Virus record (IMG/VR): IMGVR_UViG_3300031631_000010
Location: 1-36,643 of that record
Origin: a virus
Reading direction: 5' to 3' (one strand)
Length of the DNA stretch: 36,643 nt
Shown: piece after piece, positions 1 to 36,643 of the stretch
How the letters are laid out: each line of letters opens with the position of its first letter
Position numbering within the stretch: position 1 is the stretch's first letter
Translations under genes and position numbers: made by a program
Notes under the pieces: model-generated
The model's database searches: none
Told to the model about the DNA's origin: nothing
Seen by the model: the letters and a program-made list of their open reading frames with translations, nothing else

Positions 1-2
1 AC

Positions 3-1334
3 TTACGAGCACGAGAGGATCAGCGTAACTCCAATGTGGCCTTTGACGTTGCTCCGTCTCGTGCTGCCCATGCTCCTTCTGTCAAGTCTGTTGGTATTAC
101 TGGGCAGATTGTCGGTAGCAGGGCACACACTATAATAGCGGATGATGTTGAAGTTCTCTCTAATGCCCTTACTCAGGTCATGCGAGACAAGCTAGGAGAG
201 GTAGTAAAAGAGTTTGATGCTGTAGTTATGCCTAAGGTTGGACGTATAGTTTACCTAGGGACACCCCAAGTAGAGGAAAGTCTCTACTCTAACCTACAGA
301 ATAGGGGCTATCAGTGCCGCATTTGGCCTGCATTGATGCCTAATGCAAAGCTTAAGGAGTTCTACGCACATAGATTAGCTCCCTTTATAGACAAGATGGA
401 GCTGCCTGTGGGTGCTCCTACAGATCCACTTAGGTTTGATGCTTTGGATCTAGAGGAACGTAGAGCTTCATATGGTAACTCAGGGTTCTCCCTGCAGTTC
501 ATGCTGGATACTTCTGGTGAAGATGACCAGAGATACCCTCTGAAGCTCTCTGATCTCATAGTAATACCCTTGAGTACTGAGAGTGGACCAGGACAAGTCC
601 TATATGGTAAGGATGATCTACTAGATCTACCTGCTGTGGGCCTCACTGGAGACTACTTCTATAGGGCTATGAATGTATCACAGGATTACTTTACATACAC
701 AGGGTCTGCTATGCATATAGATCCCTCAGGTAGGGGTCAGGATGAAACTGGTTACTGTGTAACTAAGATACTCAATGGTAAGATATTTGTATTAGAAATA
801 GGTGGTCTCAAAGGTGGTTATGACAAGTCCACACTTATGAAACTAGCTAAGATAGCTCAGAAACACAAAGTAAATACAGTAGAAATAGAAGCTAACTTTG
901 GTGATGGTATGTATACTGAGATCTTTAAACCAGTATTATTCAATTACCACCGTTGTAATGTAGAAGAAGTAAAGCATAGTACCCAGAAGGAAGCTAGAAT
1001 TATAGACTCATTAGAGCCTGTAATGAACCAACATAGACTCATCTTCGATAGATCTGAAGTAGATAGAGACTATGAAGGTTCCAAGGAAGAACCAAGGAGA
1101 CAACTGTTTTATCAGATGACACGACTTACAAGAGACCGTGGTAGCCTACAGTATGATGATAGAATAGATGTACTGGCTATGGGTGTCAAGTATTGGTGGG
1201 AACAAATGGCTTCTGATGAAGACCAAGCCTATGTAGATAGGCAACAAGAGGAGTTTCTAGATGGCATTAATAACTTTATGGCACAAACGAAAGGACAAGA
1301 TCCTGAACTTATGGTTTGGAATCAGGTAAGATAA
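3..1334 (+). CDS. terL: Terminase large subunit, 5' partial (T7 gp19-like)
   Basis: ATP-driven DNA packaging motor and nuclease that docks on the portal and cuts concatemers. The reading frame is open from the first bases of the window, so the gene is cut by the window edge; the GTG at 36 is only an internal codon. The visible part carries the Walker B segment IIADDVE (about nt 135-155) and the conserved SVKSVGITGQ region. The C-terminal RNase H-like nuclease follows, with acidic residues in MHIDPSGRG (about nt 720), VNTVEIEANFGDG (about nt 880) and DDRIDVLAMG (about nt 1167). About 444 residues are present against about 586 in T7, so the Walker A half is missing. Family assignment is very secure. 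Confidence 0.97.
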   Translation, partial: LRAREDQRNSNVAFDVAPSRAAHAPSVKSVGITGQIVGSRAHTIIADDVEVLSNALTQVMRDKLGEVVKEFDAVVMPKVGRIVYLGTPQVEESLYSNLQNRGYQCRIWPALMPNAKLKEFYAHRLAPFIDKMELPVGAPTDPLRFDALDLEERRASYGNSGFSLQFMLDTSGEDDQRYPLKLSDLIVIPLSTESGPGQVLYGKDDLLDLPAVGLTGDYFYRAMNVSQDYFTYTGSAMHIDPSGRGQDETGYCVTKILNGKIFVLEIGGLKGGYDKSTLMKLAKIAQKHKVNTVEIEANFGDGMYTEIFKPVLFNYHRCNVEEVKHSTQKEARIIDSLEPVMNQHRLIFDRSEVDRDYEGSKEEPRRQLFYQMTRLTRDRGSLQYDDRIDVLAMGVKYWWEQMASDEDQAYVDRQQEEFLDGINNFMAQTKGQDPELMVWNQVR

Positions 1335-1335
1335 T

Positions 1336-1536
1336 ATGATCTGGTTATTAATGATAATTCACTTAGGGGGTGATCCTGTATCTGTTGTTGACTCTCGTAT
1401 CGGTGACACGTTTCAGAGTGAACAAGACTGCATCAAGAGAATGAAAAGTATCTTTAAACAGGCTGATGAAGATGGTCAACCTGTACCCCCTGAGATCAAC
1501 TTAGGGTGTGTTCCATTTGGTAAACAAGGAGCTTAA
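1336..1536 (+). CDS. Small hydrophobic-start protein with two cysteines, unknown function
   Basis: 66 residues, starting one base after the terL stop. The first eight or so residues (MIWLLMII) are hydrophobic, resembling a short signal or anchor. The rest is polar, with a cysteine at residue 32 and one near the end in GCVPF. That layout (short leader, FQSEQDCIK, C-terminal CVP) is one I associate with small conserved proteins of marine podoviruses, possibly acting at the membrane or in the periplasm; this is inference. Close coupling to terL places it in the late operon. Confidence 0.7.
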   Translation: MIWLLMIIHLGGDPVSVVDSRIGDTFQSEQDCIKRMKSIFKQADEDGQPVPPEINLGCVPFGKQGA

Positions 1537-1540
1537 TAAG

Positions 1541-1648
1541 ATGAGGTCTAAGAAGGAAGGCTGTAAATGTAAGGAATGTACATGTGATGATTGTACATGT
1601 GACAAATGTAAGGAAGAAGCTAAGAGACTCCCAGGAGACTCCAAATGA
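1541..1648 (+). CDS. Metallothionein-like cysteine-rich micropeptide
   Basis: 35 residues, seven of them cysteine (positions 8, 10, 13, 15, 18, 20, 23), arranged as CxC-x2-CxC-x2-CxC-x2-C and followed by a charged tail. Such spacing is typical of metal-thiolate peptides, so binding of zinc, copper or a similar soft metal is a reasonable inference; no named family is recognised. The start has a good ribosome site (AAGGAG, nine bases upstream), and the stop overlaps the next ATG as ATGA, indicating translational coupling. The core is a 15-bp tandem repeat at 1562-1609. It lies in the late operon between terL and probable virion genes. Confidence 0.65.
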   Translation: MRSKKEGCKCKECTCDDCTCDKCKEEAKRLPGDSK

Positions 1649-1842
1649 AAGAAGCCAGAAGTGCCAAAGAATTACTAGACAGTCTTATATTCATCCCAGT
1701 TACAGAACCAACACCCTATGAACAATGTGGAACACAGAATACTGTGTACCCCAAAACAAAGGACAAGAGACAATATGAACGTGAAAAAAGTATCAGGCGA
1801 TATAGGCAACAAGGGGTTCAATACGAGCCTTGGGAAACCTAA
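1645..1842 (+). CDS. Hypothetical protein, basic C-terminal half
   Basis: 65 residues, start coupled (ATGA) to the cysteine-rich peptide. The N-terminal third is mildly hydrophobic (ELLDSLIFIPV). The second half is rich in Arg, Lys, Gln and Tyr (REKSIRRYRQQG) and could bind nucleic acid or another virion part. Its last 68 bases overlap the next gene in another frame. I do not recognise a family. The coupled start supports it as a real gene. Confidence 0.55.
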   Translation: MKEARSAKELLDSLIFIPVTEPTPYEQCGTQNTVYPKTKDKRQYEREKSIRRYRQQGVQYEPWET

Positions 1843-1960
1843 TCCAGTACCCAGTCCAACTACACCAGCATCTCTAAAGAGTCAAGGTGTATCTAAACTG
1901 TCCACTAGACTGCCTTATGACTCCTCTAAAGGAGAAATTAAGGACCATAAGGGACTATAA
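1775..1960 (+). CDS. Hypothetical small protein, Pro/Ser/Lys-rich
   Basis: 61 residues from the ATG at 1775, chosen over the upstream ATG at 1718 because it has a purine-rich ribosome site (AAAGGACAAGAG) just upstream. The chain is polar with a low-complexity middle (NPVPSPTTPASLKSQG) and no hydrophobic segment. It overlaps the preceding gene at its start and the next gene by one base (TAATG), which suggests coupling. It may be a minor virion or assembly protein given the neighbours, but no family is recognised. Confidence 0.55.
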   Translation: MNVKKVSGDIGNKGFNTSLGKPNPVPSPTTPASLKSQGVSKLSTRLPYDSSKGEIKDHKGL

Positions 1961-2241
1961 TGTGTGCTGCAGGATATGCTGGACAACAAGCAGCAACAGG
2001 AAAACTACCTGTATCTACTCCAGCTACTGCAGCTCTAGAGTTTGCAGCAGGAGGTAGAGATCCTATACAGAACTTTAAGGAAACTACTGGTGCAGGACAG
2101 ACATTCTTTCCAGTAAAACCTCAAGCTCCAGCTGCTAGGAAGAAGGCTAAGAGAAACTCCGGTGCTGCTAGTAAAAGAACAGGAGGAGGACTTAGAGCTA
2201 ACAATCCTGCACTTCAGAGTTCAGGACTACAAATCAAGTGA
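1960..2241 (+). CDS. Small Ala/Gln/Lys-rich protein, candidate minor virion protein (T7 gp6.7/7.3-like ends)
   Basis: 93 residues. It begins MCAAGY, runs through an alanine-rich stretch into a basic linker (ARKKAKRNSG, ASKRTGGG) and ends SSGLQIK. T7 gp7.3 also has a basic C-terminal half ending in a Gly-rich hydrophobic tail, and the two proteins at 17448 and 17672 share both the MC start and the GL(N/Q)(I/L) end. A small tail or ejection-channel component is therefore a fair guess, though overall similarity is low. Ribosome site AAGGGA; start overlaps the previous stop. Confidence 0.65.
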   Translation: MCAAGYAGQQAATGKLPVSTPATAALEFAAGGRDPIQNFKETTGAGQTFFPVKPQAPAARKKAKRNSGAASKRTGGGLRANNPALQSSGLQIK

Positions 2242-2274
2242 TAGAGTAGAGTGTGAAGCTCTCACAGACGATCT

Positions 2275-2328
2275 GAGGCCATGTTATGTGTAACCTATAG
2301 TCCACTATGGGTTAACTAATATGGCCTT
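2275..2328 (+). repeat. Long near-perfect hairpin
   Basis: AGGCCATGTTA at 2276-2286 pairs with TAATATGGCCT at 2317-2327 (one G-T wobble). The interior continues with 2288-2300 against 2305-2316, leaving a four-base loop TCCA at 2301-2304 and two single-base bulges. No T-run follows, so it is not a standard intrinsic terminator. Possible roles are an RNase III-type processing site, transcript stabiliser, pause site or packaging/end signal. Confidence 0.7.
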
Positions 2329-2447
2329 ATATAGACATAGAAGCAAGAAACGCCATTGGTGCTGGTGGTCAACTGACCACTTCAGAGATTCGCTACCTTA
2401 GGACCAATAATAGTAAAGCTGTGGTGTCTCCTAGGGTGGTTCCCTAG
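2322..2447 (+). pseudogene. Coding-like frame without a usable start codon
   Basis: The frame starting at 2322 reads 41 residues to a TAG and looks protein-like (DIEARNAIGAGGQLTTSEIR, then YLRTNNSKAV). Upstream in frame there is a stop at 2313-2315 and no ATG, GTG or TTG. The ATG at 2321 lies one base out of frame and gives only a 26-residue Trp/His-rich product. It may be a remnant, a gene reached by a frameshift, a sequencing slip, or chance. Confidence 0.25.
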
Positions 2448-2450
2448 GGG
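2428..2450 (+). repeat. Short hairpin with CCTAGGG arms
   Basis: CCTAGGG at 2430-2436 and CCCTAGG at 2442-2448 form a perfect 7-bp stem around the loop TGGTT, extendable with a G-T and a C-G pair. A TATAAT hexamer follows at 2460-2465. There is no T-run, so termination is uncertain. Confidence 0.5.
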
Positions 2451-2469
2451 GTGCTGTGGTATAATAAAG

Positions 2470-2532
2470 ACCCCCACTTAACCTATAAAGGGAAATAAGT
2501 ACCCCCACTTAGTCTACTAAGGGGAAATAAGT
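2470..2532 (+). repeat. 31/32-bp imperfect tandem repeat
   Basis: Two head-to-tail copies (2470-2500 and 2501-2532) both begin ACCCCCACTTA and end GGGAAATAAGT. The second copy contains an inverted repeat (CCCC-A-CTTAG, loop TCTA, CTAAG-GGG) that the first has largely lost. Position and arrangement suggest a protein-binding or end-processing region; function is not known. Confidence 0.7.
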
Positions 2533-2586
2533 GTTCTCATGGTGGGGGCTAGGGAATATTTTGGTGGAATAATGTGAGAGGGTATA

Positions 2587-2595
2587 TGTTATAAT
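2587..2595 (+). promoter_or_regulatory. Extended -10 promoter element
   Basis: TGTTATAAT matches the extended -10 consensus TGnTATAAT of host sigma-70-type polymerase. No -35 hexamer stands at normal spacing (a TTGGTG at 2561 is 23 bases away), so it would depend on the TG extension. Confidence 0.4.
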
Positions 2596-2681
2596 AAAAA
2601 GCGAAATTTACCCCTTAGGGCCACCAAAAAAACACTTGAAAAGGTTCCTTATTATTCACGCGAGGAGACATTGGTGGTCTC

Positions 2682-2837
2682 ATGGTAGGCATAGGGTGGG
2701 CATACGGTGGGCCAGGGGGGGTTACCATGTGTTACCTTGGAAGTCTGGGCAGGTGTTTTATTTTTTTATTCCTTCTATGGTCACACCTGGTATCACACCT
2801 GGTATCTGTTATCACCTATCATGTGTTTACCAGGTAG
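2682..2837 (+). CDS. Possible small membrane protein (weak)
   Basis: 51 residues: a glycine-rich N-terminal half followed by a hydrophobic stretch (CFIFLFLLWSHLVSHLVSVI) that could cross the membrane once. The nearest ribosome-site-like sequence (GAGGAG near 2662) is about 15 bases too far upstream, and the frame runs through the G-rich and 12-bp tandem repeats. It may therefore be a chance reading of non-coding sequence. Confidence 0.22.
   Translation: MVGIGWAYGGPGGVTMCYLGSLGRCFIFLFLLWSHLVSHLVSVITYHVFTR
2688..2721 (+). repeat. 11-bp G-rich repeat, candidate G-quadruplex
   Basis: Units GGCATAGGGTG, GGCATACGGTG and a diverged GGCCAGGGGGG follow each other without gaps. Four runs of at least three G (2694-2696, 2698-2700, 2709-2711, 2715-2721) could stack into a quadruplex, but one loop is eight bases long. 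Confidence 0.45.
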
Positions 2838-2887
2838 CACATATTAACAGGCTAACTTATTTATTTTTTTATTTATCCATTATACAC

Positions 2888-2916
2888 TTGACAAACTAGA
2901 GGATTGGGTTTATATT
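2888..2916 (+). promoter_or_regulatory. Early sigma-70-type promoter 1
   Basis: TTGACA (2888-2893), 17-base spacer, TATATT (2911-2916). It lies 28 bases upstream of the first early gene. It shares the 12-base string CTTGACAAACTA and the same -10 with the promoter at 3137. Confidence 0.85.
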
Positions 2917-2944
2917 ATCCTTAACATTAATCAAGGGGGTATCA

Positions 2945-3124
2945 ATGGTTAACATGAACACACGACAAATTCAAGAATGGCTGACAATGCACAATATAGA
3001 ACATGGAATAGAGGATTCAAAGGTTATAGCATTAAATCATTATTCTATAGACGGTGTCTGGGATAGCGAATGGGTTGTAGCACCTACAGACTTGAAAGGT
3101 CTTAGAGATTGGATGGGATATTAA
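2945..3124 (+). CDS. Small early protein, unknown function
   Basis: 59 residues from the ATG at 2945, with AAGGGGG upstream and promoter 1 just before it. The sequence is soluble and Trp-rich (WLTMHNI, DGVWDSEWVV, LRDWMGY), with no membrane segment or cysteine. It is the first gene behind a strong host-type promoter, the position where T7-like phages place host-takeover or anti-defence genes. That role is inferred from position alone. Confidence 0.65.
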   Translation: MVNMNTRQIQEWLTMHNIEHGIEDSKVIALNHYSIDGVWDSEWVVAPTDLKGLRDWMGY

Positions 3125-3136
3125 TTAGAATAAACC

Positions 3137-3165
3137 TTGACAAACTACAGAACATATCTTATATT
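3137..3165 (+). promoter_or_regulatory. Early sigma-70-type promoter 2
   Basis: TTGACA (3137-3142), 17-base spacer, TATATT (3160-3165). It starts 12 bases after the preceding stop and drives the GP88-like gene at 3200. The -35 hexamer and its flank are a copy of promoter 1. Confidence 0.85.
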
Positions 3166-3199
3166 GTCTATATCATTAATTAATAAAGAAAGGAACAAA

Positions 3200-3802
3200 A
3201 TGATACCCAAATTGAGTAAGGCTTCCAAAATGTCCTGTAAATCCTTCAGCCTTCCTGTTAATGAGGAAGTATGTAAAGGGATGTTAGATGCTACAGGCAA
3301 AGTCAAGCCTGTATGCCAGTCATGTTATGCTAAGAAAGGCTTTTATCATATGCCTGTAGTTAAAGCAGTAAGGGAAAACAACTTGATAGCATCTAAAAAG
3401 GTAGACTTTGTTGAGCATATGATTAAACTATTAGAGAAACAAACGTATTTTAGGTGGTTCGATAGTGGAGATATCTACAGCGATGATTTCCTAAGAAAAG
3501 TCGAGGAAATATGCTATAATACACCACATGTTAAACATTGGATACCTACGAAATCAAGGGAATTATTCAGCCAACGTCTATGGAAATTATTAGAAGACTT
3601 ACCGAATGTAACCGTCAGATATTCTTCACCTTCCATTATTGGTACATATGAGGAAAAGCATGGTAGTACCGTTAGCTCTGTTATAAAGAAGAGCACAAAA
3701 AACTTGTTTTATTGTCCTGCTTCTAATCAAAAAGGGAAATGTGGTGATTGTAAAGCTTGCTGGAATAAGAATCTTAAAGTAGTATCATATCTTAAACACT
3801 AA
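3200..3802 (+). CDS. GP88-family phage protein with two cysteine clusters
   Basis: 200 residues from the ATG at 3200 (ribosome site AAGGAA); an upstream TTG at 3137 is rejected because it is the -35 box. It resembles the Gene product 88 family of phages: an N-terminal cysteine group (C13, C25, then C39-x2-C42 in VCQSCYAKKGFY), a middle with FRWFDSGDIYS and HWIPTKSREL, and a C-terminal group C172-x8-C181-x2-C184-x2-C187. The family has no established function. The CxxCYA motif and alternating strand/helix pattern recall the DUF5131 (Gp37/Gp68) radical-SAM-like proteins, so an iron-sulfur or zinc centre is possible; this is inference. It is expressed early from its own promoter. Confidence 0.8.
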   Translation: MIPKLSKASKMSCKSFSLPVNEEVCKGMLDATGKVKPVCQSCYAKKGFYHMPVVKAVRENNLIASKKVDFVEHMIKLLEKQTYFRWFDSGDIYSDDFLRKVEEICYNTPHVKHWIPTKSRELFSQRLWKLLEDLPNVTVRYSSPSIIGTYEEKHGSTVSSVIKKSTKNLFYCPASNQKGKCGDCKACWNKNLKVVSYLKH

Positions 3803-3815
3803 CAAAGGTAATACA

Positions 3816-3902
3816 ATGAATAAACACTTGACAAGCTGGGATATTATCTTTAGTATACTCTGTATAGGCTTCTCAATAATACTATTACTAATCTCAAAAT
3901 AA
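3816..3902 (+). CDS. 28-residue membrane micropeptide
   Basis: The ATG at 3816 follows an AAAGG ribosome site. After a short polar head (MNKHLTSWD) it is a single hydrophobic helix (IIFSILCIGFSIILLLIS) ending in Lys, a clear one-pass membrane peptide. Its 5' codons coincide with a TTGACA promoter at 3828, so the coding sequence and promoter overlap. Function unknown; early expression suggests action at the host membrane. Confidence 0.6.
   Translation: MNKHLTSWDIIFSILCIGFSIILLLISK
3828..3856 (+). promoter_or_regulatory. Sigma-70-type promoter 3 (inside a micropeptide gene)
   Basis: TTGACA (3828-3833) with TAGTAT 17 bases on (3851-3856), or TATACT at 3854-3859 with a 20-base spacer. The string CTTGACAA is shared with promoters 1 and 2. 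The -10 is weaker than theirs. Confidence 0.55.
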
Positions 3903-3915
3903 AGGTATAACGATA

Positions 3916-4065
3916 ATGGAAAACAATAGATGGTTTTGGGATGATAACACCACTAATGGAACATTCCGAGTTGTAGATAATGAGGGCTTTACCATAGCAA
4001 ACGATGTTCCAACAAAAGAAATAGCTTTACAAATTGTAAACAATCATAATAAAGGACTAAAATAA
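3916..4065 (+). CDS. Small early protein, unknown function
   Basis: 49 residues from the ATG at 3916 (AAAGG upstream). Aromatic N-terminus (NNRWFWDDNT), then a pattern like a small strand-strand-helix fold (GTFRVVDNEGFTIANDV, then TKEIALQIVNNHNK). No cysteine or membrane segment. Its stop overlaps the next start (TAATG), so it is probably translated as part of an early polycistronic message. Confidence 0.6.
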   Translation: MENNRWFWDDNTTNGTFRVVDNEGFTIANDVPTKEIALQIVNNHNKGLK

Positions 4066-4232
4066 TGGAATACAGCCACTTTGATGACTACTTAGAATGT
4101 GAATACGAAAACATAGGAAATAGTGAATTCTATGAAGATATGGGAGGCCAGACTTGCCATATTAGTGGAATAGAGCAAGAATATAAAAGACTTCTTCAAG
4201 AATGGGAGGAAAACAGTGAGAAATGCATCTAA
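4065..4232 (+). CDS. Small acidic early protein, unknown function
   Basis: 55 residues, start overlapping the previous stop by one base. Strongly acidic (DDYLECEYEN, EFYEDMGG, then QEWEEN), with cysteines in LECEY, GQTCH and KCI. Small acidic early proteins of phages often mimic DNA or bind host enzymes, but no family is recognised, so this is only a possibility. Its end overlaps the next gene by 17 bases. Confidence 0.6.
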   Translation: MEYSHFDDYLECEYENIGNSEFYEDMGGQTCHISGIEQEYKRLLQEWEENSEKCI

Positions 4233-4395
4233 CTACCTTGAGAAACTCAAGGATAACCTGGAATCCAAAAAGAATATGCTAGATGAATATTATAATATGA
4301 GTGAGGATTTTAACTTTTGGCAACGTCAGACTCAATTAAGAGTTGACATAAAGAACCTAGAGGCTAAAATACTGGATGCCTCTGAGGAGGACTGA
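4216..4395 (+). CDS. Small coiled-coil protein, GTG start
   Basis: 59 residues starting at GTG 4216, supported by a strong GGGAGG ribosome site eight bases upstream. It is rich in Lys, Glu, Leu and Asn with helical heptad-like spacing (NYLEKLKDNLESKKNMLDEY, later RVDIKNLEAKILD). Likely a short coiled coil that self-associates or binds a host protein. No family recognised. Confidence 0.6.
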   Translation: MRNASNYLEKLKDNLESKKNMLDEYYNMSEDFNFWQRQTQLRVDIKNLEAKILDASEED

Positions 4396-4520
4396 GAGTC
4401 GATTCTAGGCCATCTTATCCTAAAGGGTACGGTGGCTTAGGGTAGACCCTTAAATAGTCTTAGAAGTACAATAAGAAGCTTAGAACTACCTTTAAATAAT
4501 CACTACACTAGGAGACCACC

Positions 4521-4694
4521 ATGCTAACAGATAGAGATTTACAAATAGTAGACCTGGCAGTACTAACGGCAATAGATAAAGTAAAGAGTGATGAAGGGTT
4601 ACTTATAGAGTGGCTTAGTGCTCTACAAGTAAAGAAACTTAAGATTAAAACTAGTGGTAACCCTGGTGATCTGAAAGATAAGAATAATCACTAA
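4521..4694 (+). CDS. Small early protein, unknown function
   Basis: 57 residues from the ATG at 4521, with AGGAGA upstream. The N-terminal part is probably helical (DRDLQIVDLAVLTAIDKVKS) and the C-terminal third is basic (KKLKIKTSGN). The leader TAATCACTACACTAGGAGACC resembles the class III promoter of T7 around +1. Isolated by untranslated stretches on both sides (125 and 272 bp), so probably separately regulated. Confidence 0.6.
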   Translation: MLTDRDLQIVDLAVLTAIDKVKSDEGLLIEWLSALQVKKLKIKTSGNPGDLKDKNNH

Positions 4695-4966
4695 GGTACA
4701 CACCTACCTACCATCTACCACCTAGATCTATGAAAATAAAGGATAATCTAGGATTCTAGTTGGAGTAAGTAAGAAACCCTATATAGAAGTATATAAGGTA
4801 TTACAATAGTAACACTACAGAAGAACTAAAGAAGAACTATAGATCTTAGAAGTTAGTAAGGAAGTAAGTAAGGAAGTTGTATCTAGTGTACCACTTAAGT
4901 ACCACTTAAAGTATTACCATGGTATCACTAACGGTACCATTAATAAACCTAAGGAGACCCACCGTT
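4695..4966 (+). repeat. Untranslated region with three consecutive 11-12-bp tandem duplications
   Basis: AT-rich 272-bp gap. Within 4819-4909, AGAAGAACTA occurs twice (4819, 4830; period 11), AGTAAGGAAGT twice (4855, 4867; period 12) and GTACCACTTAA twice in direct contact (4888, 4899; period 11). Repeats spaced one helical turn apart suggest a protein-binding array, operator or replication origin element. No open frame of note and no clear terminator. Confidence 0.6.
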
Positions 4967-5260
4967 ATGAAAGACCTCTTGACAGACTTATCTAGAAATA
5001 CCATAGCAGAAGTAGATGAAGATGAATACCCTTGTCAACGTACTCCCATTGAAAGAGAGGATATCAGGTTATCTGAAGTGGCAGATCATCCCTACTCAGT
5101 AAAAGTAATCAGACCAGGTGGTACTGATACTTATATCTCAGGACTAGTATTATCTGGATATCGGTATAACTCACTTACTGATACCTTTAAGAAAGCTAAG
5201 ATGCCACAGTTAACTAAGTTATCTTTAGTTACCCTGGATACAATGCTAGAAAAGGCTTGA
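4967..5260 (+). CDS. Hypothetical early protein
   Basis: 97 residues from the ATG at 4967, chosen over the in-frame ATG at 4919 because AAGGAG stands just upstream of it. Acidic N-terminal part (AEVDEDEYPCQRTPIEREDI) followed by a likely beta-rich section (YSVKVIRPGGTDTYISGLVL). No family recognised. The end of the coding sequence overlaps the -35 box of the next promoter. Confidence 0.65.
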   Translation: MKDLLTDLSRNTIAEVDEDEYPCQRTPIEREDIRLSEVADHPYSVKVIRPGGTDTYISGLVLSGYRYNSLTDTFKKAKMPQLTKLSLVTLDTMLEKA

Positions 5261-5284
5261 CATTCTGGCTTAGAATGTTATACT
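5257..5284 (+). promoter_or_regulatory. Extended -10 promoter, copy 1 of a duplicated element
   Basis: TTGACA (5257-5262), 16-base spacer ending TGT, TATACT (5279-5284). The 20-base string GCTTAGAATGTTATACTAAG recurs exactly at the promoter after the RNA polymerase gene (8880-8907). It could serve host polymerase, or the identical block could be recognised by the phage polymerase. Confidence 0.75.
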
Positions 5285-5347
5285 AAGACTAGATAATTAT
5301 TAACCTGAGTTTATTAAGCCAAGGGACTTCCAGATTTCAAGTAGCTT

Positions 5348-5680
5348 ATGAGATACACTGGAGGTTGCCTTGGCTTTACCTATTTGATGAATCCTATACT
5401 ATTCTACATAACTCTGGTGATACCACTAGCTTCCACTGGTATAGACTGGAATATTCATGAAGTACCTAACCAGATGACTATTACCTTTCAATCTGGTGTT
5501 AAAGCTAGCTATGCTACTATGAGAGTATCATGTGATACTGTTCCTAGTAGTAAGAATGTAGTATTATATAAGACTAAAGATGTAGATCAGCAGACTTGTT
5601 ACTTAACAGATATCTCAGTACCTCTGCTAGTTAGAGCACCCTGGGAACCTGTTACTACTAAGACCTATAAAAAGAAGTAA
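5348..5680 (+). CDS. Small exported-looking protein with two cysteines in the mature part
   Basis: 110 residues from the ATG at 5348; the in-frame ATG at 5387 would give 97. Neither has a perfectly spaced ribosome site. From residue 14 there is a classic export signal or anchor (NPILFYITLVIPLAS) and then a polar, beta-rich domain with two cysteines (RVSCDTV and QQTCYLTD) that could pair in the periplasm. A lysine tail ends the protein. An envelope function such as superinfection exclusion is possible, but nothing identifies it. Confidence 0.55.
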   Translation: MRYTGGCLGFTYLMNPILFYITLVIPLASTGIDWNIHEVPNQMTITFQSGVKASYATMRVSCDTVPSSKNVVLYKTKDVDQQTCYLTDISVPLLVRAPWEPVTTKTYKKK

Positions 5681-5716
5681 ATAGGTAGGTTATTCACCGC
5701 ATTAAGGGAGGCAGAC

Positions 5717-5797
5717 ATGACAGATAACAATAGGCTAGCTACTTTTATATTCAGAGTAACTATCATACTACTTCTAGTGTGGATTGGATATAGATAG
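5717..5797 (+). CDS. 26-residue membrane micropeptide
   Basis: ATG at 5717 with an excellent AAGGGAGG ribosome site. Polar head (TDNNRL), one hydrophobic segment (ATFIFRVTIILLLVWIGY) and a final Arg: a probable single-pass membrane peptide. Function unknown; the second such peptide in the early region. Confidence 0.55.
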   Translation: MTDNNRLATFIFRVTIILLLVWIGYR

Positions 5798-5862
5798 TCA
5801 AGGGAGATATAAACTATTAGTTTATGTTTATAGTTATTTTTAAACAAATAAGGAGATCCACT

Positions 5863-6186
5863 ATGATTGTTAGCATTGAATCAGAAGGTAGTAATGTAAG
5901 GGTTGAGCATGAGGATGTGGATAATGATATGCTACTAGAGGAAGTCTTTAATCTTCTAATAGAACCTGCTCTATTAGGGTATGGGTATCAGAAGGGTTCT
6001 ATCCTAGATGTATGTGAGCAGTATATCATAGACAACAGTGAGGATTTTATTACTAAGACCTCCACTAAGGAAGTAGATGAGGATGATGAAGAGGAGGACA
6101 GAGAGGAGCTTAAAAATAAGTGCTCTAGATATACCTCAGCAGATGGCATTTGGCCCAGCAAAAACCGGAGAAAACCAACAAGATAG
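5863..6186 (+). CDS. Acidic hypothetical protein
   Basis: 107 residues from the ATG at 5863 (AAGGAG upstream); the in-frame ATG at 5824 lacks a ribosome site. The N-terminal section looks like a small alpha/beta domain (MIVSIESEGSNVRVEH, then a helix EEVFNLLIEPALL). A highly acidic run follows (EVDEDDEEEDREE), and the tail is basic (KNRRKPTR). No family recognised. Confidence 0.6.
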   Translation: MIVSIESEGSNVRVEHEDVDNDMLLEEVFNLLIEPALLGYGYQKGSILDVCEQYIIDNSEDFITKTSTKEVDEDDEEEDREELKNKCSRYTSADGIWPSKNRRKPTR

Positions 6187-6241
6187 AGGATATCTAGCAG
6201 GACTTAGAGAATCAATGTTGAAACTTAGAGAACTTACTTAA
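6143..6241 (+). CDS. Possible 32-residue protein overlapping its neighbour
   Basis: The frame from ATG 6143 encodes MAFGPAKTGENQQDRGYLAG followed by a helical end (LRESMLKLRELT). Composition is protein-like, and it fills the gap between the acidic protein and the next membrane protein. The ribosome site is weak and its first 44 bases overlap the previous gene, so it may be spurious. Confidence 0.35.
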   Translation: MAFGPAKTGENQQDRGYLAGLRESMLKLRELT

Positions 6242-6259
6242 ACACATAGAGCAGATAAT

Positions 6260-6556
6260 ATGTTACTTGTACAAATCAGTTACAGTATAGCAACCTTAAT
6301 ATCTGCCTATTCGGTAGTATTCCAGTGGTTACCTAGAGTAGGAGTTCTACTTGGGTTCTTCATGCAGTTTGCATGGGTTCACTACTGGTATACTACGGGA
6401 CAGCTTGGTATTATCATCCTGGATAGTGGAATACTATTAATATACATCTTAAGATTAATACAGTACTGGAGGGAGAGAGATGCTCAACAGACAGAAGTTA
6501 TTAGAAGTAGAGATGGTTTCCCTAGGTGTCAAGAGATACCGGAAGGAAAACTCTGA
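6260..6556 (+). CDS. Small multi-pass membrane protein upstream of the RNA polymerase
   Basis: 98 residues. Three hydrophobic segments are visible: about residues 3-20 (IATLISAYSVVF), 27-40 (VGVLLGFFMQFAWV) and 50-66 (IIILDSGILLIYILRLI). A charged tail follows (YWRERDAQQTEV). The last 77 bases overlap the polymerase gene, whose start and ribosome site lie inside this frame, implying translational coupling. Function unknown; aromatic-rich loops (HYWYTTGQ) are notable. Confidence 0.6.
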   Translation: MLLVQISYSIATLISAYSVVFQWLPRVGVLLGFFMQFAWVHYWYTTGQLGIIILDSGILLIYILRLIQYWRERDAQQTEVIRSRDGFPRCQEIPEGKL

Positions 6557-8876
6557 AGCTAAGAAGGGTAAGCATGAAGCTACTACACCAGCAGGCATCC
6601 AGTTCATTAGGAAGTCATGCTCTAAGGTAGCTGAAGCTATTGATACCCTTCATAAAGATATGGTAAGTGGTAAGCCTATCAAGTACAATGTAGATGCAGT
6701 CAAGAGACTGGCTGAGTTGCCCTCAGATGTGATATCTTTCCTTGCTCTTAAGGGATGTATCAATCACCTGAGTACACCAGTGAAACTAGTTAAGGTAGCT
6801 CTGGAGGTAGGTGGATTCATTGAGGATGAAGCTAGATTTAGAAACTTCAGAGATACTAACCCTGCTCTATTTGCTGTGGTATCAAGAGATCTAGCAAAGA
6901 GAACCACCAACTACAGGAAACAAAAGAGAGTACTAGCACACTCCAGCCTTAAAGCTGAGGTGGTATGGGAGAACTGGCTACCAGGAAACAAGGTGAGACT
7001 AGGGCAACTACTAGTGGAACTAGTGTGTGATGCTACAGGTATCTTTGAGATACGTAAGCAGACTAAAAATGTTCAAGGGAAGTACAAACAGGTATACTGG
7101 CTGGAAGCTACAGAGGCTTCCCTCAAGTGGATAGATGGTAAGAACTCAGTGTGTGAACTCTTGAGTCCTGTTAAGCTACCATGTATCATTAGTCCTCGGC
7201 AGTGGACCTCAGTGTACACTGGAGGTTACTACCAGTATACCAATATGAACCTGGTGAAGTCTAACGATGACACCTATATGCAACAGCTAGATAACACAGA
7301 TCTAAAGGAGGTCTTCCATGCAGTTAACACCGTACAAGAAACTGGATGGAGAATCAATGCAAAAGTCTTTGAAGTCATGGATAGACTCTTTGACTCACAG
7401 GCAAGTTGCAGCGTTATACCGGAATTTGGAGAACGGCATATGGAACGTCCATATCCAAAGCACGGAACTAAAGAAGAAATAATCGAATGGAAACGTGAGG
7501 CAACACTCATGTATTCTGATAACCAACGTAGGAAAACAAAGCGCATCCAATTCAGTCAACTCATGTGGATGGCTAGGAAGTTTAAAGATGAAAAAGCTAT
7601 ATACTTTCCGCATACGCTCGATTTCAGAGGCAGACTTTATGCAAACACAGCTTTCCTCAACCCACAGGGTGAAGATAGCGCAAGAGGCCTTCTTGAATTC
7701 TCTAGAGGCAAACCTCTTGGAGCTTCAGGATACGCATGGCTCAAGGTACACATCGCAAACTGTTTCGGGGAAGATAAGATCTCCCTCGAAGAAAGGGTAG
7801 AGTGGACAGATGAACATTCGGATGACATTATGCTCTGTGGCATTGATCCTCTTACTAGCCGTATGTGGATGGACGCTGATAAACCTTGGCAGTTCCTTAG
7901 GGCTTGTATTGAGTACACTTGTTGTAATGGTGATGACAGTTACATCAGTCATCTTCCTATTACGGTAGATGGCTCTTGTAATGGCCTACAGCACTTCTCA
8001 GCCATGCTCAGAGATGAGGTAGGTGGTTGTGCTACTAACTTAATACCATATGATCAACCCCAGGATATCTATGAGATCGTTAGAGAACACACTGTTACTC
8101 GTATTAGTCGTGATACTGATAGTGAGTTTTTATTTTGGCATAAGTGCCTCAACAGAGGGCTGGTAAAACGTCCTGTAATGACTACACCTTATGGAGCTAC
8201 ACTTTATGGAATGCGTGAGCAGATACATCAGGAACTTAAGAAACAGCTGGATAAAGGAATACAATTTCAAGGCATTGACTCTACTAGTGATCTCTGGCCT
8301 CATTGCAAGTACCTTGCTTCTCATATTTATGAAGCTATTGGCGAAGTTGTTATATCTTCTAGGGTAGGCATGAAGTGGCTACAGGATGTCTCTAGAGCAC
8401 TGAGTAAGGTAGATAGACCTGTGTACTGGACACTCCCTACAGGCTTCATAGTTAAACAGAAGTATATCAAGTCAGTGGTAAAAGAAATCAAGACAGTTAT
8501 AAACGGACGTATGGCTTCTCTCTATGCTGGAGTTCTGCATAGTGACCAGCGTATGGATAAGTCCAGACAAGTTAATGGTATTGCTCCTAACTTTGTTCAT
8601 AGCTTAGATGCCTGTCACCTGATGATGACCATAGTGAAAGCTAAAGATACTTATGGGATAGAAGACTTCTCTGTAGTACATGATAGCTTTGGTACTCATG
8701 CGTGTGACATAGAACAGCTAGGGCAGGTCTTAAGAGAGACCTTCTGTGAGCTATACACAGAAGATATATTGCTCAACTTTAAAAAGGAACAGAGAGATAT
8801 TAAGTTGCCAGAGTTACCTAAGTTTGGTGAGCTGGATATCAAGGAAGTCCTGGACAGTGAGTTTTTCTTTAGTTAG
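6480..8876 (+). CDS. Single-subunit DNA-directed RNA polymerase (T7 gp1-like)
   Basis: Transcribes the middle and late phage genes. 798 residues against 883 in T7; start ATG 6480 directly after GGAGGGAGAG. Catalytic residues are in place: D497 in VDGSCNGLQHFSAML (T7 D537), K563 and Y571 in VKRPVMTTPYGA (T7 K631, Y639) and D735 in VVHDSFGT (T7 D812). The C-terminal foot ends DSEFFFS, like DFAFA in T7. It is shorter at the N-terminus and lacks the T7 insertion just before the O-helix. The specificity-loop region (YAGVLHSDQRMDKSRQ) differs from T7, so its promoter will differ. Leucine codons in the core (about 7380-7800) differ from the flanks. Confidence 0.97.
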   Translation: MLNRQKLLEVEMVSLGVKRYRKENSEAKKGKHEATTPAGIQFIRKSCSKVAEAIDTLHKDMVSGKPIKYNVDAVKRLAELPSDVISFLALKGCINHLSTPVKLVKVALEVGGFIEDEARFRNFRDTNPALFAVVSRDLAKRTTNYRKQKRVLAHSSLKAEVVWENWLPGNKVRLGQLLVELVCDATGIFEIRKQTKNVQGKYKQVYWLEATEASLKWIDGKNSVCELLSPVKLPCIISPRQWTSVYTGGYYQYTNMNLVKSNDDTYMQQLDNTDLKEVFHAVNTVQETGWRINAKVFEVMDRLFDSQASCSVIPEFGERHMERPYPKHGTKEEIIEWKREATLMYSDNQRRKTKRIQFSQLMWMARKFKDEKAIYFPHTLDFRGRLYANTAFLNPQGEDSARGLLEFSRGKPLGASGYAWLKVHIANCFGEDKISLEERVEWTDEHSDDIMLCGIDPLTSRMWMDADKPWQFLRACIEYTCCNGDDSYISHLPITVDGSCNGLQHFSAMLRDEVGGCATNLIPYDQPQDIYEIVREHTVTRISRDTDSEFLFWHKCLNRGLVKRPVMTTPYGATLYGMREQIHQELKKQLDKGIQFQGIDSTSDLWPHCKYLASHIYEAIGEVVISSRVGMKWLQDVSRALSKVDRPVYWTLPTGFIVKQKYIKSVVKEIKTVINGRMASLYAGVLHSDQRMDKSRQVNGIAPNFVHSLDACHLMMTIVKAKDTYGIEDFSVVHDSFGTHACDIEQLGQVLRETFCELYTEDILLNFKKEQRDIKLPELPKFGELDIKEVLDSEFFFS

Positions 8877-8879
8877 AAC

Positions 8880-8907
8880 TTGACTTCCCTGCTTAGAATG
8901 TTATACT
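8880..8907 (+). promoter_or_regulatory. Extended -10 promoter, copy 2 of a duplicated element
   Basis: TTGACT (8880-8885), 16-base spacer ending TGT, TATACT (8902-8907), with the 20-base block GCTTAGAATGTTATACTAAG identical to that at 5257-5284. It would drive the SSB-endonuclease-replication operon. In T7 the replication origin also lies directly after the RNA polymerase gene. Confidence 0.75.
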
Positions 8908-8952
8908 AAGGTTAAGTTAATTGAGACCCACCAACAAAGGAGGTGTCAGCAA

Positions 8953-9216
8953 GTGAGTAGTTTTTCAGCAAATGCAGATGTAGTTAAAGTATCAGCAGGT
9001 ATGATTAAGATGATGGAAGTATTGGAGAACTTTAGTAAAGCTGAGAAGTATGCTATAGTCTCAGCAGTGTTCAACTGTATGTATAACAATAAGTTTCATG
9101 GTAGGCGGTCAGTTACTGACCTGATGGGAGCAGCAGATAATATGCGTAGTGAATGCAAGAGATTGAAGATACCCGAATTCGGGGGAGCAGAGCAGTTCAT
9201 TCAAGGAGAATTATAA
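8953..9216 (+). CDS. Small helical protein, GTG start, upstream of SSB
   Basis: 87 residues from a GTG with AGGAGG twelve bases upstream. Predominantly helical with many Met and Ala (AGMIKMMEVLENFSKAEKYA) and two cysteines. It is the first gene of the replication operon and is coupled to SSB by a one-base gap. I do not recognise a family; a transcription or replication accessory role would fit the position. Confidence 0.65.
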   Translation: MSSFSANADVVKVSAGMIKMMEVLENFSKAEKYAIVSAVFNCMYNNKFHGRRSVTDLMGAADNMRSECKRLKIPEFGGAEQFIQGEL

Positions 9217-9217
9217 T

Positions 9218-9796
9218 ATGGGAAATCAAGTGTATGTAACACCAGTAGGAACAGCAGTGTATCCGTGGTTGAACAAACCTGATACCCGCTTTGATGCTGA
9301 TGGAGTCTACCAAGTTACATTACAGCTGAGTAAGGAAGACACTAAGCCTATCAATGCAGTAGTAAAGCCTCTTATGGATGGTGGTAAGCATAACCCTATC
9401 AAGCCAGAGTTAGATGATCAGGGTAATGCTACAGGTAACTACCTAGTTAAGTTTAAGTTGAAAGCTCTTGTTAAACCTAAGAAAAGTGAACCTTTCACTC
9501 AAGCTCCTGTACTCTTAGATGAGGATGGTAACAGGATGGAGACCTTGATTGCAGGTGGTTCTAAAATGAAGATTGCTTATGAACCTTTTGCATACAGTGC
9601 AATGGGTGGTGGTGTATCTCTACGAGTTAAGAAGGTTAGAATGGCTAAAGATGGTCTTATTGAATATGTAGCAAAGGATGCTAATTTAGATTGGGGTGAT
9701 GAGTGTGTTGATAAGCCTAAGAAAGATGAACCTGTAGTGGAGGTAGCAGCAGTGGATGATACAGCTGGTCCTGATTTAGAAGATGAAGATTTCTAG
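9218..9796 (+). CDS. Single-stranded DNA-binding protein (T7 gp2.5-like)
   Basis: Coats single-stranded DNA and coordinates polymerase and helicase. 192 residues: a beta-rich OB-fold-like body (YPWLNKPDTRFDADGVYQVT, FKLKALVKP) and an acidic tail ending DLEDEDF. A terminal aromatic after acidic residues is the feature T7 gp2.5 uses to contact polymerase and helicase. Ribosome site AAGGAG. The end overlaps the endonuclease gene by 14 bases. Position between RNA polymerase and endonuclease I matches T7. Confidence 0.9.
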   Translation: MGNQVYVTPVGTAVYPWLNKPDTRFDADGVYQVTLQLSKEDTKPINAVVKPLMDGGKHNPIKPELDDQGNATGNYLVKFKLKALVKPKKSEPFTQAPVLLDEDGNRMETLIAGGSKMKIAYEPFAYSAMGGGVSLRVKKVRMAKDGLIEYVAKDANLDWGDECVDKPKKDEPVVEVAAVDDTAGPDLEDEDF

Positions 9797-10214
9797 TTCG
9801 CAGTTACGGAGGGGCATGATAGAGGGATACCGTTCAGGCTTAGAGCGTGACATAGGATGTCAGCTTAACACCAGTAAAGTACGGTGGACGTTTGAATCTG
9901 AACGTATCCCTTATACCCCTAAGGAGAGAACCTACACACCAGACTTCATATTAAAAGGTCAAGGAATTAAGATCTATATAGAGTCCAAAGGTAGGTTCCT
10001 CCCCGCAGACAGATCAAAGCATCTATTGATTCAGAAGCAACATCCCGATTTAGACATTCGGTTTGTCTTTAGTAACCCTAAGCAGAAAATAAATAAAGGG
10101 AGCAAGACAACATATGGAGAATGGTGCGACAAATATGGTTTCCAATACGCAACAAAGTGGGTTCCAGAAGAGTGGATCAGAAAGTGTTTGGGTGGGTCAG
10201 GAGCCTTGCCCTGA
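9783..10214 (+). CDS. Endonuclease I, Holliday junction resolvase (T7 gp3-like)
   Basis: Resolves branched DNA before packaging and helps break down host DNA. 143 residues against 149 in T7. The catalytic set is visible: E21 in RSGLE, D54 in YTPDF, and E67 and K69 in IESKG (T7 E20, D55, E65, K67). The downstream blocks KHLLIQKQHPDLDIRFVFS and YGEWCDKYG also match the family. It starts inside the SSB gene and its end overlaps the primase-helicase by about 100 bases, an unusually long overlap. Confidence 0.96.
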   Translation: MKISSSQLRRGMIEGYRSGLERDIGCQLNTSKVRWTFESERIPYTPKERTYTPDFILKGQGIKIYIESKGRFLPADRSKHLLIQKQHPDLDIRFVFSNPKQKINKGSKTTYGEWCDKYGFQYATKWVPEEWIRKCLGGSGALP

Positions 10215-11790
10215 GTGTGGGTCTAAGGATAACTTATCGAGGTATGATGATGGACATGGTTACTGTCATGGTTGTCAGTATTATGAGCATGGCAATAGTG
10301 ATGTTAGTGTTACTACTTCAGGCCCAGCTAAGAAGAAACAAAGTTCAACAGAATCTTATAATCTCATACGAGGTAATTATGAGTCTCTGGAGAAAAGAAA
10401 CATCTCAGAAGAGACTTGCAGAAAAGCTGGCTATAGTATCGGAGAGTACAAGGGGGAGAGGTGTCATATTGCCTCCTTTATCAGGGACGGACAGGTTGTG
10501 GGTCAAAAGTTACGACTAAGAAACAAAGACTTCAGAACCTTAGGTGACTGCAGTGGACTATGGGGTAAACACCTGTGGTCCACTGGTAAGAAGATAGTAA
10601 TAACAGAAGGAGAAATTGATGCTCTTAGCGTGGCAGAAGCTCAGAATTCTAAGTGGCCTACGGTATCGCTACCTAGCGGTGCAGGTAACGCTAAGAAAAC
10701 TATTAGTAAAGACCTTGAGTGGCTCCTTGGTTTTGAGGAGATTATCCTCATGTTCGATATGGACCCCGTTGGTCAGAAGGCAGCTACGGAAGCTGCCGAA
10801 CTCTTCCCACCAGGACGGTGTAAGATTGCCAGACTGGGAAAGAAGGATGCCAACCTCGTACTTATCGAAGAAGGAGGATCAGCTCTAGTAGATGCTATCT
10901 GGAGAGCACGAGTGTTTAGGCCAGATGGTATCATTGCTGGGGAGGACACTTGGGATCTAGTTAATGCAGACATGAGCGGTAGTGAACACCTTTACCCTTG
11001 GGAGGGACTGAATGAAAAGACTTTGGGAGCCAGAAGAGGTGAGCTTGTTACTTTCTGTGCTGGAACTGGAGCTGGGAAGAGTACAACAGTTAAAGAGATC
11101 GCCTCCTACTTCTTATCCAAGGGAGAGACTCTTGGATATATTGCTCTTGAGGAAAGTGTACGGCAAGCTGCTCTTGATTTTATGAGCATCCATGCTAACA
11201 AGATGTTACACTTGGAGAAAGATTTAGATGAAAAATATCTTAGGGATACTTGGGAATCTGTCTTTGCCGATAATCGTTTATATCTTTACGATCACTGGGG
11301 GAGCGTGGATGTTAGTCTCTTATCTACTAGGATCAGGTATCTCGCTCGTAGCTGTAATGTTGGTTGGATTGTACTGGATCATCTGTCTATTATGGTGTCG
11401 GGTGTTGAAGGTGGAGACGAAAGAAGATTGATTGATAACATCATGACTACTCTACGGAGTCTAGCAGAAGAACTTAACATAGGCATGTTCATAGTCTCAC
11501 ATCTTAAGAGACCTCAACAAGGAAAGGGACACGAAGATGGAAAACAAGTCACTCTGTCGGATCTTAGAGGGTCAGGAAGTATTGCTCAACTCAGCGATTT
11601 CGTCATTGGACTCGAACGAGACCAACAGTCGGACGGTGAGACCAATATTAGAGTACTTAAAGCAAGATATAAGGGCGCATCTACTGGTCTTGCAGGGAGC
11701 CTCTACTATAACACCGACACAGGTAGACTTAGTGAGTGCGGTAGAAGCACAGTGGGACAGGATAGATCAGCTGGACAAGAGGCTTTCTAA
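10114..11790 (+). CDS. Primase-helicase (T7 gp4-like)
   Basis: Unwinds DNA at the fork and makes primers. 558 residues. A zinc-binding primase head has C32-x2-C35 and C51-x2-C54. The TOPRIM domain has E165 and E167 in ITEGEIDALSV and D215/D217 in FDMD. The RecA-like helicase has Walker A GAGTGAGKST (K322) and Walker B IVLDH (D422), followed by DLRGSGSIAQLSDFVIGLER. The C-terminus ends in Phe as in T7, where this residue contacts the polymerase. ATG 10114 is taken because a GGGAG lies about ten bases upstream; ATG 10135 is an alternative. Confidence 0.95.
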   Translation: MENGATNMVSNTQQSGFQKSGSESVWVGQEPCPECGSKDNLSRYDDGHGYCHGCQYYEHGNSDVSVTTSGPAKKKQSSTESYNLIRGNYESLEKRNISEETCRKAGYSIGEYKGERCHIASFIRDGQVVGQKLRLRNKDFRTLGDCSGLWGKHLWSTGKKIVITEGEIDALSVAEAQNSKWPTVSLPSGAGNAKKTISKDLEWLLGFEEIILMFDMDPVGQKAATEAAELFPPGRCKIARLGKKDANLVLIEEGGSALVDAIWRARVFRPDGIIAGEDTWDLVNADMSGSEHLYPWEGLNEKTLGARRGELVTFCAGTGAGKSTTVKEIASYFLSKGETLGYIALEESVRQAALDFMSIHANKMLHLEKDLDEKYLRDTWESVFADNRLYLYDHWGSVDVSLLSTRIRYLARSCNVGWIVLDHLSIMVSGVEGGDERRLIDNIMTTLRSLAEELNIGMFIVSHLKRPQQGKGHEDGKQVTLSDLRGSGSIAQLSDFVIGLERDQQSDGETNIRVLKARYKGASTGLAGSLYYNTDTGRLSECGRSTVGQDRSAGQEAF

Positions 11791-11848
11791 GGTAGAGGAG
11801 GATCATAAGCCTAGAAGGACAATCTTTAACGAAAGGTTAATGAAATGA
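11732..11848 (+). CDS. Possible small coiled-coil protein between primase and polymerase
   Basis: A frame ending at 11848 overlaps the DNA polymerase start as ATGA, suggesting a coupled gene. It is open back to ATG 11537, but most of that lies inside the primase gene. From GTG 11732 it gives 38 residues with a heptad-like helix (AEAQW-type start, then WDRIDQLDKRLSKVEEDHK) and a basic end. T7 also has small genes here (4.3 to 4.7). The start is uncertain and the ribosome site weak. Confidence 0.4.
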   Translation: MSAVEAQWDRIDQLDKRLSKVEEDHKPRRTIFNERLMK

Positions 11849-13650
11849 ATCTTGATCTAGTAGTTGATATAGAAACAGATGGACTACTACCTGATGTTAC
11901 AAAGGTACACTGCATAGGGATGACAGTAGTAGGAGCTTTAGCTGGTCAGGTCTTTGCTAACTATGAACCTTATGATTGTATCGAGGATGCTCTAGAGATC
12001 ATGTCTAAAGCTAAGTCGTTAACAGGACACAACCTCATTGGGTATGACCTCCCTGTTCTTAAGAAGATACTAGGGTGGACACCAAGTAAGAGCACAGAGA
12101 TAGTAGACACCTTGGTATTGTCACGGCTATGTCATACCAGTATGAGAGAAGTGGATGCTAAGGAGAAATTCTTAGAACCTAAACTCTGGGGGAGTCACAG
12201 CCTGAAAGCTTGGGGCTTACGCTTAGGAGTGGAGAAGTCAGAGCTAGAAGGTGAAGATGTATGGTCTGAGTTCAACTTTGAAATGGGTGAGTACTGTGTT
12301 CAGGATGTCAATGTTACCTCTATACTTAAGGATCACTTTGAGGATCTACTGTATAGTCAGGAAGCTATGAACCTGGAACATGACTTTGCTAAAGTAATAC
12401 AGAGACAGGTTGAGTATGGGTTTAGCTTTGACATAAAGAAAGCACAAGACCTATATGTTAACTTACTGAAACGCCAAGAGACCTTAGGTAAAGGACTAAG
12501 GAAAGCATATGGTAGCTGGTATGTTTCTGATGGAGAGCTTACTCCTAAGAAGAGCAACAAGTCCAGAGGGTATACAGCTGGTGACAAACTAACCAAGATC
12601 AAGAAGGTAGAGTTCAACCCAAACAGTAGAGACCACATCTCTCTTAAGCTTAAGCAGCAGGGATGGAGTCCTAAAGACTTTACCCCTAATGGTAAGCCTA
12701 AGATAGATGAGTCAGTACTTAGTAAACTAAATCTACCTAACTGTAAAGAATTAAAGGAGCACTTCCTAATAAGTAAACGAATCTCACAACTAGCGGAGGG
12801 TGATAATGCTTGGCTTAAACTGGAACGAAATGGACGTATCTATGGTGGGGTTAATACTAATGGTGCAGTCACTGGGCGTTGTACTCATAGCCGCCCTAAT
12901 GTCGCTCAAGTTCCTGCCTCATACAGTCCGTACGGTACTGAGTGTAGGTCTTTGTTTAGAGGGGGTAAAGACAGGCTTCTTGTTGGTTGTGATGCTGATG
13001 GCCTTGAACTCAGGGCTTTAGCAGGATACCTTAAACGATTTGATGGAGGAACCTATGCAAACGCAGCGGTCAGCGGAACTAAAGAAGCTGGAACTGACAT
13101 ACATACAATCAACATGCGAGCACTTGGGATCAACTCAAGAGATGTTGCTAAGACTTTTTTCTACGCATTCATTTACGGAGCAGGAGATGCTAAGCTTGGT
13201 ACGATTCTTGGTGGAGGAGCGAAGAAGGGTAGAGAGTCCAGAGCTAACTTCCTGGCTGGAGTCGATGGTCTTATGGAGCTTACCAATAGAGTTAAGCAAG
13301 TATTCAGGAGGCGTGGGCATCTCGTTGGTTTGGACGGACGGAAACTCCACATCAGAAGCGAGCACTCTGCTCTGAACACACTGTTACAGAGTGCAGGTGC
13401 AGTCCTAATGAAGAAAGCTCTGGTCCTCTTGGATGAGACTCTTCAGACTGAGGGTATGAAAGAGGGAGTAGACTATGAATTTGTAGCTAATATTCACGAT
13501 GAGTTTCAGATTGAGGTATACTATAAATATGCAAGAATCATCTCAGAACATGCAGCTGAATCTGTTTCAAGAGCTGGGGAATACTTCGAGTTTGACTGCC
13601 CACTTTCCGCAACTAGCCACATTGGAGAGAATTGGAGCGAGACCCATTGA
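11845..13650 (+). CDS. DNA polymerase, family A (T7 gp5-like) with reduced thioredoxin-binding segment
   Basis: Replicative polymerase with proofreading. 601 residues against 704 in T7. Exonuclease: D8 and E10 in VVDIETDG, LTGHNLIGYDLPVL, and D154 in YCVQDVN. Polymerase: GAVTGRCTHSRPN, motif A D383 in GCDADGLELR, motif B K436 in VAKTFFYAFIYGAG, motif C D552-E553 in NIHDEF. Between GSWY (223-226) and VEFNP (from 255) only about 28 residues replace the roughly 67 that include the thioredoxin-binding loop in T7. Thioredoxin use as the processivity factor is therefore doubtful. Start overlaps the preceding frame (ATGA). Confidence 0.97.
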   Translation: MNLDLVVDIETDGLLPDVTKVHCIGMTVVGALAGQVFANYEPYDCIEDALEIMSKAKSLTGHNLIGYDLPVLKKILGWTPSKSTEIVDTLVLSRLCHTSMREVDAKEKFLEPKLWGSHSLKAWGLRLGVEKSELEGEDVWSEFNFEMGEYCVQDVNVTSILKDHFEDLLYSQEAMNLEHDFAKVIQRQVEYGFSFDIKKAQDLYVNLLKRQETLGKGLRKAYGSWYVSDGELTPKKSNKSRGYTAGDKLTKIKKVEFNPNSRDHISLKLKQQGWSPKDFTPNGKPKIDESVLSKLNLPNCKELKEHFLISKRISQLAEGDNAWLKLERNGRIYGGVNTNGAVTGRCTHSRPNVAQVPASYSPYGTECRSLFRGGKDRLLVGCDADGLELRALAGYLKRFDGGTYANAAVSGTKEAGTDIHTINMRALGINSRDVAKTFFYAFIYGAGDAKLGTILGGGAKKGRESRANFLAGVDGLMELTNRVKQVFRRRGHLVGLDGRKLHIRSEHSALNTLLQSAGAVLMKKALVLLDETLQTEGMKEGVDYEFVANIHDEFQIEVYYKYARIISEHAAESVSRAGEYFEFDCPLSATSHIGENWSETH

Positions 13651-13693
13651 ATCTATAGAGGAGCTTGCTTATCTATGGATTAGTAGTATCTCT

Positions 13694-14080
13694 ATGGGTA
13701 TGAGTAACTGTCCTTACAAGAGTCATGGTAATCATAATGCATATAAAAGGTACAGACGTAAGGTAATCTCAGGGTACATAGGGTGGTTGTTTGAGTACAG
13801 GTGTCAGGATTGTGGAGAAGAGAATCCCACCAAGACTTTAGACTGTCATCACCTAGATCCTGAGACTAAAATAGATGGAGTATCACAGATAGTTAAGAGT
13901 GGTAAGTATCTACTAGCGTTAAAGGAAATACTCAAGTGTGCTTACTTGTGCAATGTATGCCACTATAAACGACATGCTAACTTAGGAGATATAGATGAAG
14001 ACTTCAAGGCTATTAATAGACGGAGACATACTTACTTACAGAACTTGTTGGGCGTGTCAGACGCAGGTACAATGGGATGA
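13694..14080 (+). CDS. HNH endonuclease (T7 gp5.3 position)
   Basis: Probable free-standing homing-type nuclease. The conserved part begins MSNCPYKSHGNHNAYKRYR, continues with a zinc pair CQDCGEEN, then the HNH core LDCHHLDPETK and a second pair in LCNVCHYKRH. The frame is open upstream into the polymerase gene (to 13499), but no good ribosome site marks the start; ATG 13694 or 13700 fits the domain edge. The end overlaps the exonuclease gene by 86 bases. Such genes sit at the same place, after the polymerase, in T7. Confidence 0.85.
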   Translation: MGMSNCPYKSHGNHNAYKRYRRKVISGYIGWLFEYRCQDCGEENPTKTLDCHHLDPETKIDGVSQIVKSGKYLLALKEILKCAYLCNVCHYKRHANLGDIDEDFKAINRRRHTYLQNLLGVSDAGTMG

Positions 14081-14738
14081 TGATGTAGTTACAACAGCTA
14101 CTAACTTAAAGGAAGCAAGGTCACAAGCTCTGTCTACCATATACTACTGGCAGGAACAGTTAGGTGTTAGTGAGGTGGTCATATGCTTCTCTCCTAAAGG
14201 TGGAAAATATTTTAGACACAATATTTTAGAGAGTTATAAGGCTACAAGAAAAGCCTCACAGAAGCCCATGGGATACCATGCTCTAGTGGATTACTTAAAG
14301 CTTAACTTTGAATATGTCCAGGTTCCTATGCTAGAAGCTGATGACACCTTGGGTATCCTAGCTACCAATGGTGAGTACTCTCGTAACATTATCGTTAGTG
14401 TTGATAAGGATATGCTAACGATACCATGTGAGTACTACAACATAGACAAGGAAGTTACGGAGACAATCACGGAGCAGTATGCAGATTATATGCACCTGTA
14501 TCAAACACTAGTGGGTGACTCTACAGATAACTACAAGGGGTGTCCCGGTGTTGGACCTAAGAAAGCTACGGATGCTCTCAAGGAACCTACATGGGACAGT
14601 GTACTAGCACAGTTTATTAAGGTAGGACTAACAGAAGTAGATGCACTACTACAGGCACGGGTGGCTCGTATCTTAAGAGCTGATGAGTATAACTTTGATA
14701 CAGGAGAGGTGAAATTATGGGAGCCGTCAAGAAACTAA
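13995..14738 (+). CDS. 5'-3' exonuclease, flap-nuclease family (T7 gp6-like)
   Basis: Removes RNA primers and degrades host DNA, feeding nucleotides to the reductase. 247 residues, start ATG 13995 with AGGAG upstream. Metal-binding acids lie in LLIDGDILTYR, LEADDTLG and VSVDKDML, and the helix-three-turn-helix region in GDSTDNYKGCPGVGPKKA. It is somewhat shorter than T7 gp6 (about 300) but keeps all motifs. The start lies inside the HNH gene and the end overlaps the DUF3310 gene. Confidence 0.93.
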   Translation: MKTSRLLIDGDILTYRTCWACQTQVQWDDDVVTTATNLKEARSQALSTIYYWQEQLGVSEVVICFSPKGGKYFRHNILESYKATRKASQKPMGYHALVDYLKLNFEYVQVPMLEADDTLGILATNGEYSRNIIVSVDKDMLTIPCEYYNIDKEVTETITEQYADYMHLYQTLVGDSTDNYKGCPGVGPKKATDALKEPTWDSVLAQFIKVGLTEVDALLQARVARILRADEYNFDTGEVKLWEPSRN

Positions 14739-15043
14739 TGTACTGTGAAGAGTGTGGTAACGAATCAACAGATCATATGACCTACTGTTCTGAGATCTTA
14801 GAGGGAGAAGAGAAGATGAATGATCAGTGGAAGGGTGGAGCTACTAACATTAGACCTACTTATTATGCTAAGTATCCTATTGATCCTTGGACATTTATTA
14901 TTAAGAACCAACTAGGCATGGACGTAGGTAGTGTAGTTAAATATGTAGTCCGACACCAAGATAAGAACGGAGTCGAAGACTTAAACAAAGCAATTAAATG
15001 TATTGAAATGATGAAGGAACATTATTATAATGACAAAGGTTAA
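14717..15043 (+). CDS. DUF3310 protein with N-terminal cysteine motif
   Basis: 108 residues. The C-terminal 70 match the DUF3310 family common in phages (YYAKYPIDPWTFIIKNQLG, VVKYVVRHQDKNGVEDLNKA), often labelled nucleotide kinase without proof. The first 30 residues add a small cysteine motif, CEECGNESTDHMTYC. A second in-frame ATG at 14816 with an excellent GGGAGAAGAG ribosome site could give the DUF3310 domain alone, so two products are possible. It lies with nucleotide and DNA metabolism genes. Confidence 0.8.
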   Translation: MGAVKKLMYCEECGNESTDHMTYCSEILEGEEKMNDQWKGGATNIRPTYYAKYPIDPWTFIIKNQLGMDVGSVVKYVVRHQDKNGVEDLNKAIKCIEMMKEHYYNDKG

Positions 15044-15248
15044 AGGGTATAGTAAAGATAAGATGGATGCACAGCTTAAGTTAATCTTCAAGGACATACA
15101 ATCCTTAGCTACAGCTGCCTTGGACATTGAGGATACACTACTAGAGGAATCAAAGGAGGATCTATTGACTACCTTTGGTACTACAGTGGATACCTTGGTA
15201 GATACTTTAACTAACACGAAGTATATCATAGGAGGTACTAGTCATTGA
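15030..15248 (+). CDS. Small helical hypothetical protein
   Basis: 72 residues, start overlapping the previous gene by 14 bases, end overlapping the reductase start by four. Mostly helical and acidic (MDAQLKLIFKDIQSLATAAL, DIEDTLLEESKEDLL), with a Thr-rich second half. No family recognised. Tight coupling suggests it is made together with the ribonucleotide reductase. Confidence 0.6.
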   Translation: MTKVKGYSKDKMDAQLKLIFKDIQSLATAALDIEDTLLEESKEDLLTTFGTTVDTLVDTLTNTKYIIGGTSH

Positions 15249-17179
15249 CAAGTGTAAGAGCACAAGTAATAACCAGACGTACATACAATAGACCTACGAA
15301 GACAGGGTATGAAACGTGGGAGGACACAGTTGATAGAGTCATTAAGCATCAAGGGTGGTTGTGGGATAGGGCTTTAGGTAAGCCCTTCCCTGACGGTACA
15401 GACTATCAGGCTATCTGTCCTGAGCTAGAAGAACTAAGACAGCTCATGTTAGAACGTAAGGTAATGGTATCAGGTAGAACCCTATGGTTAGGGGGAACAG
15501 AGGTAGCTAAGAAGCGTGAGGCTTCTCAGTTTAATTGTGCACACTTAAAAGTGGAGACTATACATGACGTTGTTGACTCTTTGTGGTTGCTGTTACAAGG
15601 ATGTGGTGTCGGCTTTACGCCAGTTGTTGGGACACTCTCAGGCTTCACCCAACCTATTACAACAAGTACGATCTTACGGTCTAAACGTACAAAGAAAGGA
15701 GGACACGAAGGAAACAAAGAGTCTTTCGATAGTGGGACTTGGACAGTTACAGTTGGAGACTCCGCTGAAGCTTGGGCAAAGTCTATCGGTAAGATTCTGG
15801 CATACAAAGGGAAAGCTACAGAGTTCGTACTTGATCTCACTCAACTCAGACCAGCAGGACAACGGCTGGCAGGATACGGGTGGATCTCTTCAGGTGATGG
15901 GCCAATATCAAAAGCCTTCACAGCTATTGTTCGGATTCTAACCAAGAAGGCAGGGCAGTTACTGAGTAAGATGGACATCCTAGATGTTATGAACTGGTTA
16001 GGTACTGTGTTATCTTCTAGGAGATCAGCAGAGATAGCCCTGGTCTACCATGATACTCCAGATTGGGAACAGTTCGCAAGAGCTAAGGAGGACTTAGCAT
16101 CCACACCACATCGTGCTCAATCTAATAACAGTGTAGTATTCTGGAGGGAACCAAGTGATAGTGAACTCGACATGGTCTTTCAAATCATTAAAGAATCAGG
16201 AGGATCGGAGCCGGGAATTATTAATGGAGAGGAAGCTAGACGCAGAGCACCTTGGTTCTCAGGAGTTAACCCTTGTGCTGAAATACTCCTTGGGAACAAA
16301 AGTTTCTGTAACCTTTCCGAAGTTGATCTATTTAAATTCAAGGATGACAGCGGTGGGTTGGATAGGGCTTTGTTTCTTGCAGGTAGGGCTAACTATAGGC
16401 AGACACTTGTCAACCTCGATGATGGAATACTACAAAGAACTTGGCACGAGAACAATGAATACCTTCGTCTCTGTGGAGTCGGACTTACAGGGATCGCCAC
16501 CCGTGAAGATCTTAATTCGTATGATTATAAAAGGTTTAAAAACCTAGCCATCCACGGAGCATACTCTATGGCTGACGAGCTAGGCACTCAGCGGCCTAAA
16601 AATGTTACTACTATTAAACCTAGTGGTACACTAAGTAAGATCATGGACACCACTGAGGGCTGTCACAAGCCAATGGGTAAGTACATCTTTAACAATGTTA
16701 ACTTTAGTATCAATGATCCTATGTTACCTAAGCTAAGGGAAGCGGGGTATCATGTTATACTTAATCCTACTGATGAGCATAACGCCATCGTCACATTCCC
16801 AGTAGCTTGGGAGAACATTAGGTTTGATAAGGAAGGAGATCTTTATGTCAATAAGGAGTCTGCTATTGAACAACTCACAAGATACAAGTTACTCATGGAT
16901 TCTTACGTGGAGCAGAACTGTTCGATTACGGTATCTTATACAGAAGATGAAGTCCCTGCTATTAGAGATTGGCTTAAGAGTAATTGGTCTAGCTATGTTG
17001 GTGTTAGCTTTCTTCCCATTACTAATACTACCTACGAGTACCTCCCCCAAGAAGTAGTTACGGAGGCTAGGTATAAAGAGTATGTATCACAACTAACTGA
17101 TGTAGATTTTAGTGACACTGATAGTACACATGAGATAGAGAATGATGAGTGTGAGTCAGGTGTTTGTCCTGTTAAATAA
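15245..17179 (+). CDS. nrdJ: Ribonucleoside-triphosphate reductase, class II (B12-dependent), monomeric
   Basis: Converts ribonucleotides to deoxyribonucleotides for replication, using adenosylcobalamin. 644 residues, started by TTG 15245 with GGAGG upstream. It matches the monomeric RTPR type: C98 in QFNCAHL, radical C344 with N342 and E346 in NPCAEI, C355 in SFCNLSEV (the same 11-residue spacing as C408/C419 in the Lactobacillus enzyme), and a C-terminal redox pair C636-x4-C641. There is no separate small subunit nearby, as expected. Typical of marine podoviruses. The host or its surroundings must supply cobalamin. Confidence 0.94.
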   Translation: MTSVRAQVITRRTYNRPTKTGYETWEDTVDRVIKHQGWLWDRALGKPFPDGTDYQAICPELEELRQLMLERKVMVSGRTLWLGGTEVAKKREASQFNCAHLKVETIHDVVDSLWLLLQGCGVGFTPVVGTLSGFTQPITTSTILRSKRTKKGGHEGNKESFDSGTWTVTVGDSAEAWAKSIGKILAYKGKATEFVLDLTQLRPAGQRLAGYGWISSGDGPISKAFTAIVRILTKKAGQLLSKMDILDVMNWLGTVLSSRRSAEIALVYHDTPDWEQFARAKEDLASTPHRAQSNNSVVFWREPSDSELDMVFQIIKESGGSEPGIINGEEARRRAPWFSGVNPCAEILLGNKSFCNLSEVDLFKFKDDSGGLDRALFLAGRANYRQTLVNLDDGILQRTWHENNEYLRLCGVGLTGIATREDLNSYDYKRFKNLAIHGAYSMADELGTQRPKNVTTIKPSGTLSKIMDTTEGCHKPMGKYIFNNVNFSINDPMLPKLREAGYHVILNPTDEHNAIVTFPVAWENIRFDKEGDLYVNKESAIEQLTRYKLLMDSYVEQNCSITVSYTEDEVPAIRDWLKSNWSSYVGVSFLPITNTTYEYLPQEVVTEARYKEYVSQLTDVDFSDTDSTHEIENDECESGVCPVK

Positions 17180-17228
17180 GTGGGGCGCAAGTGGCGCAAT
17201 AACTTCGGACCTTAAGAAGAGAGAATCA

Positions 17229-17435
17229 ATGGATAACATAATTATTACTGATGGATTACTTAAAGAACTCAATGAAAACTTTGGTCCTCAAGGTATACGC
17301 AATGCTAAATTACCTGAGGATTTCTATAAGATCAAAGGGTACATAGAGATATTAGATTATCTCAAAGATAGACAAGAAGAACTGAGACTGGCTCAGTTCG
17401 AGAACACTGAACAAATTACTATAGACAGTAGTTAA
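17229..17435 (+). CDS. Hypothetical helical protein
   Basis: 68 residues from ATG 17229 (purine-rich AAGAAGAGAG upstream); an in-frame ATG at 17142 lies inside the reductase gene and is less likely. Mostly helical and acidic (LLKELNENFGPQGIRNAKL, GYIEILDYLKDRQEELR). No family recognised. It marks the change from nucleotide genes to the head-tail genes. Confidence 0.65.
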   Translation: MDNIIITDGLLKELNENFGPQGIRNAKLPEDFYKIKGYIEILDYLKDRQEELRLAQFENTEQITIDSS

Positions 17436-17447
17436 AAGGAGAAGAGC

Positions 17448-17669
17448 GTGTTAAACTTATTAAATGTATTGATGTGTATGGGAGGATCTCCTCCGCCTCC
17501 CCCTCCTCCCCCGCCTCCTCCTCCTCCCCCTCCTAGTCCTCCAGCTGATATAGCTAAGGTGTCTACTAGTAAGACAGCTCAAGCTAAAGCTAAGTCTAGA
17601 ACAGGAAAGAAGTCTAGAGGTAAGAGTGGTCTTAAAACAGGTGGTCCTACTGGATTGAATATAGGTTAA
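17448..17669 (+). CDS. Small polyproline virion protein (T7 gp7.3-like C-terminus)
   Basis: 73 residues from GTG 17448, which has a good AAAGGAG site. The ATG at 17472 would give a product starting MCMGGSP, like its relatives. Fifteen consecutive prolines (17487-17531) are followed by a basic, Lys/Ala/Thr-rich linker (KTAQAKAKSRTGKKSRGKSG) and the end TGLNIG. T7 gp7.3, encoded just before the portal gene, has a similar basic tail ending in Gly-Ile-Asn-Ile. A tail or ejection-conduit role is inferred from this and from position. Confidence 0.7.
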   Translation: MLNLLNVLMCMGGSPPPPPPPPPPPPPPPSPPADIAKVSTSKTAQAKAKSRTGKKSRGKSGLKTGGPTGLNIG

Positions 17670-17671
17670 CT

Positions 17672-18184
17672 ATGTGTGATCCAGTTTCCATTGGTATTGC
17701 TATTGGTGCTAGTGTAGGAGCCATCAGTGCTGCAGCTACTGGTGGTAATATATTACAAGGAGCACTAATAGGTGGTGTTACTGGTGCGTTTACTGGAGGT
17801 ACTGGTGGACTAGGAGCAGGAAGTGTGAGTTCTAGTATAGGTGGATCATTAGGGGCTAGTACTAGTACCTCGTTGTTTGCTGCAGTTGGAAGTTCAGTAA
17901 CAACTGCGGGAGCGTTAGGATTTGCAGCTAGTGGATTAGCTGGAGGACTCCTTCTTGGAGCCTTAGCACCTAAATCTCCTGTATATCCCGGCTTCACTCC
18001 TCAAGCCCAGCAGTCGTTCAACTCACAGAACATAGCAACAACAGGCAGTGGTGGCAGACAAGCTACTGCTTCCTTAGCTACTGCTATTCAACGTAGCAAG
18101 AAAAGAAAGCTAACTCAAGAAGACGTAGGTGATCTAAGTATAGACACCGGGTCATTCGCTAACACAGGACTACAACTAGCATGA
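17672..18184 (+). CDS. Gly/Ala-rich small virion protein upstream of portal
   Basis: 170 residues beginning MCDPVS. The first 105 residues are a continuous Gly/Ala/Ser hydrophobic stretch (IGIAIGASVGAISAAATGG, GGLLLGALAPKSP) able to form membrane helices. A polar part and a basic segment (QRSKKRKLTQED) follow, and the end is NTGLQLA. This would suit a protein ejected into the host envelope. The end overlaps the portal start (ATGA). It shares both termini with the small proteins at 1960 and 17448. Confidence 0.7.
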   Translation: MCDPVSIGIAIGASVGAISAAATGGNILQGALIGGVTGAFTGGTGGLGAGSVSSSIGGSLGASTSTSLFAAVGSSVTTAGALGFAASGLAGGLLLGALAPKSPVYPGFTPQAQQSFNSQNIATTGSGGRQATASLATAIQRSKKRKLTQEDVGDLSIDTGSFANTGLQLA

Positions 18185-19728
18185 TGCAAACTAACAAACG
18201 CTACTCAAGCATGTGCCGTGACAAGCAGTGCTTCTTAGAGGTAGCATGGGAGAGTGCAGAGCTAACATTGCCTTTCATCCTTCCTAGGAATGGTGATAGA
18301 AACACAGTCCTTCCTACACCCTACCAAAGCATAGGAGCTAAAGGCGTTAACAGTCTAAGCTCTAAGTTTCTCCTCACTCTATTCCCTCCTAACTCTCCCT
18401 TCATGAAGTACCAGATAGATGACTTCATGTTAGAAGAGCTACAAGCACAACGTGCTCCAGTAGAAGAAGGACTTAACTCTATGGAGAGAGCCATTAGTAA
18501 TGAGGTAGAAGCTAAGGCTATGCGTGTACCACTTAATGAATGTCTACGTCACCTAGTTATCACTGGTAACTGTGTACTTCATGTGGGTAAGAAGAATAAG
18601 ATTAGAGTATTCCACCTAGATCAATTCTGTGTAAGACGAGATCCCCAAGGTGAGATGCTAGAGATCATAGTTAAGGAAGAGATGTCTAGAGAATTATACA
18701 TGGACATCTTTAAGTCTTCACCTCCTAAGGAAACTGGAGATGACTCAGACAGTACTGAGAAAGTACTAGAGTTATTCACAGTAGTCAGAAGAAAGGGAGA
18801 TAAGATTGTAGTACACCAAGAGGTGAACAACATGAAGATCCCTAACACTGACTCAAACTTTCCTTTAGAGAAGAACCCCTGGTTAGCCTTAAGGTACAAT
18901 GCTATTGATGGTGAAGACTATGGTAGAGGATTCGTAGAAGAATACTTAGGAGACCTAAGAGCAGCAGACGGATTGAACAGGAGTATCCTTGAAGGAACTG
19001 CAGCGGCAGCCAAGGTTATATTCCTAGTTAAACCTAATGGTACAACTAAGATGAAGTCTGTTATTGCACCTAACCTATCCGTTAGGCAGGGCAATGCGGA
19101 TGATGTAGGTGTCATACAAGTACAGAAGTTCAATGACTTCAGGGTAGCCAGAGAAACACTTGAGGTTATTGAACGTAGACTAGCTTCTGCCTTCTTATTA
19201 CTAGAAGGAGTACAGAGGAATGCAGAGAGAGTCACAGCAGAAGAGATTAGAATGATGGCACAGGAGATTGATACCTCAAAGGGAGGAGTATATTCATTAC
19301 TATCCCATGAGTTACAGCTTCCATTAGTCAAACGAATACAAGCAGGACTAGAGAAAGATGGTAAGCTTCCCAAGCTACCAGAAGGAACCGTGGAACCTGT
19401 TATCATTACAGGCTACGAGGCTTTAGGTAGAGGTAATGATGCTAACAAACTAGCTACCTTTATTCAGACTCTAACTCAAACCTTAGGACCAGAAGTAGTA
19501 GCAAAGTATATCAATGTAGGAGACTTTGCTAAGAGAATTGGTGTAGGCTTTGGTATTGATATGAAGGGTTTAGTTAAGTCTCAAGAGGAAGTCCAACAAG
19601 AACAACAAGCTCAACAACAAGCCCAGCAACAGGCTGAGATGGTTAAAGCCGGAGTACCCAATGCTGTTACACAGGGTGGTGAAATGATGAGAGCACAACA
19701 ACAAGGAGCACAACAGCAAGATGGCTAA
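18181..19728 (+). CDS. Portal protein, head-tail connector (T7 gp8-like)
   Basis: Forms the dodecameric ring at the head vertex through which DNA enters and leaves. 515 residues against 536 in T7. Characteristic blocks are TPYQSIGAKGVNSLSSKFLL near the N-terminus, DYGRGFVEEYLGDLR in the middle, and QRNAERVTAEEIRMMAQEID with GGVYSLLSHELQLPLVKR later. The C-terminus is Gln-rich (QQEQQAQQQAQQQAEM). The start overlaps the previous stop as ATGA. Confidence 0.96.
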   Translation: MMQTNKRYSSMCRDKQCFLEVAWESAELTLPFILPRNGDRNTVLPTPYQSIGAKGVNSLSSKFLLTLFPPNSPFMKYQIDDFMLEELQAQRAPVEEGLNSMERAISNEVEAKAMRVPLNECLRHLVITGNCVLHVGKKNKIRVFHLDQFCVRRDPQGEMLEIIVKEEMSRELYMDIFKSSPPKETGDDSDSTEKVLELFTVVRRKGDKIVVHQEVNNMKIPNTDSNFPLEKNPWLALRYNAIDGEDYGRGFVEEYLGDLRAADGLNRSILEGTAAAAKVIFLVKPNGTTKMKSVIAPNLSVRQGNADDVGVIQVQKFNDFRVARETLEVIERRLASAFLLLEGVQRNAERVTAEEIRMMAQEIDTSKGGVYSLLSHELQLPLVKRIQAGLEKDGKLPKLPEGTVEPVIITGYEALGRGNDANKLATFIQTLTQTLGPEVVAKYINVGDFAKRIGVGFGIDMKGLVKSQEEVQQEQQAQQQAQQQAEMVKAGVPNAVTQGGEMMRAQQQGAQQQDG

Positions 19729-19963
19729 CAAGAATACAGAGTCTAAAGACAAGCAGAAAGCAAAGGATAAAGTAGCACGATCCGTTACGAGTAAAGCTGA
19801 GTTTAAGAATGTAGAGATCAACAATGAGATCCTTGAGCAGAGACCTAGCTCACGGACCAATGGTGGACTAGAGTCTACCTACACTAAGATCCAGCTACGT
19901 AATGGAACAATCAAAGAAACTTATGGAGAGAGATATGGCAAACCAGCTGACAGTGCCAAGTGA
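19721..19963 (+). CDS. Hypothetical protein between portal and scaffold
   Basis: 80 residues, charged and probably disordered at first (NKNTESKDKQKAKDKVARS), then a more ordered part (EFKNVEINNEILEQ, YTKIQLRNGTIKETYGE). Start overlaps the end of the portal gene by eight bases and its own end overlaps the scaffold gene. The position suggests a role in assembly, but no family is recognised. Confidence 0.6.
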   Translation: MANKNTESKDKQKAKDKVARSVTSKAEFKNVEINNEILEQRPSSRTNGGLESTYTKIQLRNGTIKETYGERYGKPADSAK

Positions 19964-20717
19964 CCAAGTAGACATATCTTCTGAGGACCAGTACAATGAA
20001 GAGATGGCTGCCAAGGGAGAAGGAAATGAGGTCTCTACTGAACGTCCTGAGATGGACAATAGTGGTGACAAGTTCCAAGGTGACTACGCAAAGCTTAAAC
20101 AAAGTTATGAAGAATTAGAAAGAAAGATGCACAGTCCTGATGAATCTATGGATGACCAGGATGAACTAGGTATTTCACAAGATGAGTATGTGGCTGAAGG
20201 AGCATTTGATATTGCTGCTATGACTCAGGAGTACACTCAGAATGGAGGACTATCTGACCAAAGTTATCAACAACTGGAAGATGGTGGTATCAGTAGGGAC
20301 ATGACTAACCAATACATTGCTGGACAGAAAGCCTTAGGAGAACAGATTGGTAATGAGGTTAAGAATAGTGTAGGTGGTAATGAGAATTATAATGGAATGG
20401 TAGACTGGGCTAAGAGTAATTATAGTGAAGAACAGATCGTAGCTTATGACAATGCTGTTAACTCAGGGAACATAGAGTTTGCTAAGATGGCAGCACAAGG
20501 CTTACAAGCTGCATACCAGAACCAGACAGGTGTCGAGGGTGAAATATATGGCGGTAGACAGGCTGCTCCTGAGGGGAACCACGGAGCTGTATTCCGTAGT
20601 AATGCTGAAGTAACTGCTATGATGAAAGACCCCAGATATGAGTATGATCCTGCCTTCAGGCAAGATGTTAGAGAGAAGTTAGAACGGTCTGACCTGTTTA
20701 GTCAGGGCAACCTATAG
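19935..20717 (+). CDS. Capsid assembly scaffold protein (T7 gp9-like)
   Basis: Guides procapsid assembly and then leaves. From ATG 19935 (GGAGAGAG just upstream) 260 residues; an earlier in-frame ATG at 19902 would give 271. Very acidic, Gln/Asn-rich and mostly helical, as scaffolds are (EDQYNEEMAAKGEGNE, DDQDELGISQDEYV). The C-terminal end contains the conserved-looking block MMKDPRYEYDPAFRQDVREK. Located between portal and capsid as in T7. Confidence 0.9.
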   Translation: MANQLTVPSDQVDISSEDQYNEEMAAKGEGNEVSTERPEMDNSGDKFQGDYAKLKQSYEELERKMHSPDESMDDQDELGISQDEYVAEGAFDIAAMTQEYTQNGGLSDQSYQQLEDGGISRDMTNQYIAGQKALGEQIGNEVKNSVGGNENYNGMVDWAKSNYSEEQIVAYDNAVNSGNIEFAKMAAQGLQAAYQNQTGVEGEIYGGRQAAPEGNHGAVFRSNAEVTAMMKDPRYEYDPAFRQDVREKLERSDLFSQGNL

Positions 20718-20853
20718 TTTAGTAGTACGCTATCAAGTATTTAAACAAGTAGACAGAGACGGGCTGCGGTCCACAATCCCTAGTTGAAAGTTAGAGAAAG
20801 GTATAGCACTTTATGTTACATACTTTTTATTAATTTTAAATTAGGAGAATACA
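20718..20853 (+). promoter_or_regulatory. Untranslated leader before the capsid gene, candidate late promoter
   Basis: 136 bases, AT-rich toward the capsid, with no gene. In T7 the strongest phage promoter (phi10) occupies this position, so one is expected here, but the phage polymerase consensus is not known and I cannot point to the bases. A TTAGGAG ribosome site ends the leader. Confidence 0.4.
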
Positions 20854-21834
20854 ATGTCGGTTACAGACACTAGTGCTCCCGTCCTTACAATGTCCCGAAC
20901 GGGCCAAGCTAACTCTGCAGGTGATTCATCTGCGTTGATGCTCAAGGTCTATGCTGGGGAAGTCTTGACTGCTTTCGAGCAAGCAAGTGTAACGATGGAT
21001 AAGCATGTTATTCGTTCAATCAGTTCAGGTATTTCAGTACAGTTTCCATTGGTATGGAAGACTGCTGCTACGGAGTACGCTTATATCAATGGTTCAGGTA
21101 ACACTGGAACTACGGGTATTGAGTTGGACGGAACAATTATTCACAAGAACGAGAAGGTCATCTCTATTGATGGTCTCTTGATTGCTGATCACTTTGTGAA
21201 CAACTTGGATGAGGCTATGTCTCACTTTGAAGTTCGCTCTATCTACGCTAAGGAAGCTGGTATTGCCTTAGGTACACAGTGGGATCAGAATGTATTACAA
21301 CAGGGTGTATTAGGAGCACGGTCATCTACGCTTATCACTAGTGGTAACGGTGGTGCTGTTCTAACTAATGCCTCTTATGGAACTTCAGGTTCCACCTTAG
21401 GTTCAGGACTCTTTGATGCTGCTGAGCAGCTTGATGAGAACAATGTCCCTGAGAATGATAGGTATATGTACGTCCGTCCTGCTCAGTATTACCTGATGGC
21501 AGAGACTACTTCACTTATAAACCGTGACTGGGGCGGAAGTGGAGTATATTCAGAAGGCGAAGTTATGAAGGTTGCTGGTATTCACATTGTGAAGACTAAT
21601 AACCTACCTATTACTAACGTAAGTTCCTCACAAGTGACTACACATGACGGTGACTTTAGTACGACTAAAGCTTTGGTTATGCACAAGTCATCAGTTGCTA
21701 CTGTGAAGCTATTAAATCTAGCTGTGGAAACTGAGTATCAAATTAAAAACCAAGGCTGGATCATTGTAGCTAAGTATGCAATGGGACATGGCTACATTCG
21801 ACCAGAAGGTTGTGTCGAATTTAAAACCTCTTAA
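20854..21834 (+). CDS. Major capsid protein (T7 gp10-like)
   Basis: Builds the icosahedral shell. 326 residues against 345 for T7 gp10A. Family blocks include LKVYAGEVLTAFEQASVTMD near the N-terminus, the HK97-type E-loop area (FPLVWKTAATEYAYINGSG), RSIYAKEAGIALGTQWDQNV and RPAQYYLMAETTSLINRDWG. Leucine codons favour TTG, CTT and CTC over the CTA common in neighbouring genes, in keeping with very high expression. Strong TTAGGAG ribosome site. Confidence 0.97.
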   Translation: MSVTDTSAPVLTMSRTGQANSAGDSSALMLKVYAGEVLTAFEQASVTMDKHVIRSISSGISVQFPLVWKTAATEYAYINGSGNTGTTGIELDGTIIHKNEKVISIDGLLIADHFVNNLDEAMSHFEVRSIYAKEAGIALGTQWDQNVLQQGVLGARSSTLITSGNGGAVLTNASYGTSGSTLGSGLFDAAEQLDENNVPENDRYMYVRPAQYYLMAETTSLINRDWGGSGVYSEGEVMKVAGIHIVKTNNLPITNVSSSQVTTHDGDFSTTKALVMHKSSVATVKLLNLAVETEYQIKNQGWIIVAKYAMGHGYIRPEGCVEFKTS

Positions 21835-21851
21835 GGGAAAGGATATAAAAT

Positions 21852-22685
21852 ATGACTGATATAGCTAATATCCAATCTCTTGCTGTTGCTGCAGATACCG
21901 TTACCAATGTAGAGCTTGTACAGCCCTATGCTGATAACGCTACTGTGGGAACGTCATTTGAAACAATCTCCAACACCAATGCTGATCAGGTTTTTCCTGT
22001 TCTAGCTGGTGCGGATATTGATGTAGTATCTGCTGACGCAGCCGATGACGTTGGAAGTACTGGAGCAACAAGTGTACGAGTAACGTACCTTGATGCCAGT
22101 TCAAATCAGGCAACTCAAGATGTTGCTATGAACGGCACTACCCCAGAAGAAATGACTGAGCAGACCATTTCCTTTATTCAGAAAGCAGAGATTGTTGCTT
22201 CTGGTACGGGACTTGCTGCTGCTGGTGCTATCACCATTGCTGACGTAACTGGTGGTGGTGTACATGCGCTCATTGATGCAGGTTCTAAAGAGTCAGGTAA
22301 CTGTACTTGGAAGATCCCTGCTGGTCACACTGGTTATGTTCATGGATTCTGGTATGATGTAGATTCTGTGGCTGCTGGTGTTGGTACTGTTGACATTGCT
22401 TTACAAGTAGCACATGCTGAGTCTTCTGGAGTTGCTAACTCAGAGACATGGCGTACTATTGCTAAAGTAACAGTAGTAGAAAGTGACAATGATATTGTGG
22501 CTGCTACTGGTGGTAATCAGAACAACATGGGTACATTTTCCTTTCCAGGGAATATTCCTTTTGTTGTCCCTGCTAAAAGCATGGTACGTTTGGCTGCTAA
22601 ATCGCCAGCTGCTGTTGCTGTTACTGCTGGCTTTAGTCTGTCAGTACAGGGTTCAGGTGCTGGTACTACGATCACAGATAGTTAA
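21852..22685 (+). CDS. Putative capsid decoration or head-associated structural protein
   Basis: 277 residues, beta-rich, Ala/Val/Thr/Gly-dominated, almost free of Lys and Arg. The first half reads like an Ig-like or decoration fold seen in marine phage structural proteins (SVRVTYLDASSNQATQDVAM, NGTTPEEM, IQKAEIVASGTG). The second half has SGNCTWKIPAGHTGYVHGFW and FVVPAKSMVRLAAKS, a receptor- or particle-surface-type domain. It follows the capsid gene by 17 bases and lies before the terminator-like hairpin, so it is probably made in large amounts. Confidence 0.65.
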   Translation: MTDIANIQSLAVAADTVTNVELVQPYADNATVGTSFETISNTNADQVFPVLAGADIDVVSADAADDVGSTGATSVRVTYLDASSNQATQDVAMNGTTPEEMTEQTISFIQKAEIVASGTGLAAAGAITIADVTGGGVHALIDAGSKESGNCTWKIPAGHTGYVHGFWYDVDSVAAGVGTVDIALQVAHAESSGVANSETWRTIAKVTVVESDNDIVAATGGNQNNMGTFSFPGNIPFVVPAKSMVRLAAKSPAAVAVTAGFSLSVQGSGAGTTITDS

Positions 22686-22691
22686 ACTATT

Positions 22692-22724
22692 GGGGAGGGC
22701 TAGGATAGACTCCCCTTCTTTTCT
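22692..22724 (+). terminator. Terminator-like hairpin after the capsid module
   Basis: GGGGAG (22692-22697) pairs with CTCCCC (22710-22715) around a 12-base loop, followed by TTCTTTTCT. It stands seven bases after the stop of the decoration-like gene, the equivalent of the T-phi terminator downstream of the T7 capsid gene. The T-run is interrupted, so partial read-through into the tail genes is likely. Confidence 0.7.
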
Positions 22725-22741
22725 AATTAGGAGAACAAATT

Positions 22742-23332
22742 ATGGCAGATACAAGCAGAACTGTCACAGATATGGCAAGCAATCTGTTTCAAGACAGTCA
22801 GGCTGCTGGATCTATTACGCCTCAGGATCTTAGAGATTTAGTAGAGACTTGCCAAACCAAACAAGGCAGTATATATGTAAGCACAGCTAGTGCTACAACA
22901 ATTGCAGGACAAGCTAATGTCACACCTACCTCGCTTACCAACATGGTAGCAGTAGAGACAGCAGCTACATTTACTCTTAGCACAGCTCCAACAGCTAATG
23001 AGTTTGATATGAATACAGATGGACAGCTAAGGTACACTGGTACTCCCACTACGAATGTCTTCTTTACAGCTTCAGTAATGCTGGAAATTGTGACAGCTGT
23101 AGTTAACATGGAGTTGGTCATGGCTGTAACCAAAGGTGGAGCTATTGTACCAGGTGCTAAGATTGGTGGATTCTCTCCAGCAACCACAACTAACTCAGTA
23201 CCTTTGTCGGTCTCTGGTTTTGCTTCAATGGCTACCAATGACTACTTGAATATCTTTGTAGGTAACGTGGATGGTACAGGTAATGTAGTAGCACGGATGG
23301 CCCAACTTACAGCTTTCTCTTTGGTGACTTAA
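22742..23332 (+). CDS. Putative head-fibre or virion protein with jelly-roll-like C-terminus
   Basis: 196 residues. A short helical N-terminal region (DSQAAGSITPQDLRDLVETC) that could anchor to the particle precedes a beta domain (LRYTGTPTTNVFFTASVMLE, AVTKGGAIVPGAKIGGF, ATNDYLNIFVGNVDGTGNV). This pattern resembles the TNF/C1q-like jelly rolls of trimeric phage surface proteins. The function is inferred. TTAGGAG ribosome site, placed between capsid and tail-tube genes. Confidence 0.6.
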   Translation: MADTSRTVTDMASNLFQDSQAAGSITPQDLRDLVETCQTKQGSIYVSTASATTIAGQANVTPTSLTNMVAVETAATFTLSTAPTANEFDMNTDGQLRYTGTPTTNVFFTASVMLEIVTAVVNMELVMAVTKGGAIVPGAKIGGFSPATTTNSVPLSVSGFASMATNDYLNIFVGNVDGTGNVVARMAQLTAFSLVT

Positions 23333-23333
23333 A

Positions 23334-23939
23334 ATGGCATTTATATCACAGGTTCCTATGACAGAACTTCAAGCAGTCAATATTCTGTTGGCTGCTATAG
23401 GTGAAGCAGCTGTATCTAGTTTAGAAACAGCTACTACTGTGGAAGTTACTCAGGCTAAGAACTTGTTAAGCAACACCAACAGAGCAATACAGCAGAAGGG
23501 GTGGCATTTCAATACAGAGTGGGATGTTATTATGACCTTGGATTCTGAAAGTCTAGTACCAGTAGGTTCTAATGTACTGTCTATTATGATTCCAAATAAA
23601 CTAACTACCTTAAGAGGACGTTCTGGTTCTCCTTTTCTATATGACTTAGAGAACAATACATTCACCTTTGGGAGTGCTCCTAACAATGCTGTTACTATTA
23701 CATTACTTGATTTTGTGGATACACCACACACGTTCAGGCAGTATGTAACCGTAAGATCAGCTAGGATCTTCCAAGAGGAGATCGTAGGTCAGGTGTCTGC
23801 AGAACAGATCAACAGAATAGAAGAGAGTGAAGCCTATGCAGATCTCTTGGATGATGAAACAGATAGAGCTGGATACAATGTAGGATATAGTGATGTTGAT
23901 ATGTATAATATAACTAAGAAACATAGGAAGCTCTGGTAG
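23334..23939 (+). CDS. Tail tubular protein A, adaptor (T7 gp11-like)
   Basis: Forms the ring connecting portal to nozzle. 201 residues against 196 in T7. It starts with the typical TELQAVNILLAAIGEAAVSS, followed by AIQQKGWHFNTEWD, and later carries VTVRSARIFQEEIVGQ. The next gene begins immediately after its stop. Assignment rests on these blocks plus the fixed gene order. Confidence 0.95.
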   Translation: MAFISQVPMTELQAVNILLAAIGEAAVSSLETATTVEVTQAKNLLSNTNRAIQQKGWHFNTEWDVIMTLDSESLVPVGSNVLSIMIPNKLTTLRGRSGSPFLYDLENNTFTFGSAPNNAVTITLLDFVDTPHTFRQYVTVRSARIFQEEIVGQVSAEQINRIEESEAYADLLDDETDRAGYNVGYSDVDMYNITKKHRKLW

Positions 23940-26426
23940 ATGCCTCTAATATCTGAACAAATAAGTAACCTAATCAATGGTGTTTCACAGCAACCTCCTA
24001 GTTTACGACTAGCCTCCCAAGCACAAGTACAAGAGAATGCTATGGCTACGGTTGCTGAGGGTCTTAAGAAGAGACCACCATTAGAGCATGTAACTAAGCT
24101 TAATAATAAAACAGATATTGATGCTAAAGTTCACTTTATAAACAGGGATGCTAATGAGAGATATGTAGTTCTAGTAACTTCAGATCAGTTTGATTCAGCA
24201 TTCTCTGGTGACTTCTCTGGAACAGAGATGGAGATGTTTAGTTTAGACTCTCCGGTTAACACTTGGGATGTTTCTTTTAGTGAAGCCTTTGGTCCACATG
24301 TTTACTCTCGTGTAATCAGTGGTGGATCTTCAGGTGACACCTTACCTTACATTACAGTTAAGGATGCTAGAGATAACCTAAGGTTATTCACTGTAGCCGA
24401 TACCTCCTTTGTATTAAATAAGACCCTAGTAACAGCTAAGAGTACCTCTACGGCAGCCTCACGTGCCCCTGAAGGCATTGTTTTTCTTAAGCAAGCCTCT
24501 AATGCTACTGCCTTTAAAGTCTTCATAGACGGCACTGACGTAGGCTCTATATCTAATAATAACAGTGCTGATATTTTAGTTACAAATATAGCTAATGCTA
24601 TGGCTACTCCCGGCTTCACGATTACTAAGTTTGGTAGTAGTAATGTTCATGTTACCAAAAATGATGGGTCAGACTTCACCTTACATGCGGAAGCTCCCTC
24701 AGCTAACATGATAGCCATTAAGGATACTGTAGTAGACTTCACGGACCTCCCTGCTAGAACCAAAGATGGGTTTATCATTAAGGTCACAGGTGATCCTGGT
24801 AGCTCTTCAGATGACTACTGGTTAAAACATAACAATCAATCAGACGTAGATACAGGTGAGTGGGTAGAAACTGTAGAACCAGGTTTAGCTAATACTATTG
24901 ATCCTACTACGATGCCTATTAAGCTCACTAGATCTGCCCCTGATCCTTGGGATGATGCCTTTGCTGATGACTATGGTACTGACGAGTTCAGTCTAGCTCA
25001 GATTACATGGACAGATAGAGTAATTGGAGACCTAGAGACAGCTCCTGATCCTTCCTTTATTGGGGAGACATTCAATGACATGTCCTTCCATAAGAATAGA
25101 TTAAGTTTCCTAGCTGGTGAGAATATTATACTCTCTGAGTTAGGGGAGTTCTTTAATTTCTATGCAACTACGGCTACTGATCTCTTAGATACAGATCTTA
25201 TTGATCTAGCTGCACCTACTAATGAAGTCAGTACACTACAGAACTTTGTACCCTTCAATGAAAACCTGATGATCTTTAGTGACTTCTCTCAATTTAAATT
25301 GACAGAGTTTGCTGCTGGAGGTCTCACTCCAACTAACGCTAAGTTATCCCTACTCACACAGTATGATCATGAGAAGCTTGTAACACCTGTAGTTAATGGT
25401 AGAAAGCTTTACTTCAGTGATGAGAATGATGGCTTCAGTGTTATACGTGAGTTTGGTGTCATAGAAGATCTACAAGAAGAGACAGCTGAAGATATCACAA
25501 GTCATATCCCTAGTTACATTAAGGGTAAAGGATTTTCTATAGTAGTTCATGAGGAGTTCTTATTTGTACTATCAGATGAGAATCTAAATGAAGTCTTTAC
25601 TTATAAGTTCCTATTCCAAACTGGTCAGAAGAAGTTAAGCTCGTGGGGTAAGTGGGTCTTCAAGCCTGAAGAGAAGGTCATAGGCGTTAAGATCATAGAA
25701 CATATAGCATACTTTATTATAGTAAGACCTGACGGTACATACTTAGATAAGATGTCCTTACAGGATGCTAACCTAGTGGGTCTCACAGAGTCTCCTACCC
25801 AGCTCCCCTTTAAGGTACACCTTGACAGACTAGTAGAGTCTAAAGGCGTATATGATTCAGCAGCAAACACTACTACTTGGTTTGTACCTTATCCTGATAA
25901 CTTTGGATCTACCTTTAGAGTAGTCCTTGGTCCTCAATGGGTAGGCAGAGAAGGTTCCTTAGTACAGAGTATAACCCAGATTCATACAAATACTATGGTT
26001 ATGCTTAGGGCTACTGGTGACTTCTCCACACATAATGTATTCATAGGTAAAGAGTACCAGTTCCTGTATGAGTTCACTGAGCCTACTATTAAGACAGAAG
26101 TAGGTGGTAGATTAAGTTCTCTCTCAGGTGGTATCTTGAAGATCCGTAAGTTTAACATAGATTATTTTAAGACAGGATACTTTAAGATGAAGATAACTGC
26201 TCCCGGTAGGGAAGCTTTTAATCATGTATTCACTGGACGTATCCTTGGTTCTGCTCTTAATAAGATTGGAACTATCCCATTTGAGACAGGTAGCTTCAAG
26301 AAGCTCATACTCTCAGATGCTAAGGATCTTAAGATAGAACTAATATCAGACTCATACCTCCCCTGTGCCTTCACTGGTGCTGATTGGGAAGGAAATTATG
26401 TAGTCAGAACTGTAGCTAGAAGGTAA
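23940..26426 (+). CDS. Tail tubular protein B, nozzle (T7 gp12-like)
   Basis: Forms the hexameric nozzle that carries the fibres. 828 residues against 794 in T7. The N-terminus SNLINGVSQQPPSLRLASQ, then AEGLKKRPPLEHV, is diagnostic. The middle contains FNDMSFHKNRLSFLAGENII and QFKLTEFAAGGLTPTNAKL, also typical. The start codon is an ATG directly abutting the previous stop (TAGATG), so translation is coupled. Confidence 0.96.
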   Translation: MPLISEQISNLINGVSQQPPSLRLASQAQVQENAMATVAEGLKKRPPLEHVTKLNNKTDIDAKVHFINRDANERYVVLVTSDQFDSAFSGDFSGTEMEMFSLDSPVNTWDVSFSEAFGPHVYSRVISGGSSGDTLPYITVKDARDNLRLFTVADTSFVLNKTLVTAKSTSTAASRAPEGIVFLKQASNATAFKVFIDGTDVGSISNNNSADILVTNIANAMATPGFTITKFGSSNVHVTKNDGSDFTLHAEAPSANMIAIKDTVVDFTDLPARTKDGFIIKVTGDPGSSSDDYWLKHNNQSDVDTGEWVETVEPGLANTIDPTTMPIKLTRSAPDPWDDAFADDYGTDEFSLAQITWTDRVIGDLETAPDPSFIGETFNDMSFHKNRLSFLAGENIILSELGEFFNFYATTATDLLDTDLIDLAAPTNEVSTLQNFVPFNENLMIFSDFSQFKLTEFAAGGLTPTNAKLSLLTQYDHEKLVTPVVNGRKLYFSDENDGFSVIREFGVIEDLQEETAEDITSHIPSYIKGKGFSIVVHEEFLFVLSDENLNEVFTYKFLFQTGQKKLSSWGKWVFKPEEKVIGVKIIEHIAYFIIVRPDGTYLDKMSLQDANLVGLTESPTQLPFKVHLDRLVESKGVYDSAANTTTWFVPYPDNFGSTFRVVLGPQWVGREGSLVQSITQIHTNTMVMLRATGDFSTHNVFIGKEYQFLYEFTEPTIKTEVGGRLSSLSGGILKIRKFNIDYFKTGYFKMKITAPGREAFNHVFTGRILGSALNKIGTIPFETGSFKKLILSDAKDLKIELISDSYLPCAFTGADWEGNYVVRTVARR

Positions 26427-26428
26427 AC

Positions 26429-26875
26429 ATGAAGCCGTACCATAGAGTATCTACCTTAGAGGACATGGCATACTTGTCATTGAACCTAAGGTATGAAGAT
26501 AAACGTGAAGTAGAAACACTAGGACATACTCCTGAACAATCCCTAGCCTTAGGCTTTGGTCATAGTCGTATATGTAGGTCTATTATAAACCATCGTGGGA
26601 TAGTAGTTGGAGTCTATGGTGTAGTTCCTTTGTCTGACATTACAGGACAAGTATGGATGTTAGGATCAGAGGGATTAGTTAAGATCAAGACTACCTTCTT
26701 GAGACAATCAAGATCAGTAGTTGAGGGGTTGAATGAGATATTTCCTCACCTCTGTAACTTTATAGATAGCCGCAACGATGTTCACCTCAGGTGGATCAAC
26801 TGGTGTGGCTTTAAGATAATTGGAGAAAAGATGATTAATAATGTGAAGTTCTATGAATTCTGTAGGGTAGCTTAA
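26429..26875 (+). CDS. Internal virion protein A-like (T7 gp13-like), GNAT-type fold
   Basis: 148 residues, located where T7 has gene 13 (138 residues). The pattern of helix (EDMAYLSLNLRYEDKREVE), strands (GIVVGVYGVVPLSDITGQVW) and a late WINWCGFKIIGE block matches the small acetyltransferase-like proteins found at this position in many podoviruses. In T7 gp13 is needed for morphogenesis. Enzymatic activity is not implied. Start two bases after the nozzle stop. Confidence 0.8.
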   Translation: MKPYHRVSTLEDMAYLSLNLRYEDKREVETLGHTPEQSLALGFGHSRICRSIINHRGIVVGVYGVVPLSDITGQVWMLGSEGLVKIKTTFLRQSRSVVEGLNEIFPHLCNFIDSRNDVHLRWINWCGFKIIGEKMINNVKFYEFCRVA

Positions 26876-27450
26876 TGAGTGAATGGTTATATGCTGCCCA
26901 ATTTGCTTTGTCAGCTGCCAGTGCTGCTAACGAGTATCAACAGGCTGAACAACAGGCTGCAGAACAGAGAAGGCAAGCTGGACAACAAGCAGCTATTAAT
27001 AATAAGTTAGCTTATAATGCTCACCTTAATCTAAATCAGCAGCAGATGCTAGAAATGCAGAAGTTTGGTTTTGAGAAGAGAGATCTTCAGAAGAGCATAA
27101 GAGCTAAGAGAGCTACTAATGAAGCAATACGAGCTAGTTTTGGTGGATCTTTAGGACAACAAGGGGCCACCTTGGATGCTACTATCCTAAATATTAATAG
27201 ACATGGGTTTGAAGCTCTTGCTCGTAAAGACTTAAACTTTAAGACTCTAGCAGCTGACTTCAATATTAGACACAGAAATGTAACACTAGAGACAGAGAGT
27301 AAAAACAATCAAGCTTTCAGTGGATTAAGTACTGGTGGAAGTGCTCTAGGAACAGGCTTAAGTATCTTAGGTACTGGACTACAGACTAAAATAAACTATG
27401 ATAAAGGTACTACACGAACTGTATCAACACCTCCTCCAGGTACTAAATAA
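26875..27450 (+). CDS. Internal virion protein B-like (T7 gp14-like)
   Basis: 191 residues against 196 in T7. Ejected at infection, in T7 to make a channel through the outer membrane. Here the N-terminus is an Ala-rich helix (AAQFALSAASAANEYQQAEQ) followed by Gln-rich helices. The protein contains a segment RRQAGQQAAINNKLAYNAHL and a Gly-rich section near the end (LSTGGSALGTGLSILGTGLQ). It overlaps the genes on either side by one base. Confidence 0.85.
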   Translation: MSEWLYAAQFALSAASAANEYQQAEQQAAEQRRQAGQQAAINNKLAYNAHLNLNQQQMLEMQKFGFEKRDLQKSIRAKRATNEAIRASFGGSLGQQGATLDATILNINRHGFEALARKDLNFKTLAADFNIRHRNVTLETESKNNQAFSGLSTGGSALGTGLSILGTGLQTKINYDKGTTRTVSTPPPGTK

Positions 27451-30400
27451 TGCCATCTTCTGAAAAACTCTTTACATTAGACCCTGTAAAGACCTCTCTT
27501 ACTAAAACTACTACAGATGTTAAAGTACAGGGTCCAGCTAATAGGACTGTGGAAAACAGTCAACTATTAAAAGGAGTACAAACCTTTAGTAGTGCAGTGG
27601 GATCTCTTGCTGAAGTTAAGAAACAGAAACAAATAGCTGATGATACTCTCCTAGCTAACAATGCAGCTATCAGAGGAGAAGCAGAACCAGCTGGAATATT
27701 TGGTATAGCTTCTGAATCATATGACAGAATAGTTGAAGCTAATACTCTAACTAAAGCCTCAAGAGATATGCAAGCTTTTATAGATGGCTCTGAAGGTGCT
27801 GATTTAGTTAATGCTACTGGTTCATATAGTGAGAATGTAGCTGCTGCAGATAAAGCTTTTGATACCTTTAAAGCTTATGGAGCATCCTCCTATCTAAATC
27901 CCCAGCTGTTAAATGAATTTTATAGTACCGTAGAGACAAAGAGAAACGAAGTTAAAATAGAAATAGCTAAGGTCAATAAAGAGCGCAATAGATCTCAAGT
28001 TATTCAACGAATAGTAAACGTAGTTGATACCGTAGTTGATGTTAGTAAAGACATCTTTCAAGGTGGAGTAGAGTCTGATTCATCTGACATAGAAGGTACT
28101 GATGAGTATCCAATTCTTTTCTCCTTAGATTCTAATATCACACCCGAATTAGTCAATACCCTTGCTGCTGATACAGTAGCTTTAAACATGGGTTTAGAAC
28201 TTCCAGAGGCACAACGGTTGGTAATGCAAGTGTTCCTTCAGAATGAGACTGTTATAGCCCAACCTTCTCTTGCAGATAAGTTAATGTCTAGTGAGTATTC
28301 TCCTGGTGTTACTTATGAGGCTTTATATATTAAAGGATCACTTGCTTCTAATAAAGACAAGGATGCTGCTGATATTTTTAAGATGAGGAATGCACAGATA
28401 TCTGCTACTAATGCCCACTTTGAAAACCTAGATAAACAAGATGAAGACGATGCTAAAAAAAGAACAGCCAGGGGTAAAGAAGCTGTAGCCAACTCTCTTA
28501 AGGGTGGTGGATCAAATGAAGATGCTTATGGAACAGGAGTACAGTTTGGACTGGCAATACAGGATGTAACTAAACTCATTACTGCACAAGAAAGTTTCGA
28601 GGGTAACGTAAAACTTGGACTTGATTCCCCACAAGGAATATCACTTATGAAGCAGATAGCAAATGGAGGAGTAACTCCAGAAGATATAGCTATAGCTATA
28701 CATGACCAAAACTTAGATCCAGGTGATGAGGAATTCTACAAAGTACTAGCATCTAAGGAGAAGACCCAAACCCTAGCTGCTCAGAAATCCTATGATAGCC
28801 AGATAAAGATAGTTAAATCAAATACATTGCAGTTACTTAAAGGTGCTCTAAACAATAATAGTGCGGTGACACTAGATGAAAATGGTAAGGTGAAGTTCGA
28901 TCTGGTTGCACTTGCAGCACAAGCTGTGGGAGGTTCTCAGGGTCTAGACTCTGCCGAAGTACAAGACGTAATGGTAAGACTACAAACACTACAAAATGAC
29001 TATGAGTATAGGTCTAATGAGGCTGCCAGAGAGGTAGCTAGATCTGATACTTTTGATAGGGCTGCTGTAACTAAGTTTGGTGATGATTATAATAATGCCG
29101 TTGCTCTCTTTATATCAGATCTAAAAAAGAATATTATTTCTTCAAGTGCTGCTAAGAAGGAGAGGAAGAAAGAAGCTGACAAAGCAGCAGCTGACAAAGT
29201 AGTAAAAGATACAAAAGTAGGGGATGAAACAAAAGATAAAGTTGAGACTATATTACCTCCTCCGCTCTCTACTAAAGACCAGATTGAAAACCTTACAGAA
29301 CTAAAAACAGATTCTAAAGGCTTGATAGATAGACTTCTAGAAGACAGTAAGATCTTATATGATAACTTACAAGTGAGTAAACCAAAAGAACCAACAACCG
29401 GAGCAGACCTCATTTCTCCTAAGGAACCAGTATTATCTCCAGGAGAACAGACATACTTGGATACGTTAACTAAGGAAGCTCCAGAGGTAACAGGTCAAGT
29501 AGAAGGTAAACAGCCTCGTACTACAGGACTAGGACCAGCTGCGGATGCTATAGACTCCTTCTTTGATAAAGTTGGTGACAACGCTAATTTCCTTGTGGAA
29601 ACTCTAAGTGATATGCAAAGAGAGAAGTTCTTCTATAATACTTTTAAAGAATTCTTTAGTCCTAATGAAGCAGGAGCAGCTGATTCTAGTACTGATGGTT
29701 TTGATCCAGATGCTCCTGGCCCAAGCGACTTTAATGATAATAATGATCCTACAGATGGTGAAATAACTTTAACTAAAGGTCCACCATTAGTATTAAGAGA
29801 GGATACAGGTAAAGTTACGTCTGAGGGACGTAGGGTATATAAGAACAATCTAGGCGGGGAATCTTCTGAGTATACTATAGGAGTCAAGAACTCTAAAATA
29901 AACAACGGTGAACTAACTCACATACCTAGTATATACAAGGGTAAACTAGTAACCGAAGAAGAAGCTATAAGAATTATTTCTGAGAATGATGGTGTAGATC
30001 CAGAAACAGGTAGATTTATTACTGCTGGTGGAGATCCTGAGGCTAGATCTAAAGCTATTACTTCTAGTAAAAATAATATTGCATATTCTTCTTTTGGTTC
30101 TTCTGGTACAGAGTTTACTAGAAGTATGGCAAACCTACCTACTAACCATAAGTTCATGGCTGAATCTGAGTTCTCTAAGGGAAACTTTAAAGACCTAGGT
30201 TCTAAACCTTATGTGTCTAGCATCTTAGCAGGAGAATTAAACTTAAAAGGAAAAGCAAGATCTATAACAGATGTTAAAGATGTTCCTAATACTAATAGTA
30301 TACATGGGGACAAAGTTAAAGCAGGAAAAACAGGACTTACCATAGGCTTTGGTCACGACATATCACCTCAAGAGTTAAAGTCTGGTGAGATACATGGAGT

Positions 30401-30839
30401 ACCTTTTGTAAAAGATGGTAAGTTTATTGATGTTGGAGTAGAAGCTTTAACTGAAATATTCAATGCAGACTTTGAACATCACAAAGGGAGAGCTGAACGT
30501 ACATTCAATAGTAAAGTTGGAAACTCTGTAGGTTATAAGTTTGAAGAGCTGCCTACTGAGGTTCAGGACTTTATGACAGATATCGACTTTAATATGGGCC
30601 TTACTAAAATACCTAAATCTCTAGCTATTATTAAATCTATAATATCAACAGCTTTAAGAACTAAGCGTGGAATAACTGAAGTTTCCATGGAGCCTGTTCT
30701 CAATGTACTGGAGAAAGAGATTAAGGAACGTGACACTAAGAACCCTGAAAGCGGTGTTCAACGGAGATCTAATAAAGCTTTTAAAGACTTTAGAACAAGA
30801 GAAGGACTTAAAAGCTTATTTAAACTTAAAGGTAACTAA
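27450..30839 (+). CDS. Internal virion protein C-like (T7 gp15-like) with C-terminal lysozyme-like domain
   Basis: 1129 residues against 747 for T7 gp15. Residues about 1-590 are helical and resemble the ejected core protein gp15. A Lys/Pro/Glu-rich linker follows (about 590-760). A small domain at about 773-870 (TIGVKNSKINNGELTHIPSI, YKGKLVTEEEA) is of a type often found in large phage virion proteins. The last 200 or so residues hold TGLTIGFGHDISPQE (T964, H969) and FMTDIDFNMGLTKIP, resembling phage GH24/pesticin-type lysozymes. In T7 the wall-cutting domain is instead in gp16. Catalytic Glu not assigned. Confidence 0.82.
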   Translation: MPSSEKLFTLDPVKTSLTKTTTDVKVQGPANRTVENSQLLKGVQTFSSAVGSLAEVKKQKQIADDTLLANNAAIRGEAEPAGIFGIASESYDRIVEANTLTKASRDMQAFIDGSEGADLVNATGSYSENVAAADKAFDTFKAYGASSYLNPQLLNEFYSTVETKRNEVKIEIAKVNKERNRSQVIQRIVNVVDTVVDVSKDIFQGGVESDSSDIEGTDEYPILFSLDSNITPELVNTLAADTVALNMGLELPEAQRLVMQVFLQNETVIAQPSLADKLMSSEYSPGVTYEALYIKGSLASNKDKDAADIFKMRNAQISATNAHFENLDKQDEDDAKKRTARGKEAVANSLKGGGSNEDAYGTGVQFGLAIQDVTKLITAQESFEGNVKLGLDSPQGISLMKQIANGGVTPEDIAIAIHDQNLDPGDEEFYKVLASKEKTQTLAAQKSYDSQIKIVKSNTLQLLKGALNNNSAVTLDENGKVKFDLVALAAQAVGGSQGLDSAEVQDVMVRLQTLQNDYEYRSNEAAREVARSDTFDRAAVTKFGDDYNNAVALFISDLKKNIISSSAAKKERKKEADKAAADKVVKDTKVGDETKDKVETILPPPLSTKDQIENLTELKTDSKGLIDRLLEDSKILYDNLQVSKPKEPTTGADLISPKEPVLSPGEQTYLDTLTKEAPEVTGQVEGKQPRTTGLGPAADAIDSFFDKVGDNANFLVETLSDMQREKFFYNTFKEFFSPNEAGAADSSTDGFDPDAPGPSDFNDNNDPTDGEITLTKGPPLVLREDTGKVTSEGRRVYKNNLGGESSEYTIGVKNSKINNGELTHIPSIYKGKLVTEEEAIRIISENDGVDPETGRFITAGGDPEARSKAITSSKNNIAYSSFGSSGTEFTRSMANLPTNHKFMAESEFSKGNFKDLGSKPYVSSILAGELNLKGKARSITDVKDVPNTNSIHGDKVKAGKTGLTIGFGHDISPQELKSGEIHGVPFVKDGKFIDVGVEALTEIFNADFEHHKGRAERTFNSKVGNSVGYKFEELPTEVQDFMTDIDFNMGLTKIPKSLAIIKSIISTALRTKRGITEVSMEPVLNVLEKEIKERDTKNPESGVQRRSNKAFKDFRTREGLKSLFKLKGN

Positions 30840-33800
30840 TGGCAGAAGAAACTAATAATACCTCAAGTGTCCCTCTGAGTATAGAGGATCAAATACGTAA
30901 CAGCTACGTTCCAAATAGAGCTGCTAGGGACCGCTTTGAGGCTACACCTGAAGCTCCTCAAGAGGAACAACTAGAAGCTCTACGTATAGAAACTGCACCT
31001 ATAATTGAACAAGAGACTGCCAATATAGCTAATGAGCAAAAGGGTTTCTTTAGTGAAGTTGGTGAATTCTTTACGGAAGCTGGTAAAGGGGCAGTAGAGG
31101 GTGTTATTGAAGAACCGGGTCAAGCACTTGGCTTACTTCCCGACAACTACTTTGGTTTTAAAGAACCTAAAGACTTTGGTGATAAGTTAGCTAGAGGAGC
31201 TGGACAAGCTTTCTCTTTCTTTATCCCAGCAGCTGGGGGTGTCCGTATAGGACTTAAGTTAGCTGGATTATTCCAGAAGTCAGGAAAGTTATCCAAAGCT
31301 GGAGCTTTCATAACCAATTCTACAGCAGGTGCTCTTACAGATGCCTTTGCATTTGATCCTAGAGATCCTAATGCTGCGGATCTAGCGTTAGCCCTTGGTG
31401 TAATCTCTAAAGACAGTAGAGCTGGAGCTGCTACAAAGGAGTTCTTAGCACAAAAGGACACAGACCCTGAAGCTACAGCTAGATTTAAAGCTGCTCTTAC
31501 TGGGTTGATAGCTGGTGGTTTAATTGATCTACTAATTAAAGCAACAGGGGCTACCAGAAGGGCATTTAAAAAGCCTAAAGTAGATCCTAATGATCCTAAC
31601 GTACCTAGTGGTCCTGCTGATCCTAGTGATCCTAAAGTGGACCCTAGTAAAGTTGACCCTAGTGGAGACGCACTAGGTAGTTCTCTACCCAAAGGAACAC
31701 AAGAAGCAGCTGATGAGCTTGCTGAAGGGTTTGTTGAAGGATTAGAGAAACTACGTAATGATGGTGATCCAAATAAGATTAATCCTATCAGAGAAGCTCT
31801 TCCTGATGAAGGCCCAGCTCGTAAACAAACTGCTGAAGAATACAATAATGATCCTAGAAGGATCTTTGAAGATGCTGAGGGTAATGCTCAAGATATCCCA
31901 GCTCCAATAGTAGAGATGCTAAACAAGCTAGGCCGTGGAGAAACAATTCCAGACCAGAACTTAGATGAACTACTGTCTGTGAACTTCTTAAAGTCTGGAG
32001 CATCTGCTGACATTAATAATGTTCTTCAGTTTATATCTAGATATATGGATGTTAAGGGATTAGTTAAGCCCTCTATTGCTACAGCTGATTTTGATATTGT
32101 AATACCTGAGATGCTGACAGACCTTGTACATGGAGATGCTGCAGCTATAACTAATATAACTGAAATCATACGTAAACAGACTCTTAGTACGAATGAATCT
32201 ATCAAACTTATAGGAACTGTCAAAGCTCTCAAGGCTATACAGCTTAGAAAACTAGCTAAGGCAAATACTGCTTTCGCTCAGAGTGCCTCACCAGCTGATA
32301 AACAGATTCGATTAAAAGAGATGCAGATTCTAAACACCCTACTCTTTAACGGTGCAGGACTGTCTAAGGCCACCTCAGACGCTCTGAGAGCATATGGTAA
32401 GATGGGGCCATCTATTGAGAACCCTGATATAGTTAAACATGCTGTACAACAGAGATTCGTAGAACCTGTTATCGAAATACAGCGCACAGCTGCAGGACAT
32501 ACGTCTAAACTTGATAGACTAGATAAGTTAGCTACTGAGGAAGTTAAGTCTCAAACTACTGGTGCTAAAGCAAGTACAGAGATTACAGATTCTTCATCAC
32601 TACTTGAGGTTACAGGTAAGGCTGGTCCTGGTAGGAAGCGTAAGTTCACTGTTAATACCTTTAAAGAAACTCCTACAGGTAAACGTATAGCATCTGCTAT
32701 TAAGAAACTAGAATCAACACTACTAAGTCTCAAACGTCCTGAACGTGGAGAACCCTTTCCTAAGAAGAAAGCTTTAAAAGACATTGCTAGTCCTGAACAG
32801 TTAGCTACTATCAACGCTATCAAGGCTGATATTAAACGTGTCAAAGGAGAACGAGACACCCTATTCAATAAATTTAAGAAAAATGCTAAGCCACAACTCA
32901 AGTTACGTAAGAAGTTCGAGAAACTCTCTAAAGAGATAGAGAAACTACAAGAAGGTATAGATCCTAGAGCTGAGAAGAGTCAAAGGGATCAAATAACTAG
33001 TCCTGATATAGCTACTCTACAGGCTGAACGTAATAAATTACTAGCTAAACTGAAGCCTCTAGATGAAACAGAGCGTATACTACAGAATCTTAATGATGAA
33101 TTCTCTGATCTACTAATTAAACGACTAGATAATGATTTTGGTACTGTAACTAAAGTAGAAAAGGAAGTTATAGGTAAAGATATAAGAGAAGCTATTAAGA
33201 GAGAGAAGGAAAGAGCTAAGGATGCTATTAGAAACTCAGAAATAGAAGAGGCATTCTCCCTTAGAGCCACTGCAGCAGAGCTTAAAGACATAGATGAGAT
33301 GACATTTAGTCAACAACGTACTCGATTAGCTGCTATGGATAGGGGATTTACATCTAAATCTTTTAAAGCTCTATCTGAAGTCTATGTTAATGGACTATTG
33401 TCTTCAGGTAAGACTATAGCTGTTGTTAATCCAATGGGTACTATGTCTTCAATTGTCTCTAGTATCTTTGAGAGATCCATAGCTGCCCTTAAAACGTCTT
33501 TAACAGGCAAGGGAGATGTGGACTTTCAAGAAGTAATCACTCTAAGCTGGAATTATATGGCAGGACTTCCTGATTTCTTTAGAGTTATGGGGAAAGCCTT
33601 ACGTCATGGTCCTTCAGATCCTAATTTTAAAGTGGATTACATGAATGTTAGGGATAGAGGTATCAGTAAAGAGGCTTTTAATGTAGGAGGAAACCTAGGG
33701 AAAGCTGTAGATTACGTAGGAACAGCTGTTAATCTTCCTGGTAAACTTCTAATATCCACTGATGAGGCTTTTAAAGCCCTTATAGGACGAGCTGAGCAGA

Positions 33801-35356
33801 GGGCATTGTCTTACCGTAAAGCTCGTAATGAGATAGGGTTAACTGGAGGTGTGGATAACAAGGCAGCTATTCAGAAGAGGACTCAAGAGATCCTTGATGA
33901 TGTATTAAATCATGAGGACATCTTAGAGCAAGCAAGAGCTTCAGCAGCTAAGAACACTTTTACTAACGTCCTACCTGATAGAATTGTTAAAGATGCCTTT
34001 GGTAAAGAACACCCAGTGCCGGGAGTAGCTAAGAGTATTAAGACTTTTATAGACCAAAGAGATCCAACAGGTATCTCTAGAATCTTTATTCCTTTCTTCC
34101 AGACCCCCGCTAATATCTTTAATTTTACCTTTGAGCGTACTCCTCTTATTAATAGATTCAGTAACTCTCTTAAACAAGAACTTAAGAGTACTGTTCCAGG
34201 TGTTAAAGAGTTAGCTGAGGCACGTATGGCTAGTGCTTGGGTTATCTGGGGAAGCCTTGCGACACTCGCTTATCAAGGTAACTTCACAGGTGCTCCCCCT
34301 AGAGATCCTGCATTAAGAAACACTATGGAACGCTCTATGGGTGGGCGTGGTTGGTGGAGTGCAGACTTTGGTAATGGTCTAAAGACTTATGATAGGTTTG
34401 ATCCCTTTGGATTGATCCTATCAGCATCAGCTATTGCTGCTAATATGATGAAAGGTATGACTAATCTGGCTGGACAGTATGTACGTGGAGACGATTCTGA
34501 TGCTATTGAAGAGAAGTACAATGAAGTTCTAATGGCTGGAGTTATAGGAGTATCGGAACTACTTAAAAATAAAACCTTTCTATCTAGTATAGGTGAACTG
34601 GTAGATGTATTCAGTACAGACGGTAGAAGTACTAGTAATACCCTTCGTAAGTTAGTTAGTTTTGATCCTCGAATAAGTTTATACTCCAGTTTACGCAGGG
34701 ATGTCACTAGATATAATGATCCCACTAGACCTGAGAAACTACAAGAACGAGAAACAGTAGGAGACACTCTGTTTGAAAGGTCTGTTAGTGGTATTACCAA
34801 TGAAATTGCTACAGTATTTCAAGAAGGTCTAGACTCTACTATGTTTGGTTGGGGAAATAGGTTTGCTATGAAGGACCTAGCGGGTAATGTAGTACAATAT
34901 CCCGGCACTAACCAAGAACTAGACGTTACATTAGGTGCAGTTCAGCATATGTTGTACCCTCTTAAGGGTCTTCAGAAGTCTAAAAGTCCTCTGATTAATA
35001 AACTTGCTGAGTTAGAATCTAAAATAGGACAACCTTCAGCCTTGCATAAAGTTAATGGAGTTATGTTAACTGATGAGGAGAAGGCTTTTACTATAGATAT
35101 ATGGACAAAACAGAATAAAATTCTTGATAAGATGGTCGTTGCCAAGGGTTTTAATCAGATTCCTCCTGAGATGCAATTAAGAATGCTAAAGAATCTTATT
35201 AATCAAAATAAACGTAATGCTATTGAAGTAGCTAAAGATAAATTTAGTAGACTTAAACAGTCAACACAAGAAGCCAAAGAAGATACATTTGAAAGACTTG
35301 TATCTCTTAATCCTGTCCAAGGATTTCAACCTCCAAATACTCAAGGAACTAACTAA
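30839..35356 (+). CDS. Internal virion protein D-like (T7 gp16-like), large ejection protein
   Basis: 1505 residues against 1318 in T7. The N-terminal region has amphipathic and hydrophobic segments (ARGAGQAFSFFIPAAGGVRI, TGLIAGGLIDLLIKATGA) but no lytic transglycosylase motif that I can see. An Asp/Pro-rich repeat linker lies at about residues 246-275 (VDPNDPNVPSGPADPSDPK). A long coiled coil spans roughly 640-830 (LKLRKKFEKLSKEIEKLQEG). The C-terminal part includes ISRIFIPFFQTPANIFNFTF and QYVRGDDSDAIEEKYNEV, blocks I associate with gp16-like ejection proteins. Role: DNA translocation channel. Confidence 0.87.
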   Translation: MAEETNNTSSVPLSIEDQIRNSYVPNRAARDRFEATPEAPQEEQLEALRIETAPIIEQETANIANEQKGFFSEVGEFFTEAGKGAVEGVIEEPGQALGLLPDNYFGFKEPKDFGDKLARGAGQAFSFFIPAAGGVRIGLKLAGLFQKSGKLSKAGAFITNSTAGALTDAFAFDPRDPNAADLALALGVISKDSRAGAATKEFLAQKDTDPEATARFKAALTGLIAGGLIDLLIKATGATRRAFKKPKVDPNDPNVPSGPADPSDPKVDPSKVDPSGDALGSSLPKGTQEAADELAEGFVEGLEKLRNDGDPNKINPIREALPDEGPARKQTAEEYNNDPRRIFEDAEGNAQDIPAPIVEMLNKLGRGETIPDQNLDELLSVNFLKSGASADINNVLQFISRYMDVKGLVKPSIATADFDIVIPEMLTDLVHGDAAAITNITEIIRKQTLSTNESIKLIGTVKALKAIQLRKLAKANTAFAQSASPADKQIRLKEMQILNTLLFNGAGLSKATSDALRAYGKMGPSIENPDIVKHAVQQRFVEPVIEIQRTAAGHTSKLDRLDKLATEEVKSQTTGAKASTEITDSSSLLEVTGKAGPGRKRKFTVNTFKETPTGKRIASAIKKLESTLLSLKRPERGEPFPKKKALKDIASPEQLATINAIKADIKRVKGERDTLFNKFKKNAKPQLKLRKKFEKLSKEIEKLQEGIDPRAEKSQRDQITSPDIATLQAERNKLLAKLKPLDETERILQNLNDEFSDLLIKRLDNDFGTVTKVEKEVIGKDIREAIKREKERAKDAIRNSEIEEAFSLRATAAELKDIDEMTFSQQRTRLAAMDRGFTSKSFKALSEVYVNGLLSSGKTIAVVNPMGTMSSIVSSIFERSIAALKTSLTGKGDVDFQEVITLSWNYMAGLPDFFRVMGKALRHGPSDPNFKVDYMNVRDRGISKEAFNVGGNLGKAVDYVGTAVNLPGKLLISTDEAFKALIGRAEQRALSYRKARNEIGLTGGVDNKAAIQKRTQEILDDVLNHEDILEQARASAAKNTFTNVLPDRIVKDAFGKEHPVPGVAKSIKTFIDQRDPTGISRIFIPFFQTPANIFNFTFERTPLINRFSNSLKQELKSTVPGVKELAEARMASAWVIWGSLATLAYQGNFTGAPPRDPALRNTMERSMGGRGWWSADFGNGLKTYDRFDPFGLILSASAIAANMMKGMTNLAGQYVRGDDSDAIEEKYNEVLMAGVIGVSELLKNKTFLSSIGELVDVFSTDGRSTSNTLRKLVSFDPRISLYSSLRRDVTRYNDPTRPEKLQERETVGDTLFERSVSGITNEIATVFQEGLDSTMFGWGNRFAMKDLAGNVVQYPGTNQELDVTLGAVQHMLYPLKGLQKSKSPLINKLAELESKIGQPSALHKVNGVMLTDEEKAFTIDIWTKQNKILDKMVVAKGFNQIPPEMQLRMLKNLINQNKRNAIEVAKDKFSRLKQSTQEAKEDTFERLVSLNPVQGFQPPNTQGTN

Positions 35357-36411
35357 TGGCATTCTACGCTAAAGACATATACACTGCGGATGGTAGTACT
35401 CAAAGTTTTGCAGTAACCTATCCATTTATCAGCAGAGACCATGTGTCTATAACGGCTGATGGTGTTGCTGCAACCTTTACATGGGTTAATGATGGTCAGA
35501 TTACCATCACTAGCCCTGCTTCTCTGTCTTCAGAGACTATAATTATTAAACGTAACACTAGTCCTACTAAACGCTTAGTTGATTACATAGATGGTAGTAA
35601 TCTAACTGAGGTTGACCTTGATTTAGACAGTAATCAAGCCTTCTATCTAGCTCAAGAGAACAATGATGAGCAGGGCTTAATAGACACTAACTCTGTAGCT
35701 ACCTCAACTAACATCTTGGTAGCTGATGGGACTGATTTTAACAGTGTAACTGTCACTGGGGATGTTACAATCACCAATGCTGGTGTCACAGCTATAGGTG
35801 CTGATAAGATTTCTGCTGCTAACATAGTAGATGAGGCAATTAACTCAGAACATTACACTGATGGTTCCATTGATACTGTACATATTGCAGACTTGAATGT
35901 AACCACAGGTAAACTAGCTAATGATGCTGTAACAGGAGCTAAGATAGCTCTATTTGATGATGCTTATGAGGCTACTTCAGCTCATATCCTAGTAGCTGAT
36001 GGTACTGACTTTGATAATGTAGCTGTTACAGGTGATATAGCTATCACTAATGCTGGGGTTACTTCTATTGCATCAGGAGTAGTTATCAATGCAGACATTA
36101 AGTCTGATGCTGCTATAGATGCTACTAAGATACACAGTGGTACTATCAGTAATACAGAATTTGGTTATCTTAATGGTGTAAGTTCTAATATTCAGACTCA
36201 ACTACAAGATATAGTAGCGGGTACAGTATCTGATGTACAGGATAATACGTTCAGAATTCAGGATAACGCTGACAATACTAAAGAAATAGCCTTTGAAGTA
36301 AGTGGTGTAGCTACAGGTACTACTCGCACGCTTACAATGCCTGATTCAGATGTAAATTTAGGTGGTATGTCTACTAACGGATTCGCAATAGCAATGGCTG
36401 TAGCACTTTAA
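35356..36411 (+). CDS. Tail fibre protein with T7 gp17-type N-terminal domain
   Basis: 351 residues. Residues 1-115 match the particle-anchoring domain of T7 gp17 (TADGSTQSFAVTYPFISRDH, KRLVDYIDGSNLTEVDLDLD). The rest is beta-rich with two copies of a 30-residue repeat, (N/H)ILVADGTDF then VTGD(V/I)xITNAGVT, at about 119-147 and 211-240. The end (LTMPDSDVNLGG) resembles fibre segments of marine podoviruses. It is much shorter than T7 gp17 (553), so the receptor-binding tip may be in a following gene. Start overlaps the gp16-like stop by one base. Confidence 0.9.
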   Translation: MAFYAKDIYTADGSTQSFAVTYPFISRDHVSITADGVAATFTWVNDGQITITSPASLSSETIIIKRNTSPTKRLVDYIDGSNLTEVDLDLDSNQAFYLAQENNDEQGLIDTNSVATSTNILVADGTDFNSVTVTGDVTITNAGVTAIGADKISAANIVDEAINSEHYTDGSIDTVHIADLNVTTGKLANDAVTGAKIALFDDAYEATSAHILVADGTDFDNVAVTGDIAITNAGVTSIASGVVINADIKSDAAIDATKIHSGTISNTEFGYLNGVSSNIQTQLQDIVAGTVSDVQDNTFRIQDNADNTKEIAFEVSGVATGTTRTLTMPDSDVNLGGMSTNGFAIAMAVAL

Positions 36412-36422
36412 AGGAGTTATAA

Positions 36423-36643
36423 ATGGCACAAGATTTTGAAAGACATATTGATCGAGTAACTGGGACATCTCCAGTCACTGTTTTTACAAGTGATTCTGAT
36501 GACACAGTAGTAGGTATTAGGTGTGCGAATATAGAGGCTACTGCTATCAATGTAGATGTTTATATCGTCAACAGCGCAGCTAATTACTACCTTATAAAAG
36601 GAGCACCAATTCCAGTAGGATCATCATTAGAGTTAATTGATGG
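36423..36643 (+). CDS. Small virion-type protein, 3' partial
   Basis: ATG 36423 after AAAGGAG; the window ends after 73 residues with no stop. The pattern FERHIDRVTGTSPVTVFTSD, VVGIRCANIEATAINVDVYI and LIKGAPIPVGSSLELIDG matches a family of small beta-rich proteins I know from marine phages next to tail fibre genes. These are probably trimeric surface or fibre-associated proteins. Function unproven. Confidence 0.7.
   Translation, partial: MAQDFERHIDRVTGTSPVTVFTSDSDDTVVGIRCANIEATAINVDVYIVNSAANYYLIKGAPIPVGSSLELID

Follow-up and report, generated by a model that had tools for sequence, protein, structure and literature searches.

How do three small proteins of one phage come to end in nearly the same residues, and what might such an end do? 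The window analysed here is a linear IMG/VR record of 36,643 bases from a T7-like podophage, and the first-pass annotation had read three of its small proteins as beginning with Met-Cys (MC) and sharing a GL(Q/N)(I/L) end. All three reading frames and the quoted termini are present in the sequence, and a Lys/Arg-rich stretch precedes the C-terminus in each. ORF-A (1960..2241, + strand) encodes 93 residues with an MC start, a basic stretch and a GLQIK end (codons 2224-2238); it is a lineage-specific gene following the terminase gene (36-1334). ORF-B (17448..17669, +) encodes 73 residues counted from a GTG, comprising a leader LNLLNVL, the MC, a poly-Pro segment, a Lys-rich segment and the end GLNIG (codons 17652..17666, +), which we propose as a nozzle-docking end. 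ORF-C (17672..18184, +) encodes 170 residues with an MCDPVS N-terminus of the gp14 type, a Gly/Ala/Ser-rich hydrophobic part and a conserved C-terminal part, RSKKRKLTQEDVGDLSIDTGSFANTGLQLA, that ends in GLQLA (codons 18167..18181, +). The parallels drawn with T7 are accurate in that T7 gp6.7 begins MC and T7 gp7.3 ends GINI; T7 gp14 begins MC as well. The landmark for what follows is the gp8-like portal gene, or head-tail adaptor (18181..19728, +; phrog_449, E 1.2e-160), which is followed by the scaffold gene at 19902, a gp11-like tail protein or adaptor (23334..23939, +; phrog_446, E 1.2e-42), a gp12-like nozzle matched over its full length and proposed here as the docking partner (23940..26426, +; phrog_457, E 1.5e-179), a gp13-like protein at 26429 (phrog_308) and the phage's own gp14-like ejection protein, which lacks an MC start (26875..27450, +; PF24072, E 4.1e-11). 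The 1129-residue protein at the gp15 position (27450-30839) matches no PHROG family at E 0.01. No DNA-level relatives were found in the phage collection with positions 10000-34000 as nucleotide query, and the portal is about 41-52% identical to the nearest portal proteins among the 60 matches listed.

ORF-B had been taken to begin with MC at ATG 17472. No ribosome-binding site lies near that codon, whereas GTG17448 has an AGGAG (17437..17441, +) at the proper distance, and the leader that follows it, (V/M)L-x-LL-x-x-x-(L/A) before the Cys, is conserved among ORF-B relatives as amino acids (VLNLLNVL, VLQLLSVL, VLELLNIL, MLELLSTIA, MLGLLTVL and MLGLLSTIL within the lineage). The residue before the Cys is Leu rather than Met in relatives from loci L006, L008, L009 and L011. 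The better start is GTG17448, eight codons 5′ of the MC, and the Met of that MC is not a start. The N-terminus of ORF-B is therefore not MC, although the Cys itself is conserved, and Met removal, which had been suggested to expose an N-terminal Cys, would not do so in ORF-B; proteolytic processing as a role of the common termini finds no support either. The hydrophobic leader before the Cys in the window lineage could instead recall a lipoprotein-type or processed N-terminus. A lipobox has a leader with positive charge and a small residue directly before the Cys. The ORF-B leaders, at 9-11 residues, have no positive charge and no such small residue, so the Cys does not sit in a usual lipobox, and most other members of the family described below begin right at MC. 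We regard a lipoprotein as barely credible here.

The family placement of ORF-B comes from profile A4, built from 22 proteins of which none is from T7, the phage ICP3 or the window and one is an ORF-B relative (from L041). Members of this family run from a conserved N-terminal Cys through a Pro-rich arm to a Lys-rich segment containing [SG]-L-x-[IV], which a short spacer separates from the G-[LIV]-[NQ]-[IV] at the C-terminus. ORF-B aligns with A4 over positions 1-73 of 75 (E 3.3e-10) and is its sole match in the window. Its end, KSRGKSGLKTGGPTGLNIG, carries the terminal G-[LIV]-[NQ]-[IV] after a basic stretch and [SG]-L-x-[IV], with the first half of this bipartite end in the imperfect form SGLKT, and the portal gene begins shortly downstream. 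This match places ORF-B in a widespread family that, as set out below, also appears to include T7 gp6.7 and gp7.3. Other searches reach ORF-B less directly. It does not match the curated gp7.3 models (Pfam VirionAssem_T7 and phrog_1320), to the second of which its relative L041_B shows a weak match (E 0.021), and it does match phrog_13568 (E 5.7e-4) and phrog_831 (E 1.5e-3). A model of the C-terminal tail alone, trained on 51 sequences that lie outside the window and T7 lineages and were picked for carrying the motif, scores ORF-B poorly (E 11) and its relatives L041_B and L003_B better (E 2.9e-5 and 0.005); T7 gp7.3 (E 0.001) and ICP3 orf36 (E 0.04) outrank all shuffled decoys (best 1.9) with this model. 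A PDB search with ORF-B alone returned only low-complexity proline matches, and one with the pelagiphage protein HTVC011P_b returned nothing.

The same profile joins two T7 proteins. Run against the whole T7 genome in six frames, A4 finds exactly gp6.7 (E 6.6e-7) and gp7.3 (E 1.4e-5), the two small ejected proteins of T7, and in ICP3 it finds exactly orf34 (E 1.1e-7) and orf36 (E 6.2e-6). Across the first 11 phage records 8 match, with no match in phiKMV, SP6 and S-CBP3, and among a further 12 records, six of which contributed members to A4, 11 match; a reversed-sequence control gave a match in 1 of 16 records (E 0.0017, with an internal stop). Against 177,635 PDB sequences A4 returns only gp6.7 (E 7.7e-5), the gp6.7-like Gp17 of 9vvp (E 0.001) and gp7.3, whose E of 0.02 is close to the best value of the reversed-sequence control (0.037, for a non-phage protein); none of the 13 control matches is gp6.7, Gp17 or gp7.3. 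An earlier profile, A2, was dropped in favour of A4 as family evidence since it contains T7 gp6.7 and gp7.3, which makes its PDB search circular. At the level of PHROGs, 11 of 34 members match PHROG 1391 (gp6.7) and 8 match PHROG 1320 (gp7.3), the T7 and ICP3 proteins being among the 34; ICP3 orf34 goes to the gp6.7 PHROG (E 1.2e-18) and orf36 to that of gp7.3 (E 5.5e-12), and RHEph01 gp31 matches both (gp6.7 family 0.0035, gp7.3 family 0.0011). T7 gp6.7 and gp7.3 thus appear, on these profile comparisons, to belong to one family, a link drawn in the present analysis; among the open-access papers listed, no title or abstract opening mentions the terminal motif or treats gp6.7 and gp7.3 as one family.

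Several members in sequenced phages merit separate mention. In ICP3 (NC_015159.1, our L199), orf34 and orf36 (18130-18381 and 18824-19114) are clear gp6.7/gp7.3 relatives, and a 2026 preprint called the orthologs in this phage "not readily identifiable." Pseudomonas phage LUZ100 (OP329100.1, 16627-16830; L201:837-1040) encodes a second, unannotated MC protein of the gp6.7 type, 67 residues long, which overlaps the annotated gp32 in another frame. In pelagiphage HTVC011P (KC465900.1, 15760-15987; L200:1261-1488) the annotated start at 15826 removes the MC and the Pro-rich N-terminus, and the better start is ATG 15760, which has a ribosome site.

Whether the terminal motif exceeds chance among related proteins was a question posed with the original proposal, and as judged from gene neighbourhoods it does, in the stretch before the portal gene. 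The comparison covers 105 portal loci (103 from IMG/VR, the window and T7), with L020, L029 and L030 excluded because the portal gene is 5′-cut; C-termini count as distinct at less than 70% identity over the last 30 residues. The end G[LIVTM][NQSKT][ILV] lies within the last ten residues of 58 of the 248 distinct proteins encoded at most 1.5 kb upstream of the portal gene (shuffles: mean 2.5, maximum 7), compared with 4/410 farther upstream (shuffle 2.9) and 11/463 downstream (shuffle mean 3.6, maximum 10). The strict end GL[NQ][IL]x0-1 is found in 9/248 distinct C-termini before the portal, 1/410 farther upstream and 0/463 downstream, and the single protein farther upstream is ORF-A itself. 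Cys is the second residue, as far as starts called by a simple script that can misplace them allow, in 59/248, 4/410 and 30/463 proteins, respectively, and gp14 homologues account for many of the MC proteins downstream; second-residue Cys and the looser C-terminal motif occur together in 38 proteins before the portal, 2 farther upstream and 1 downstream. MC is common and not obligatory, with some family members starting MGG or MGKK, and it is not strictly defining because T7 gp7.3 and the MGG members lack it. Counted by locus (81 loci with at least 1000 nt upstream, not de-duplicated), 57 have a motif-bearing ORF before the portal gene, against 3/59 control segments and 3/81 on the minus strand; 19 have the motif there twice or more, and 24 (about 30%) have no full motif. 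In some loci of the last kind (L094, L106 and L108) the end is a lone half-motif resembling S-L-R-I. The first half of the bipartite motif, taken as [LFM]-x-[IV] after basic residues, is found in 49/248 proteins before the portal versus 6.0 in shuffles, with no excess farther upstream (7/410, shuffle 8.7) and little downstream (18/463, shuffle 14.7), while LRI-type ends are only moderately enriched before the portal (23/248, shuffle 6.9). Motif proteins form arrays of two or three neighbouring genes in L045, L047, L096, L105 and L113, and in Bordetella phage BB8 the adjacent p39 and p40 both start with MC and reach GLNIP, although their central parts differ. L067 has a further case outside the usual place: there the fourth gene after the portal encodes a small MC protein of 70 residues ending in GLQIRRD.

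ORF-A and ORF-C must be weighed separately from ORF-B. Neither was detected by the C-tail model or by A4 in the window-wide search, which returned ORF-B only, and neither matches a PHROG even at E 10. The misses by the C-tail model mean that only a short end of four or five residues is common to them, and the resemblance of ORF-A is confined to its ends. All of this speaks for a reading in which ORF-A and ORF-C came to their ends by convergence or accident, ORF-B is the sole member of a nozzle-docking family and the likeness of the three is coincidental. We consider this quite possible but lean against it, since 872 of the 873 distinct C-termini outside the pre-portal stretch lack the strict end, ORF-A being the exception, and since the ends are kept within each lineage: three distinct ORF-A versions are known, with relatives in L117, L118 and L197 ending in GLQIT and one in L191 in GMQI beside the GLQIK of the window (G[LM]QI overall), and GLQ[LIF]A is fixed in all 10 aligned ORF-C members even though their N-terminal parts differ. 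The idea that the common termini are a docking signal thus holds in part: the motif is enriched and has a known counterpart in T7 gp7.3, but ORF-A and ORF-C lie outside the family profiles.

The 10 aligned ORF-C relatives have MC, a highly divergent Gly-rich hydrophobic N-terminal part and a conserved C-terminal part; comparing ORF-C with those from L003, L005, L006, L008, L009 and L035-L037 gives the impression of an exchanged N-terminal module, with similar C-terminal parts joined to very different hydrophobic ones. A gp14 N-terminal model from 21 seeds, none of the window lineage and all picked for an MC start, gives ORF-C an E of 1e-5 and its relatives L041_C and L005_C 5e-5 and 7e-4, where the best of 260 shuffled decoys reaches 0.31; the other ORF-C relatives do not match it. 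When the gp14 model is restricted to residues 26 onward, no ORF-C relative is found among 30 matches at E < 0.01, and 21 of these 30 begin MC, a share biased upward because the seeds were chosen for that start. With a gp14-type N-terminus only and a body that is not gp14-like, ORF-C is not a gp14, and its gene sits before the portal rather than after the nozzle gene. Protein searches of the phage collection with ORF-C gave nothing, the PDB gave nothing of note, and an AlphaFold2 model from 10 relatives (helices 4-23 and 27-43) was set aside for its low confidence (mean pLDDT 47). The make-up of ORF-C suggests an N-terminus of the gp14 type fused to an end of the nozzle type. The window's own gp14 (26875-27450) lacks the MC start that is common in gp14 proteins, and ORF-C has one of the gp14 type; a function handed over between the two is possible.

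GLQLA also loosely resembles known hydrophobic C-terminal degrons, which would suit a signal for degradation by a host protease once the protein is ejected. Cellular proteases do degrade gp6.7 and gp7.3 after entry, according to PMC11784390. Many family ends, however, run on as GLNIPK or GLNIPS, unlike Ala-Ala-type tags, the motif is bound to a portal-proximal position and in T7 the nozzle occupies these very residues; a degradation tag is very unlikely. What the T7 virion offers is a seat. As described in PMC11784390, gp7.3 contributes six C-terminal loops covering residues 84-98 of its 99, and each loop is anchored to a pair of neighbouring nozzle subunits where the nozzle meets the adaptor, with K84/K85 contacting the DNA end and the remainder of the protein thought to run along the channel DNA; gp6.7 contributes twelve N-terminal loops (residues 2-15) around the portal barrel and lies in the core, with the portal barrel, gp14 and gp15 as its neighbours. 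Ejection is described for gp6.7 and gp7.3 alike. In gp7.3 the loop that is resolved corresponds to the bipartite end, KSLSV and then GGGINI, and we infer that its two halves contact one nozzle subunit of the pair each. Evolved T7 carries in-frame deletions in the middle of gp7.3, at about residues 39-55 (PMC12798971), as a linker would lead one to expect. Presence in virions was recorded by mass spectrometry for the pre-portal protein p2_32 of Peru-2 (PMC13320782) and, in phage phiPsa17, for its gp6.7 and gp7.3 homologues (PMC4517105), and a search of open-access literature yielded nothing useful on virion proteomics of small proteins in Syn5 or P-SSP7.

Taken with these T7 structures, the family placement makes it somewhat more probable than an even chance that ORF-B is this phage's member of a small, mostly disordered gp6.7/gp7.3 virion-protein family and docks by its C-terminus in the nozzle. 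Belonging to the family is not in itself proof of docking at the nozzle, since T7 gp6.7 lacks the GINI end and sits in the core. In the proposed arrangement the C-terminal end of ORF-B would seat at the nozzle-adaptor junction in the tail channel like that of T7 gp7.3, its Lys-rich stretch would hold the leading DNA end and its Pro-rich arm would run up the channel toward the portal, so that the protein would lie along the DNA end until ejection; upon adsorption the nozzle would open and proteins of the gp6.7/gp7.3 type would exit first. ORF-C, with an N-terminus of the type found in gp14, the outer-membrane pore protein, and ORF-A would use the same seat through the same terminal residues. 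We infer that all three proteins are present in the virion and docked at the nozzle, with one common docking site, for which ORF-B makes the best case. Because the genes adjoin the portal gene, the C-terminal residues might instead be a signal by which scaffold, portal or adaptor brings the proteins into the procapsid or a tail intermediate, rather than a final nozzle seat. Mature T7 shows the gp7.3 end on two adjacent nozzle subunits (PMC11784390), and incorporation and nozzle seating are compatible, so this alternative, which we hold to be improbable, differs mainly in emphasis.

Seating of ORF-B at the nozzle can be extended into a broader and more tentative reading, to which we give well under an even chance, in which the end GL[NQ][IL] serves as a portable tag for the nozzle and gp6.7 and gp7.3 descend from one two-ended protein. 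As a tag, it would be a short C-terminal address carried by gp7.3-type proteins and by unrelated ejection proteins such as ORF-A and the gp14-like pore-former ORF-C, and different cargo proteins, up to three per phage, would share the six nozzle seats and exit first. As to descent, the two-ended ancestor would tether portal to nozzle along the DNA in other phages, while T7 gp6.7 would keep the N-terminal MC end at the portal barrel and gp7.3 the C-terminal end at the nozzle. C-terminal nozzle docking of T7 gp7.3 is already published. Within the literature covered, the occurrence of the motif across phages, the grouping of gp6.7 with gp7.3 and the tagged ORF-C look new; the analysis further adds that one phage can encode several proteins of this kind and that a gp14-like protein may have re-used the end. 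Through A4, pre-portal proteins of unknown function in pelagiphages, cyanophages, roseophages and rhizobiophages gain a testable role in how the tail is closed and opened; A4 finds the family in ICP3 at once, and the reading predicts which further proteins would use the same seat.

Set beside the closest known systems, these proteins show both likenesses and differences. T7 gp7.3 (VirionAssem_T7, phrog_1320, PDB 9jyz) has the same pre-portal position, Lys-rich stretch, S-L-x-V and terminal G-[IL]-N-I as the family to which we assign ORF-B; unlike ORF-B, it starts MGKK and has no poly-Pro arm. T7 gp6.7 (T7-like_gp67, phrog_1391, PDB 9jyy), the best PDB match of A4, has the N-terminal MC, the Pro/Lys-rich arm and a later G-x-x-L-x-V, but it lies in the core and, unlike ORF-B, lacks a GLNI end at its C-terminus. 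Like gp14-type ejection proteins (PF24072), ORF-C starts MC[DEN]P[VAI][ST] and continues with Gly/Ala-rich hydrophobic segments, and unlike them it has an unmatched body and a pre-portal gene in a phage that has its own gp14 at 26875. A similar layout is that of the proline-rich Syn5 gp36, MC...SLRI...GGGLNIPK, which belongs to phrog_13568, one of the two PHROG families that ORF-B matches. Neither phrog_13568 nor phrog_831 has a function in PHROGs, and their connection to gp6.7 and gp7.3 is made in the present analysis.

Follow-up and report, generated by a model that had tools for sequence, protein, structure and literature searches.

A predicted GH24-type lysozyme domain at the end of the gp15-position ejection protein of an uncultured marine T7-like phage, in a slot that varies among its relatives

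Wall enzymes on ejection proteins: described systems and the present locus

In phage T7, the N-terminal lytic transglycosylase of gp16 is presumed to open the peptidoglycan at entry from the ejected conduit. A wall enzyme of another class, carried on gp15 rather than on gp16, is already known from SP6/K1-5 and from phiKMV gp36 (PMC8954989): in SP6 and K1-5 the lysozyme is part of the gp15-position proteins gp36 and gp38, respectively, and in phiKMV it is C-terminal on gp36. Lysozyme activity of the SP6/K1-5-type gp15-position proteins has been listed (Latka 2017) and discussed (PMC8954989), the K1-5 and phiKMV relatives being reported as active lysozymes (Latka 2017), and action at the entry stage has been ascribed to the wall enzymes on gp15/gp16 of T7, SP6 and phiKMV. 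In the Molineuxvirinae examples (SP6 gp36, K1-5 gp38, K1E gp35), the genes run gp14-gp15(lysozyme)-gp16-fibre with the GH24 domain at the C-terminus, at residues 731-918 in K1-5 (profile E 1.9e-58). The 898-aa gp36 of phiKMV likewise stands at the gp15 position with a C-terminal GH24-type lysozyme (E 5.6e-9, residues 759-865).

The window analysed here, the whole stretch of 36,643 nucleotides, comes from an uncultured marine T7-like phage and is a fragment, with the terminase gene cut at its left end and the usual fibre-to-terminase genes missing. On its plus strand, a gp14-like ejection protein (26875..27450; PF24072, E 4e-11) is followed by the gp15-position ejection protein (27450..30839; an ORF of 1129 aa from ATG), a gp16-like ejection protein (30839..35356; phrog_6651 internal virion protein, E 2.6e-15) and a tail fibre (35356..36411; PF03906, E 8e-20), whose conserved N-terminal part forms the right border of the exchanged block considered below. 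K1-5 and phiKMV have the same gene order. An earlier sequence-only reading had called the second protein gp15-like and about 380 residues longer than T7 gp15; the excess is 382 residues (1129 against 747 aa), and position and size fit the name, which rests on these two features because homology to T7 gp15 was not detected.

The plus-strand segments of this protein can be told apart by comparison with relatives, designated L with a number. Residues 1-540 (27450..29069), common to the same-position proteins of relatives, make up a core that we presume, after T7 gp15, to be the tunnel-forming part; the N-terminal ~520 residues have homologues at the same position in L002, L021 and L026 (E 1e-52 to 6e-31). 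When the core alignment (8 members) was compared with T7 gp15 by hhalign, the probability was 0.6%; according to the literature, gp15 homologues are matched mostly via size and synteny (PMC8954989). The entire protein as query matches a PM85 protein (E 1.5e-4), whereas the core-only query does not. A charged, low-complexity linker (residues 541-786; 29070..29807) matching no Pfam family leads to a small domain (residues 787-877; 29808..30080), in agreement with the extra small domain that had been noticed ahead of the lysozyme. It is 54% identical to residues ~771-874 of the L061 gp15-like protein (E 9e-26), and among the loci compared its profile matches only the window and L061/L141.

Sequence evidence and predicted fold of the terminal domain

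The protein ends in a divergent domain of GH24/T4-lysozyme type, residues 919-1124 (30204..30821, plus strand), as judged from an independent profile, homology to L066 and an AlphaFold model. The TGLTIGFGHD and FNMG blocks that had first suggested a lysozyme are indeed present, at residues 961-970 and 1047-1050, and the span of 900-1129 proposed for the domain contains it, the enzyme proper being narrower (~919-1124). A profile of GH24 made from lysozymes of other phages, with the window left out, matched the 27450-30839 ORF at E 1.4e-14 and nothing else in a six-frame scan of the window (next best 0.11); with the nearest relative, L066, also omitted, the domain was still found at E 5.6e-13. 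The domain matches the C-terminus of L066 directly (E 2e-12), and L066 in turn matches K1-5-type lysozymes from the gp15 position along with tail lysozymes of T4-like phages (E 1e-5 to 0.1), as well as phrog_4290, a 'lysozyme domain-containing protein' (E 3e-5). With the window domain as the sole query, sequence searches of Pfam, PHROGs and PDB gave no match; Pfam PF00959 does not match the window ORF at E 1, and the same family weakly reaches L066. By tblastn against named phages, the whole protein found nothing and its C-terminal part found weak matches only (E at least 0.1), mostly SP6-type proteins, while a search of viral and genome contigs for sequences closely related to the whole protein or the domain brought back only the contig of L066. 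The domain shares ~22% identity over 110 residues with the K1-5 lysozyme; the window differs from the SP6/K1-5/K1E proteins in having a core without detectable similarity to theirs, an extra small domain and a divergent active-site region. Unlike the window, phiKMV gp36 has a canonical T4-type YKDADGYSVGLGH motif, and pairwise BLAST does not match it to the domain of the window.

Fold prediction for the C-terminal region, suggested by the sequence-only reading as a check, returned a lysozyme-type model. A first AlphaFold model from 3 sequences was poor (pLDDT 48.5), its best matches already being pesticin and T4 lysozyme; a model from 33 sequences reached pLDDT 75.0 and pTM 0.72, most of fragment residues 70-220 scoring >80. 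All top 50 structural rows are pesticin, T4 lysozyme (alone or as fusion partner), endolysin or GH24 muramidase. The highest score, for the pesticin catalytic domain, is Z 8.0 over 160 residues, a value that can be middling for helical folds, followed by GH24 muramidase 8b2s (Z 7.0) and T4 lysozyme (Z ~6.7). The model aligns with T4 lysozyme residues 1-160 over 134-147 residues with moderate single-score significance, and its Foldseek E-values are non-significant (best 0.25). As modelled, the domain has the small lobe and helical large lobe of the lysozyme fold that characterise GH24. Pesticin, which shares a T-x5-D spacing with the window, is otherwise unlike it, being a bacteriocin with receptor and translocation parts, with 14% identity in the structural alignment and no sequence match.

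The gp16-like protein had been described as free of a wall-degrading domain, and neither Pfam nor the GH24 and SLT profiles gave a GH24 or SLT match to it. The SLT profile, which as a positive control found residues 6-86 of T7 gp16 (E 1.7e-6), detected no SLT domain in the window gp15 or gp16. GH24/SLT domains were also searched for and not found in gp16 of this clade; a BLAST match of L008 gp16 residues 249-328 to the lysozyme domain (E 0.008) was rejected, as the GH24 profile does not pick up L008 gp16. By these comparisons the window has the SP6/phiKMV layout, a lysozyme C-terminal on the gp15-position gene and none found in gp16. The enzyme differs from the T7 gp16 transglycosylase in protein, in end and in class (SLT in T7). 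The fused lysozyme alone is a further instance of a known layout; it is the surroundings, the variable slot, that look new.

Might the domain chiefly be a lysis enzyme, with endolysin function, fused by chance to a virion protein? As this view would expect, a second GH24 or SLT domain is not detectable within the window, and the T7 gp3.5 position, which falls between the genes for a gp3-like endonuclease and a gp4-like primase-helicase, is without an endolysin. However, the record is fragmentary, and with the terminase cut and the fibre-to-terminase genes missing a separate endolysin may exist; moreover, the gp15/gp16 wall enzymes of T7, SP6 and phiKMV work at entry. We consider a lysis enzyme very improbable.

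Candidate active site and proposed role at entry

The catalytic Glu, which the sequence-only reading had left to be sought, has a candidate in Glu929 (30234..30236, plus strand, as are the codons that follow), the only acidic residue of the predicted first helix (919-931) and near the helix end; the alignment sets it at most one residue from the conserved E-N of the family, in a region where model confidence is low (blocks of 42-61) and the alignment itself uncertain. Thr964 of the TIGFGH hairpin (30339..30341) aligns as the equivalent of T4 lysozyme Thr26 and pesticin Thr201, in a column with Thr in 26 of 33 aligned rows, Ser in 5 and Asp in 2. Asp944 (30279..30281) is a candidate equivalent of the T4-type Asp20, aligned with the K-D of K1-5 'PYKDAHG', an uncertain pairing that a second alignment makes differently. 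Asp970 (30357..30359) lies six residues past Thr964, the spacing of T201 and D207 in pesticin (pesticin residues taken from PDB titles), at a position where most relatives have Lys. A candidate catalytic set would be E929 and T964 with D944 or D970, in a geometry that the model does not fix. The Glu-to-Thr spacing is 35 residues in the window against 15 in T4 lysozyme. With this spacing and the low model confidence at E929, the active site remains a candidate, and the domain may lack enzymatic activity.

Let us suppose, then, that the lysozyme fold has been kept while catalysis has been lost, leaving a module that binds peptidoglycan or sugars and ties the ejection tunnel to the wall. Such a module would suit Ser938, where 32 of the 33 aligned rows have Gly, the E-L-N in place of E-N, the long insertion ahead of Thr964, the Asp that replaces the Thr in L066, and the LysM modules that fill the same slot in L002, L021, L061 and L076. 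On the other hand, Glu929, Thr964 and His969 are kept, Asp970 stands at the T-x5-D spacing of active pesticin, and the K1-5 and phiKMV relatives are the reported active enzymes cited above; we regard a dead enzyme as unlikely.

Our preferred reading, to which we assign a probability of roughly 0.8, is that the gp15-position protein bears a C-terminal GH24-type muramidase of T4-lysozyme/pesticin fold, used at entry and situated in an exchanged cassette slot. Sequence comparison and modelling show the homology of the domain, its predicted fold, the lack of any other recognisable GH24/SLT domain among the ejection genes, and suitably placed candidates for Glu and Thr. For packaging, ejection, catalysis and wall passage we reason by analogy with SP6 gp36, phiKMV gp36 and the T7 gp16 transglycosylase: the lysozyme-bearing protein would be packaged inside the head, its lysozyme domain would exit with it at infection and cut a local hole in the host peptidoglycan, and this hole would let the gp15/gp16 conduit cross the periplasm.

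A variable slot following the gp15 core

The enzyme had been proposed to have moved between ejection proteins and to belong to a different class. The second part stands, the class being other than that of the T7 gp16 transglycosylase and the carrier the gp15-position protein; the first may be wrong. In the relatives, enzyme-like modules stand at one genomic slot lying between the cores of gp15 and gp16, fused or separate. Across 21 relatives, gathered via nozzle and gp16 alignments, the slot is occupied by modules of GH24, SLT, LysM or unassigned type, either joined to gp15 or encoded by a gene of their own, and its content varies almost independently of relatedness; in L048, L161 and L164 gp15 is short. 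In the 11 pairs whose nozzles are at least 90% identical, the slot is similar over its full length in one, shows matches of 29-64 residues in three and none in seven; slot modules differ even in L053/L061 and L015/L049, whose nozzle proteins are 99.9% and 96.4% identical, and L026/L029 is a further pair that differs in the slot. At the DNA level, the window and L002 are 88.9% identical over 21043-27360 and 89.1% from 35354, with just short traces between. Homologous modules are fused in one phage and free in another (L055/L038, L039/L168). The labels M15-like (L055/L038), SLT-like (L039/L168/L015) and NNPxN (L008/L026) come from visual inspection; the slot proteins of L055, L038, L039 and L158 gave nothing convincing when searched against PDB sequences, and SLT profile matches on L039 and L168 are circular because both sat in the profile's alignment. 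At the level of sequence, these comparisons show that slot contents differ and are exchanged among close relatives, and recombination among them would exchange both the content and the fusion state of the slot.

Every relative is a metagenomic contig, and the breakpoints adjoin highly conserved genes, as would be expected if chimeric contigs had been joined at such genes and the variation were an assembly artefact. We give this little credence: in many contigs the borders coincide with gene or domain ends, the arrangement recurs across sample numbers (L015/L065; L059/L060/L062; L067/L075), the frame is open across each fusion, and the fused and free forms of homologous modules noted above also argue against it. 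Returning to exchange among relatives, since slot modules are fused to gp15, separate or, in T7, fused to gp16, what moved may be the boundary between genes and not the enzyme.

That close relatives carry unrelated domains at one spot, some of them quite different wall enzymes, points to an exchangeable slot. We think the reason for the exchange is probably host-wall or regulatory adaptation; the occupants need not all be wall enzymes. The chances seem to us even that this is a true cassette site of the clade, in which near-identical phages swap LysM modules and wall enzymes from unrelated classes, among them GH24, SLT and apparently peptidase-like ones, in fused or free form, like tail-fibre tips. 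If so, the slot would be a second, post-adsorption module of host adaptation and would account for internal virion proteins in marine metaviromic islands. Mizuno et al. 2014 placed internal virion proteins among the marine phage genes that are hypervariable, for a reason they considered obscure (PMC3909814); a swappable wall-enzyme slot would be a concrete, testable answer to that puzzle, and pairs with near-identical capsids and tails and different ejection modules would serve as natural experiments on the matching of wall enzyme to host wall.

Gene context of the gp15-like protein

Genes for a single-subunit RNA polymerase, primase-helicase, DNA polymerase A, portal, capsid, tail tube and nozzle follow each other in the usual T7-like podovirus order. 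Though most of the T7-like gene set is present, the 36,643-base window, one IMG/VR record, is a fragment, because the large terminase gene (1-1334) is truncated at its left end and neither a small terminase nor a holin was recognised in it. A B12-dependent-type ribonucleotide reductase lies between the exonuclease and portal genes (15245-17179, with RNR_Alpha and RNR-II insertion domain matches), and a promoter-like stretch of 32 bases, whose boxes resemble TTGACA and TATACT and which may act as a shared early promoter, occurs at 5256-5287 and is repeated (88%) at 8879-8910, one copy before and the other just after the RNA polymerase gene. The gp15-position protein (27450-30839, plus strand, 1129 residues) is flanked by gp14-like (PF24072) and gp16-like (phrog_6651) genes, then the tail fibre; one-base TAATG overlaps join the genes from gp14 through the fibre.

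A lysozyme-type domain at the C-terminus

Library searches with this protein as query gave no match, so the lysozyme-like signal noticed at its end in the sequence-only reading is under the usual detection threshold. Its final ~225 residues align (24% identity, E 2e-12) to the C-terminal end of the same-position protein of L066, a metagenomic contig of a relative. The L066 protein itself matches K1-5-type lysozymes, T4-like tail lysozymes, phrog_4290 ('lysozyme domain-containing protein') and, under the gathering score, PF00959. A GH24 (T4-lysozyme-type) profile was built from the 32 phage lysozyme domains that alignment A7 contains besides the window's. Across the window's six reading frames, 27450-30839 was the only open stretch to score against it (E 1.4e-14); with the profile rebuilt without L066 this frame scored E 5.6e-13, and the next-best open stretch 0.11. 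An AlphaFold model from a 33-row alignment reached pLDDT 75.0 (mostly >80 in the core) and pTM 0.72, and its best 50 structural rows were all pesticin (Z 8.0), a GH24 muramidase (7.0), T4 lysozymes (~6.5, fusion constructs included) or a phage endolysin. Because the Foldseek E-values are not significant by themselves, the weight lies in the agreement of homology, profile and predicted fold, which together bear out the domain.

In T4-type lysozymes a Glu ends the first helix and a Thr sits in the next hairpin. The predicted first helix here spans residues 919-931, with E929 its single acidic residue, and the Thr candidate is T964, within TIGFGH. The Glu of SP6-type relatives is that of an E-N-x(4)-G motif, at which position the window has E-L-N-L-K-G, and automatic alignment puts E929 one column off. 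Two residues are candidates for the Asp: D944, which pairs with the T4-type Asp in one alignment, and D970, whose spacing from the Thr (T-x5-D) equals that of T201-D207 in pesticin and whose place is taken by Lys in most relatives. As the model is poorly determined near E929 and the Glu-Thr distance (35 residues) is long, we consider enzymatic activity, judged from sequence and model, only likely.

The sequence-only reading saw no wall-degrading domain in the gp16-like protein, and indeed Pfam and two profiles made here recognised neither GH24 nor SLT (the transglycosylase class of T7 gp16) in it. The SLT profile, built from relatives' gp15-linked and stand-alone domains, is able to detect its target, since it picks up T7 gp16 residues 6-86 (E 1.7e-6). 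In one relative (L039:16409-20583) the gp16-like protein consists of two adjacent open frames (658 + 731 residues), its N- and C-terminal parts.

Slot contents and their exchange among relatives

Relatives were gathered by their nozzle proteins, which show 64-91% identity to that of the window, and further ones through gp16. Their gp15-position proteins have a common N-terminal core, ~520 residues where traceable in the closest relatives, and diverge beyond it. In the slot between the gp15 and gp16 cores, Pfam finds Phage_lysozyme (contigs L036, L049, L072), SLT (L053, L067, L076) or LysM (L002, L021, L061, L076). In L023, L029, L031, L038, L070, L158 and L168 the core ends at ~590-690 residues and a separate 245-309-residue gene precedes gp16; in L048 (1682-3421), L161 (9046-10758) and L164 (8567-10273) it ends at 570-580, the separate gene is absent, and no wall enzyme was recognised in these short-gp15 members, whose enzyme may be part of gp16 or belong to a type not recognised here. 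Two modules are seen both fused and free (L055/L038, E 3e-12; L039/L168, E 2e-14), the former tentatively resembling, by eye, an HxH peptidase and the latter SLT. In some of the GH24-like slot domains (L049:8695-9204, L072:4630-5151) the TIGYGH motif is altered, e.g. to TSGIGL or TAMYGV, which suggests that a part of them may be inactive.

On the nozzle tree the 12 slot labels, several assigned by eye, need 16 changes (minimum possible 11, shuffled mean 18.3), a count as low in 6/200 shuffles. Compared label-free, the 11 pairs with nozzles at least 90% identical have a full-length slot in common once, matches of only 29-64 residues in three cases and none in seven; none of the 22 pairs with 80-90% identical nozzles has its slot in common. 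The DNA of the window and L002 is 88.9% identical over 21043-27360 and 89.1% again from 35354, with short traces only through gp15 and gp16, so these two genes diverge together as one block. Between L026 and L029, identity is 91.5% up to ~residue 541 of gp15, and similarity resumes where gp16 begins; in this pair it is thus mainly the cassette that differs. With nozzles 99.9% identical, L053 has SLT and L061 a small domain plus LysM; this small domain is common to the window (residues 787-877, 54%), the downstream parts differing, and the LysM-containing C-terminal part is common to L061, L002 and L076 at 69-87%. For any one contig, the slot differences may stem from chimeric assembly, but several of the arrangements are seen repeatedly, in contigs that carry different sample numbers.

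The slot and the gene boundary

The lysozyme-on-gp15 layout is not new. In K1E and K1-5 the gp15-like proteins bear the lysozyme activity found on gp16 in T7, such swapping being called thematic (PMC8954989), and SP6 gp36, K1-5 gp38 and phiKMV gp36, the last with a C-terminal lysozyme domain, are listed as virion lysozymes (Latka et al., 2017, PMC5380687). Our GH24 profile also matches two proteins that occupy the gp15 position, that of K1-5 (E 1.9e-58) and gp36 of phiKMV (residues 759-865, E 5.6e-9); the window is of the same kind, a divergent member of it.

The sequence-only reading held that an enzyme, apparently of another class, had apparently moved between ejection proteins. The GH24-type domain on the gp15-like protein, with none on the gp16-like one, stands; the boundary, however, may have moved instead. 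The simplest account would be a slot at a constant genomic position, with the tunnel core on one side and gp16 on the other, its enzyme being read as the gp16 N-terminus in T7 (SLT), as the gp15 C-terminus in the window, and as a free gene in other relatives, so that the gene boundary would move more than the enzyme does. We infer this from layout, because the T7 gp15 and gp16 cores have no detectable homology to those of the window's clade.

A literature search found no paper describing such an exchangeable slot, though one may still exist. According to Mizuno et al. (2014, PMC3909814), internal virion proteins occur in hypervariable marine phage islands, for a reason that they called obscure; a slot for exchangeable wall enzymes would supply one reason for their presence there.
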